Source: Candidatus Cryptobacteroides faecigallinarum
Lineage (GTDB): Bacteria; Bacteroidota; Bacteroidia; Bacteroidales; UBA932
Direction of reading: 5' to 3'
NCBI GenBank assembly: GCA_017695015.1
Contig: JADIMD010000124.1
Location: forward strand, 1-46,764
Length of the DNA: 46,764 bases
Shown: positions 1 through 46,764 of the stretch, one piece after another
How the letters are laid out: the number at the start of each line of letters is the position of its first letter
Position numbering within the stretch: the stretch's first letter is position 1
Position numbers and translations under genes: made by a program
The notes under the pieces: generated by a model
Told to the model about the DNA's origin: nothing
Database searches by the model: none
Seen by the model: only the letters and a program-made list of their open reading frames with translations

Positions 1-22
1 TGAAATCAGCTGTTGTTGCCAT
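1..22 (-). CDS. efp: Probable elongation factor P, first codons only (partial)
   Basis: The minus strand opens an ATG at position 22 and reads MATTADF before the window edge. That short N-terminus resembles EF-P of several Bacteroidota, the factor that relieves ribosome stalling at proline runs. A good Bacteroidetes-type promoter pointing the same way lies just upstream. Only seven codons are visible, so the identity is a guess from the N-terminus and the promoter; any other leftward gene is possible. Confidence 0.4.
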
Positions 23-62
23 AAATATGTGTGTTTAATTGTAATTCACAGTGTTTCGGGCG

Positions 63-93
63 CAAAATTATAAAATTGTCAGTTTCCTGCAAA
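63..93 (-). promoter_or_regulatory. Bacteroidetes-type promoter for the leftward gene at the left edge
   Basis: Read on the minus strand, TTTGC (89-93) is followed after 18 nt by TAATTTTG (63-70), matching the -33/-7 consensus of the Bacteroidetes housekeeping sigma factor. It lies just downstream of the ispH stop, so the left-edge gene has its own start of transcription even though ispH points the same way. Confidence 0.6.
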
Positions 94-101
94 ATTTTCT
101 G

Positions 102-1049
102 TCAATAGAAGCGCCTTATGGCGGCGGCTATCTGCTCAAGCAGCCATTTGGGAGTGGATGTTGCCCCGCATACGCCCACATTGTCTTCCCTCCTGAACCA
201 TTCTTTTTTCAACTCACTTTCCGAAGAAATGTGATATGTCCTGATGTTCAGCGATTTACACAGGTCACACAAGACCTTTCCGTTGGAGCTCGCCTTCCCT
301 GACACAAAAATTATGATATCATGGTCCAATGCGAAACGGGAAAGCTTGGCATGTCTTGTAGCCACCTGGGAACAGATGGTGTTATGCACCACAAGAAGCC
401 TCCTTCCCTTGAACTGGGTGATGGGCATTTCGTTGGCCGCCGCCATCATCTCCTCCAGCCTGGAACATATGGAAGAATATTCTGCAGGACTCTTTGTGGT
501 CTGGGAAAATATTTCCACAGGATTGTGCAGGCAAATCGTCCCGTCCGCAATCAGGTCGGAAAGCATTTTCATGTCCTCTATCACAATGGCGTCACCACCG
601 ACCTGGCCAAGCAGCCCCATCACTTCCGGATGCCCTATTTTCCCGAAAATTATGACCTGGCCTTTCCGCGGACCGTCATGCATTCTCCCGTATGCCTGAC
701 GGATGTCCTGTTGGAGCTTGAGTACCACGGGACAGGTGCAGTCTATTATCTTGAATCCCAAAGATTCCGCTTTCGAATAAGTCGCAGGAGGCTCGCCATG
801 TGCCCTGATGAGGAGGCTTTCCCCAGAGGCGTCCTGCATCTCCTCAAGGTCCTCCTTGTCCACAGTCACAAGACCTTTCTGTCCCAGACGGGAAAGCTCC
901 GACTCGTTGTGTACTATGGCGCCAAGAGAATACAGTCTTTTCTCCTGTCCGTCCTCAATGTGGTCCAGATAATCTTCGGCTTTCTCGATAGCCCTGATGA
1001 CACCTGCACAGAAACCTGAATTCTTGTCGACTTCAACTGTCATATGCAA
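102..1049 (-). CDS. ispH: 4-hydroxy-3-methylbut-2-enyl diphosphate reductase (IspH/LytB)
   Basis: IspH is the last enzyme of the methylerythritol-phosphate pathway. It reduces HMBPP to isopentenyl and dimethylallyl diphosphate using a [4Fe-4S] cluster in the cytoplasm. The three expected cluster cysteines are visible: Cys14 in NSGFCAGV, Cys106 in DCTCPVV and Cys226 in HNTICSQVATRH. The substrate-binding histidines (IVHNE, GKIGHPEV) and the late SGKASSNGK segment are also present. The length of 315 residues is normal, slightly under the size of proteobacterial enzymes. Two start codons lie close together (MHM); the second, MTVEVDKNSG, may be the true one. It follows cmk by 7 nt on the same strand, so the two are almost surely one transcript. 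Confidence 0.96.
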   Translation of the reverse strand: MHMTVEVDKNSGFCAGVIRAIEKAEDYLDHIEDGQEKRLYSLGAIVHNESELSRLGQKGLVTVDKEDLEEMQDASGESLLIRAHGEPPATYSKAESLGFKIIDCTCPVVLKLQQDIRQAYGRMHDGPRKGQVIIFGKIGHPEVMGLLGQVGGDAIVIEDMKMLSDLIADGTICLHNPVEIFSQTTKSPAEYSSICSRLEEMMAAANEMPITQFKGRRLLVVHNTICSQVATRHAKLSRFALDHDIIIFVSGKASSNGKVLCDLCKSLNIRTYHISSESELKKEWFRREDNVGVCGATSTPKWLLEQIAAAIRRFY

Positions 1050-1056
1050 TAATTTT

Positions 1057-1761
1057 TCAGTCAGTCTCCTTGACAGAGAATTTCTCGGAAATCAGATGAC
1101 GGAGCCACACCATCTGCTCGTCTATGGTCATGGCAGAATTGTCAAGGACAACAGCATCCTCAGCCTTCTTCAGAGGAGACACTTCCCTGTGGGAGTCGAT
1201 GAAATCCCTTTCCTTGATGTTTTTCATCACTTCTTCCAGATTGACATTCTCCCCTCTCCGTATCATCTCGTCCGCTCTGCGCCTGGCCCTGACTGCCGTG
1301 TCGGCAACCATGAAAATCTTCAGCTCGGCCTCAGGGAACACCGTAGTGCCGATATCCCTGCCGTCCATAACCACCCGTTTTTTCTTGCCGAACTCCCTCA
1401 GGCGCTCATCCACGAAACTGCGCACTTCGGGCACTGTGGCAATCGGGCTGACCTTTTCTGAAACTGCCAATGTCCTGATTTCCTTCTCAACGCATTTCCC
1501 TCCGATATATGTCCTGCTGCCATCTTCCTTGGCCTCGAAATGGATGTCGAGCCCTGGCAATGCCCTTCCCAAAGCCTGCCTGTCAATCTCTCCTGAAGGG
1601 GAAATGATACCGTGCTCTATGGCATACAAGGTGACTGCCCTGTACAGGGCTCCTGAATCTAAATAAAGGAAAGAGAACTCTGAAGCAATCCTCTTTGCAA
1701 AAGTGCTCTTCCCTGTGGACGAATAGCCGTCGACAGCTATGATAATGTCAGGTATCTTCAT
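1057..1761 (-). CDS. cmk: Cytidylate kinase
   Basis: Cmk phosphorylates CMP and dCMP with ATP in pyrimidine nucleotide recycling. The N-terminus carries the P-loop GYSSTGKST (residues 12-20), followed by the YLDSGALYRAVTL nucleoside-monophosphate-binding segment. The later GRDIGTTVFPEAELKIF and RRADE motifs are typical of the CMP-binding and lid regions. At 234 residues it has the usual bacterial length. It is the first gene of a leftward cmk-ispH pair; this pairing recurs in Bacteroidota and other bacteria. The start is the ATG at 1761, preceded by an AT-rich intergenic stretch shared with the divergent response-regulator gene. Confidence 0.96.
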   Translation of the reverse strand: MKIPDIIIAVDGYSSTGKSTFAKRIASEFSFLYLDSGALYRAVTLYAIEHGIISPSGEIDRQALGRALPGLDIHFEAKEDGSRTYIGGKCVEKEIRTLAVSEKVSPIATVPEVRSFVDERLREFGKKKRVVMDGRDIGTTVFPEAELKIFMVADTAVRARRRADEMIRRGENVNLEEVMKNIKERDFIDSHREVSPLKKAEDAVVLDNSAMTIDEQMVWLRHLISEKFSVKETD

Positions 1762-1787
1762 CTCAGTACACAGATCGTTAGGGGTAG

Positions 1788-1795
1788 CAAAATTA
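1788..1795 (-). promoter_or_regulatory. Possible -7 element of the cmk-ispH promoter
   Basis: The minus strand reads TAATTTTG, matching TAnnTTTG, 27 nt upstream of the cmk start. No clean TTTG -33 box sits at 19-21 nt; TGTTTAC at 1807-1813 is too close. Support is therefore partial. Confidence 0.35.
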
Positions 1796-1844
1796 TAAAA
1801 ATTTGTGTAAACACGGAAATTTGTCCGATATTTGTATCTGTTGC

Positions 1845-1859
1845 TGGCCTGGACAATGC
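1845..1859 (+). promoter_or_regulatory. Sigma-54-like -24/-12 sequence before the response regulator
   Basis: The sequence TGGCCTGGACAATGC has GG and GC separated by exactly 10 nt, with TGGC and TGC matching most of the sigma-54 consensus (TGGCAC-N5-TTGC). It ends 28 nt before the start codon of a sigma-54 activator, and no good TAnnTTTG element is seen for that gene. GG-N10-GC occurs often by chance, so this is tentative. Confidence 0.35.
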
Positions 1860-1887
1860 CGGTTGACGGACATAAAACACGAAATAC

Positions 1888-3057
1888 ATGAAAATTCTCA
1901 TAATTGATGACGAACGCGCCATCAGGAATTCACTCAAGGAGATACTGATGGACGAAGGCTACGAAGCCGATGTGGCTGAAGACGGGGCCCAGGGCGTGGA
2001 CATGGCGCTCAAAGAGAAATACAGTGTGATTTTCTGCGACATCAAGATGCCGAACATGGATGGAATCGAGGTTCTGGACAAATTCATGGAAGAAGGCGTG
2101 GATGCCGCAGTCATCATGATTTCCGGGCACGGAGACATAGACACGGCAGTGGAATGCATCAAGAAAGGGGCCTTTGACTTTATCCAGAAGCCTCTGGACC
2201 TCAACAGGATACTCATCACCATCAAGAACGCGACAGATAAGGTCACCCTCATCTCCAAGACAGAAAGGCTCGCTTCGGAAACATCAAGGCTCAAGAAGAA
2301 AGTCTACGGTCAGGAAATGGTCGGAGAGTCAGCCCCTATCCAGAAAGTGAGGGACATGATAGACAAGGTCGCACCGACAGATGCAAGAGTGCTTATCACA
2401 GGTGCAAACGGTACGGGCAAAGAATTGGTGGCGAGGACATTGCACCAGAAAAGCATGCGGTCCCAGATGCCTTATGTGGAAGTCAACTGTGCTGCCATCC
2501 CTTCGGAGCTTATCGAAAGTGAACTGTTCGGACATGAGAAAGGGGCATTCACCTCTGCCGTCAAACAGCACAAAGGCAAGTTCGAGCAGGCGGACGGGGG
2601 AACACTGTTCCTGGACGAAATCGGAGACATGAGCCTTGCCGCCCAGGCGAAAGTGCTGAGAGTCCTCCAGGAAAGGAAACTCTCGCGTGTCGGAAGCGAC
2701 AAGGACATCAGCGTGGATGTAAGGGTGCTTGCCGCAACCAACAAGAACCTCAAGGAAGAGATTGCAAAAGGGAATTTCAGGGAAGACCTTTACCACAGGC
2801 TTAGCGTAATAGTTATCAATGTACCTTCCCTCGACGAAAGGAAAGACGACATCCCGATACTGGTCAACCATTTCATAGACCAGATATGCACCGAGACAGG
2901 GATGCAGCGCAGGGAAGTTGACGCAGACGCGATGCAGCTTCTCGTGGACAAGACCTGGACAGGGAACATCAGGGAGCTGCGCAATGTCGTGGAAAGGCTT
3001 CTGATCCTCTCGGGCAGCAGGATTACAGCCCAGGACATACACGCCTATGTCTATTGA
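1888..3057 (+). CDS. Sigma-54-type response regulator (NtrC family) lacking a DNA-binding domain
   Basis: An N-terminal receiver domain (about 1-120) shows the acidic pair D7/D8, phosphoacceptor D51 (FCDIKMPNMDG) and K101 (QKP). A central AAA+ domain (about 143-375) shows Walker A GANGTGKE (172-179), the sigma-54 contact loop as GAFTSA (219-224, usual form GAFTGA) and Walker B GTLFLDEIGDM. These proteins hydrolyse ATP to open sigma-54 RNA polymerase promoters when phosphorylated by a histidine kinase. The protein stops at 389 residues, directly after the AAA+ domain, where most relatives add 50-80 residues with a Fis-type helix-turn-helix. The TGA is followed by a terminator hairpin, so no lost HTH is visible downstream. 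No kinase gene is adjacent. Confidence 0.93.
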   Translation: MKILIIDDERAIRNSLKEILMDEGYEADVAEDGAQGVDMALKEKYSVIFCDIKMPNMDGIEVLDKFMEEGVDAAVIMISGHGDIDTAVECIKKGAFDFIQKPLDLNRILITIKNATDKVTLISKTERLASETSRLKKKVYGQEMVGESAPIQKVRDMIDKVAPTDARVLITGANGTGKELVARTLHQKSMRSQMPYVEVNCAAIPSELIESELFGHEKGAFTSAVKQHKGKFEQADGGTLFLDEIGDMSLAAQAKVLRVLQERKLSRVGSDKDISVDVRVLAATNKNLKEEIAKGNFREDLYHRLSVIVINVPSLDERKDDIPILVNHFIDQICTETGMQRREVDADAMQLLVDKTWTGNIRELRNVVERLLILSGSRITAQDIHAYVY

Positions 3058-3074
3058 CGACAGGGTATTGACGG

Positions 3075-3110
3075 AAAAGGGGCTGGCCGGTTTTCTGGAC
3101 AGCCCCTTCT
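3075..3110. terminator. Bidirectional hairpin between convergent genes
   Basis: AAGGGGCTG (3077-3085) pairs perfectly with CAGCCCCTT (3100-3108) around a 14-nt loop. It is flanked by AAAA on the left, giving a U-tail on the minus strand, and TCTGTTGATT on the right. It sits between the convergent response-regulator and EF-G2-like genes. Confidence 0.75.
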
Positions 3111-3128
3111 GTTGATTGTAAAGAAGTC

Positions 3129-5282
3129 CTATTCTTCAGTATCCTGCTCTGCGTATGCTTTCAGGAGCTTGTCCTGAACATCGGAAGGAACAGGCTGATA
3201 ATCAGCAAACTCCATAGTGAATGTTGCACTTCCGGATGTAAGGGAGCTGAGAGTAGTGGAATACTTGTAGAGCTCTGCAAGAGGGACGCGGGCCTTGATG
3301 ACATCGAATCCCTTGTCACTACCCATTCCTTCGATTAGGGCGCGGCGGTTCTGAAGGTCAGACATGCATGAACCCATATATTCAGAAGGAGTCATGACTT
3401 CAAGACTGTAGATAGGCTCCATGATCTTCGGTCCTGCATTGCGGAACGCCTCCTTGAATGCATTGCGGGCTGCAAGGACGAATGAAATTTCATTCGAATC
3501 CACCGGATGCATCTTGCCGTCGAACACATACACACGGATATCACGGGCAAGCGAACCTGTAAGAGGTCCTTCGCTCATCTTCTCCATTATACCCTTGAGA
3601 ATTGCAGGCATGAACCTGGCATCGATGGCACCTCCGACAATACAGTTGTAGAACTCGAGCTTGCCGCCCCAGTCAAGGTCGAAACTCTCCTTGCTCTTGA
3701 TGTTGAGCACCATTTCCTTGCCGTCCACCTTGAACTTGTTGGTGGCTTCAACCCCTTCCACAATCGGGCAGATGAGAAGATGCACTTCACCGAACTGGCC
3801 TGCGCCTCCGGACTGCTTCTTGTGACGGTAGTTTGCGACAGCAACTTTGGTGATGGTCTCCCTGTAGGAAATCTTAGGAGGGAACATCTCGATCTCTATC
3901 TTGTTCTCGTTCAGAAGTCTCCATCTGACAATATTGATGTGCTGCTCGCCCTGTCCCTTGAGGATAGTCTGCTTGAGTTCCTTGGAATATTCAACTATGA
4001 TGGTAGGGTCTTCTGCAGACATCTTTGCCAGAGCCTCACCCATCTTTTCCTCGTCCTTCTGCTCCTTTGCCTTGATGGCTGTACGGAACTTGGATGCAGG
4101 GAACTTGATATGCTCATACGCGATGTCGCATCCCGGCTGTGCAAGTGTCACATTGGTCTTTGCCGCCCTGAGCTTGACTGTACACCCGATGTCTCCGGCA
4201 AACAGGTCAGAGACTTTCTCTTTCTTCTTTCCTGCCACGGCATAGATGGCGGTAATCCTTTCCTTATCACCTGTCTCGGGGTTCTCGAGATCCTGACCTT
4301 CCGTCAACTCTCCCGACATCACCTTGAAATATGCCACCTCACCGAGATGAGGCTCCACTGCTGTCTTATATATAAAGAGTGTAGTAGGAGCATCCTGCTT
4401 GCACTCCACCTCGTTTCCGTCCTTTGTCATTGCCTTCCTGTCAGCAGGAGAAGAAGCCACCTTGATGGTGAACTCCATGAGCCTCTTGACTCCTATGTCC
4501 TTCTTTGCCGACAGGCAGAACACAGGCAGCACCTCGCCTGCCTTGCATCCGATGCCTATACCCTTGCGGATCTCGTCCTCGGTCAGCACACCTGCCTCGA
4601 AGAACTTCTCCATCAGGGTATCATCATATTCTGCCGCCCTTTCGATGAGCGCAGACCTGAGCTCTTCAGCCTCAGCCTTGTACTGTTCTGGAATTTCCAG
4701 GTCTTCCCTGGTCCCGTTCTCGTCCTTGAAATGATAGTATTTCATCTTGAGGACATCTATGAATCCGTCGAATGACGGTCCCGGATTGACTGGATACTGG
4801 ATAAGCACCGGCTTCTTGCCGAATGCCTCCTTCATGGAATCAAGGGTGTTCTCCCATGAAGCCTTCTCCCCGTCCAGCTGGTTGACGCCCACTATAAGAG
4901 GAATACCGTACTGCTCTGCATAGCGGGCAAAGATTTCCGTCCCCACCTCGACTCCCTGCTGGGCATTGATCAGAAGGACTCCCGTGTCGCAAACCTTGAA
5001 TGCAGACACTGCTCCTCCGACGAAATCGTCTGCGCCCGGAGTGTCGATTATATTGAATTTGGTGTCCATGAACTCCGCATACAGTGGAGTCGCATATATG
5101 GACCTCTGGTTGATCTGTTCGATCTCGGAATTGTCCGAGACTGTATTTTTGGATTCTACCGTCCCGCGGCGCTCGATGACCTTGCCTTCAAAGAGCATCG
5201 CTTCAGATAATGTGGTCTTTCCCGACTTGGTGCTGCCGAGGAGAACCACATTACGGATGTTTTGAGTTGAATAAGCTTTCAT
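3129..5282 (-). CDS. EF-G paralogue (EF-G2/FusA2-like) with altered GTPase motifs
   Basis: The 717-residue protein has the full elongation-factor-G layout: G domain, domain II, and domains III-V with the late PVPSDVQDKLLKAY end. The G domain departs from canonical EF-G. G1 is GSTKSGKT (16-23), G3 is DTPGADDF (80-87), where the catalytic histidine of DTPGH is replaced by Ala84, and G4 is NQLD (134-137) instead of NKMD. Bacteroides EF-G2, described as a translocation factor that works without GTP hydrolysis and is needed in the gut, is the closest published parallel I know; equating the two is inference. Domain IV with QSGGAGQFGEVHL suggests ribosome translocation is retained. The gene stands alone, with its own promoter and a palindrome at the likely transcription start. 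Confidence 0.9.
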   Translation of the reverse strand: MKAYSTQNIRNVVLLGSTKSGKTTLSEAMLFEGKVIERRGTVESKNTVSDNSEIEQINQRSIYATPLYAEFMDTKFNIIDTPGADDFVGGAVSAFKVCDTGVLLINAQQGVEVGTEIFARYAEQYGIPLIVGVNQLDGEKASWENTLDSMKEAFGKKPVLIQYPVNPGPSFDGFIDVLKMKYYHFKDENGTREDLEIPEQYKAEAEELRSALIERAAEYDDTLMEKFFEAGVLTEDEIRKGIGIGCKAGEVLPVFCLSAKKDIGVKRLMEFTIKVASSPADRKAMTKDGNEVECKQDAPTTLFIYKTAVEPHLGEVAYFKVMSGELTEGQDLENPETGDKERITAIYAVAGKKKEKVSDLFAGDIGCTVKLRAAKTNVTLAQPGCDIAYEHIKFPASKFRTAIKAKEQKDEEKMGEALAKMSAEDPTIIVEYSKELKQTILKGQGEQHINIVRWRLLNENKIEIEMFPPKISYRETITKVAVANYRHKKQSGGAGQFGEVHLLICPIVEGVEATNKFKVDGKEMVLNIKSKESFDLDWGGKLEFYNCIVGGAIDARFMPAILKGIMEKMSEGPLTGSLARDIRVYVFDGKMHPVDSNEISFVLAARNAFKEAFRNAGPKIMEPIYSLEVMTPSEYMGSCMSDLQNRRALIEGMGSDKGFDVIKARVPLAELYKYSTTLSSLTSGSATFTMEFADYQPVPSDVQDKLLKAYAEQDTEE

Positions 5283-5319
5283 GTGTACTTATGATTTATT
5301 AGTTTGTGTTTCCAGTGCC

Positions 5320-5334
5320 GTGTGGTAACAACAC
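5320..5334. promoter_or_regulatory. Near-perfect 15-bp palindrome at the EF-G2-like gene start of transcription
   Basis: GTGTGGTAACAACAC has arms GTGTGGT and ACAACAC that are complementary except for one pair, around a single central base. It lies directly after the -7 element of the leftward promoter, about where transcription should start. A one-base centre cannot form an RNA hairpin, so an operator for a dimeric regulator is the natural reading. The regulator is unknown. Confidence 0.4.
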
Positions 5335-5341
5335 ATCCTTG

Positions 5342-5349
5342 CAAACTTA
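5342..5349 (-). promoter_or_regulatory. -7 element of the EF-G2-like gene promoter
   Basis: The minus strand reads TAAGTTTG, a match to TAnnTTTG, 59 nt before the start codon. The -33 region is only a weak TTG about 20 nt further upstream, as expected if an activator is needed. Confidence 0.55.
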
Positions 5350-5378
5350 ATAAAATATTATGTAAATAACAATCCAAT

Positions 5379-5594
5379 TCACAACAAATATAAAGGAATA
5401 TGTCCCCTGTATGCTTTCAATATGTCAGCTCCGGACAATCCGAAACTGTCATAGAGATACCTGTCCATTTCCCCGGCAGACACTCCTGCCTTGCTGCACA
5501 TCTCTTCGAATGACATGTTTTTACCGTTCTCCGTTCCCGATTCGAGCAACAACGCAAAACGCTCGAGCTTCCTGTCCATGACCGACCTTTCCAT
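5379..5594 (-). CDS. Small hypothetical protein with an HTH-like segment
   Basis: The open frame extends to 5639, but the in-frame ATG at 5594 (MERSVMDRKLER, 71 residues) or the next at 5579, preceded by a GGAAAGG tract, are more natural starts. The second half (SFEEMCSKAGVSAGEMDRYL, then FGLSGADIL) resembles one helix-turn-helix unit of AraC-type regulators, but only one such unit is present, so it is not a full AraC domain. It ends about 30 nt upstream of the promoter of the EF-G2-like gene. No function can be assigned; a small DNA-binding protein is possible. Confidence 0.5.
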   Translation of the reverse strand: MERSVMDRKLERFALLLESGTENGKNMSFEEMCSKAGVSAGEMDRYLYDSFGLSGADILKAYRGHIPLYLL

Positions 5595-5773
5595 AACGAA
5601 TATTTTTATTTGCAAATCTCCTGCATCGGATTCTGACAAGCAATAGCCCGATGCTGTTTTATCTTTTTTGCTATATTATTTTTTCTCTTTTTTATCATTT
5701 TTCTGTTTTTGATATCTGTTTCTTGTCATTGGCAACTATTTCTTGCCTTTATTTGACATTGCCGAACTCTTCT

Positions 5774-5805
5774 GTTGCGAACGAAATCTGCTTTGAGTAT
5801 CTTTG
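5774..5805 (+). promoter_or_regulatory. Promoter of rnhB
   Basis: TATCTTTG (5798-5805) is a perfect -7 match. TTGC (5774-5777) lies 20 nt upstream as the -33 element. Transcription would begin near 5812, just before the ATG at 5825, which rules out the far-upstream start of the automatic ORF. The preceding 130 nt (5640-5773) are very T-rich on the plus strand and carry no gene that I can support. Confidence 0.75.
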
Positions 5806-5824
5806 TCAGGATTATATTGCGGCT

Positions 5825-6520
5825 ATGAGAAAGACGGAATTACTGAGTTTCATGAACGGCAGCCTGATCGAGGCCGGGTGCGACGAAGCAGGAAGAGGCC
5901 CTATCGCAGGACCCGTATTCGCCGCTGCAGTGATTCTGCCGCAAGACTTCCGCCATCCGCTGCTGGATGACTCCAAAAAGATGACTGCATCAGCAAGGGA
6001 AACCCTGGAACCGGTGATACAGAAAGAAGCCGTCGCATTTTCCGCCATGTCCGTAAACGCAGATGAGATAGACAGGATAAATATCCTGAACGCGTCCATT
6101 GCCGCCATGCAGGCCGCAGTGATGCACCTTTCTCCAGTGCCCGAATATCTTCTGGTCGACGGCAACAGGTTCAGGACATTCTCACATATCGCTTCAATCA
6201 TCGGCCACGACACCTCTGACAGCGCCCTTTCGTACATCGCAGGGATGAAGGACAGGATACGGGAATTCGACCGCATTCCGTTCAGCTGCATAGTGAAAGG
6301 AGACGGGAAATATGCATCCATAGCCGCCGCGTCAGTGCTCGCCAAGACCGCAAGGGACAGGTACATGCGCGAAATAGCAAAGGATTATCCGGAATACGGA
6401 TGGGAGCGCAACATGGGCTACCCTACCCCGGAGCATATAGAAGCAGTACGGAAATACGGACTGACTCCGCACCACCGGAGGTCTTTCCACATCAAGGAAC
6501 TCGAACCTGCCCTTTTCTGA
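5825..6520 (+). CDS. rnhB: Ribonuclease HII
   Basis: RNase HII removes ribonucleotides from RNA-DNA hybrids, nicking 5' of single ribonucleotides in DNA. The metal-binding acids are visible: D20-E21 in GCDEAGRGPIAGP, D112 in LLVDGNRF and D160 in CIVKGDGKYASIAAASVLAKTARDRYM. The listed ORF begins 58 codons earlier with a hydrophobic, T-rich artefact; the ATG at 5825 follows a well-placed promoter and the family's normal N-terminus. Oddly, about 48 residues separate VDGNRF from IVKGD where I expect roughly 18, so there is an apparent insertion of about 30 residues (FSHIASIIGHDTSDSALSYI region). The total of 231 residues is correspondingly long. The esterase gene follows after 34 nt and is likely cotranscribed. 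Confidence 0.95.
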   Translation: MRKTELLSFMNGSLIEAGCDEAGRGPIAGPVFAAAVILPQDFRHPLLDDSKKMTASARETLEPVIQKEAVAFSAMSVNADEIDRINILNASIAAMQAAVMHLSPVPEYLLVDGNRFRTFSHIASIIGHDTSDSALSYIAGMKDRIREFDRIPFSCIVKGDGKYASIAAASVLAKTARDRYMREIAKDYPEYGWERNMGYPTPEHIEAVRKYGLTPHHRRSFHIKELEPALF

Positions 6521-6554
6521 GGGCGGAAACATACGACACTAAACAAAATCTGCC

Positions 6555-7412
6555 ATGGCTATCGCAAAAACATTCATGATCGGAATCCTGCTCGGGGCTG
6601 TCGTTGCTTCAGCGGACATCTGCAACGGGACCACGAAACCAGACGGGGGATATGCCCATCTCAAGGACATCCCATATGTTTCACAAGATGAAACAGACCC
6701 ATACAAACTCGAAAGGTGCAAGCTTGACCTGTATTATCCGGAAGACACTGAAGGCTTCGCCACATTGGTCTGGTTTCACGGAGGAGGGCTCGAAGGAGGC
6801 TCGAAATCCCTCATGGGCGAATTCAGGGAGCAGGAGTTTGCAGTGGCTGACATCAACTACAGGCTTTATCCGAAAGCTAAATGCCCTGCATATATCAATG
6901 ATGCCGCCGAAGCCGTCGCATACATATTCAAACACATAGCAGAATATGGAGGGGACCCGTCCAGAATCTATGTCGGAGGTCATTCCGCAGGAGGATACCT
7001 CACCCTCATGCTCGTGCTGTGTCCGGAATATATCGCGGCATACGGGGCGGATGCGGACGACATCCGGAAGGCATATCCTGTCAGCGGACAGACATTCACC
7101 CATTTCACCATAAAGAAGGAACGGGGGATGTCCATGGACCTGCCTTATATAGATGAATATGCTCCGATAAACAATGTGAGGAAAGAAGGCGCTCCACTCA
7201 TGCTGATTACAGGGGACAGGGACTTGGAAATGCTGTGCAGATTCGAGGAGAACGACTGTCTGATGAGCATTCTGGAACATTTCGGGCACCCCGCCGTGCT
7301 GTATGAGCTCGATGGTTTCAACCACAGCAATGTCATCGGACCTGCCGCCCTTCTCATCCGCGAGGACATCAAAACAGACATGGCCAGGACAGCCGGGAAA
7401 GATTCGGAATGA
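6555..7412 (+). CDS. Exported alpha/beta-hydrolase (HSL/BD-FAE-like carboxylesterase)
   Basis: After a signal-peptide-like start (MAIAKTFMIGILLGAVVASA), the protein shows the oxyanion-hole motif WFHGGGL (HGGG 75-78), the nucleophile elbow GGHSAGGY with Ser144, an acid in TGDRDLEM (about 221-223) and His257 in GFNHSNV. This is the serine esterase fold of the hormone-sensitive-lipase and bacterial acetyl/feruloyl esterase groups; the true substrate could be an acyl or aryl ester and is not predictable. The length of 285 residues is typical. It lies 34 nt after rnhB and is followed by a promoter for the next gene, so the transcript probably ends after it. Confidence 0.85.
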   Translation: MAIAKTFMIGILLGAVVASADICNGTTKPDGGYAHLKDIPYVSQDETDPYKLERCKLDLYYPEDTEGFATLVWFHGGGLEGGSKSLMGEFREQEFAVADINYRLYPKAKCPAYINDAAEAVAYIFKHIAEYGGDPSRIYVGGHSAGGYLTLMLVLCPEYIAAYGADADDIRKAYPVSGQTFTHFTIKKERGMSMDLPYIDEYAPINNVRKEGAPLMLITGDRDLEMLCRFEENDCLMSILEHFGHPAVLYELDGFNHSNVIGPAALLIREDIKTDMARTAGKDSE

Positions 7413-7476
7413 AAATATATTCCGTATATTTGGCTGCGCCATATATACTGTTCACGCCTCGGCAATCGCAAACAAG

Positions 7477-7508
7477 TTTGCATTGCACTCGGCTTCTGCG
7501 TATATTTG
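7477..7508 (+). promoter_or_regulatory. Promoter of the S46 peptidase gene, built into an inverted repeat
   Basis: TTTGC (7477-7481), 19 nt, then TATATTTG (7501-7508) is an ideal Bacteroidetes promoter. The -33 box is the right arm of the palindrome GCAAAC-AA-GTTTGC (7468-7481). CTCGGC occurs on both sides of it. This layout resembles intergenic promoter elements that recur in Bacteroides genomes. Confidence 0.75.
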
Positions 7509-7548
7509 CAAGCTTTAACATACTGCTGAATCAGTAAACAGACATGAT

Positions 7549-9690
7549 ATGAAGAAATTTATTTGTTTTTTGACTGTCCTGACAGTATTTGCATCGGGAA
7601 TCAGGGCAGACGAAGGAATGTGGATGCTCCCTCTGTTGGAGAAAATGAACGGAAAGGCTCTCGAAGAGGCAGGATGCCGCCTGAGCCCTGACCAGATTTA
7701 CAGCATCAACCACTCTTCCCTCAAGGATGCGGTAGTGCAGTTCGGAGGAGGATGCACCGGAGAAATCATCTCCGACGAAGGACTGCTGGTGACCAACCAT
7801 CATTGCGGATATGCCAGCATCCAGCAGCTCAGCAGTGTGGACCATGACTATCTGACAGATGGATACTGGGCCATGAACAGGTCGGAAGAACTTCCAGTGG
7901 AAGGGCTCAGTGTAACATTCCTGGAATACATGGAAGATGTAACCGCTGACTTCGAGGCAGGTCGCAAGAAGGCAGAAAAGATGTTCAGGGACAGCACCGA
8001 CAAGGAAGCTCTCGTGATAAACTACCTCAACGAGCATGTATACGGCAAGATCCTCAACAAGGCTGAAGAGGATTTCCCTGAGTGCGACTCCTACATCATG
8101 CCTTTCTACAATGAAAATGTATATTATCTGATAGTATATAAGGAGTACAGGGACATCAGGTTCGTAGGGGCACCGCCTTCCTCTATCGGAAAGTTCGGGG
8201 CAGACACCGACAACTGGGTATGGCCGCGCCACACCGGAGACTTCTCGATGTTCCGAGTATATGCCGACAAGAACAACAATCCGGCAGACTATTCTGAAGA
8301 TAATGTGCCTTACACTCCAAAGCAGTCTCTGAAGATATCTCTCAAAGGATTCCAGGAAGGCGACTTCACCATGATTATGGGATACCCTGGAACAACCGTC
8401 AGGTTCCAGACCGCTCCTGAACTGCAGAATATGCTTGCGCAGAATGACATAAGGATTGCAGCAAGGACCGTAAGACAGGATGTGATCCTTGAGGATATGC
8501 TTGCCGACCCTGCTGTCAAGATACAGTACGCCAACAAATATGCGAACTCTTCCAACGGATGGAAGAAATGGAAGGGAATGAAACTCGCATTCGAGAAACT
8601 GGACATTATCGGCAGAGCGGAAGCGGAAGAAGCAGCATTCTCGGAATGGGTCAGCTCAAACAAGAAACGCTCCGCCAAATACGGGGACTGTCTGGCGACC
8701 ATCAAGAACGCTACGGAAAAGCTCACCGGGCCTTATTCCGTATTCACCACCCTTTCCGAATCGGTTGCCAGAATCGAGCTCGCGTCATTTGCAATGAAAT
8801 GCAATTCAGCGCTGATGGACACGACAGAGGCGGCTGTTTCCGATGCCATTTCCTCTGTCCGTGACCTGTACAAGGATTACTCCGAACCTACAGACCGCAA
8901 GGTGGCAAAGGCACTCATCAAATTCTACAGGGACAACATTTCCCCTGAATATTATCTTGAAGGAATCGGAGACTTCGCATCAATGGATATCGATGCTTAT
9001 GTGGACAGCCTGTTCGACAACAGTTCCTTCACCTCTCTGGAGAAACTGAAAGAACAGACGGCAGCAAAAGGCGCTTCCGCCATCACCGATGACCCTGCAG
9101 TGGCACTCGGGAAAGCATGCAACAAAATCCTGGATGAAAGCTTCACTCAGATGCGCGCATACCTTGAAAAGATAGGCGAAGGCAGGAAAGCCTACACTGC
9201 TGGACTGCTGGAGTGGAAGAAGGGAGAACCTTCCTACCCTGATGCGAACTTTACCATGAGATTGACTTACGGCTCGGTGAAGTCCTACTCTCCTGCCGAT
9301 GCTGTGCTCTACAGATACTACACCACCCTTGACGGAGTGATGGAGAAAGAAGACCCGGACAACTGGGAATTCGTAGTGCCTGCAAAGCTCAAGGAGCTCT
9401 GGAAAAACGGAGACTTCGGAGAATATGCCATGGCTGATGGCAAGATGCCCGTGGCCTTCCTTACCAACAACGACATCACCGGCGGAAATTCTGGTTCTCC
9501 TGTCCTCAATGCAGACGGCGAGCTGATAGGACTGGCCTTTGACGGCAACTGGGAATCCATGAGCAGCGATGTGATGTTCGAGCCTGAACTCCAGAGATGC
9601 ATCTGCGTGGACATCCGCTATGTGCTGTTCATCATGGACAAGTTCGGAGGGGCCGGTTACCTGCTCGATGAAATGAATATAGTACGGTAA
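7549..9690 (+). CDS. S46 family dipeptidyl-peptidase, DPP7-like (first copy)
   Basis: S46 enzymes are periplasmic or surface serine peptidases that release dipeptides from peptide N-termini. They feed asaccharolytic Bacteroidota such as Porphyromonas. A signal peptide (about 1-20) precedes the family start ADEGMWMLP. The catalytic His85 is in VTNHHCGY, the catalytic Asp lies in the DNWVWPRHTGD segment (D221 or D231) and the nucleophile Ser648 is in TGGNSGSP. Eighteen residues after the serine is Gly666 (LAFDG), at the site called 673 in Porphyromonas enzymes. Glycine there marks DPP7 (hydrophobic P1) and arginine marks DPP11 (acidic P1). The 713-residue length is normal. It has its own promoter and is followed after 35 nt by the Mrp gene. 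Confidence 0.93.
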   Translation: MKKFICFLTVLTVFASGIRADEGMWMLPLLEKMNGKALEEAGCRLSPDQIYSINHSSLKDAVVQFGGGCTGEIISDEGLLVTNHHCGYASIQQLSSVDHDYLTDGYWAMNRSEELPVEGLSVTFLEYMEDVTADFEAGRKKAEKMFRDSTDKEALVINYLNEHVYGKILNKAEEDFPECDSYIMPFYNENVYYLIVYKEYRDIRFVGAPPSSIGKFGADTDNWVWPRHTGDFSMFRVYADKNNNPADYSEDNVPYTPKQSLKISLKGFQEGDFTMIMGYPGTTVRFQTAPELQNMLAQNDIRIAARTVRQDVILEDMLADPAVKIQYANKYANSSNGWKKWKGMKLAFEKLDIIGRAEAEEAAFSEWVSSNKKRSAKYGDCLATIKNATEKLTGPYSVFTTLSESVARIELASFAMKCNSALMDTTEAAVSDAISSVRDLYKDYSEPTDRKVAKALIKFYRDNISPEYYLEGIGDFASMDIDAYVDSLFDNSSFTSLEKLKEQTAAKGASAITDDPAVALGKACNKILDESFTQMRAYLEKIGEGRKAYTAGLLEWKKGEPSYPDANFTMRLTYGSVKSYSPADAVLYRYYTTLDGVMEKEDPDNWEFVVPAKLKELWKNGDFGEYAMADGKMPVAFLTNNDITGGNSGSPVLNADGELIGLAFDGNWESMSSDVMFEPELQRCICVDIRYVLFIMDKFGGAGYLLDEMNIVR

Positions 9691-9725
9691 CATCCTCAAC
9701 GAAGGATATGCTAAACTGAATAGAT

Positions 9726-10802
9726 ATGACATCTGAAGAAATAATCAGGATTCTGCAGGAAGTGGAGCATCCGGGCAACGGTGACAGGGACATCGTGGAC
9801 CTCGGAATGGTGGAAAGCGTACAGACTGACGGCAACAAAGTGACTGTCAACCTCGCCTTCCCGAAACACCGCGACCCTCTGTCAGAATATCTTGTAGGCA
9901 GTTGCAAGGCTACCATAATAAGACATTTCCCTCAGGCGGAAGTCGAGGTAAAGACTTCAGTAAAGGAGGCTGCACCCAAGAAAAAGCCCGGGCTGGATCT
10001 CGGTTTCGAGGAGCTGAAGAATGTACGCCATCTGATAGGCGTGGCTTCAGGCAAAGGCGGAGTAGGGAAATCCACAGTGGCAGTCAATCTGGCCGTTGCC
10101 CTCGCCCGGGAAGGGTACAGGGTGGGTCTTGCGGACGCTGACGTATACGGACCTTCCGTTCCGAAAATGACAGGTACGGAAGGGGCTGTTCCCGATGCTT
10201 TCAACGACCCTGAACTCGGCAGGGACGTGATAGTCCCCATAGAGAAATACGGAGTGAAGTGGATGTCCATCGGATATTTCGCCAAACCGGAGCAGGCACT
10301 CATATGGAGAGGGCCGATGGCCTGCAATGCGCTCAAACAGATGATACTGCAGGTCCGTTGGGGAGAGCTCGACTTCCTGCTCATAGACATGCCTCCGGGA
10401 ACAGGGGACATACACATCAGCCTCGTGCATGACATCCCGTTCGAGGGGGCAGTGATTGTGAGCACTCCACAGGATGTAGCCCTTGCAGATGTCGAGAAAG
10501 GGGTCAACATGTTCAGAAACCAGAGCATCAACAAGAAGATTTTCGGATTAGTGGAGAACATGGCATGGTTCACCCCCGAGGAACTTCCCCAGAACAGATA
10601 CTATATCTTCGGCAAGGACGGAGGCGCAAGAATGGCGGAGAAATACGGCATCCCTCTTTTAGGACAGATTCCTATCGTGCAGAGTATCCGAGAGGGAGGC
10701 GACAGCGGTGAACCTGTGGCTCTTTCTTCCCGTCCTGACGGGACAGCATTCGCCGCTCTCGCAGCAAAATTGGCTGAAGAGGCAGAGGAAGACAGCAAAT
10801 GA
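9726..10802 (+). CDS. Mrp/ApbC-type Fe-S cluster carrier ATPase
   Basis: An N-terminal MIP18/DUF59 domain (about 1-80, with the DLGMVESV segment) is joined to a ParA-like P-loop ATPase. The deviant Walker A is GKGGVGKS (109-116), followed by DADVYGPSVPKM and MPPGTGDIHIS. Such proteins bind and pass on [4Fe-4S] clusters to apo-proteins in the cytoplasm. The CxxC motif that holds the cluster in enterobacterial and eukaryotic members is not present where expected; instead the sequence reads ENMAWFTPEELPQNRYY. I recall this pattern in other Bacteroidota, so cluster binding may differ here. The length of 358 residues fits. It is probably cotranscribed with the upstream S46 gene. Confidence 0.93.
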   Translation: MTSEEIIRILQEVEHPGNGDRDIVDLGMVESVQTDGNKVTVNLAFPKHRDPLSEYLVGSCKATIIRHFPQAEVEVKTSVKEAAPKKKPGLDLGFEELKNVRHLIGVASGKGGVGKSTVAVNLAVALAREGYRVGLADADVYGPSVPKMTGTEGAVPDAFNDPELGRDVIVPIEKYGVKWMSIGYFAKPEQALIWRGPMACNALKQMILQVRWGELDFLLIDMPPGTGDIHISLVHDIPFEGAVIVSTPQDVALADVEKGVNMFRNQSINKKIFGLVENMAWFTPEELPQNRYYIFGKDGGARMAEKYGIPLLGQIPIVQSIREGGDSGEPVALSSRPDGTAFAALAAKLAEEAEEDSK

Positions 10803-10820
10803 CAGTGAAATCAGCTTTTC

Positions 10821-10857
10821 GTGCCGGTGACCTTACGCAAGGAGGGATCACCGGCAC
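10821..10857. terminator. Hairpin between convergent mrp and MATE genes
   Basis: GTGCCGGTGA (10821-10830) pairs perfectly with TCACCGGCAC (10848-10857), with a 17-nt loop. The plus strand continues with TTTGCATAATT and the minus strand with GAAAAG, so tails are weak. The position between two converging genes supports a shared terminator. Confidence 0.7.
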
Positions 10858-10876
10858 TTTGCATAATTATCCTTGA

Positions 10877-12289
10877 TCATCTGATTCTCTCAAGCCAGCG
10901 GCCACGGAAAAGGCGGTACAGGAAGATGGCACCCCGGAAACAAAGCTCAATGCACATGGCAATCCAGACCCCTTTCAGACCGAGAACGGGGGCAAGCAGA
11001 GCTGCAAGCGTCAGCCGGACAACCCAGATGCTGAAAAAGTTCATACAGCTCGGAATAAGAGTGTCGCCAGTACCTATGAAAGCGCAATAGGCAACAATAG
11101 AAGCAGCATACATAGGCTCGGCAAACGCCTCTATCCGCAACACCGAGACTCCGAGATCCTTGATTTCCTGCACCGGAGTCATTATGCCCATCATGAGAGG
11201 AGCTGCCAGATACATGACCAGTCCCATTACTGTCATTACAGCCATCCCGAGCCCCACTGACATATATGCAAACTTTTTAGTCAGATCTTTTCTGCATGCC
11301 CCCACACTCTGCCCCACCAGGGTCGTGGCCGCATCTCCTATTCCCTGACCAGGCATATAGCAAAGGCTTTCAGCCGTCACCGCAAAAGCATTGGCTGCTA
11401 TCGCAATGTTGCCGAGCGGAGCAACAATAATGGTGGACGCAATCTGTGCCCCACACATTATAGTATGTTCAAGACCAATCGGCGCCCCTATCTGGAATGC
11501 CTTTTTCAATGTGCCGCCCTGCATCCTCAGCCTGACCTTGTCCTGGACAAGAGACAGTTCCCTCGATTTGAAGCACAGATATGAAGACATCAGCAAAGAT
11601 GTGACGGCAATGGCGAGAGCAGTGCCGAGGGCAGCACCTGCCACCCCCATTCCGGCTCCGTACACCGTGAATGACATCCCAAGGAATGACACTTCTCTTG
11701 TCGGGAAAATGAATATCGTATTGAAAACTATGTCCAGCAGGCACATGAACACATTGAGCATGCTCGGCACCCTCATGTTACCGCTGCTCTGCAGCATGCT
11801 TCCGGAAAGACGGTTGAGCTGCATGAAAGGGAGCGAGAATGCGAATATCATGAAATACTCGGATGCCATCCCGGAAATGGATTCCCCTCCTCCGAGCCAT
11901 CCCGGCAGGAACGGGCTTATCGCACATGCGACACACATGGCGGCTGCCCCGAACACCGATGTCGCAGCCAAAGCCTGCCTCAGGACATCCCTCGCCATTT
12001 TGAACTCACCCGCCCCGATAAGATGCGCGACCTGCACGCTGAATCCGACAGAAGCCGCAGAAAGGATGCCGCCGAACAGCCAGGTGCTTGTGGACATGAG
12101 TCCTATCGCCGCTGATGCCTCCGCCCCAAGACTCCCCACCATCGAAGCATCTATATATACCATTACTATATATGAAAGCTGAGCCAGCATGGAAGGGACA
12201 CTGAGCCGCACAATCAAAGCAAGCCGCTGCCTCCACGACAACGACCTGCCCCTGCGCACCATTTCCAGCAATATCGCTTCTGTCTTCAT
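10877..12289 (-). CDS. MATE family efflux transporter
   Basis: The 470-residue protein is hydrophobic throughout with about twelve membrane helices and the two-fold repeat of MATE antiporters. These export drugs, toxins or metabolites across the inner membrane using proton or sodium gradients. The first half starts ALIVRLSVPSMLAQLSYIVMVYIDASMVGSLG, a typical MATE helix 1, and the second half mirrors it at QIGAPIGLEHTIMCGAQIAS. A substrate cannot be predicted. It is last in a leftward cluster, 40 nt after the PepSY-type gene and immediately before a terminator, so it may share their transcript. Confidence 0.92.
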   Translation of the reverse strand: MKTEAILLEMVRRGRSLSWRQRLALIVRLSVPSMLAQLSYIVMVYIDASMVGSLGAEASAAIGLMSTSTWLFGGILSAASVGFSVQVAHLIGAGEFKMARDVLRQALAATSVFGAAAMCVACAISPFLPGWLGGGESISGMASEYFMIFAFSLPFMQLNRLSGSMLQSSGNMRVPSMLNVFMCLLDIVFNTIFIFPTREVSFLGMSFTVYGAGMGVAGAALGTALAIAVTSLLMSSYLCFKSRELSLVQDKVRLRMQGGTLKKAFQIGAPIGLEHTIMCGAQIASTIIVAPLGNIAIAANAFAVTAESLCYMPGQGIGDAATTLVGQSVGACRKDLTKKFAYMSVGLGMAVMTVMGLVMYLAAPLMMGIMTPVQEIKDLGVSVLRIEAFAEPMYAASIVAYCAFIGTGDTLIPSCMNFFSIWVVRLTLAALLAPVLGLKGVWIAMCIELCFRGAIFLYRLFRGRWLERIR

Positions 12290-12329
12290 CAGTCATAAAA
12301 ATTCTTCAACTCATGCCTCACTGAAAAGG

Positions 12330-12947
12330 TCAGAGCAGGATAAACAGCAAGAGAACAATGATGCCTGCAAGCAGTTCGATTCCACCCCTGCCCCACAATC
12401 CCTTGGTCCCTTTGAGCATCACCAGTCCTGTCAATACAATGAGCAGAAGACATACGGCGAATATGTCCGAGAACCATGTCCACAGCCTTGTAGGATTGTA
12501 GTGCAGTCTGCTGAATGCACCGAGGACCGGTCTCTTGCGCAATTTCTCGTACCGGGCCGATCCATCCGACAAGTCTACATCTAGTGAAGACCCTCCCTTG
12601 AAGAAAATCTTCACTCCGCTCTCTCCCACTGCAGAATACCTGGTATAGGTCTCCTTATCAGGAAGCTGGTCCATAAATGACAGGATCTGTTCTTTCCCGA
12701 CCGCAGATGATGCACATGGGAAATCGCCCTCCAGAAACAGTTCATAGCGTTTAAGGGAATAATTCGAATTGAAATCCCTCTTGTGGTTGAGACAGATTCC
12801 AGAGATGGCATAAATGCAGATGAGTCCGGCAAAAAAGAAAGACAGGTCACGGTGTATAGTCCGTGACCATTTCCTTATCCTGGCGCCTGCAGTGGAATTC
12901 CCGGAAGGCACCTCCTCCCCTATTGGCGTATCACTTTTCCGGCTCAT
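12330..12947 (-). CDS. PepSY-associated membrane protein
   Basis: This 205-residue inner-membrane protein has three likely membrane helices: about 37-56 (FFFAGLICIYAISGICLNHKRD), about 160-180 and about 186-205. A periplasmic segment lies between the first two and carries the SLDVDLSDGSARYEKLRKRP pattern of PepSY-associated TM proteins. His-containing segments near the membrane (TIHRDLSFF, NHKRD, RLHYNP) fit haem ligation as in PepSY-type reductases; this is inference. Its start overlaps the end of the upstream lipoprotein gene by 17 nt, so the two are translationally linked. In related Bacteroidota, PepSY proteins take part in iron or haem uptake, for example as periplasmic reductases. Confidence 0.75.
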   Translation of the reverse strand: MSRKSDTPIGEEVPSGNSTAGARIRKWSRTIHRDLSFFFAGLICIYAISGICLNHKRDFNSNYSLKRYELFLEGDFPCASSAVGKEQILSFMDQLPDKETYTRYSAVGESGVKIFFKGGSSLDVDLSDGSARYEKLRKRPVLGAFSRLHYNPTRLWTWFSDIFAVCLLLIVLTGLVMLKGTKGLWGRGGIELLAGIIVLLLFILL

Positions 12948-13461
12948 AACTGTAAGCCTCTATGGTATAGTTACTCCAATAGTTCTTACCCGTCCTTGCA
13001 AACCGCGCGGCTATTGAATCCCTTAATGCCGAAATCTGTCCTTTCAGCACAGCCACAGCCTCTGGATTGCCACCATCCGGTGCTTTCAGACTTTCATCAA
13101 GCCTGTATTCCCAATCGGCAAGGAATACGCTGTCCACCCGCTGCTCGTCAAGCACACCTTCGACAGTCACATATGAATATTTAAGCCCCTCGTCGAAAGA
13201 TACCAGCCCGTCATCAGCGATCACATTGATTGCATGGAGGCTGTCATCGCTCACTAGTGTTATGTGGTTCGCACCCTGCAAGCACACATCCACGCAGAAT
13301 CCCCTGACGGACAAGGTATCCCCGCTCTTCATATCCTCAATCACATTTGCGAGTTCCTCCATATTCACAGTCTCCTTCCCGTTCCTGGACCCGTTTCCAC
13401 ATGACACGGCCACGGAAGCGGCTGCCATTGACATGGCAATGAAAATGATCAGTCTATTCAT
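12931..13461 (-). CDS. Lipoprotein with an OB-fold-like core, unknown function
   Basis: The signal peptide ends in a lipobox (SVAVSC|GN), predicting a periplasm-facing lipoprotein of 176 residues. The middle part (GDTLSVRGFCVDVCLQGANHITLVSDDS, then YVTVEGVLDEQRVDSVFLADWE) has the strand spacing of small OB-fold domains in Bacteroidota. Some of these carry a CxxH-type motif; here two cysteines lie close together (FCVDVC). The C-terminus is an alpha-helical Ala/Arg-rich stretch. The gene overlaps the PepSY-type gene by 17 nt, so the pair probably works together, perhaps in metal or haem handling. That role is inferred only from the partner. Confidence 0.7.
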   Translation of the reverse strand: MNRLIIFIAMSMAAASVAVSCGNGSRNGKETVNMEELANVIEDMKSGDTLSVRGFCVDVCLQGANHITLVSDDSLHAINVIADDGLVSFDEGLKYSYVTVEGVLDEQRVDSVFLADWEYRLDESLKAPDGGNPEAVAVLKGQISALRDSIAARFARTGKNYWSNYTIEAYSYEPEK

Positions 13462-13484
13462 TACTTTACCGTTTAAATACAGGG

Positions 13485-13492
13485 CAAAGATA
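13485..13492 (-). promoter_or_regulatory. -7 element for the lipoprotein-PepSY-MATE operon
   Basis: The minus strand reads TATCTTTG, a perfect TAnnTTTG match, 23 nt upstream of the lipoprotein ATG. The -33 region is A/T-rich (TTTTC) without a clear TTTG. The rest of the 253-nt intergenic region holds the SusC promoter and a short A/T hairpin (AAAAAC/GTTTTT, near 13608-13622). Confidence 0.6.
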
Positions 13493-13672
13493 CTAAGGCT
13501 TACGCATATTCTGAAAAATTTCCATGAATCTTATAGATTCCCCGAATATTACAGAAAGTCATTACAAAAAAAATCATCATGTTTGCAGCATAGCCGACAA
13601 ATACTTAAAAACGAGTGTTTTTATCTTCAAAATCATCATTTTTAGCGATTTTATTATTTTTCCTTTAATTCA

Positions 13673-13680
13673 TACCTTTG
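13673..13680 (+). promoter_or_regulatory. -7 element of the SusC operon promoter
   Basis: TACCTTTG matches TAnnTTTG and lies 34 nt before the susC-like start codon. About 19 nt upstream is only a T-run (TTTT), so the promoter may need help. No sigma/anti-sigma pair or hybrid two-component regulator gene is adjacent to the operon. Confidence 0.6.
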
Positions 13681-13714
13681 CCAGCCGTATAGAAATGGGA
13701 CAAAGGCATAAGAG

Positions 13715-16700
13715 ATGACAAGACACTGCATAATTCTATTATTATTCAGTCTGCTGTGTTTCAACGCCCTTGGTCAGGACAGAACATCGCTCCCCCAGAA
13801 AAGGACACTCATCGGTGTAGTGAAGGATGAAGCCGGGAAAGGTCTTCCGGGCGCTGTAGTGTATGTCAAGGATCATGAAACCATCGGCACGGAAACAGAC
13901 AAATACGGCAACTTCTCACTTCAGAACATTCCAGAAGGCAACCAGACCATCATTTTCTCCATGTTGGGCATGGAGGAAGTGCAGATCGCCTATACAGGAC
14001 AGGAAAGCACGGTCGTCACGCTGAAAGAAGAAGCGGCAACCCTTAATGATGTGGTGGTGACCGGTATCATCACAAGGCACAGGAACAGTTTCACTGGATC
14101 GGCATCAACCTTTTCCGGACAAGAGCTGAAAATAATCGGCAACTCGAATATTCTCCAGAGCCTCAAGACTTTGGAGCCATCCATGAACATTGTGGAGAAT
14201 AATCTGCGTGGAGCCGACCCCAACACCATGCCTGACCTCGAAATAAGGGGTAAGACAAGTATTGTCGGCGAGATTTCTTCCGACTACGAGAATGTCCCCA
14301 ACCAGCCTCTGTTCATACTGGACGGAATGGAGGTGACCATAGAGACCATCATGAACCTCAACATCGACAGGGTGAAGAGCGTGACTGTGCTCAAGGATGC
14401 CGCATCTACAGCTATCTACGGCTCCAAGGCGGCCAACGGAGTCATTGTCGTCGAGACCATACCTCCAGAGCCCGGACAGCTCCGGGTAAGCTACAGCGGC
14501 AATTTCGGAGTACAGTTCCCTGACCTGAGCGACTACAACCTGATGAATGCGGAAGAGAAGCTGACTTTCGAGCGTCTGGCCGGGAGATACACTTCGGACA
14601 ACGAGGCGGAATCCCCAGAACAGGATGCCCTCGACGCCCTGTATTATTCAAGGCTCAAGGCTGTGCGCCAAGGCGTAGACTCATACTGGCTTGCCGAACC
14701 GCTGCGCACAGTATTCAACCACTCCCACAACCTGTATATTGACGGCGGAGACCAGAACATGCAATACGGGATTGGAGTGAACTATGGCAATGAAAAAGGC
14801 GTGATGAAAGGGTCAGACCGCGACATCGTGGGAGGCAATATCCAGGTAAGATACCGAAAGGGAAGTTTCACTTTTGCCAACAATTTCAACATGAGCCTCG
14901 TGAACTCCGCCACGGAACCGGTATCATTCAGCCTGTTCGCAAACGCCAATCCATACTACAGGAAACGGAACCCTGACGGATCAGTGCCGCTCCTGCTCGA
15001 AGACATCGACATTGCGGGACAGTCAATATACAATCCCCTTGCTCTGTTCAACATACCGAACACCAACAAGACCAACGACCTGACATTTTCCGACCAGATC
15101 GACCTGACATGGAGATTCTGGAACGCCTTCACCATCAAGGGGACATTTGGGATCAGCAACAATTCCTCAGAGACCGAGGCGTTCCAGTCCCCGGACCATC
15201 CGGACTTCATAGGAAGTCTTGCAGACAAGAAGGGACTGTACACCACAAGCAAGACCAACAATTTCAGCTATAACGGAAGAATTGTCTTCAGCTACGGAAA
15301 ACTGTTCGGCGCACATCATAATTTCAGTGCAAATGCTGCCTGGGACTTCAGTAACAAAGATACCAAAAGAGGAGGATACAGCGTATCCGGATTCGTCGGC
15401 AACCAGCACCAGAATCCTGAATTCTCGGCAGGTTTCAACCAGGGGGACAAGCCGGAGTATTCTACCACAAGAGCCAGATCAACAGGTTTCCTGTTCAGCG
15501 CCAACTACGCATTCAAGAGCAGATATATGCTTGACCTGAACTACAGGCTTGACGGGTCCTCGGTATTCGGGGCACAAAGGATGTTCACAGGCACATGGTC
15601 TGCAGGCGTGGCATGGGACATAAGCAACGAGGCATGGTTCAAAGTGAAGTGGATTGACTTCTTCAAACTGAGATACTCCATCGGAAACCCGGGGAACCAG
15701 AACTTCGACGCATATATGTCATCCGGCATATATGAATACAACCCTGACTACACCAATATCTTCGGGGAAAGCGCGATAATCCAGAAGGTGGCCAACCGCA
15801 ACCTGGCATGGCAGAAGACACTGGACCAGAACTGGGGACTCGACTTCACCGCATGGGACGACCGTATAAGGCTCGGCGTGGACTACTACTACAAGAACAC
15901 CGACCCTCTGCTCGTATCGATATCCCTTCCGCCATCTGCCGGACAGACCAGGATATACACCAACCTCGGAGGACAGATCTCGCAGGGATTTTCCGGAACA
16001 TTGAATATAGTGGTCCTCAGGACACAGACCATGAGACTTGGTGTGAACTTCACATTTGCCCAGAACAGGTCGAAATATGTCAATATCGGGGACAGCCTGG
16101 AGTTCATGAACGAAAAAGGAAGCGCTTCAGTGCTGCGCAGATATTACGATGGTGCAAGCCCTGATGACATCTGGGCCGTCAGGTCTCTCGGAATAGACCC
16201 TGCCACGGGACGGGAAGTATTCCTGACAAAGGAAGGAGAATACACATTCCAGTATGATGCCGACGATGAAGTCAAGGTAGGCTCCACCGCTCCGGATCTG
16301 GAAGGCATCATAGGAATATCTTTCTACTGGGGACAGTTCTCTGCCGCAATCAATTGCCGTTACGAGCTGGGAGGACAGATATTCGCCTCCGCCCTGTATG
16401 AAAAAGTTGAGAATATCAGTGAAGAGGAGCTCTATTATAATGTTGACAGACGCGCGCTCTACGACAGATGGCAAAAGCCCGGAGACAACGCGCGCTTCAA
16501 GGCTATCGATAACCTCGATTCGACCCCGATGTCATCGAGATTCGTACTGGACAACAATGTATTCACATTGGAATCCATTTCCGTAGGATATGACACCGCA
16601 GCCAGATGGCTACAGAAAATCAAGGTTCAGGGAGCATCCATCAGACTGTATGCCAACAACATATGGAGAATAGCCTCAGTTAAGGAGGAAAGAGGTATCG

Positions 16701-16750
16701 AATATCCTTTCTCAAACAGTATCTCTATGTCCATCAGCCTGAGGTTCTGA
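13715..16750 (+). CDS. SusC/RagA-type TonB-dependent outer-membrane transporter
   Basis: A signal peptide (about 1-20) is followed by a CarboxypepD-like domain (LIGVVKDEAGKGLPGAVVYVKD), a short linker ending in LNDVVVTG, the plug domain (to about 250, with DLEIRGKTSI and the SusC-type VLKDAASTAIYGSKAANGVIVVET), and a beta-barrel ending in SISLRF. These proteins form the channel beneath a SusD lid and import large ligands across the outer membrane with energy from TonB. At 1011 residues it is normal. It opens a six-gene operon whose only enzyme is a protease, so peptides are a plausible ligand, as for RagA of Porphyromonas gingivalis; this is inference. Confidence 0.95.
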   Translation: MTRHCIILLLFSLLCFNALGQDRTSLPQKRTLIGVVKDEAGKGLPGAVVYVKDHETIGTETDKYGNFSLQNIPEGNQTIIFSMLGMEEVQIAYTGQESTVVTLKEEAATLNDVVVTGIITRHRNSFTGSASTFSGQELKIIGNSNILQSLKTLEPSMNIVENNLRGADPNTMPDLEIRGKTSIVGEISSDYENVPNQPLFILDGMEVTIETIMNLNIDRVKSVTVLKDAASTAIYGSKAANGVIVVETIPPEPGQLRVSYSGNFGVQFPDLSDYNLMNAEEKLTFERLAGRYTSDNEAESPEQDALDALYYSRLKAVRQGVDSYWLAEPLRTVFNHSHNLYIDGGDQNMQYGIGVNYGNEKGVMKGSDRDIVGGNIQVRYRKGSFTFANNFNMSLVNSATEPVSFSLFANANPYYRKRNPDGSVPLLLEDIDIAGQSIYNPLALFNIPNTNKTNDLTFSDQIDLTWRFWNAFTIKGTFGISNNSSETEAFQSPDHPDFIGSLADKKGLYTTSKTNNFSYNGRIVFSYGKLFGAHHNFSANAAWDFSNKDTKRGGYSVSGFVGNQHQNPEFSAGFNQGDKPEYSTTRARSTGFLFSANYAFKSRYMLDLNYRLDGSSVFGAQRMFTGTWSAGVAWDISNEAWFKVKWIDFFKLRYSIGNPGNQNFDAYMSSGIYEYNPDYTNIFGESAIIQKVANRNLAWQKTLDQNWGLDFTAWDDRIRLGVDYYYKNTDPLLVSISLPPSAGQTRIYTNLGGQISQGFSGTLNIVVLRTQTMRLGVNFTFAQNRSKYVNIGDSLEFMNEKGSASVLRRYYDGASPDDIWAVRSLGIDPATGREVFLTKEGEYTFQYDADDEVKVGSTAPDLEGIIGISFYWGQFSAAINCRYELGGQIFASALYEKVENISEEELYYNVDRRALYDRWQKPGDNARFKAIDNLDSTPMSSRFVLDNNVFTLESISVGYDTAARWLQKIKVQGASIRLYANNIWRIASVKEERGIEYPFSNSISMSISLRF

Positions 16751-16786
16751 CGGAGCAACAGCATTGACAATTTGACAACATCTGAC

Positions 16787-18265
16787 ATGACACACAATAG
16801 AATATACATAATTGGACTTCTTTTTGCGGTCTTGATGACGACTGCCGGCTGCCGCGGTTGGCTTACGGTAGATTCCGAAGACAGGATAATGGAGGAAGAG
16901 CTTTTCAAGAATACTGACGGATTCTACACCGCCCTCAACGGAATCTATGTGGATCTTGTAAACGAGAATCTGTATTCAGGCACATTCGGACCGTCCGATC
17001 CGGACATACTCGCCCAATATTACAACACCAGTGCAGACAACCATATGGACGGCTCGCTTGCCCTGTACCAAAACGAAGCCAAAAGACTAGCCGTCAGCAA
17101 CGCATGGACCAGGGCATACCTTATGATACTCAATGCCAACAAGATCATAGAACACTGCGAAAGCGGCAGGGGCAGTGTTCTGAACGACACGGACTACAAT
17201 ATCATAAAAGGAGAATGTCTAGGACTGAGGGCACTGCTGCATTTTGAACTGTTCAGATATTTCGGTCCTGTCTATACGGTATCCCCCGGAGCAGACGCCA
17301 TTCCGTATATGGATGTATCCGACCCACAGGTAAAACCCGTGCTGAAAGCAACGGAAGCCGCAGAAAAGATACTCAATGACCTTGAAACGGCGGAAGGCCT
17401 GCTTGCCGCAAGCGACCCTGTAAGGACACTCGGCAAGAACGAGACCGACAGCGGAAACAGGAACCTGTACAGCTACCGCAACCTCAGATTCAACTACTTC
17501 GCAGTGAAAGCACTCGCCGCAAGAGTCAATATGTATCTTGGCTATAGCGCCAACAAGGAAGAAGCACTGAGACTGGCGGAAGAAGTGATATCCGAAGCCA
17601 GGGACTTCTTCCCGTTCTCCACCAGGGATGAGGTAACAGGACAGGCGGCGACCGGAGCCGTAGTGGAATCCGCAGAAGACAGAATCCTGTCTTCTGATGT
17701 GCTGTTCGCCGTTTACAATGTACATCGCGGAGAGGACATATATGAGGCATATTTCTCCAACTCCCTTGAAGCTACCAACCTGCTTGCCATCTCGGCTAAC
17801 GGCTACAGGAACATGTATCCTGAAGAAAGCGATCTGAGGACATACCAGTGGGAAAGCACTAAGGATGTGTTAGGGAATGACATAATGAGCTTCATCAAAT
17901 ATGAGGCGATGGAAGTGGACGGGAAAAACTATCCATACATGATACCGGTACTCAGGATGTCGGAAATGTATCTCATAGCAGCCGAATGCTATGCCGACAA
18001 TGGGAATGATGACCTTGCGTACGCACGGCTGAACACTGTCAGGAACGCAAGGCAGACATCTTCCGTCTCGTCTAATATCCTGAGCAACATCGAAAGCGAA
18101 TATATCAGGGAATTTGTCGGAGAAGGACAGCTCTTCTGGTATTACAAAAGAAACAACATGCAGTCGATACCTGCCCTCTACGACAGATCAAGACCCAACA
18201 TCAGCATCAGCACGGCAAACTATCTGTTTGAACTTCCTCAATCCGAAGACGGATTCAGGGACTGA
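16787..18265 (+). CDS. SusD/RagB-type surface lipoprotein
   Basis: The ORF track starts at a TTG five codons upstream, but the ATG at 16787 gives a clean lipoprotein signal ending MTTAGC|RG. The mature N-terminus (WLTVDSEDRIMEEELFKNTDGFYTALNGIY) and the late RMSEMYLIAAECYA and AYARLNTVRNAR helices are typical of SusD/RagB proteins. These use TPR-like helices and cap the SusC channel at the cell surface to capture the ligand. The 492-residue length is usual. It starts 36 nt after susC, so the pair is cotranscribed. Confidence 0.94.
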   Translation: MTHNRIYIIGLLFAVLMTTAGCRGWLTVDSEDRIMEEELFKNTDGFYTALNGIYVDLVNENLYSGTFGPSDPDILAQYYNTSADNHMDGSLALYQNEAKRLAVSNAWTRAYLMILNANKIIEHCESGRGSVLNDTDYNIIKGECLGLRALLHFELFRYFGPVYTVSPGADAIPYMDVSDPQVKPVLKATEAAEKILNDLETAEGLLAASDPVRTLGKNETDSGNRNLYSYRNLRFNYFAVKALAARVNMYLGYSANKEEALRLAEEVISEARDFFPFSTRDEVTGQAATGAVVESAEDRILSSDVLFAVYNVHRGEDIYEAYFSNSLEATNLLAISANGYRNMYPEESDLRTYQWESTKDVLGNDIMSFIKYEAMEVDGKNYPYMIPVLRMSEMYLIAAECYADNGNDDLAYARLNTVRNARQTSSVSSNILSNIESEYIREFVGEGQLFWYYKRNNMQSIPALYDRSRPNISISTANYLFELPQSEDGFRD

Positions 18266-18297
18266 CCCTGACCGGAAGACCGACAAACCGAAAAATT

Positions 18298-19092
18298 ATG
18301 AAAAGGCACATGATAAAGCATATCGGATTAACCCCAAAGGAGCACCTGTTCCCGACGGTCATCATCGTTTTTCTTGCACTCTCCGTCTCATGCTCCTCAG
18401 AGCTGGAGACCTACAGTGGAGTATCCGGAGTCTATTTCGCCATGAATGCTGGCTCCACTGCAATCAACGCGGACACCATGTATAGCGAGACTTCTTCCCT
18501 GCCGTTCATAGTGACCAGATCTACCGATTCCACATTCAATCTCAAGGTGAAGATACTGGGGGCAATATCAGACCGTGACAGGCAGGTTTCAATAGAAGTA
18601 GTGCCCGAAGAGACGGATGCCCTCGACGGAGATTACGACAGGCTGTCAGACAACTATGTGTTCCCTGCCGGAACCGTATTCGGGAACATTCCCATCACTT
18701 TCCACCGCACTCCGTCTCTGGAGGGAAAGGAAAGGAAACTGACAGTCAGACTTGTTGAAAACAACGACTTCGCCCTGCCGATCAGGCTATGGCGCAACTC
18801 CTCTGACGAATATGTAGATGTTGTGAAACACACTATAGTCTTCAGCGACAAATATGTCCAGCTTCCGGGATACGAGACCGGATATTTCGGACCGTTCTCG
18901 GAAAAGAAGATGAAGCTGATGCTTGAAGTGCTCGGACTGGACATATCGGACTTCAACGAAAAAATGCCATACACGCGGGCCAAGGCTCTTGGGCAACAGT
19001 TCGACAGATATCTTAAAGAACAGAAAGCTGCCGGAACCCCTGTCCTGGAGGATGACGGCACAGAAATGACTGCCGGAGAATATATCTATTGA
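18298..19092 (+). CDS. DUF4843 lipoprotein
   Basis: A lipoprotein signal (ALSVSC|SS) leads a 264-residue protein whose start (ETYSGVSGVYFA) and strand pattern (SLPFIVTRSTDSTFNLKVKILG, then AGTVFGNIPITFHRT) fit the DUF4843 family. Such proteins are frequent third partners of SusC/SusD pairs and probably surface-exposed Ig-like accessory ligand binders. Family assignment is by pattern recognition; the biochemical role is unknown. The gene begins 32 nt after susD and runs directly into the PKD-like gene. Confidence 0.8.
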   Translation: MKRHMIKHIGLTPKEHLFPTVIIVFLALSVSCSSELETYSGVSGVYFAMNAGSTAINADTMYSETSSLPFIVTRSTDSTFNLKVKILGAISDRDRQVSIEVVPEETDALDGDYDRLSDNYVFPAGTVFGNIPITFHRTPSLEGKERKLTVRLVENNDFALPIRLWRNSSDEYVDVVKHTIVFSDKYVQLPGYETGYFGPFSEKKMKLMLEVLGLDISDFNEKMPYTRAKALGQQFDRYLKEQKAAGTPVLEDDGTEMTAGEYIY

Positions 19093-19109
19093 CACTCAGA
19101 CACTCGAAG

Positions 19110-20690
19110 ATGAAAACCGAATACATACCAATGCCTGCCCTGCGGCTGCTTACCCTGGTCATGATTCTCGCCGGAGGAATGGCCCTTGTCTCTGGCTGCT
19201 TCAAGGACCTGGGCAACTATGACTACACGGATATCAATGAAGCAGTGATCGGGGACGAGGGATTTTCCGTCCCGTATAATATCCGTATCAACGAAATCCT
19301 GAGAATCGAGCCTGATATTACATTCACACTCGACAAGGAAGGTACAGGAGACTATTCATACGAATGGGTGGCAGTCGGACAGACCATGTTCAGAGGAGAG
19401 CGCTTCACCATCGGCACAGAAAAGATTCTGGACTATGTGATGAAACTTGAGTCTGACAACTACATACTGTACCTCAAAGTCAAGGACAATGCCACCGGTA
19501 TCGTTTACAGCAAGGATGTAGAACTCAATGTGATGTCTCCATATTCCGTAGGTTGGCTACTGGCAGGTGAAACAGACGGTGCGGGACAGGTTGACATGAT
19601 GTCCATCAGCAATGACATCATATTCTACCGAAACACTCTGGAGATGGAGGGTATTACCTTATCCCCCATACACTGCATTTGGGTAGACAATGACACATGG
19701 ACAGCGGATGACAGGCTGTATGCAGGAACCGTGAATGGGTCATACAAATTCGACAGGTCCTCGTTCACAGGTTCGGAAGAGACCGACATCAGGCGCTCTT
19801 TCGCCGTAGATCCAGGGGACGATACATATGATATAACTGACATACAGCAGATTATCTCTGACAATACAGGCAGCATCAGAGTTGCCGCAATCATCAATTC
19901 AAGGGCACACATCATCTCGTCTGAAGGCGGACTGATCGAGAACAGTTTCAGTTTTTATAAAGATGCGGACGGGAACATGGCAGATTTCAGAGTAGCGGAC
20001 AGGATCATCTGCAACCATCGCCAGAGCGGCTGCAGAACAATGGTATTCTATAACACGGATGCTAAGGAATTCTGCTATATCAGCGGACTCACAATAGAGG
20101 GAATGAAGACTCTTGGAGACGGGGAAAACGATGAATTCAGCTGGAACACCAAGGCGGATTTCCCCGATGAAAACGGGCTTGACTTCGTATATGCAGTCAA
20201 TTCTTTCTTCAGTGACGGACAGTCAGCTGCTATCCTGAAAGGACCGGTTTCCGGGACATACTACATCTACTGCATCACTGCCAACCGCGGAGAACCAAGC
20301 ATCACCAAAAACGGAAGATACACCGTGGACAACAGTATCGCGCCAGGATTCGGGTCCTCTCCATGCTACGCAATGACTACAACATACGGATACTTGCTCT
20401 ACGCATCCGGCAACACTCTCTACGGCTACGACTTCAGGAAATCTCCGCAGCAATGCACCGTACTCAGGACTTTCGATGCCCCGATATCATATATGATGGT
20501 CGACACCGAGACCGACGAAAAATACGATGACTGCATCTATGTGGCAACATACGACGAGAGCCGCAGCCGCAGCGGGACATTGTACAAGATGCAGATGGTG
20601 GACTCTCCAGACAGAATTGAAACGTCAGAACCCGAGAAACTGGAGGATGGACTGCTGAAAATAACGGATATGTATTACAAGTCATTCTGA
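19110..20690 (+). CDS. PKD-like surface lipoprotein
   Basis: The track begins at a TTG at 19089, but the ATG at 19110 gives a clear lipoprotein signal ending LVSGC|FK. The mature protein starts KDLGNYDYTDINEA, the usual opening of PKD-like lipoproteins paired with DUF4843. Two Ig/PKD-like domains (to about 165) come before a larger beta-rich region with repeats of about 45 residues, possibly a propeller. It probably sits with SusC/SusD at the surface and helps to bind the substrate. Only 17 nt separate it from the DUF4843 gene. Confidence 0.8.
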   Translation: MKTEYIPMPALRLLTLVMILAGGMALVSGCFKDLGNYDYTDINEAVIGDEGFSVPYNIRINEILRIEPDITFTLDKEGTGDYSYEWVAVGQTMFRGERFTIGTEKILDYVMKLESDNYILYLKVKDNATGIVYSKDVELNVMSPYSVGWLLAGETDGAGQVDMMSISNDIIFYRNTLEMEGITLSPIHCIWVDNDTWTADDRLYAGTVNGSYKFDRSSFTGSEETDIRRSFAVDPGDDTYDITDIQQIISDNTGSIRVAAIINSRAHIISSEGGLIENSFSFYKDADGNMADFRVADRIICNHRQSGCRTMVFYNTDAKEFCYISGLTIEGMKTLGDGENDEFSWNTKADFPDENGLDFVYAVNSFFSDGQSAAILKGPVSGTYYIYCITANRGEPSITKNGRYTVDNSIAPGFGSSPCYAMTTTYGYLLYASGNTLYGYDFRKSPQQCTVLRTFDAPISYMMVDTETDEKYDDCIYVATYDESRSRSGTLYKMQMVDSPDRIETSEPEKLEDGLLKITDMYYKSF

Positions 20691-20730
20691 ACGCGAGACG
20701 AGACAAAACAAACACATAACAAAATTTAAA

Positions 20731-23433
20731 ATGAGATTGAGACATTTTTTGACAGCAGCCTGCGCAATGCTGCTGATCACCGCTATCGGAGCCGAAGCCG
20801 GTGAAAAGAAGCCAGTGAAACCGAGAAAGAAGAAGAAAGGGGAAGTGGAACAGGTCGACACTGCAAAAACAGAGAAGAAGGACAAATACAAGGAAGCCAT
20901 CAAGGATGCAAAAGTATATGATGGTCTCATCAAGGCATATGTCACCCCAAAAGAGGAGCTTTATTTCGAGATAACCCCAGAAAACACTGGACATTTCTAT
21001 CTTCTGACCAACAGGATAACCGAGACAAGCGATGACGCCGCATTTGCTGCGGGGGAACTCATCGGGAATCCTATCATGTTCAGGATATCCGTGGACACAT
21101 CATATGTGCATTTCTATTCAGTAAACACATTCAGAAAAGTCCGTGAAGGGGATCCAATTACTGAGGCATTCGAGAGAAACAACAGAGAACCTATCATCAA
21201 GTCATTCAAGGTCAAGGCATTCAGAAAAGACACATCCTACCTCATCGACATGACATCGTTCTTCAAGTCCAATGAGAAGCTTATCACACCTCTCCAGTAC
21301 AGTCAGAACATCATGGGAACGAAAAGCGGCTCATACGATGCAGATGCCTCAAAAATACTGGAAGTCAAATCATTCCCGAAGAATGTCGAAATCTCCAGCC
21401 AGATCTGTTTCCAGTCTGAGCCTACGCCATATCTGGTCGAGATACGCAGGTCCATTCTGCTGCTTCCTGACGAGCCGATGAAGACCCGATACCAGGACAA
21501 CCGGGTCGGATACTTCTACTCTTCTTACCAGTATTTCACTTCAGATGCTGACAGAGTTGATGTAAAGAGCATCATCCACCGCTGGAGACTCGAGCCAAAG
21601 CCCGAGGATATGGAGAAATATTTCAACGGGGAACTGGTTGAACCGGAGAATCCTATCGTATTCTATGTGGACTCTGCATTCCCTGACAAATGGAGGGAGG
21701 CTGTCAAGCAAGGAATCGAGGACTGGCAACCTGCATTTGAGGCAGCCGGCTTCAAGAACGCCATCATCGCCATGGACTATCCTGCCGACAGCACCGGATT
21801 CGATCCTGATGACATAAGATACAACTGCATAAGATACATCGCAAGCGATATAGCCAACGCCTCCGGTCCAAGCTATGTAGATCCGCGTTCGGGAGAAATT
21901 CTTGTTGGTGATGTCAACTGGTACCACAATGTAATCTCTCTTGTCAACAACTGGAGATTCACTCAGACAGGCGCTGTCGATCCGCGCGTCAGGAAAGCCG
22001 TCTTCGACGATGATGTCATGGCAGAATCACTGAGATATGTGGCATCACACGAAATCGGGCACACGCTCGGGCTTATGCACAACATGGGGGCAAGCTACTC
22101 GTTCCCTGTCGATTCTCTCCGCAGCCCGTCCTTCACACAGAAGTACGGCACTACCCCGAGCATCATGGATTATGCCAGGAACAATTACATCGCCCAACCC
22201 GGCGACTTGGAAAAGGGTGTTCGGCTTGTTCCCCCTCTTGTAGGCGTATATGACATATACGCAATCAACTGGGGCTACAGGCTATTCCCGGGTGACCTTA
22301 CCCCTGAGCAGGAAAAAGTGAAACTCAATGCCATCATCGCCGAGAAGGCAGGAGACCCGATGTACAAATTCGGGGCACAGCAGATTTTCAACACAATAAG
22401 CCCTGCAGACCAGATGGAAGACCTTGGCAACGACCACATGAAAGCAGGAGACTATGCTGTCGCGAATCTTAAGAGACTGGTGCCGCATCTTGCGGAATGG
22501 TTCTACAAAGAAGGCGATGACTACATGGAAATCAAGATCAAGTATTTCAACCTTGCCAACCAGTACAACCGCATCATGATGCATGTCTACCCGTATCTGG
22601 GAGGAGTATTCTTCAACGACCTTGTCCAGGATGGAAGCGACGACGGCATCGCAAGGGTATATGTAGACAAGAAGACACAGAAACGGGCGATGCAATGGCT
22701 TGTCAACCAGGCTCTGACATTCCGTGAATGGCTGCTTCCCGCATATATTCAGGATATCACGGGATACGGCTCCGGTGATCTCGACGGATACCAGAGAAGC
22801 CTGATGGCAAAAATGTTCGGAGCCGCCACTCTCACATTCATAGCCGAAGGGGAACGCTCCGGACAGGAAGGGCTCTACACACTGGACGGATATATGAAAG
22901 ACGCAGTAAATACAGTCCTTGGCAATACGCTCAAGGGCAGAAAACTGACCATAGAGGACATGAACATGCAGAATGCAATGGTGGCATCCCTTGCCGAACT
23001 TGCAGGAGTCATCGAGGTTCCGAAAGATGCAATCGCCCTTTCAGGAATGGGAGGACAGTCCATATCAGGCAGCTACCGTGCAGATATAGCCGATGGTAGC
23101 CCTGTACTCGGAAGCGGCTCTTTCGAAGAAGAAGCTCTACAGTGCAGGCTGGCTCTACAGAAACAGATGGAGGCAGCCGCCGGCGAGCCGTTCTGCTGTT
23201 TCGGTCATGACCACAATGCTTCAAGCAGGACCGCAGGAGACATGACCACATCTTATTTCCGCCAGAACAATGACCTGCCGAAACTCTCGGGAGCACTTGC
23301 CCGTCCTATCGCCCTCAAGGAACTGAACAGGGTGATCTCCATATACAAGAGTGCAAGGAATTCCGGAGACAGCCGCACCAAAGCTTTCTATGACTACCAG
23401 ATCGACAAGATCGAGAGGGCAATGAACAAGTAG
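20731..23433 (+). CDS. Exported zinc metalloprotease (DUF5117/DUF5118, Met-zincin)
   Basis: A signal peptide (about 1-22) is followed by a very basic linker (PVKPRKKKKGE), DUF5118 and DUF5117-like domains (to about 400), then a metzincin catalytic domain. Zinc ligands and base are in HEIGHTLGLMH (H440, E441, H444, H450), and the likely Met-turn is in PSIMDYARNNY. These 850-900-residue proteins are widespread in Bacteroidota and usually encoded near SusC/SusD pairs; their natural substrates are little known. There is no lipobox, so it is periplasmic or released. In this operon it is the only hydrolase, which points to protein or peptide as the captured substrate. Confidence 0.9.
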   Translation: MRLRHFLTAACAMLLITAIGAEAGEKKPVKPRKKKKGEVEQVDTAKTEKKDKYKEAIKDAKVYDGLIKAYVTPKEELYFEITPENTGHFYLLTNRITETSDDAAFAAGELIGNPIMFRISVDTSYVHFYSVNTFRKVREGDPITEAFERNNREPIIKSFKVKAFRKDTSYLIDMTSFFKSNEKLITPLQYSQNIMGTKSGSYDADASKILEVKSFPKNVEISSQICFQSEPTPYLVEIRRSILLLPDEPMKTRYQDNRVGYFYSSYQYFTSDADRVDVKSIIHRWRLEPKPEDMEKYFNGELVEPENPIVFYVDSAFPDKWREAVKQGIEDWQPAFEAAGFKNAIIAMDYPADSTGFDPDDIRYNCIRYIASDIANASGPSYVDPRSGEILVGDVNWYHNVISLVNNWRFTQTGAVDPRVRKAVFDDDVMAESLRYVASHEIGHTLGLMHNMGASYSFPVDSLRSPSFTQKYGTTPSIMDYARNNYIAQPGDLEKGVRLVPPLVGVYDIYAINWGYRLFPGDLTPEQEKVKLNAIIAEKAGDPMYKFGAQQIFNTISPADQMEDLGNDHMKAGDYAVANLKRLVPHLAEWFYKEGDDYMEIKIKYFNLANQYNRIMMHVYPYLGGVFFNDLVQDGSDDGIARVYVDKKTQKRAMQWLVNQALTFREWLLPAYIQDITGYGSGDLDGYQRSLMAKMFGAATLTFIAEGERSGQEGLYTLDGYMKDAVNTVLGNTLKGRKLTIEDMNMQNAMVASLAELAGVIEVPKDAIALSGMGGQSISGSYRADIADGSPVLGSGSFEEEALQCRLALQKQMEAAAGEPFCCFGHDHNASSRTAGDMTTSYFRQNNDLPKLSGALARPIALKELNRVISIYKSARNSGDSRTKAFYDYQIDKIERAMNK

Positions 23434-23543
23434 GCGTCCCGGCTACAGCATAAGACAGAACCGGAGAGAGAAAGCGGCATGAAAGAAGAGAAGCAACTGC
23501 TTAAAAGGAGAAGAGACAATATTAACTATAAGATTATGATATT

Positions 23544-24644
23544 ATGAAAACAACACGAACAATCCTGATGACCGTCGCCGCAATGCTGGCAATGGCATCC
23601 GTGTCCTGCACAAAGGACGAAAACACAGGTAATGGAGAAGATACGACTTACACTCTTTCTCTTGCAGACCCGCTTGACAAGGAGATTATCCTGACCGACA
23701 ACGAAGTCAGTACAATTTCTGTCAATATCAACACCAACCTGAGAGCAGACCAGATCTCCGTAGAGCCTAAGGAAGATCAGAAATGGTGTACCGCCACTCT
23801 TTCCGATGACGGCAAGACCATCACTGTAATTCTGGGAGAAAGCGCCGGAGAAAAAGATCAGACAGCGACATTCATTGTCTCCGCTACGGTTGATGGTGTC
23901 GAGCCTTTCGAGTTCACTGTCACCAGAAAGGCGACAAAATATGTCATTGAATCAATAGAGGGAGAAGGTCTGGACTTCAAAGAAGACCAATACATGCCCG
24001 GCGGCTATCTGATCTCATATAATGCATCGGCAAGTTCACCCGCCAGTCTCACGATTACGGTGAATACCAATGCGCCGTCATGGTATTTCGCAGACAGCAA
24101 CATGGCCATGGATCCGGACACATATGAGCCGATAGAATGGTACACAGTTGACAGAAGAAGCGGAAGAGACGGTGAAACAATCACCATCACATTCAAGGAG
24201 AATACCAGTGCAAGCAACAGGACATCGATGTTCTATTTCGATGTTGTTCCATTTGAAGGAGACTACCCGTTCAGCGATGTCAGCGTCACCGTCACTCAGG
24301 ATGCGGCACCATCAACTTATGTAAAACTCTATGATGCGGATGGCGCCAAAATCGAATCCGGGAGCGAAGTGCAAATTGGGAAAGACGGTGAGTCATTGGA
24401 TTACACGATAGAAACTGACTTTGGTATAAGTTCTATATTCGCTAACCCGGGAACCTCCGATCCGGCATTTGACGGAGAAAACGACTGGGTAACCGGAGGT
24501 CAGGCAATATGGGACCCTACCAGTTTTTCCATCAACGCACAGGAAAACAGCACAGGCAAAGAGAGGGCTGTAGACCTGGTTATCACTCCGGCAGGAAGTG
24601 ACACGGAGCTCTTCCGGCTGTCAATTGTCCAGGCAGGGGAATAA
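23544..24644 (+). CDS. BACON-like lipoprotein
   Basis: A lipoprotein signal (ASVSC|TK) is followed by three Ig-like repeats of about 100-110 residues. Each ends in a VT-rich strand such as FEFTVTRKA, VSVTVTQDA or FRLSIVQAG, the hallmark of BACON-type domains. These are substrate-binding or spacer modules on the surface of Bacteroidota. The 366-residue protein closes the SusC operon; a strong hairpin follows. The 110-nt gap before it contains a possible 22-codon reading frame (23479-23547) whose stop overlaps this start as ATGA. Confidence 0.8.
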   Translation: MKTTRTILMTVAAMLAMASVSCTKDENTGNGEDTTYTLSLADPLDKEIILTDNEVSTISVNINTNLRADQISVEPKEDQKWCTATLSDDGKTITVILGESAGEKDQTATFIVSATVDGVEPFEFTVTRKATKYVIESIEGEGLDFKEDQYMPGGYLISYNASASSPASLTITVNTNAPSWYFADSNMAMDPDTYEPIEWYTVDRRSGRDGETITITFKENTSASNRTSMFYFDVVPFEGDYPFSDVSVTVTQDAAPSTYVKLYDADGAKIESGSEVQIGKDGESLDYTIETDFGISSIFANPGTSDPAFDGENDWVTGGQAIWDPTSFSINAQENSTGKERAVDLVITPAGSDTELFRLSIVQAGE

Positions 24645-24668
24645 TATTCCATTCATCTGCTGAAAACG

Positions 24669-24705
24669 ATACTGCGCATCCGGCTACATGTCAGATGCGC
24701 AGTAT
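24669..24705 (+). terminator. Terminator of the SusC operon
   Basis: ATACTGCGCATC (24669-24680) pairs perfectly over 12 bp with GATGCGCAGTAT (24694-24705) around a 13-nt loop, followed by TTTCAT. It lies 25 nt after the BACON gene stop. Confidence 0.8.
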
Positions 24706-24746
24706 TTCATAACGACAAGAACCTGAGCAAAATATTGTTGCTAAAA

Positions 24747-24778
24747 TTGCACGGCTACAGAATATTTGCCTATATTTG
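24747..24778 (+). promoter_or_regulatory. Promoter of the yeiH-like pseudogene
   Basis: TTGC (24747-24750), 20 nt, TATATTTG (24771-24778) fits the Bacteroidetes consensus well. The promoter appears intact although the gene behind it is broken. Confidence 0.65.
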
Positions 24779-24799
24779 CAGCCCGTTCTGAAAGCCAGG

Positions 24800-25304
24800 A
24801 TGGGTTATTTAATTCTAAAGCATTTACTTATGCCATCCGAAGCAAGGAAAAGCATGCTCCACGGGATTCTCCTCATCGCGCTGTTCTCATGCGCAGCATT
24901 CTACATCGCGGATTTCGACTTCATCCAAAAACTGTCTTTCAGCCCACTGATTGTCGGCATCGTACTTGGAATGCTGTATGCCAATTCATTGCGCAACAAT
25001 CTCCCTGAGACCTGGGTCCCGGGCATCAAGTTCTGCTCAAAACAGATACTGCGGCTGGGAATCATCCTCTACGGGTTCAGGCTCACTTTCCAGAGTGTCA
25101 TAGCTGTCGGCTTCCGTTGTGGGCTTCATCAACAATTTCGACACATTCCTCCTGACCATGGCAATGACAGCCCTCGGCGCTGAGACCAGCATCGACAAGT
25201 TCCGTCAGGCCGGAGCCAAGCCATTCATCCTTGCCGCCATACTTTTTATATGGCTCATGGGAGGCGGCTATCTCCTCGCCCGCTACCTCGGACCTCTGCT
25301 GTAA
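24800..25304 (+). pseudogene. YeiH family putative sulfate exporter, internal deletion plus frameshift
   Basis: The first reading frame encodes the normal N-terminal third of a YeiH/UPF0324 membrane protein (SPLIVGIVLGMLYANS, then RLGIILYGFRLTFQSVIAVGF). The second frame, from 25119, encodes the normal C-terminal end (VGFINNFDTFLLTMAMTALGAET, then LFIWLMGGGYLLARY). Intact relatives have about 330-350 residues; roughly 190 are missing between these parts and the frame shifts at the join. At the break, GTCGGCTTC and GTGGGCTTC lie side by side, suggesting deletion near short repeats. The start could also be ATG 24830. Family members are annotated as putative sulfate exporters; the broken product is unlikely to work. 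A sequencing or assembly error cannot explain so large a loss by itself. Confidence 0.85.
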
Positions 25305-25553
25305 CCGCTTCTGTCCCTTATGGTCTGATTGACAAGATGAAGTTCCGGAAGCACAATCCGGATCTCCTTGTTCGCGTCTTCATCTTTCCACCATACGACG
25401 AAATTGACTTTAGCCTCGGCAATAAAATATCCTTTATTTCTGAAATCAGTCAACAGTGTGCTTCGTCTATGACAAACCTGGCTATCCGCCCTCTCTCGGA
25501 CAGAGGGCACAAATTTAATGAATTCTTCAATCTGTTATCCGGATTTAATTTAC
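25305..25553. other. Intergenic stretch without a supported gene
   Basis: This part of a 294-nt gap holds a hairpin GCCCTCT/AGAGGGC (25488-25508). It also holds a minus-strand open frame (25283-25510) with a fairly protein-like core (GYFIAEAKVNFVVWWKDED) but no family I recognise and an overlap with the pseudogene end. It may be a gene remnant; I do not call it. Confidence 0.4.
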
Positions 25554-25561
25554 TATCTTTA
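25554..25561 (+). promoter_or_regulatory. -7-like element of the small beta-barrel gene
   Basis: TATCTTTA differs from TAnnTTTG only in the last base and lies 37 nt before the start codon. No clear -33 box is seen. Confidence 0.4.
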
Positions 25562-25598
25562 GGGCATTGACTGATTATCGGTTTTTAATCAAAATACT

Positions 25599-26276
25599 AT
25601 GAAAAGATTTTTACTTATCGCAGTTATGGGTGCAATAACCATGACCCTCTCTGCACAGGAACAAGGAGATTTCTCCGTAGGCGGAACAATTGGCGTAACA
25701 GGAGGCAGCGCCAGCCTGAAGACCTCAACCACCACCAACGATCAGACCAACACTACAAATTCGTCAGCTCCGGAAGCGACAGGATTCAAATTGGCCCCGA
25801 TGTTCAATTACTTCGTCATCGACAATCTCCAGCTGTCTGCAGGCCTGTCCTACCAGATGGACAAGACTTTCAAAACGACAGATGCCAACAACAAGAATCT
25901 GTTCAATTTCTCTCATACAGCATTGTTCGTGATAGGGGCCCACTATTATGTACCTGTCATTAAAGGGAGTCTCTACTATACCCCTGGTATAGAATTCGGA
26001 TTCGGCGGCGGTTCGAATGTATCCCAAAACGGAAACGGGTCTTCAACCACAACGAAAATTCCTTTCGCATTTGCGTTCAACGCCAATCTCGGGACGGTGG
26101 AATTCAAGCCGATAGACTGTCTCGGCATCACCCTGAATGTACTTGACTTCACCATAACTACCGTAACAAACCGCCGGGAAATGGCACAGGCAAACACGGT
26201 CTACAAGAGCACCTACACAACATTCCTCGCAGGTCTCAACTATGGAATAAGCGCCGGAGTAAAATACTATTTCTAA
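25599..26276 (+). CDS. Small outer-membrane beta-barrel protein
   Basis: A signal peptide (MKRFLLIAVMGAITMTLSAQ) precedes alternating strands of a small barrel, typical of the OmpA/OmpW-like porin family of Bacteroidota: FSVGGTIGVTGGSAS, LQLSAGLSYQMD, ALFVIGAHYYVPV, and a final GISAGVKYYF with the terminal Phe used for outer-membrane insertion. A Ser/Thr/Asn-rich loop (about 45-60) is probably surface-exposed. The length is 225 residues. The role is unknown; such proteins are often structural or adhesive. It is a single gene with its own promoter and terminator. Confidence 0.8.
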   Translation: MKRFLLIAVMGAITMTLSAQEQGDFSVGGTIGVTGGSASLKTSTTTNDQTNTTNSSAPEATGFKLAPMFNYFVIDNLQLSAGLSYQMDKTFKTTDANNKNLFNFSHTALFVIGAHYYVPVIKGSLYYTPGIEFGFGGGSNVSQNGNGSSTTTKIPFAFAFNANLGTVEFKPIDCLGITLNVLDFTITTVTNRREMAQANTVYKSTYTTFLAGLNYGISAGVKYYF

Positions 26277-26298
26277 CACAACGCTCCCACAAACACCC

Positions 26299-26332
26299 AC
26301 AGCCCGCCCTGAAACCAGGACGGGCTGTTTTT
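26299..26332 (+). terminator. Rho-independent terminator after the beta-barrel gene
   Basis: ACAGCCCGCCCTG (26299-26311) pairs with CAGGACGGGCTGT (26316-26328) with one mismatch and a four-base loop, followed by a T-run ending at 26332. It lies 22 nt after the stop codon. Confidence 0.9.
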
Positions 26333-26351
26333 ATCGTTGACCCAGGACTGC

Positions 26352-26795
26352 CTACAGTATCTGCGCAGCGTGGTTCTTGGTGTCTACCTTGTCGATGATT
26401 CTTTCAATTTCTCCTGTTTCAGAGATAATGAATGTCTTGCGCAATGTACCTTCAGTGACCTTGCCGTACAACTTCTTTTCGCCCCAGGCCCCAAATGCCT
26501 TCAACATCTCCGTAGACGGATCGGAAAGGAGTGTGAACGGCAAAGAATTCTTCTCCCTGAATTTTGTATGCGACGCAACGCTGTCCTTGCTCACTCCATA
26601 CACTTCATACCCTGCCGCACGCAATGCCCCGAAATTGTCCCTCAGATTGCACGCTTCGGCGGTACACCCGGGCGTACTGTCTTTCGGATAGAAATAAAGC
26701 ACTATCTTCTTGCCTGACAAATCCTTGTCTGTAACATAGTTGCCATCCTGGTCCTGTACCTGGAACTCCGGCATTTTGTCTCCTTCTTTCAACAT
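26352..26795 (-). CDS. bcp: Thioredoxin-dependent peroxiredoxin, BCP/PrxQ type
   Basis: This cytoplasmic thiol peroxidase reduces hydrogen and organic peroxides with electrons from thioredoxin. From the ATG at 26795 (MLKEGDKMPEF) the protein has 147 residues, the usual length; the upstream extension in the ORF track is not family-like. The peroxidatic Cys44 and the resolving Cys49 lie in STPGCTAEACNLRD, the spacing that defines atypical 2-Cys PrxQ. FYPKDSTPGC, the conserved FRE and KTFIIS segments are also present. It stands downstream of the toxin-antitoxin remnant on the same strand, with a 102-nt gap. Confidence 0.94.
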   Translation of the reverse strand: MLKEGDKMPEFQVQDQDGNYVTDKDLSGKKIVLYFYPKDSTPGCTAEACNLRDNFGALRAAGYEVYGVSKDSVASHTKFREKNSLPFTLLSDPSTEMLKAFGAWGEKKLYGKVTEGTLRKTFIISETGEIERIIDKVDTKNHAAQIL

Positions 26796-26897
26796 AGCCT
26801 TATTGTTTTGATGATCCTTGATTTTATGACTAATGTAACAATATCTTCCAATCCCGTCAGAAATCAAATCGGAAGATTCTCTGTAAATGGCAGGCAA

Positions 26898-27350
26898 TTA
26901 AAGTGCTGCGACAATCTTACGGACATTCTGCAACTTTTCCATAAACGATTTATTCCGTTTGGCTGTAAGCATATTGTATCTTGCCTGCATCTGCAACAGT
27001 GATTCTGCTGGAATATCCAATGCGGCCTCTACAAGCAGTACAAGTTCTGTATTTACCTGTCTTTTACCGTTCAGTACTTCATTAAGTAATGTGTATGAAA
27101 TCCCCATTTCTGCAGCCAGCTGTTTCTGGGAGATTCCTCTATACTCCAGTTCATCTTTCAGCACTTCCCCAGGATGTGTCAGTCGGAAAGGCTCAAGATT
27201 ATTTGCTATCATATTCGGGTCTGTCCCCATTGATGGATTCTCGATAAGGTCCTTACGGAATTGGGCAAGGTCAGACAGAAAAGACTTGTATTTCTTTGCA
27301 AGCCGCTTCATGTTCTTTACGAATACGGCTGAATATAAAATATCTACCAT
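26898..27350 (-). CDS. Truncated RelE-type toxin fused in frame to a HigA-type antitoxin
   Basis: Residues 1-46 (MVDILYSAVFVKNMKRLAKKY and on to ENPSMGTDP) match the start of Bacteroidota RelE/ParE-type mRNA-cleaving toxins, which normally continue for about 60 more residues. From Met47 (MIANNLEPF) the sequence is a complete HigA-like antitoxin with THPGEVLKDELE, an XRE helix-turn-helix (ISQKQLAAEMGISYTLLNEVLNGKR) and the C-terminal NKSFMEKLQNVRKI. The toxin start overlaps the upstream antitoxin stop as TAATG, so it is an original operon junction. An in-frame deletion that removed the catalytic end of the toxin and any toxin gene before higA explains this. HigA may also start independently at 27212. 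The toxin part should be inactive. Confidence 0.75.
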   Translation of the reverse strand: MVDILYSAVFVKNMKRLAKKYKSFLSDLAQFRKDLIENPSMGTDPNMIANNLEPFRLTHPGEVLKDELEYRGISQKQLAAEMGISYTLLNEVLNGKRQVNTELVLLVEAALDIPAESLLQMQARYNMLTAKRNKSFMEKLQNVRKIVAAL

Positions 27351-27589
27351 TATTCAACTTCGTATTCCTTTAACAAATCTTCAAGACGAGGCAATTCCTT
27401 TCCTGTTTTCTGCGCTTCAAGAACTTCTGTATAGGCTTCTCTTATGTCCTGCAGGATTTCCTCTTTCTCCGACTTGGCCGTTTTCGTCCGGCTCGTCTGG
27501 ACAACAGAAACCCCTTTCAACTGTCCCAACACTTTCCGCAGACTTGGAATAATGTCCGGATTTTCTATGTTCAATATCATCTGTGTCAT
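27350..27589 (-). CDS. Small antitoxin-like protein of the decayed toxin-antitoxin operon
   Basis: This 79-residue protein (MTQMILNIENPDIIPSLRKVLGQLKGVSVV, then acidic helices to LLKEYEVE) resembles small antitoxin partners that precede RelE-type toxins in Bacteroidota: an N-terminal strand-helix, then an acidic helical tail that wraps the toxin. The stop codon overlaps the start of the truncated toxin (TAATG), the usual translational coupling of such operons. With the toxin cut short it probably has no target left. The family name is not certain. Confidence 0.65.
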   Translation of the reverse strand: MTQMILNIENPDIIPSLRKVLGQLKGVSVVQTSRTKTAKSEKEEILQDIREAYTEVLEAQKTGKELPRLEDLLKEYEVE

Positions 27590-27616
27590 AATCGTAAATA
27601 TTTAATGGCTTCTTTG

Positions 27617-27624
27617 CAAATATA
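27617..27624 (-). promoter_or_regulatory. -7 element of the toxin-antitoxin operon
   Basis: The minus strand reads TATATTTG, a perfect match, 27 nt before the antitoxin ATG; a weak TTTCC lies about 19 nt upstream. Confidence 0.55.
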
Positions 27625-27677
27625 GTCTTTTTATCTATAACTGGAAATGAGACTGTCAAAAGTCCCGAAAAGATTTA

Positions 27678-27716
27678 GGCATATCAGATTCTTCGCTGTC
27701 GCTCAGAATGACAGAG
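27678..27716. repeat. Dispersed intergenic repeat of the 'CATTCTGAGCG' type
   Basis: AGATTCTTCGCTGTCGCTCAGAATGACAG belongs to a sequence seen between genes in many bacteria. Its spurious translation contains CHSERSEES-like peptides, and here the minus frame ends CHSERQRRI. ATTCT and AGAAT form a small hairpin. Function unknown. Confidence 0.6.
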
Positions 27717-27720
27717 AGAC

Positions 27721-27863
27721 GACATGTGCGCACGGAGAATGCCACTCATGGCGTAGGATAAGGATGCCCTGCGCAGATGTCGGGAGAAAAACCGAGATGT
27801 GTGCAGGGGAAATGCCTCCCAAAGCGTAGGATGAGGGTCCTCTGCGCACATGTCAGAAAACTC
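27721..27863. repeat. Two tandem copies of a roughly 70-nt repeat with inverted ends
   Basis: Unit 1 (27721-27793) and unit 2 (27794-27863) share the cores GCGTAGGAT and CTGCGCA.ATGTC. GACATGTGCGCA (27721-27732) is perfectly complementary to TGCGCACATGTC (27843-27854), so the whole element can fold back. Each unit can also pair its own ends with one or two mismatches. No protein coding is apparent. Confidence 0.65.
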
Positions 27864-27883
27864 GAACGCAGGCACTGTCAAAC

Positions 27884-27912
27884 AAAAAAAGAGACTACCC
27901 GAAGGTAATCTC
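27884..27912 (-). terminator. Terminator of tRNA-Gly
   Basis: On the minus strand GAGATTACC-TTCG-GGTAGTCTC forms a 9-bp stem with one mismatch, closed by a stable UUCG loop, followed by seven T. It begins five nt after the CCA end of the tRNA. Confidence 0.92.
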
Positions 27913-27916
27913 TCCA

Positions 27917-27992
27917 TGGAGCGGAAAACGAGACTCGAACTCGCGACCCCAACCTTGGCAAGGTTGTGCTCTACCAACTGAGCTATTTCCGC
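27917..27992 (-). tRNA. tRNA-Gly (GCC anticodon), CCA end encoded
   Basis: The minus strand starts GCGGAAA and ends TTTCCGC-T-CCA, giving a perfect 7-bp acceptor stem with the U discriminator usual for glycine tRNA. The anticodon arm is CAACC-TTGCCAA-GGTTG, so the anticodon is GCC. The D arm (GCTCAGTTGGTAGAGC) and the T arm (GCGAG-TTCGAGT-CTCGT region) are normal. A strong promoter lies upstream and a terminator downstream, so it is a single-gene unit. No integrase or att-like repeat adjoins it. Confidence 0.96.
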
Positions 27993-28043
27993 AAAATATT
28001 TAAATTTTCTTTGAAAGAGCTCCCATCTTGATGAATGGGACTG

Positions 28044-28074
28044 CAAAGATAGATGAATTTTCCGATTCTCCAAA
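28044..28074 (-). promoter_or_regulatory. Promoter of tRNA-Gly
   Basis: On the minus strand TTTG (28071-28074), 19 nt, then TATCTTTG (28044-28051) is an ideal Bacteroidetes promoter. Between it and the tRNA, TCCCAT/ATGGGA (28021-28040) forms a small leader hairpin. Confidence 0.8.
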
Positions 28075-28136
28075 ATATTTCTGCAAAATCGCCAAAAATC
28101 CCTAAACTGCAGCATTCACCATCCGTCTCTCCGGCG

Positions 28137-28466
28137 TCACTGCTGAGGGACGACTGCAAGGAATTCGAGATCCGCGTCCGAATCATTGACCAGGCTGTGG
28201 GAATGTCCCTTCGGACAGTAATGGCATATCCCTTCACTGACCGGCTCCTTCTCCCCGTCAAAGATTACCGAGCCGTGCCCTGCCGTGATGAAAATGATTT
28301 CGCTGCTGTCTTCATGGATATGCATCCCAATAGACGCGCCCGGCACAAGAAGCCCTTTCATGATGCGGTTGGTCCCGTCAAAGAACATTTTCGCACGCAA
28401 TTCCTTCTCCCCTCCCTTGAAAGAGGGAAGAACGGAAAGCTCAATCTTGCTGAAATCTATATTCAT
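28137..28466 (-). CDS. Small cupin-domain protein
   Basis: From the ATG at 28466 (MNIDFSKIELSVLP) the protein has 109 residues, a single cupin barrel. The first cupin motif is G-x5-HIHEDSSEIIFITAGHG, with His/His/Glu metal ligands, and the second is YCPKGHSHSLVN, with the fourth His. The longer start in the ORF track would overlap pheS and is rejected. Such lone cupins may bind sugars, metals or other small molecules; the substrate is unknown. It starts 19 nt after pheS on the same strand and is likely cotranscribed with it. Confidence 0.85.
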   Translation of the reverse strand: MNIDFSKIELSVLPSFKGGEKELRAKMFFDGTNRIMKGLLVPGASIGMHIHEDSSEIIFITAGHGSVIFDGEKEPVSEGICHYCPKGHSHSLVNDSDADLEFLAVVPQQ

Positions 28467-28485
28467 TATCGCAGTATTACCATCT

Positions 28486-29511
28486 CTAATAAGCCGTCTC
28501 GAATTCGCGGAGGAACCTGACATCATTCTCGAAATAGTTGCGGAGGTCCTTGACCTGCCATTTGAGCATTGCGATACGCTCCACTCCCATTCCGAATGCA
28601 AATCCGCTGTATTTCTTGCTATCTATGCCTGAGGCCTCAAGCACATTAGGATCGACCATTCCGCAGCCGAGAATTTCAAGCCAGCCAGTACCTTTGCAGA
28701 TGTTGCAGCCCTTGCCGTGGCAGATGTTGCAGCTCACATCCACTTCGGCAGAAGGCTCGGTGAACGGGAAATATGACGGCCTCATCCTGATCTTGGTCTC
28801 AGCCCCGAACATCTCGCGGGCAAACAGCAGGATTGCCTGTTTAAGGTCGGCAAATGTCACATTCTCATCTATATACAGCCCTTCTACCTGGTGGAAGATA
28901 CAATGGGCACGCGCTGAAATCGCCTCGTTGCGGAACACTCTTCCCGGGCAGACGATCCTGATCGGAAGCTTCATGGTCTCCATGGCACGGACCTGCACAC
29001 ATGAAGTATGAGTCCTGAGGAGTACAGGATTATGGCCTGAAGTGACAAAGAAAGTGTCCTGCATGTCACGGGCAGGATGCTCGGGAGGGAAGTTCAGGGC
29101 CTCGAACACATGCCAGTCATCCTCGATCTCCGGTCCTTCAGCCACATCATATCCGAACTTGCGGAATATCTCTATGATTTCCTTTCTCGCAATGGATACA
29201 GGATGATGAGACCCGAGAGGATAGCTGTCCCCCGGCATTGTCAGGTCGAAAGAAGGAGCATCAGCCCCAGCCTTCTCCTCTGCCGCCGATTTCAGAGCCT
29301 CTATCTTGGACACCGCCGCTGTCTTGAGCTCATTCAGGCTTTTGCCGAATTCCCTCTTCAGTTCCGGAGCCACTGTACGGAACTCCTCAAACAGCCGAGT
29401 TATCTCACCCTTCTTGCCGAGCAGGCGGACTCTCGCCTCCTCCACCTCCTTGCCGGTCTTGCATGCGAGACCGTTGATTTCTGCGAGTATAGCTTCTATT
29501 CTATCTTTCAT
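28486..29511 (-). CDS. pheS: Phenylalanine-tRNA ligase alpha subunit
   Basis: PheS is the catalytic subunit of the (alpha-beta)2 enzyme that charges tRNA-Phe. An N-terminal coiled-coil arm (about 1-95) precedes the class II core: motif 1 near SHHPVSIARKEIIEIFRKFGYDV, motif 2 RIVCPGRVFRNEAISARAHCIFHQVEGL, and motif 3 GFAFGMGVERIAMLKW. At 341 residues it is normal. The beta-subunit gene is not in the window. It follows a small exported protein gene by 12 nt. A Cys-rich segment (CNICHGKGCNICKGTGW) lies before motif 3, a zinc-ribbon-like feature known from other bacterial PheS proteins. Confidence 0.97.
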   Translation of the reverse strand: MKDRIEAILAEINGLACKTGKEVEEARVRLLGKKGEITRLFEEFRTVAPELKREFGKSLNELKTAAVSKIEALKSAAEEKAGADAPSFDLTMPGDSYPLGSHHPVSIARKEIIEIFRKFGYDVAEGPEIEDDWHVFEALNFPPEHPARDMQDTFFVTSGHNPVLLRTHTSCVQVRAMETMKLPIRIVCPGRVFRNEAISARAHCIFHQVEGLYIDENVTFADLKQAILLFAREMFGAETKIRMRPSYFPFTEPSAEVDVSCNICHGKGCNICKGTGWLEILGCGMVDPNVLEASGIDSKKYSGFAFGMGVERIAMLKWQVKDLRNYFENDVRFLREFETAY

Positions 29512-29523
29512 TTCCGTATGATT

Positions 29524-29955
29524 TTATCTTTTCTCTAAAGCCTTTTCAGCCTTTGCCTTGCGTTTTGCACGAGCTTTCTGCTGCTTCTCCGCCCCACTCT
29601 TGAGGTACGCATTCCACTGATCCTCCGTGAAAATAGTCCTGTAGGTGGAATCTATCGTCTCCATCCACCTGTCCTGCACCGCAACATACATGGAGACATT
29701 GGACACTTTACTCCGCTGGAACATCTCCAGCTCGGCCTGCATTGCTGCATAATCGTGCTGAAGCGTCGAATCCACATAGAATGCCTGCCAGTCCTCCAGT
29801 TCGAGAAGCCTCTGGAGCCTTTCCGTCTCTTTCTCGGCAATCTCCACCATATCAAGCTTTTCACCCGGATTCTGCGCCTCAACGCGGCATACAGGCGAAA
29901 AAAGAAAGACAACAGACACTACAAAAAAAGATATGCCAAGTGTACGCATATTCAA
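29524..29955 (-). CDS. Small exported helical protein, unknown
   Basis: A signal peptide (MNMRTLGISFFVVSVVFLFSPVCRVEAQ) leads a 143-residue helical protein. FTEDQWNAYLKSG near the end resembles periplasmic Spy/CpxP-like LTxxQ repeats, in which 'LTPEQ' is followed by a helix. The C-terminus is a Lys/Ala/Arg-rich helix (AEKQQKARAKRKAKAEKALEKR). A periplasmic chaperone-like or structural role is possible but not established. It precedes pheS by 12 nt and probably starts that transcript. Confidence 0.6.
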   Translation of the reverse strand: MNMRTLGISFFVVSVVFLFSPVCRVEAQNPGEKLDMVEIAEKETERLQRLLELEDWQAFYVDSTLQHDYAAMQAELEMFQRSKVSNVSMYVAVQDRWMETIDSTYRTIFTEDQWNAYLKSGAEKQQKARAKRKAKAEKALEKR

Positions 29956-29964
29956 ATAAAAATA

Positions 29965-30017
29965 TAAATTTGTGACGGCTCATATACGGGAAACCCTCCG
30001 TGAGCGGTGCAAAAATA
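29965..30017. promoter_or_regulatory. Divergent -7 elements for the C69 peptidase and the exported-protein/pheS operon
   Basis: Plus strand: TAAATTTG (29965-29972), 56 nt before the C69 ATG. Minus strand: TATTTTTG (rc of 30010-30017), about 55 nt before the ATG at 29955. Both match TAnnTTTG, so transcripts would overlap as divergent leaders. -33 boxes are unclear. Confidence 0.4.
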
Positions 30018-30028
30018 GAAATAAGTAT

Positions 30029-31810
30029 ATGAAAAAACAAACAGTTGTCATTTCAATCGTTGCTCTTTCATTGCTGGCTTGCTACAACAGCATGGCTTGC
30101 ACCAATATTCTTGTGACCAAAGGAGCGAGCACGGACGGGTCCAACATGATTTCATATGCAGCTGATTCGCATCAGCTGTTCGGGGAGCTTTACTTCCATC
30201 CTGCAGCATACTGGGCGGAAGGGGCGATGCTCGATGTAACCGAGTGGGACACAGGGAGATTCCTCGGCAGGATTCCGCAGGTGCCTTACACATTCAAGAC
30301 CGTAGGCAACATGAACGAGCATCAGCTGATAATCGCGGAAACCACCTACGGAGGACGGGGACTTGCCGACACCACAGGGATAATGGACTATGGCTCACTG
30401 ATATACATCACTCTCCAGAGGGCAAGGACAGCCAGGGAAGCCATACAGACAATCGTCGAGCTTGCCAACACATACGGGTACTGCTCCGAAGGGGAATCGT
30501 TCTCGATTGCAGACAAGGACGAAGTCTGGGTGATGGACCTTATCGGGAAGGGGACAAAAATGGAAAACGGTGTGAATGTACGCAAGGGCATCGTATATGT
30601 GGCCCGCAGGGTTCCTGACGGATATATCTGCGCACATGCCAACCAGGCCAGAATCAGCACCTTCCCTCTCGACGACCCTGACAACTGCATCTACGCCCCA
30701 GATGTGATCTCGTTTGCAAGAGAAATGGGATGGTACGACGGGCCTGACGAGGAGTTCAGTTTCTGCGACACCTACAATCCGCTTAACTTCGGCGGAATGA
30801 GAGGCTGCGAAGCCCGTGCATGGAGCGCATTCAACATCCTGTGCGACGGGAAGTTCACCTTTGAGGACGAAAACGGCGACACTGTCACAAAAGACGCATA
30901 CGACTACATAGATTACGCAATGGGATACGATGCCGGCAAACGCTTCCCTCTGTTTGTGAAGCCGTCACGCAAAATCAGCGTAAAGGATGTGGCAGATGTG
31001 ATGAGGGACCATTTCGAGGGGACTCCAATGGACATGACCAAGGACATCGGAGCAGGAGGGAATGCCCTTCCTTACAGGTGGCGCCCGATGGATTTCGAAT
31101 ATGAAGGCAAGACATATGTAAATGAAAGGGCAATCGCGACACAGCAGACCGGATTCTGGTTCGTGGCACAGTCCAGGGCTGAATTCCCCGACATGATAGG
31201 GGCGCTCATATGGTTCGGGACAGACGATGCCGCCACTTCATACCTGACTCCGATATATGTCGCGACTTCGGAAGTGCCCGAATCATTCAAAGTCGGCAAC
31301 GGCAACATGGTCACATACTCCCCTACTTCCGCCTTCTGGATGTGCAACCGCGTAGCCAACGCCTGCTACAGGATGTACAACATCATGGAGCCGACAGTGA
31401 GGGCGGAGATAGACAAATGGGAATACGGACAGATGGAGAATGTCAGGAAAGTGGACATGACCGCAATGGAAATTTACAAGAAGGCACAGGAAGCACCGCG
31501 AAAAATGATCCGCCGCAACGACAAGTTGAGACGCACTCCTGACCCGTACTCGGAGCTAAAGGCATATCTCACAGAATATACGGTACAATCGGCACAGGAA
31601 ATATTCCAAAAATGGACAGAGCTGGAGACATTGCTTTTGGTCAAATACATTGACGGAAATGTCAAGGCGCAGAATCCTGACGGCTCCTTTGTAACCAACC
31701 CATACACCGACCGCATCCCTGACGGGATCACCCAGCCGGGATACACTGAAAAATGGAAAGAATGCGTGGCCAATGACCATGGACAAACGCTGGAGCAAAA
31801 AGAACTTTAG
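30029..31810 (+). CDS. Exported C69 family dipeptidase
   Basis: From the ATG at 30029 (MKKQTVVISIVALSLL) a signal peptide ends at SMA|C, exposing Cys24 as the N-terminal nucleophile. This is the self-activating arrangement of Ntn-hydrolase dipeptidases (family C69, PepD-like). The mature start CTNILVTKGASTDGSNMISYAAD and the later NMNEHQLIIAETTYGGR motif are diagnostic. The ORF-track start 19 codons upstream is unsupported. At 593 residues it is of the longer, secreted Bacteroidota type. It cleaves dipeptides in the periplasm, so it can finish the work of the S46 enzymes. The TonB-receptor gene follows after 60 nt, with no visible promoter between them. Confidence 0.92.
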   Translation: MKKQTVVISIVALSLLACYNSMACTNILVTKGASTDGSNMISYAADSHQLFGELYFHPAAYWAEGAMLDVTEWDTGRFLGRIPQVPYTFKTVGNMNEHQLIIAETTYGGRGLADTTGIMDYGSLIYITLQRARTAREAIQTIVELANTYGYCSEGESFSIADKDEVWVMDLIGKGTKMENGVNVRKGIVYVARRVPDGYICAHANQARISTFPLDDPDNCIYAPDVISFAREMGWYDGPDEEFSFCDTYNPLNFGGMRGCEARAWSAFNILCDGKFTFEDENGDTVTKDAYDYIDYAMGYDAGKRFPLFVKPSRKISVKDVADVMRDHFEGTPMDMTKDIGAGGNALPYRWRPMDFEYEGKTYVNERAIATQQTGFWFVAQSRAEFPDMIGALIWFGTDDAATSYLTPIYVATSEVPESFKVGNGNMVTYSPTSAFWMCNRVANACYRMYNIMEPTVRAEIDKWEYGQMENVRKVDMTAMEIYKKAQEAPRKMIRRNDKLRRTPDPYSELKAYLTEYTVQSAQEIFQKWTELETLLLVKYIDGNVKAQNPDGSFVTNPYTDRIPDGITQPGYTEKWKECVANDHGQTLEQKEL

Positions 31811-31870
31811 ACATCTTGCCAACCTTGAGGGCTGACAAGCAAACAATAACACACAACAATTTTCTGGATT

Positions 31871-34858
31871 ATGGGCAGATTTTTCATATCCGTGGTATTA
31901 TTTACCATGATGTCGGCTGCAGCATTTGCCCAGCAAAAGACATACAGCATAAGCGGTACCGTCGTCAACAAGGAGACGGGTGAACCTGTGGAATTCGCCA
32001 CAATCGTGCTCACCTCCACTGAACAGTGGGCTGTTGCGGACGCGAATGGCAACTTCACTATCCAGAATGTACAGCCGGGCAAGACCCAGATCAGCATCTC
32101 CTGCCTGGGTTATGTGACTGACACAAAGGAAATAACCGTAAGCAAGGACATCCCTGTGTATTGGATCGAACTTGCAGAGGACAATCTTACCCTCGACAGC
32201 GTGGTGGTCACAGCGCAGGACAACAGCAACAGCGCCACCACAAGCAGGACAATAGACAAGGCCGCCCTCGACCATATCCAGATGCTGAATGTGGCCGACG
32301 TGTCGAGCCTGCTGCCAGGAGGGGCGACACGCAACCCGGACCTTCTTACAAACCAGACATTTAGCATCCGTTCCGGCTCAGGCGAGGTCGGGAATGTATC
32401 TTTCGGGACAGCCGTTGAAGTAGACGGCGTCCGCCTTTCGAACAACGGGAGCTTTGCCTCTATCGCAAACATCAACACCGGGGTCTCCGGAGCTTCCGTC
32501 AACAACATAGCATCCACAAATGTAGAGTCCATCGAGGTCATCACAGGTGTCCCGTCTGTAGAATACGGAGACATGACATCGGGAGTGGTGAAAATCAACA
32601 CCAGGAAAGGAAGGACTCCATACACAGTCACGCTTTCCACCAATCCGAACATGAAGCAGGTCTCTGCGAGCAAGGGATTCGGGCTCGGGACCACCAGGAG
32701 GGGCGCGTCACGGGGAGTCCTCAATACCAGCCTCGAATACACCAGGGCCACCAAAGACCAGCGGTCTCCATACGAGTCATATGACCGCAAGCAGATCCAG
32801 CTGACATACAGCAATCTTTTTGACAGGGGTATATTCACTGACACGCCTTTGAGATTCTCCGTAAGCGCCTCGGGCAATCTCGGAGGAATGGACACCAAGG
32901 CCGACCCTGATGCATTCTCTGAAAACAGGACTACCGTCAGGGACAATTCATTCCGCGGAAATTTCGATTTCGACTGGCTTCTCAGCAAGAAATGGATCAC
33001 CAACATCGAGCTGAGCGGATCCGTAGTGTACAGCGACAAGTTGAACAGAGTCCACGAGAATGTCAACTGGGCACAGGATTCTCCTGCGGTCCATGGCAGG
33101 GAAGAAGGATATTTTGTCGCCCAGAAATATGAAGACAATCCCGATGCGGCCGTTATTCTCCGTCCGAGAGGATACTGGTACAGCACGATGTGCGTAGATG
33201 ACAGGCCCATCAACTACAGTCTGAAACTCAAAGCCAACTGGGCAAGACAGTTCGGCAATGTCAACAACAAGATCAAGCTCGGTGTGGACTGGTCGGGAGA
33301 CGGGAACTTCGGTATCGGCGAATACACCGAGAACATGAGCACGGCCCCGGATTTCTGGGAATACCGCTATTGCGATGTCCCTTTCATGAACAATGTGGCT
33401 GCCTACATAGAAGAAAACATCACAATCCCAATAGGCAAGACCAGGCTCAACCTCATTGCCGGACTGAGGAATGACAATACCATCATCAGAGGCTCGGTAT
33501 ACGGGACTACTTCAAGCCTGTCCCCGAGATTCAACCTCAAATACACAATCTTCTCGCCGGCAAACAGATGGAACAAGACAGTGAAAGAGCTCTCGTTCAG
33601 GGCAAGCTGGGGAGTAGCCACCAAACTGCCTTCATACTCCGTCCTTTATCCGGTCCCTACATATTACTACCTCAGCACATTCTCATCCACATCGGCATCC
33701 GACGGCTCGGCATATTCAGCCTATTACATCATGCCGAAGACAATAGACTACAATGCCAACCTCCGCTGGCAGAAGAACCAGCAGGCTGAAGTGGGATTCG
33801 ACATCGACATAGACGGATACAAGATATCCCTTTCCGGATACTACAACAGGACCATCGACGCATACAGGCTGTGTAATGAATACGAGAGATTCACTTACAA
33901 TTACACCCCTATATCATCTTTGGAAAGCTGCCAGATACCGGCGGAAAACCGTGTGTTCAATGTAGACAGGAAAACAGGTATTGTCACCGTATCCGACGCA
34001 ACAGGAGTCTTTGCCGACCAGACTCTCGACTACAAGAGCAGGAAAAGGATGACCTCTACGACATATGCCAGCAACAGCATAAATCCTATCACAAGATATG
34101 GAGTGGAATGGGTTGTGGACTTCAAGAGGATAAGACCTATCAACACCACAATCAGACTGGACGGCTCGTTCTACGGCTATAAGATGATTGACGAGAATTT
34201 GGTGGCATACAGCCCTTCAGTGACCGCTGCTGACGGAGAGCCGTATAAATATGTAGGATACTACATAGGAGACAATGATGTCGCAAACGGGAAAGAAACC
34301 CGCCAGCTGAGCACCAATCTCACCATCACCACCCATATCCCTAAGGTCAGGATGATCATATCCATGAGAGTAGAGGCCACTCTCCTCAGTTATTCAAGAT
34401 ACCTCAGCGAAAAGGACGGAGGGGGCAGGTCCAGGGTCATCTCAAGCAGGGACAACATCCTGTCTGTCGTGGACGGCTCAATCTATGACAACGAGGGATA
34501 CACGGTACTCTACCCGGAATACTACACCACATTCGACGACCCTTACACCCAGAGGAACTATTACGAAGATCTGGTATGGGCAAGAGAGAACGATGCACAG
34601 ATGTATTCCGACCTGTCGCGCCTCGCCGTGACATCGTACTACAACTACCAGTTCAAGAAGAACTACTATAGCCCGTATTTCTCCATGAACTTCAGCGTGA
34701 CCAAAGAAATAGGAGACATAGCATCCATCTCGTTCTATGCCAACAATTTCTTCAACAACTACGGGCAGGTCTATTCCAGCATGACAGGCAACTGGGAGAC
34801 AGCCAGGAGATATATCACGAATTTCTATTATGGCTTGACGCTCCGGCTCAAGTTCTAA
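31871..34858 (+). CDS. TonB-dependent outer-membrane receptor (DUF4876 locus type)
   Basis: A signal peptide (about 1-20) is followed by a CarboxypepD-like domain (YSISGTVVNKETGEPVEFATIVL), a plug (about 115-250, with VEVDGVRL and VEYGDMTSGVVKINTRKG), then a beta-barrel ending YYGLTLRLKF. At 995 residues it is TonB-receptor-sized. No SusD gene accompanies it; instead DUF4876 and DUF6850 genes follow, a trio I recall from several Bacteroidota. The ligand is unknown. The polyferredoxin-HMA gene in the same block suggests a metal or metal complex; the peptidases suggest a peptide. Confidence 0.92.
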   Translation: MGRFFISVVLFTMMSAAAFAQQKTYSISGTVVNKETGEPVEFATIVLTSTEQWAVADANGNFTIQNVQPGKTQISISCLGYVTDTKEITVSKDIPVYWIELAEDNLTLDSVVVTAQDNSNSATTSRTIDKAALDHIQMLNVADVSSLLPGGATRNPDLLTNQTFSIRSGSGEVGNVSFGTAVEVDGVRLSNNGSFASIANINTGVSGASVNNIASTNVESIEVITGVPSVEYGDMTSGVVKINTRKGRTPYTVTLSTNPNMKQVSASKGFGLGTTRRGASRGVLNTSLEYTRATKDQRSPYESYDRKQIQLTYSNLFDRGIFTDTPLRFSVSASGNLGGMDTKADPDAFSENRTTVRDNSFRGNFDFDWLLSKKWITNIELSGSVVYSDKLNRVHENVNWAQDSPAVHGREEGYFVAQKYEDNPDAAVILRPRGYWYSTMCVDDRPINYSLKLKANWARQFGNVNNKIKLGVDWSGDGNFGIGEYTENMSTAPDFWEYRYCDVPFMNNVAAYIEENITIPIGKTRLNLIAGLRNDNTIIRGSVYGTTSSLSPRFNLKYTIFSPANRWNKTVKELSFRASWGVATKLPSYSVLYPVPTYYYLSTFSSTSASDGSAYSAYYIMPKTIDYNANLRWQKNQQAEVGFDIDIDGYKISLSGYYNRTIDAYRLCNEYERFTYNYTPISSLESCQIPAENRVFNVDRKTGIVTVSDATGVFADQTLDYKSRKRMTSTTYASNSINPITRYGVEWVVDFKRIRPINTTIRLDGSFYGYKMIDENLVAYSPSVTAADGEPYKYVGYYIGDNDVANGKETRQLSTNLTITTHIPKVRMIISMRVEATLLSYSRYLSEKDGGGRSRVISSRDNILSVVDGSIYDNEGYTVLYPEYYTTFDDPYTQRNYYEDLVWARENDAQMYSDLSRLAVTSYYNYQFKKNYYSPYFSMNFSVTKEIGDIASISFYANNFFNNYGQVYSSMTGNWETARRYITNFYYGLTLRLKF

Positions 34859-34893
34859 GAACACATAATGTTTAACTTAATCCCCAAACAACC

Positions 34894-36213
34894 ATGAAAA
34901 GGATCATTATCTTTATGATGGTGGCAGCCGCAATGGTAGCCGTATCATGCGAAAAGACACCTTCCAACCCACCGGTGGAGGTACAGATCTCGCTTATGCT
35001 CGACGGTGAAATCTATGCTGAAGACGGCATCACCGTTGCTCTTGCTTCACAGGGCAATTCTGCATCATACGAAGCAGTCACTACCGCAGGAATTGCCAAA
35101 TTCACCGTAATTCCAGGGCTTTACAACGCCACTGCATCATTCAGGACAACTGAAGGTACCACCAACACCGTCTACAACGGCACTGCAGCAATAACAGTAG
35201 TGTCCGGAGGAGAAAACGCATTCGAGCTGAACCTTTCGACCTCCCAGACCAACCCTCTGATCATCAAGGAACTGTACACCGGAGGATGCCAGAAAAATGA
35301 CGAGAGCGGATATTACAGGCACGACAGCTATGTGATCCTATACAACAACAGCGATGCAGAGATCGACATCAGCAATGTGGCATTTGCATTTGCGACTCCG
35401 GCCAACAGCAATGCAACCAACAAATATATCGTTGACGGCGAGCTGACATATGCTTCCCAAGGCTGGATTCCTGCAGGATGGGACATCTGGTGGTTCGACT
35501 CGCAGGTAACCCTCGCCCCTTACTCCCAGATCGTTGTCGCAATAGACGGGGCTATCAACCACACCGAGACCTACACCAATTCAGTTGATCTGAGCGACGG
35601 AAGCTACTATGCGATGTATGATCCGGAAGCGTTCGGAGAGAAATACATGCAGGCCCGCTATCCAAACCCTTCCGACGCCATCCCGTCCAGCCACTATCTG
35701 CAGACCTATCTGTACGGAATGGGAAATGCATGGCCAATCTCGGACACGAGTCCTGCATTCTACATCCTCGAATATGCCGACATCGAAGCTTATTCCATGG
35801 ATGATGCTAACTACGACAGGACTGAAAATGCAAAACTCCCTGTAGTCAAGGTGAAGAATGAGTGGGTACGCGATGCAGTGGAGGTGTTCACTGCAGGTAA
35901 AGAAGCGGATAACCAGAAGAGATTCCCTGCAAACATAGATGCAGGCTATATATATTACACTACGAACTATGGCTACACCATCTACAGGAATGTGGACAAG
36001 GAGGCTACCGAGGCCCTTGCCGAGAATGAAGGCAAGCTTGTCTACAATTACACGGGTGGAACTGACGAAGTAGACGCAACTTACGGCAACACCGACCCTT
36101 CAGGAATCGATGCGGAAGCTTCAATTGCCAATGGAGCCCATATCATTTACAAGGACACCAACAATTCTTCAGCAGACTTCCACCAGAGAAGGGTAGCTTC
36201 TCTGAAGAAATAA
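34894..36213 (+). CDS. DUF4876 surface lipoprotein
   Basis: A lipoprotein signal (MVAVSC|EK) precedes an Ig-like or CarboxypepD-like repeat (about 30-110) and a larger domain starting PLIIKELYTGGCQKNDESGYYRHDSYVILYNNSDAEIDISNVAFA, the pattern of DUF4876 with a lamin-tail-like core. Length is 439 residues. It lies 35 nt after the receptor gene and is probably its surface-exposed partner, in the role SusD has for SusC. The biochemical function is undescribed as far as I know. Confidence 0.82.
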   Translation: MKRIIIFMMVAAAMVAVSCEKTPSNPPVEVQISLMLDGEIYAEDGITVALASQGNSASYEAVTTAGIAKFTVIPGLYNATASFRTTEGTTNTVYNGTAAITVVSGGENAFELNLSTSQTNPLIIKELYTGGCQKNDESGYYRHDSYVILYNNSDAEIDISNVAFAFATPANSNATNKYIVDGELTYASQGWIPAGWDIWWFDSQVTLAPYSQIVVAIDGAINHTETYTNSVDLSDGSYYAMYDPEAFGEKYMQARYPNPSDAIPSSHYLQTYLYGMGNAWPISDTSPAFYILEYADIEAYSMDDANYDRTENAKLPVVKVKNEWVRDAVEVFTAGKEADNQKRFPANIDAGYIYYTTNYGYTIYRNVDKEATEALAENEGKLVYNYTGGTDEVDATYGNTDPSGIDAEASIANGAHIIYKDTNNSSADFHQRRVASLKK

Positions 36214-36248
36214 ATGTCTGCCGGGACTGATTCATAAAAGACAAGGAC

Positions 36249-37859
36249 ATGTGTAACTGCAAGACTATATCAGCCTGCTTCCTTATGGCAGCCATAAGCC
36301 TTTCTGCATGGGGACAGGCACCGCAAAGGAATCTGTATGACTTCAGTTTCATACAAGATGCCAACCCTTGGCTGACAAGCTCCAATGCCGCCGGTCTCGG
36401 GACACTCCAGGTGGACAGGACATCCATCGTGGAGGCAGAGTTCAACAAGGAAGACGGGGGTCTGATACCTGTGGAAGGGTCTGACAACAGCTGGCTTGCA
36501 GGAGCACAGACCGAGTCTTTCGTGAAAATCTCAGACAGGATAGCTTTCCACGGGAAGCTGTCCTACTCATATTTCCATGGGAACAATATGGGGGGACATT
36601 ATCTGATGGACCCCTCATATAATCCCATAAATTTCCTTGAAAGCGTCAAGGACAACAACGGAGTGAAGGTCAGGGAACTGTACGGACTGCTCGGAGGCAT
36701 CTCCTATTCCTTCAACGACAAATGGTCAATAGGGGCAGAAATCGGCTACGAGACAGGGAGTTATGCAAAGCGCAAGGACGCCCGTCCCAAGAGCAACTGG
36801 ATGTCCCTTGACATCACGGCCGGGATGCGTTTTGCTCCAAGCCGCAATTTTGCAGGAGGTCTGAACCTGAAATATGCCCGTACCACCGAAAACCTGGTAT
36901 GCAGCATTTTCGGGACCACAGGGACCCAGTACTACACTCTGATTGACTATGGAGGATATTTCGGAAAGATAGAAAGTCTTGATTCGGAGTCAGGATACAT
37001 CAGCACTTCCGATCCTGGAAACCCCATGATCAACACATTCTACGGAGGCTCTCTCCAGCTCGTGTTCGGGAATGCGGACCGCACGCAGTTCTTCAACGAA
37101 ATCTCCTACCTCAGCAGGAGCGGATATTTCGGGGAGCGCAAGTACAATTCGGTAGTATTCTGCGAATTCGGAGGCAGCGAGATCAGCTACAACGGCATCC
37201 TTGACATCCGCAGGGGCACCTCTCTCCACAGGATAAACCTCTATGGAGAATATGCCGGAATTGTCAATAATGAAAATATCTACCGCAGGACCACTGCTGC
37301 CGGAGAAAACACTGTCGTGGAATATTTCGGGCAGAACGAGATCCTTGACCAGACCGACATCAAGGGACACCTGTCATACACCGGCTATCTCGGAGTCTCC
37401 CAGAACCGTCCGGAATGGGAATACGGCATCGACATAGACGGGACATTCATGACGGCAAGGACCACATATTACCCGTTCTACAGAGACCGCGACCTCATCA
37501 CCATGCAGGCTGTCCTGCACGGGAGAAAGAACTTCAAGGTCACCAAAAACATCTTCACTGTCGGGCTCGCTGCAGGCTACTATATAGGTACCGGCACTAA
37601 AAACAGTGACGGGGCTTATGCGACCAGCACTTCCGACAACCTGAGGACCGACGACGGATATCTGAATCTCGATTTCGAGTACGACACCGCTTCAAGGGTC
37701 TTCGGCACACTGTGCTTCCGCTATACAAGACTTTTCGGAGACAAGGCAGCAGTATATATCGATATCCGCGACACCTGGAACCAGACAATGGAAAAACCTG
37801 TATATTTGTCTTCGGGCTACAGGAATTCATTTACCGTAACCCTTGGCTGTGCTTTTTAA
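36249..37859 (+). CDS. DUF6850 outer-membrane beta-barrel protein
   Basis: A signal peptide (MCNCKTISACFLMAAISLSAWGQ) leads a 536-residue protein rich in amphipathic strands and aromatic girdle residues, ending SFTVTLGCAF with the terminal Phe of outer-membrane barrels. The early FIQDANPWLTSSNAAGLGTL motif is typical of DUF6850. It follows the DUF4876 gene by 35 nt. The M16 gene starts 13 nt after it. Its role with the receptor is unknown; it could be a second channel or an export partner. Confidence 0.82.
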   Translation: MCNCKTISACFLMAAISLSAWGQAPQRNLYDFSFIQDANPWLTSSNAAGLGTLQVDRTSIVEAEFNKEDGGLIPVEGSDNSWLAGAQTESFVKISDRIAFHGKLSYSYFHGNNMGGHYLMDPSYNPINFLESVKDNNGVKVRELYGLLGGISYSFNDKWSIGAEIGYETGSYAKRKDARPKSNWMSLDITAGMRFAPSRNFAGGLNLKYARTTENLVCSIFGTTGTQYYTLIDYGGYFGKIESLDSESGYISTSDPGNPMINTFYGGSLQLVFGNADRTQFFNEISYLSRSGYFGERKYNSVVFCEFGGSEISYNGILDIRRGTSLHRINLYGEYAGIVNNENIYRRTTAAGENTVVEYFGQNEILDQTDIKGHLSYTGYLGVSQNRPEWEYGIDIDGTFMTARTTYYPFYRDRDLITMQAVLHGRKNFKVTKNIFTVGLAAGYYIGTGTKNSDGAYATSTSDNLRTDDGYLNLDFEYDTASRVFGTLCFRYTRLFGDKAAVYIDIRDTWNQTMEKPVYLSSGYRNSFTVTLGCAF

Positions 37860-37872
37860 ATTTACAGGAAAG

Positions 37873-40695
37873 ATGAAAACATTTTATGCCATCCTTCTTT
37901 CAGCGGCTGCCGCAATCGTATCGGTGACAGCCTTTTCGCAGGAAAGAATACCGGACGATCCTCAGCTGGTCACAGGCAGGCTCGACAACGGAATGACCTA
38001 TTATATCCGCCACAATTCCAATCCGGAAGGGTGTGCAGATTTTTATATTATACACAATGTAGGCGCATTGCAGGAAGAAGACAACCAGAACGGGCTCGCG
38101 CATTTCCTGGAGCACATGGCGTTCAACGGGACCCGGCACTATCCCGACAAGGAACTTCTTGATTTCCTTGCCAAGGACGGGGTGAGATTCGGATACAATG
38201 TGAATGCATACACTTCCAAGACAGAGACAGTCTACAACATTTCTTCAGTCCCTCTGATTCGGGAAAGTTTCGTGGACTCCGTGCTGATGGTGCTTCATGA
38301 CTGGTCCTGTGACATTTCCTGCGAACCGGCCGCCCTCGATGCCGAGAGAGGAGTCATCAGCGAAGAATGGAGACGCAGGGATGAGCCGCGTTCCAGAATG
38401 ATGTACAAGCAGAACGACCTCATCTACAAAGGAGCGAAACATACCACCCGCAATGTCCTCGGGACGCTTGAGGTCATCAACGGATTCAAGCCCGAAGAAA
38501 TTCTCGATTTCTACCACAGATGGTACAGGCCTGACCTTCAGGCTATCGTGGTTGTAGGGGACTTCGACGCGGAAAAGATGGAGCAGAAAGTCAGGAAGAT
38601 GTTTTCTGACATTCCTGCGAGGGAAAATCCGGAGCCGAAAGGAGAATATCCGATTCCGGCCCTGACAGAGCCGCTTTTCGAAAACATGCTCGACCCGCAG
38701 GTGAAATACCATGTGCTCAAGGTCATCCACAGGCAGCCGTTCCCTGAAGCCGGACTGCGGAACACGGACTTTTTCTACAAGGACATGTTCTCAAGACAGA
38801 TAGTCACCTCCATTTTAGACGAAAGGATGGGCAGGGACGCCAAGAAGCCCGGAAGTCCGCTTTCATCTGCGGTGCTCGTCACAAGTCCTTACGGGGCGGA
38901 TTTCTACATCTCCCTGTTCACCCTGTCTCTCAAAGGGGCGGACAAGATGGAGGATGCACTCGCATTCTACACCGAGGAAGTGGAAAGGATGCTTCGCTAC
39001 GGGTTCTCTGAAGACGAATTCGAAGCAGCCAGATTCAGGGTGATGAAAAGGCACAGGCTCAACATGGAGAACTTCGCTTCCGATGTCACCGACAAACAGA
39101 TAGTGGATGCCTGCAAGGAAAATTTCCTCAGGGGATTTGCGGCAGCCTTCCCGTATGACCTGAAAGAGTTGCAGAAGGTCATACTCAGCGAACTGACATA
39201 CGACGATGTCAAGGGCTATGAGAAGAAAATGTTCGGAGACAGCGAGAAGATATATTCATGGTGCATGAATGAAAAGGAAGCGCCGTCTATACCTTCCCCT
39301 GAAAGGATGAAAGAGATAATCGAACAGACCAGGGCGGAGGACATCATGCCCGAATACATAGAATACGATAAAATCTCTTTCGACTACGATCCACATCCAG
39401 GAACCATTGTCAAGACCCGGCCTATAAAGGGAACAGAGAGCGAAGAATGGACACTCAGCAACGGGATTCGGGTATACTGGACCCCTTCCGAGCCGGTGAA
39501 ATCCAACACGCATCTTTCCATGGAGCTGTATTTCGACACCGGATACAGGGCTCTCCCTCAGGATAATATTGTTCCGGCAATATTCTCTGCAAGATTTATT
39601 TTCCGCAATCTCGGGATAGGCGGACACGACGCGACAGCCCTTCGCAACAGTCCTGAATGTGCCGGAGTCAACATTTCTCCATATATCGGACAGAAATCCT
39701 CCGTCATTTCCATGACTGCAGACAGGAAAAGCATTGACGAAGGATTCAAGATGGTATACGGGATGATTACAGACCCTTGTTTCTCTTCTGAAGCCACACT
39801 GAAGAAGACCATACAGGACAATCTGAGGGTGCTCGGGAAGAAAAAGTCCAACAGCGACATCTTCAATGAAGAGAGCAGGAAGATGAAATACGGTTCGCAC
39901 CCGTGGATGGAGGAATACGACAGCGCATCCGTGAACGCGGTCGACATGGATATGGTAAAAGATGTCTTCGAAAGGAGCTTCAAGGATATCAGCAAGCTGA
40001 AAGTGTTCATTTCCAGCGATATGGACAAGCAGGAAATTGAAGACCTCGTATGCAGGTACATCGCATCCCTGAAGAACCTGCAGCCTGTGACCCTGTCCAG
40101 GACAGAACTCCCGTCTCCTGCATACAAGGGAGAGACTGTGCTTGACCGCAGCTATCAGGTAGAGACTGTGCCCAAGAGCGATGTGACATATTCCTTCAAG
40201 GGAAAGATGAAGCTGTCACCGAAGAACCTTGCCATCGTCGAAATGATGGATTATATAATGTCCGCACGGTACATGCAGCAGATAAGGGAGGAGCGCGGAG
40301 GCACATATCATGTAAGCTTCCTCACCGAGATAGATTACTCCGATTCCGGTGCATTCGAGTCCGTGGTGGCTTTCCAGACCAGGCCTGAACTCGTGGATGT
40401 CCTCGTGCAGGATGTAAGGGACGAAATGGACAGGATGGGCAAGGAAGGTCCTTCCGCAAAGGAAATGGAAGAGGCGGCAAAATATCTTGTCAAGCATCAT
40501 GGAGAAAAGAAGGCTATGAAAGCCAATTCTCTCGAATCCGTCAACGACGGTTGCATCAATTTCATCCTTTACGGGATCGAGCCTGATTATGATTACGATG
40601 CTGTAATAGGTAGCATTTCTGCCGACGATATACGGAAATTCGCCGCAAAGCTCGACAAAGGGGATAAATTCATAACTATATACAGAGAAGAATAA
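37873..40695 (+). CDS. Exported M16 family zinc metalloprotease
   Basis: The ATG at 37873, preceded by an AGGAAAG tract, gives a proper signal peptide (MKTFYAILLSAAAAIVSVTAFSQ); the earlier start overlaps the preceding gene. The inverted zinc motif HFLEH (H77, E80, H81) is followed by the third ligand E158 in LDAERGVISEE. A second, catalytically dead half lies in the C-terminal 450 residues, as in pitrilysin-like and PqqL-type proteins. The 940-residue length fits. M16 enzymes enclose and cut peptides, and in some bacteria (PqqL, FusC) digest imported proteins to release iron or peptides. Located in the middle of a TonB-receptor block, it probably processes what the receptor imports. Confidence 0.92.
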   Translation: MKTFYAILLSAAAAIVSVTAFSQERIPDDPQLVTGRLDNGMTYYIRHNSNPEGCADFYIIHNVGALQEEDNQNGLAHFLEHMAFNGTRHYPDKELLDFLAKDGVRFGYNVNAYTSKTETVYNISSVPLIRESFVDSVLMVLHDWSCDISCEPAALDAERGVISEEWRRRDEPRSRMMYKQNDLIYKGAKHTTRNVLGTLEVINGFKPEEILDFYHRWYRPDLQAIVVVGDFDAEKMEQKVRKMFSDIPARENPEPKGEYPIPALTEPLFENMLDPQVKYHVLKVIHRQPFPEAGLRNTDFFYKDMFSRQIVTSILDERMGRDAKKPGSPLSSAVLVTSPYGADFYISLFTLSLKGADKMEDALAFYTEEVERMLRYGFSEDEFEAARFRVMKRHRLNMENFASDVTDKQIVDACKENFLRGFAAAFPYDLKELQKVILSELTYDDVKGYEKKMFGDSEKIYSWCMNEKEAPSIPSPERMKEIIEQTRAEDIMPEYIEYDKISFDYDPHPGTIVKTRPIKGTESEEWTLSNGIRVYWTPSEPVKSNTHLSMELYFDTGYRALPQDNIVPAIFSARFIFRNLGIGGHDATALRNSPECAGVNISPYIGQKSSVISMTADRKSIDEGFKMVYGMITDPCFSSEATLKKTIQDNLRVLGKKKSNSDIFNEESRKMKYGSHPWMEEYDSASVNAVDMDMVKDVFERSFKDISKLKVFISSDMDKQEIEDLVCRYIASLKNLQPVTLSRTELPSPAYKGETVLDRSYQVETVPKSDVTYSFKGKMKLSPKNLAIVEMMDYIMSARYMQQIREERGGTYHVSFLTEIDYSDSGAFESVVAFQTRPELVDVLVQDVRDEMDRMGKEGPSAKEMEEAAKYLVKHHGEKKAMKANSLESVNDGCINFILYGIEPDYDYDAVIGSISADDIRKFAAKLDKGDKFITIYREE

Positions 40696-40724
40696 TTTTA
40701 CTACGGATTATAACAGACTGAATT

Positions 40725-42746
40725 ATGGCAAAAAACTCCACAATCAAGAAGAACTGGCCGAAATACCTCCTGCAATGGGGTGTTTTAGCGGCCTTAGTCG
40801 TGTTTCTGACTGGTATCATTCCGAGCAAGGAACCGGCAGATCCTGAAGCATACTGCCCTGTAGGAGGACTTCAGGCACTTACGACATGGTTTGTGAGCGG
40901 CTCTCTCCCATGCAGCATGACTACGCTGCAGATAGTGATGGGTATCGCTCTTGCAGCTGCAGTAATCCTGTTCAGCAAGCTGTTCTGCGGCTATCTCTGC
41001 CCGATAGGGACAGTGGAAGACCTCCTGACCAAGGCAAGGAAAGCCCTGCACATCAGAGCCATCACCGTCAGCAACGGCTCGATGACTGACAAGATTCTCA
41101 GGGTTGTGAAATACATCCTGCTGTTCTGGATTTTCTATATGACAGCGACTTCAAGCGAACTGTTCTGCAAGAATCTGGACCCTTACTATGCAGTAGCCAC
41201 GGGATTCAAGGGAGAGATCACCCTGTGGATGTCCATCATATCCCTCGTGCTTGTGATTCTCCTCGGATTCTTCATTGATAATTTCTGGTGTAAATATATC
41301 TGCCCTCTCGGAGCGGCATCCAACACATTCAAATTCTGGTTATGGGTTGTCATCCTGTTTGCAATCTACGCCATTTTTGCTCTCTTAGGTCTCCCGATTC
41401 CTTGGTTCATCATGCTCGCAGCATTCTGCATCCTCGGTTATCTGCTGGAGATTCTCTGCGGCAAGCCGAAATACCAGCTGCTGTATGTGCTGAAAGAGCA
41501 GGATAAATGTACAAGCTGCGGACTCTGCACCAAGAGATGCCCTTACCATATTGATGTGGCATCATCCAAAGAGCAGAAGATAGCTTCCGTAGACTGTACG
41601 CTCTGCGGAGACTGCATAGGAAGCTGCCCTACAGAAGCCCTGAAGATAGGTGCCTGCAAAGGTAAAGGACAGAAATGGATGAATTATCTGCCTGCTGTCA
41701 TCACCGTCATTCTCGTAATCCTCGGTATCTGGATCGGCGGCAAATTCGAACTTCCGACCATAGATGTGACATGGGGTGTCGAGCAGACTGCAGAAGACGG
41801 CACAGTGACTCAGCTGATCGATCCGTCGACCCTCAAGACTGCCGAACTCACAGGCCTGAGGTCTGTGAAATGCTACGGCAGCTCAATGGCTTTCAAGGCC
41901 CGTCTGGAGAAAATCGCCGGTGTCCACGGGGTGAAGACTTTCGTGAATACACACCGTGCAGTCGTGACATATGACCCTTCAGTCATCACTCCTGAGAAAA
42001 TACAGGAAATGATATTCATTCCTTCCAAGTTCAGGGTGAATTCTCCTGACCCTGCGACAGTTGACAGCATAAAGATTGTCACCATCCGCACTGAAAACAT
42101 GTACGACAAGATGGACCTGAATTATCTCGGTCTGCAGATGAGGAATTCCGGCAAGAAGATATACGGTCTCCAGAGCGAGTTCGCATGTCCTCTGATTGTG
42201 AGGGTATATATGGACCCTTCTGAAGAGGTGGACGGCAAATGGTTCAAGAATATCGTGGAAATGGACAAGCTCGAAATGCCTGTACATGGCGGAGGAGTCA
42301 AGGAAATCGAAGTCGACTACAAATATGAAGGCATGGAGGACGGAGTGTCGTATATGCCTGTGGATGAATATCTCAGGATGATGTTCTCCCCTTTCAAGGC
42401 ACAGTTTAAGAAGCGGGTTGAACAGTATGCAGGTCAGCCTCAGTATATATACGAGATTGCGGACCAGAACTACGAGAAACCTATCATCATGAGGAACATG
42501 CCGTATCTGAGCAACCATCTTTCAGGAAATGAAGGCATCATCGGCATCTATCTCGACCTCAACGAAGAGCTCGTGCCTGCCATCACCATCAGGTTTGCCG
42601 CTCCTATGACAGAAGAGAAGCTCTGGGAGCTGATGACCATGGAGACCTGGTCAATCACTTACGGCAAGGACGATGTGCGCGAAGTCGGGGCAAAAATCGG
42701 ATTCGAGACCCCTGGTACAGTCAAGCCTTATCAGGAAAAGGAATAA
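40725..42746 (+). CDS. Membrane polyferredoxin with a C-terminal HMA-like domain
   Basis: Five or six membrane helices in the first 245 residues carry CX3CP motifs FCGYLCP (C88, C92) and WCKYICP (C189, C193), as in NapH/NosR/CcoG-type proteins. A ferredoxin domain with two [4Fe-4S] sites follows (C262, C265, C268, C272; C291, C294, C297, C301), then one more helix (about 321-340). Residues 378-432 fold like a heavy-metal-associated domain (VKCYGSSMAF, KIAGVHGVKTF, RAVVTYDPSVITPEKI), but the metal CxxC is CYGS. The rest (440-673) is unrecognised. CcoG-type relatives reduce copper; a metal-reducing or electron-transfer role is inferred. Spacing of 29 and 39 nt to its neighbours places it in the block. 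Confidence 0.82.
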   Translation: MAKNSTIKKNWPKYLLQWGVLAALVVFLTGIIPSKEPADPEAYCPVGGLQALTTWFVSGSLPCSMTTLQIVMGIALAAAVILFSKLFCGYLCPIGTVEDLLTKARKALHIRAITVSNGSMTDKILRVVKYILLFWIFYMTATSSELFCKNLDPYYAVATGFKGEITLWMSIISLVLVILLGFFIDNFWCKYICPLGAASNTFKFWLWVVILFAIYAIFALLGLPIPWFIMLAAFCILGYLLEILCGKPKYQLLYVLKEQDKCTSCGLCTKRCPYHIDVASSKEQKIASVDCTLCGDCIGSCPTEALKIGACKGKGQKWMNYLPAVITVILVILGIWIGGKFELPTIDVTWGVEQTAEDGTVTQLIDPSTLKTAELTGLRSVKCYGSSMAFKARLEKIAGVHGVKTFVNTHRAVVTYDPSVITPEKIQEMIFIPSKFRVNSPDPATVDSIKIVTIRTENMYDKMDLNYLGLQMRNSGKKIYGLQSEFACPLIVRVYMDPSEEVDGKWFKNIVEMDKLEMPVHGGGVKEIEVDYKYEGMEDGVSYMPVDEYLRMMFSPFKAQFKKRVEQYAGQPQYIYEIADQNYEKPIIMRNMPYLSNHLSGNEGIIGIYLDLNEELVPAITIRFAAPMTEEKLWELMTMETWSITYGKDDVREVGAKIGFETPGTVKPYQEKE

Positions 42747-42785
42747 TCCGCTATCGCTTCGATGAATCTGTAAAAGAATTCTGAA

Positions 42786-45008
42786 ATGAAACGAATACTT
42801 ATCAGTATTGCTCTGCTCTGCCTGGGAAGCCTCATTTCCCGGGCAGATGAGGGCATGTGGATGATCAACATGATCAATTCCGCCCTCGAAAAAAAGATGC
42901 AGGAAAGAGGGCTGCTCCTTTCCTCAGATGAAATCTACAATGCAGACGCAGACGGGACCACCATATCCGATGCTGTTGTCTCCCTCGAATTCGGTTGCTC
43001 GGGAAGTATCATTTCCGACCAGGGGCTGATGATTACCAACCACCACTGCGCATATGCAGATGTCTACAACCTCAGCACTCCTGAACACAATTATTTGGAG
43101 GACGGCTACTGGGCAATGACTGCCGACAAGGAGATCAACATCCCTGGAAAATCCATCCTCTTCCTCAAGAAAGTAATAGATGTGACTGATGAGGTGAAGG
43201 CTTTCAGGGCCGAACTCAGGGCTGCAGGCAAGCCGGCAGGAATGAGAAAAGTCTCTTTCCAGATGGAAAAGAAATATGCCAAAGAAAGCGGTCTGGATGC
43301 TTACCTGTCCTCAATGTGGGATGGCTCCAGATACTATATGGCGCTTTACAAGACATACAAGGATATCAGGCTCGTGGCTGCCCCTCCTGTCTCCATCGCA
43401 GCATACGGTGGCGATGTGGACAACTGGGAATGGCCTCAGCACAAATGCGATTTTGCCCTCTACAGGATCTACACAGCTCCAGACGGCTCACCTGCCGAAT
43501 ATTCTGAGGAGAACATCCCTTTGGTGCCTGAAAGGAAACTCGAAATCTCCCTTGACGGATACAAGCCCGGGGATTTTGCCATGGTCATAGGATTCCCTGG
43601 AATGACCGACAGGTACAGCAGCTCTGCGAAAGTCAATTTCAAGGAAAGGGTCAGCCTCCCTATAAGCAACGAGCTGAGAGGGGCCCAGATGGACATCATC
43701 AGCAGATGGATGAACACCGACCCTGACATCAGGCTCCTGTATTCAGACTATTTCTTCGGGCTGAGCAATGTGCAGGAAAACAACGAGGGGATGGCCAAAT
43801 GTTTCCGCAGATTCGGAGTCGTGGATGAGAAGAAAGCTGTCGAAAAGGAACTGCAGGAATGGATCGATGCCTCCGAAGAGCGCAAGGCCAAATGGGGGAA
43901 TCTGATAGGAATGCTGAACGAGAAATATGCGGCACAGGAAGAAGCGCAGAAAGATGTGACCTATTACCGTGAAACTCTCGTGAGGGGTACACAGTTCGCC
44001 AAGACGGTCAACAGAATCTCCACAATGGGGAACTCGGTGCTCAAAAGCTGCGGGATCAAGCCTGCAAGGACAATCGACCAGTATGTCAGCGACGAGGAAA
44101 AGGAATGCCGCAGATGCCACAGATTCTGCGGACAGGACTTTGAAATCATCAGCAGTGCCATGAAAAAGGACTACGAGGCAATCGACCTCCGCGTGGAAAA
44201 GGATCTCTTCCGCTATGCCGTGGAACAGTATTACGACAATGTGGACCCGTCATGCTTCGGACCTTACCAGACAGGACTGCTTGAATATTTCACAAAAGAA
44301 GACGGCAAATGCGACTTCGATGCCCTTGTGGACAGCCTCTGGAACAACAGCTACCTGACAGATCTCGACAGACTCGGGAAGATGATTGGAGAGGAGCACA
44401 CCATCGACGAATACACGGCCGATCCTATGTACAAGTTCTTCAAGGATGTGAGCATCATAGACTTCAACCACAAGATTTCTGCTGCTCAGGGCTCTCCTAA
44501 GATAATGTCTCTCGACAATGCCTATACCCACGCCCTCTACCAGATGAAGATGGACAAGGGGATAGAACAGTATCCTGATGCGAACTCCACAATGCGTATC
44601 ACTTACGGAACTGTCGGAGGTCTCGAACCATATGATGCCGTCATCTGCTCATGGCAGACCACTACTGACGGTCTTCTGGAAAAGGACGATCCTTCATCAT
44701 ATGACTTCTGCCTCGGGGAACGGCAGAGGGAACTTCTGCAAGGTCTTGAAGAGCCTCTCCCTGTCGATTTCCTGACAGACAACGACATCACTGGCGGCAA
44801 TTCCGGCTCTCCTGTAATGAATGCAAAAGGGGAACTCATCGGTCTTGCTTTTGACGGTAACAAGGAATCTCTCGCGAGCGATGCCAGCTACACTCCGGGA
44901 TACAACAAATGCGTCTGCGTAGATATCCGTTTCGTCCTGTGGACCCTTGACGAGTACGCAGGGATGGACCGTATCCTCGACGAAATAGGCTATGTCCGCA
45001 GACCTTGA
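42786..45008 (+). CDS. S46 family dipeptidyl-peptidase, DPP7-like (second copy)
   Basis: Architecture is as in the first copy: signal peptide, ADEGMWMIN start, His87 in ITNHHCAY, a DNWEWPQHKCDF segment (the usual HTGDF changed to HKCDF), and Ser673 in TGGNSGSP. The residue 18 positions after the serine is again glycine (LAFDG), so hydrophobic P1 specificity is predicted. At 740 residues it is slightly longer, with a Cys-containing insert (CRRCHRFCG) not present in the first copy. It is the last gene of the receptor block and ends just before a strong terminator. The two copies are clearly diverged paralogues. Confidence 0.93.
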   Translation: MKRILISIALLCLGSLISRADEGMWMINMINSALEKKMQERGLLLSSDEIYNADADGTTISDAVVSLEFGCSGSIISDQGLMITNHHCAYADVYNLSTPEHNYLEDGYWAMTADKEINIPGKSILFLKKVIDVTDEVKAFRAELRAAGKPAGMRKVSFQMEKKYAKESGLDAYLSSMWDGSRYYMALYKTYKDIRLVAAPPVSIAAYGGDVDNWEWPQHKCDFALYRIYTAPDGSPAEYSEENIPLVPERKLEISLDGYKPGDFAMVIGFPGMTDRYSSSAKVNFKERVSLPISNELRGAQMDIISRWMNTDPDIRLLYSDYFFGLSNVQENNEGMAKCFRRFGVVDEKKAVEKELQEWIDASEERKAKWGNLIGMLNEKYAAQEEAQKDVTYYRETLVRGTQFAKTVNRISTMGNSVLKSCGIKPARTIDQYVSDEEKECRRCHRFCGQDFEIISSAMKKDYEAIDLRVEKDLFRYAVEQYYDNVDPSCFGPYQTGLLEYFTKEDGKCDFDALVDSLWNNSYLTDLDRLGKMIGEEHTIDEYTADPMYKFFKDVSIIDFNHKISAAQGSPKIMSLDNAYTHALYQMKMDKGIEQYPDANSTMRITYGTVGGLEPYDAVICSWQTTTDGLLEKDDPSSYDFCLGERQRELLQGLEEPLPVDFLTDNDITGGNSGSPVMNAKGELIGLAFDGNKESLASDASYTPGYNKCVCVDIRFVLWTLDEYAGMDRILDEIGYVRRP

Positions 45009-45075
45009 CAGTTTTACTCCATCTGACCGGCACAATCAGAAAGACACCCTGAATATCAGGCATTAACAAAAAAGG

Positions 45076-45115
45076 AACTGGACAATACCTTTGATTTTTG
45101 CGGTATTGTCCAGTT
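45076..45115. terminator. Bidirectional terminator between S46 and FISUMP genes
   Basis: AACTGGACAATACC (45076-45089) pairs perfectly over 14 bp with GGTATTGTCCAGTT (45102-45115). Poly-A on the left and TTGCTTTTC on the right serve both strands. Confidence 0.92.
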
Positions 45116-45163
45116 TTGCTTTTCTCAATTGACTTTATATCAATTTTTTCTTACAGCAAATTG

Positions 45164-46764
45164 TCAGTCGGCATCCTTGACACAGCGGACAGGGGTGGCA
45201 GTCCCGAGAGTGGCATACGCCACATTGACCCTTCCTTCAGGATATGCATTGGTAAAAGTGGTCATCATCGAGAACAACTGGAGAGTCCCGACCGACGACA
45301 CATATCCGGTAGAACTCATTATATAGTTCAGGGCCGGCAGCCCAAGGCTGTCCGTCAATGTAGTGTTCCCGGAATAAAGCTGGGTCAGGGAATATTTGTA
45401 GATACGGGCATCGGAACTTCCGGAGAGCTGGCGGCAGCCTGCAAGCTGATAATTCCATCCTGCATCATTGAAAAGCGTCCGTTTGCCTCCCTTGTAGCCG
45501 GCATCGTAGAACAAGGCATTCTCATCTGTCTGGTTGCCGGTCTCGGTGCCTGAATCATCCTTGTTGGAAAGTCCGCAAAGAGCAAAATACTCAGCCCTTG
45601 TCGGCACATGCCAGCCCGGAGGGCAGATGCCCTGTGCTCCCTCGAAGCTGTGGATGTTCTCCGATGTAATCTCATCAACCCCGAAAATTGCATAGGCGTC
45701 ATAGAGATAACCCTTTTCTTCAATGGACTCCGCATCTGTAAGTGCCTTGGCGCTGCTTGCGTTTATTGCTGAAGGTGTCCCCCCGTCATTCACCAGTTCA
45801 TATGGATACAGGATGTGGGCTTCAGGGTCGGTCCCGTCTGCAGAAGGGGTGTAGCCGTCAGGAAGATAGCTGAGATTCTTGGCCATCCATACAGAGCCGT
45901 TGGAAAGAGTGACCGTAGGGTAAGTGACTCCGTCATACACGAAATAGCCGTCATATTCCTCGAACTGGACTTCCCCTGACGGAGTCGCAGGTCCGATTTC
46001 TCCTTCATCTGTCCAGTTGGTGATTTCTCCTGACAGATTGACCGAAAGGTTATCCTCCACCACTGTTGCCGACATCGTGTACTGGCCTCCCTGCTTGAGG
46101 TCTACTGATGCAAGATTCTGTGTCAGGGTTTTGCCTGAAGCTGTAGTCACAGTAAGGGTGAACGCCACTGTCTGAGGGATGACGATTGCCCTGTACTGCT
46201 CTCCTGCTGTCACTGCCTGCATGGTGATGTCTTCAGCTGAACCTGACTCGTCAACAGCCACCGTAAGAGATGAAAGGTCGACTGACGCAGATATCTTTGA
46301 CCCTGACAGCTTCACAGAAGTGAGTTCAGACCCGGACTGGTTGTCTATGTCAAGCATAATCTTGGAAAGAAGATGTTTGAATCCGACAGTGACCGCAGCT
46401 GACGAAGGAGTGACATCCGACTTGGTGCCGGCAATCAGATCGGACTCTTCATAGCCTTCCGTCTGGTCTGCCTGTACGGCAAAAGTCTCAGGCATGCCGG
46501 ATGCACTATAAGGATAGTATGCTGTCAGGACAGATGTCTCTGCGCCTTCCGTGTACCATACGAGATCTCCGGCGAATACTCCGTCGCCGAAAGTGAGCAA
46601 TGCGTTTTCTGCATAATACGCATCATTTTTGAAAATGCTCAATCCGATACGGTCTCCGTCCTCGAAATTGACATCTGTGACTTTAGTGATAACCGGAGAA
46701 ATTTTCACTATTTCTCCTCCGAGCGACGGAATGTCTGTCGCTTCTTCTTTCTCGCAGGCAATCA
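45164..46764 (-). CDS. Fimbrillin-like / FISUMP lipoprotein (partial, runs off right edge)
   Basis: The reading frame stays open past the GTG at 46708 to the window end, where IAC|EKEEATD looks like a lipobox, so only the signal peptide is missing. The first 250 residues resemble the fimbrillin/Mfa-like family (FGDGVFAGDLVWYTEGAETSVLTAYYPYSAS, then VGFKHLLSKIMLDIDNQSG). The C-terminal 260 residues are a FISUMP domain (YPTVTLSNGSVWMAKNLSYLPDG, QGICPPGWHVPTRAEYFAL, ending TPVRCVKDAD). Both modules are surface-exposed in Bacteroidota, with likely adhesive or fimbrial-tip roles. It converges on the S46 gene across a shared terminator. Confidence 0.82.
   Translation of the reverse strand, partial: IACEKEEATDIPSLGGEIVKISPVITKVTDVNFEDGDRIGLSIFKNDAYYAENALLTFGDGVFAGDLVWYTEGAETSVLTAYYPYSASGMPETFAVQADQTEGYEESDLIAGTKSDVTPSSAAVTVGFKHLLSKIMLDIDNQSGSELTSVKLSGSKISASVDLSSLTVAVDESGSAEDITMQAVTAGEQYRAIVIPQTVAFTLTVTTASGKTLTQNLASVDLKQGGQYTMSATVVEDNLSVNLSGEITNWTDEGEIGPATPSGEVQFEEYDGYFVYDGVTYPTVTLSNGSVWMAKNLSYLPDGYTPSADGTDPEAHILYPYELVNDGGTPSAINASSAKALTDAESIEEKGYLYDAYAIFGVDEITSENIHSFEGAQGICPPGWHVPTRAEYFALCGLSNKDDSGTETGNQTDENALFYDAGYKGGKRTLFNDAGWNYQLAGCRQLSGSSDARIYKYSLTQLYSGNTTLTDSLGLPALNYIMSSTGYVSSVGTLQLFSMMTTFTNAYPEGRVNVAYATLGTATPVRCVKDAD

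Follow-up and report, generated by a model that had tools for sequence, protein, structure and literature searches.

A SusCD operon with a Met-zincin in Candidatus Cryptobacteroides faecigallinarum: a candidate system for polypeptide import

Introduction

The usual interpretation of a SusCD system is that of a glycan locus. An operon in the genome of Candidatus Cryptobacteroides faecigallinarum raises the question of what such a system takes up when the only enzyme that it encodes is a metalloprotease. Our analysis of the whole stretch of DNA available around it (46,764 nucleotides of contig JADIMD010000124.1; hereafter, the window) leads us to favour protein or peptide acquisition through the SusCD pair, with a zincin that would cut in the periplasm, as the best and a reasonably probable explanation. 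Peptide import by SusCD systems has precedents: it is established for RagAB and has been found for BT2263-64 (PMC11992087, PMC10132118, PMC7782687).

Organization of the operon

Six genes make up the operon (13715-24644, + strand), in the order SusC, SusD, DUF4843, PKD_2, Met-zincin and triple-BACON lipoprotein, and a weak promoter-like element precedes them:

13673..13680, + strand: TACCTTTG, weak promoter candidate that matches the -7 consensus of Bacteroides, TAnnTTTG, 35 bp upstream of the SusC start (from sequence)
13715..16750, + strand: SusC/RagA-type TonB-dependent transporter, 1011 aa, without STN signalling domain (Pfam CarbopepD_reg_2 and Plug)
16772..18265, + strand: SusD/RagB-type lid lipoprotein, lipobox TAGC (Pfam SusD-like_3, 1.2e-14; SusD_RagB, 5.2e-12; N-terminus)
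18298..19092, + strand: DUF4843 lipoprotein, 264 aa, lipobox SVSC, putative surface accessory binding protein (Pfam, 1.4e-19)
19089..20690, + strand: PKD_2 lipoprotein, putative surface binding protein (Pfam, 6.2e-28; lipobox Cys invariant in the alignment)
20731..23433, + strand: DUF5118-DUF5117-DUF4953 Met-zincin, predicted soluble periplasmic protease (Pfam DUF4953, 1.9e-101; DUF5117, 2.6e-51; DUF5118, 1.3e-8)
23544..24644, + strand: triple-BACON lipoprotein with lipobox SVSC, putative surface binding protein (Pfam BACON x3, 2e-16)

The initial annotation had proposed this gene set, and all six genes were confirmed where it had placed them. The DUF4843 and PKD_2 genes overlap by 4 bp, and the other gaps from SusC to the BACON gene measure 21, 32, 40 and 110 bp in gene order; the listed start codon of SusD is TTG, an ATG being possible at 16790. 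The adjacent SusC (carboxypeptidase-regulatory-like domain and plug) and SusD lipoprotein identify the pair as SusCD nutrient-uptake genes. A Pfam scan of 13715-24644 returned no CAZyme, esterase, lyase or sulfatase domain, and hence the operon does not classify as a polysaccharide utilisation locus; the earlier statement that it encodes no glycosidase, lyase, esterase or sulfatase is borne out. Two other MAGs (L004, L005) and two more genomes from within the genus (L113, L115) have the identical six-gene order, which argues against a chance arrangement. Within the operon SusC is the best conserved protein and the zincin the second, whereas the BACON lipoprotein evolves fast: it shares 41-68% identity with its positional orthologues, the zincin 73-93%.

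The proposed import mechanism assigns a role to each of these products. The DUF4843, PKD-propeller and BACON proteins are predicted outer-membrane lipoproteins, probably surface-exposed, and would capture polypeptide there. SusC and its SusD lid would then bring oligopeptides or small proteins across the outer membrane with TonB energy, and the Met-zincin, secreted to the periplasm, would cleave the imported chains. Dipeptidyl peptidases might finish the digestion, for example the S46 enzymes whose genes lie 4 kb upstream and 18 kb downstream. Of the genome's three S46 peptidases, two are encoded in the window, as are a C69 and an M16. A point against the mechanism is that the operon contributes no surface protease, so that large proteins would need prior cutting by something else.

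Exchange of the gene following PKD_2

The SusCD-DUF4843-PKD_2 family, to which the window operon belongs, is defined here by the order SusC-SusD-DUF4843-PKD_2, immediately followed by a cargo gene. The arrangement described in the initial annotation does recur: within three genes downstream of PKD_2 in 65 mapped loci, a zincin occurs in 15, a thioredoxin-fold protein in 39, another peptidase (S9, M16 or Asp) in four and a GH92 pair in one (L081), and eight loci have no co-directional cargo gene. The non-zincin peptidases comprise S9 dipeptidyl peptidases and an Asp protease with an M16. Of the 44 cargo thioredoxins, 41 retain the WCxxC motif, and two loci of the family also carry a DsbD-type membrane thiol transporter. 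Across the family, the dominant cargo is therefore not the protease but a disulfide oxidoreductase. As a control, 40 SusCD loci without PKD_2 were hand-picked from the same genomes; these contain no zincin (0/40) and six thioredoxins (6/40), among ordinary CAZymes (alginate lyases, GH20, GH97, GH76 and sulfatases being present). In the family survey, the coordinates place a zincin within about 6 kb of PKD_2 in 17 of some 61 matches.

The trees of SusC and of the zincins add a historical component to this exchange. The window SusC nests inside a thioredoxin-cargo clade, and therefore its zincin has probably replaced a thioredoxin; more generally, both trees make it seem that zincins entered the slot after PKD_2 several times. 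Both cargo types occur within a single operon at three loci (L066, L109, L112), and zincins also adjoin SusCD pairs without PKD_2 (L085, L100, L101, L103, L104, L105). A phylum-wide rule linking PKD_2 to zincins was rejected, since only 5 of the 297 genomes sampled across the phylum have PKD_2, and most PKD_2 loci carry a thioredoxin instead; one Bacteroidales genome (G106) has 17 PKD_2 matches. The earlier description of the metalloprotease as the only enzyme holds for the window operon and its sub-clade, but most relatives have a thioredoxin-fold protein in its place. The idea of a peptide-utilisation counterpart of polysaccharide loci gains partial support from the peptidase and thioredoxin cargo and from the scarcity of CAZymes (one locus in 65), even if the protease is the minority cargo.

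The gene after PKD_2 can thus encode either a periplasmic disulfide oxidoreductase or a metalloprotease, the latter alone or as an active/pseudo pair, and for this reason the imported substrates of the family are probably polypeptides, in many cases disulfide-bonded. The swap predicts the import of folded, disulfide-bonded polypeptides that need opening in the periplasm. If this is true, DUF4843 and PKD_2 followed by a thioredoxin or a zincin constitute a signature of peptide or protein import recognisable from genomes, and many loci of unknown substrate would have to be re-annotated.

The single GH92 locus bears on a different reading, the uptake of glycoproteins or mucin glycopeptides, with the zincin trimming the peptide part and glycosidases provided by other loci. 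The GH92 family is associated with N-glycan mannose, mucin or glycans are the supposed ligands of BACON domains, and the genome harbours at least 19 SusD genes, so that glycosidases would be available in trans. In B. theta, moreover, a locus (BT4240-50) joins SusCD to an M60-like mucin metallopeptidase, and glycopeptide import is proposed for it (PMC11992087). We deem this reading unlikely, however, given that the operon has no CAZyme and the family a single locus with such cargo, that the Pfam profile of the zincin lacks an M60-like domain and the enzyme looks periplasmic, and that glycans leave the prevailing thioredoxin cargo unaccounted for. The interchange of disulfide oxidoreductase and protease, and the fast divergence of the lipoproteins, could also be explained by detoxification or scavenging of antimicrobial peptides (defensin-like peptides or disulfide-rich bacteriocins), destroyed by reduction or proteolysis after import. 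Yet no immunity or resistance gene was recognised, importing toxic peptides through SusCD would be hazardous, and we regard this scenario as highly improbable.

The Met-zincin

The window zincin retains an intact zinc motif, HEIGHTLGLMH at residue 440, and an intact Met-turn, SIMDY, in agreement with the HExxHxxGxxH signature of DUF4953 (PF16313). Its N-terminus bears a Sec signal peptide and no lipobox, and hence the enzyme is probably periplasmic and acts after import, not on the surface. A lipobox matched by regular expression at Cys11 was discarded: it leaves just 10 residues on its N-terminal side, a Sec-like site between AEA and G comes after it, and the cysteine is absent in most relatives. 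The AlphaFold model (pLDDT 81) found no match in the PDB at E<0.001 over the whole protein, and M1-aminopeptidase was too weak a hit (E about 0.06) to be accepted as a structural relative; an enzyme with no solved relative over its length is of interest in itself. The literature searched, from which most subscription papers fall out, yielded no characterised DUF4953 member and no relevant paper on DUF4843, PKD_2, DUF4953 or DUF5117.

DUF4953 zincins are present in 160 of 297 sampled Bacteroidota genomes, and copies unlinked to PKD_2 or SusCD exist (L102; L068 in the same genome, among genes without SusCD). The DUF4953 family is therefore not specific to uptake, and its abundance and the L068 copy are compatible with a polysaccharide locus devoid of CAZymes of its own, in which SusCD would take a glycan, as most characterised SusCD systems do, and the zincin would be an envelope quality-control protease or a hitch-hiker. 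This reading, which we judge slightly less likely still than glycopeptide uptake, has to contend with several zincin recruitments into one slot, with the short spacing, with the lack of zincins in the control loci and with a conservation second to that of SusC alone.

A further oddity of the family lies in its tandem zincin pairs, all of which (13/13) combine an active enzyme with a motif-less pseudo-zincin. Building on polypeptide import as the favoured function, we tentatively suggest that DUF4843 and the PKD-propeller may mark an undescribed and widespread class of polypeptide-dedicated SusCD systems, with a slot swapped between disulfide oxidoreductase and Met-zincin, and that in many of its members the active zincin always comes with a dead partner for substrate binding or regulation.

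Comparison with known systems

By sequence, the solved chains closest to the window SusC are the SusC homolog 8aa4 and RagA (6sli). The similarity to RagA is significant (the initial annotation had invoked peptide import by RagAB), but 8aa4 scores higher, and SusC similarity was set aside as a predictor of substrate. The RagAB system of Porphyromonas gingivalis, also a SusC/SusD-type pair, imports oligopeptides; it has been studied as a transporter pair, its peptides being supplied by extracellular gingipains, whereas the window operon also encodes the DUF4843, PKD-propeller and BACON lipoproteins and the Sec-secreted Met-zincin. The BT2261-2264 complex of Bacteroides thetaiotaomicron includes two extra lipoproteins. 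Its SusC, BT2264, matches the window SusC weakly (61 bits), and neither DUF4843 nor PKD_2 could be tied to the complex by single-sequence or profile searches of the PDB, the DUF4843 profile finding none of its chains; bound peptides are reported for this SusCD (PMC11992087, PMC7782687). At TRV642_0198-0209 of Flavobacterium collinsii and at BT4240-50, SusCD is accompanied by peptidases and oligopeptide or glycopeptide import has been proposed, but the peptidases belong to families (S9, S37, M24 and M43; M60-like) other than the DUF4953 zincin of the window, and the available portions of the reports describe neither a PKD_2/DUF4843 core nor a thioredoxin/zincin exchange (PMC10132118, PMC11992087). 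The levan and dextran utilisomes (SusCD, SGBP and surface glycoside hydrolase) share with the window a SusCD core with extra surface lipoproteins; the window enzyme, on the other hand, is a protease with a Sec signal, not a surface lipoprotein. The modular SusCD-DUF4843-PKD_2 class and its pseudo-protease pairing did not appear in the literature searched, and this importer family, a large one, is apparently undescribed.

Among the accessory proteins, DUF4843 gave nothing significant in PDB searches, only faint hints of Calx-beta. The AlphaFold model of PKD_2 (pLDDT 81) predicts an N-terminal PKD/Ig-like domain and a beta-propeller, and its best Foldseek match is BT1487 of B. theta (4r5o), a protein that presumably lies near a corrinoid-uptake locus. 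This match would suit the acquisition of protein-bound cofactors or metals, in which the cell would import or strip a carrier protein or peptide of host or microbial origin, and a protease or thioredoxin would free the cofactor; bound ligands could indeed be released by proteases and thiol reductants. However, the mapped PKD_2 operons revealed no recognisable BtuB-like, heme, HmuY-like or siderophore gene, and the propeller match speaks of fold, not of ligand. We give cofactor acquisition as little credence as the antimicrobial-peptide scenario.

Promoter and regulators

Upstream of SusC, TACCTTTG has no exact -33 TTTG partner and is not listed by a scan with the full two-part consensus; a Bacteroides -33/-7 promoter was accordingly rejected, only the -7-like element being present. 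The Pfam scan of the neighbourhood upholds the earlier remark that no regulator adjoins the operon, the nearest being a sigma-54 response regulator (1888-3057) and an HTH_3 protein (26898-27350). With no adjacent FecR/ECF gene and no STN domain on its SusC, the operon falls outside the class controlled by ECF-sigma/FecR; its lack of a regulator is a trait of the clade. Loci with FecR upstream encode longer SusCs, with an STN domain in both of those checked (L072, L096).

Composition and conservation of the operon

The initial annotation had described a SusC/SusD operon with a metalloprotease as its only enzyme and no adjacent regulator, and this description is confirmed, since its genes, catalytic motif, lack of CAZymes and distant regulators were all verified. 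Domain matches on the + strand recover the six named genes in the order first given, and the nearest recognisable regulators lie far upstream and past the operon.

13715-24644 (+): operon of SusC, SusD, DUF4843, PKD_2, zincin and BACON genes
1888-3057: sigma-54 response regulator
26898-27350: HTH_3 protein

The zincin, a DUF5118-DUF5117-DUF4953 protein, has both its HEIGHTLGLMH motif and its SIMDY Met-turn intact, and the domain search detected no CAZyme, esterase, lyase or sulfatase domain in the operon. The window is contig C118 of an assembly of 2.08 Mb in 125 contigs, 84% complete. Two uncultured Bacteroidales MAGs (L004, L005) share the identical six-gene order, as do two more genomes (L113, L115) that belong to the window's genus. 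Across these orthologues SusC (81-96% identity) and the zincin (73-93%) are best conserved, followed by SusD (68-89%), and the DUF4843 (56-79%), PKD_2 (52-76%) and BACON (41-68%) lipoproteins diverge faster, a pattern that would fit surface lipoproteins accompanying a more protected enzyme.

Inspection by eye and by pattern identified plausible lipoboxes on the SusD, DUF4843, PKD_2 and BACON proteins, and a Sec-type signal at the zincin N-terminus. The model of the PKD_2 protein combines a PKD/Ig-like domain with a beta-propeller; its nearest structure is BT1487, a match indicative of fold type only because TM-scores are low (0.35-0.43). For the zincin, most of the chain is modelled with confidence (pLDDT 81, pTM 0.82), and no PDB structure matched the model at E<0.001; by sequence, only the motif region matches metzincins.

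Cargo of the PKD_2 loci

Both PKD_2 and DUF4953 were surveyed across identical genome samples: 198 genomes from the order, 297 from the phylum and 150 from the family. PKD_2 occurs rarely among the phylum genomes (5/297) and is commoner near the window (27/150 family genomes). Mapping of 65 PKD_2 loci under a common rule (at most three co-directional genes after PKD_2, gaps of at most 350 bp) showed that the SusC/D-DUF4843-PKD-DUF5117 order does recur, but that most loci (39/65) carry instead a thioredoxin-fold protein among these cargo genes. A zincin is present in 15/65, the window included, an S9, M16 or Asp peptidase in four and a GH92 pair in one, and eight lack a co-directional cargo gene. 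Three further loci (L070, L114, L116) have a zincin at the same place and are left out of this count because the local search gave their PKD_2 gene no label. For a subset of loci, Pfam bore out the thioredoxin and peptidase calls, and a tally of other neighbours revealed few CAZymes. One genome of the order (G106) has 17 PKD_2 matches (e.g. L071-L081), mostly in loci that combine ECF/FecR with a thioredoxin-fold protein, a strong expansion of the system. In the window's own genome, a thioredoxin-type PKD_2 locus on contig C115 has a DNA/RNA non-specific endonuclease gene downstream (L067:15025-16608).

As a control, 40 SusCD loci without PKD_2 were hand-picked over six of the same genomes; they contain no zincin (0/40), six thioredoxins (6/40), and enzymes such as alginate lyases, GH20, GH92, GH97, GH76 and sulfatases. 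Fisher tests against this control (zincin, p = 4e-4; thioredoxin, p = 6e-6) are too optimistic, because many loci are orthologues, the samples are non-random, some PKD_2 loci were fetched for having a zincin, the window itself is counted and one control locus (L180) has a DUF4843 gene. The family survey, in which 17 of about 61 PKD_2 matches (counted from coordinates) lie about 6 kb or less from a zincin, is less biased.

Among cargo thioredoxins, 41/44 retain WCxxC. In each of two loci, a pair of thioredoxin genes behind PKD_2 flanks a DsbD-like transmembrane gene (L122:7022-9100 and L127:9572-11485), that of L122 with a DsbD_TM match of 4e-21. Zincin and thioredoxin share one operon in L066 (own genome), L109 and L112, and we infer that polypeptide is a substrate class open to both.

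All 13 loci with tandem DUF4953 zincins (L069, L070, L085, L107, L108, L110, L111, L114, L116-L120) keep HExxHxxGxxH in one zincin and have lost it in the other, and on the zincin tree most pseudo-zincins form one group, L069 and L070 being exceptions. This pairing bears on the family and not on the window, because the window has a single zincin, active by motif.

Exchange of cargo and proposed role

On the SusC tree (75 rows, quick method, midpoint root), the window clade is nested within a ten-member set (support 99) in which five loci have thioredoxin cargo; this set falls in turn within one of 20 members, 14 of them thioredoxin loci. On the most economical reading, a zincin took the place of a thioredoxin in the window clade. 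The zincin tree agrees in grouping this clade with L101, a locus from a different family of the order, where a zincin adjoins a SusCD pair without PKD_2. Two other sets of zincins, the tandem clade and L066/L112/L069, stand apart. Well-supported SusC branches require the zincin label to change at least four times, the exact number of recruitments being uncertain because of midpoint roots, the quick SusC tree and some long branches.

The operon most likely serves to import oligopeptides or small proteins, which would then be cut in the periplasm, in keeping with the peptide-utilisation locus first proposed. Earlier reports describe peptide import by RagAB and BT2263-64 (PMC11992087, PMC10132118, PMC7782687) and propose oligopeptide or glycopeptide import for peptidase-bearing SusCD loci (PMC10132118, PMC11992087). 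In the open-licence literature we found no description of a DUF4843/PKD_2 class with an exchangeable thioredoxin/zincin slot, nor of active/dead zincin pairs; a prior one may exist elsewhere.

In other genera FecR lies upstream of most PKD_2 loci, often with an ECF gene; SusCs directly after FecR have a median of 1120 aa, and both of two tested bear an STN domain. Neither FecR upstream nor an STN domain is present for the window SusC (1011 aa) or its L115 orthologue. The window operon must be controlled in trans, or may be constitutive.

Other features of the window

A second, different TonB/peptidase locus lies downstream, adjoined by a fimbrillin-like gene, and a PF03601 gene is apparently broken, its C-terminal part following the break in another frame from the N-terminal part. 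Two of the genome's three S46 peptidases sit in the window.

24776-25573: apparently broken PF03601 (YeiH-like) gene
29972-45008: C69 peptidase, TonB receptor, DUF4876, DUF6850, M16 peptidase, Fer4/HMA membrane protein and S46 peptidase genes
45164-46708 (-): fimbrillin-like (Mfa_like_1) protein with a Fib_succ_major domain
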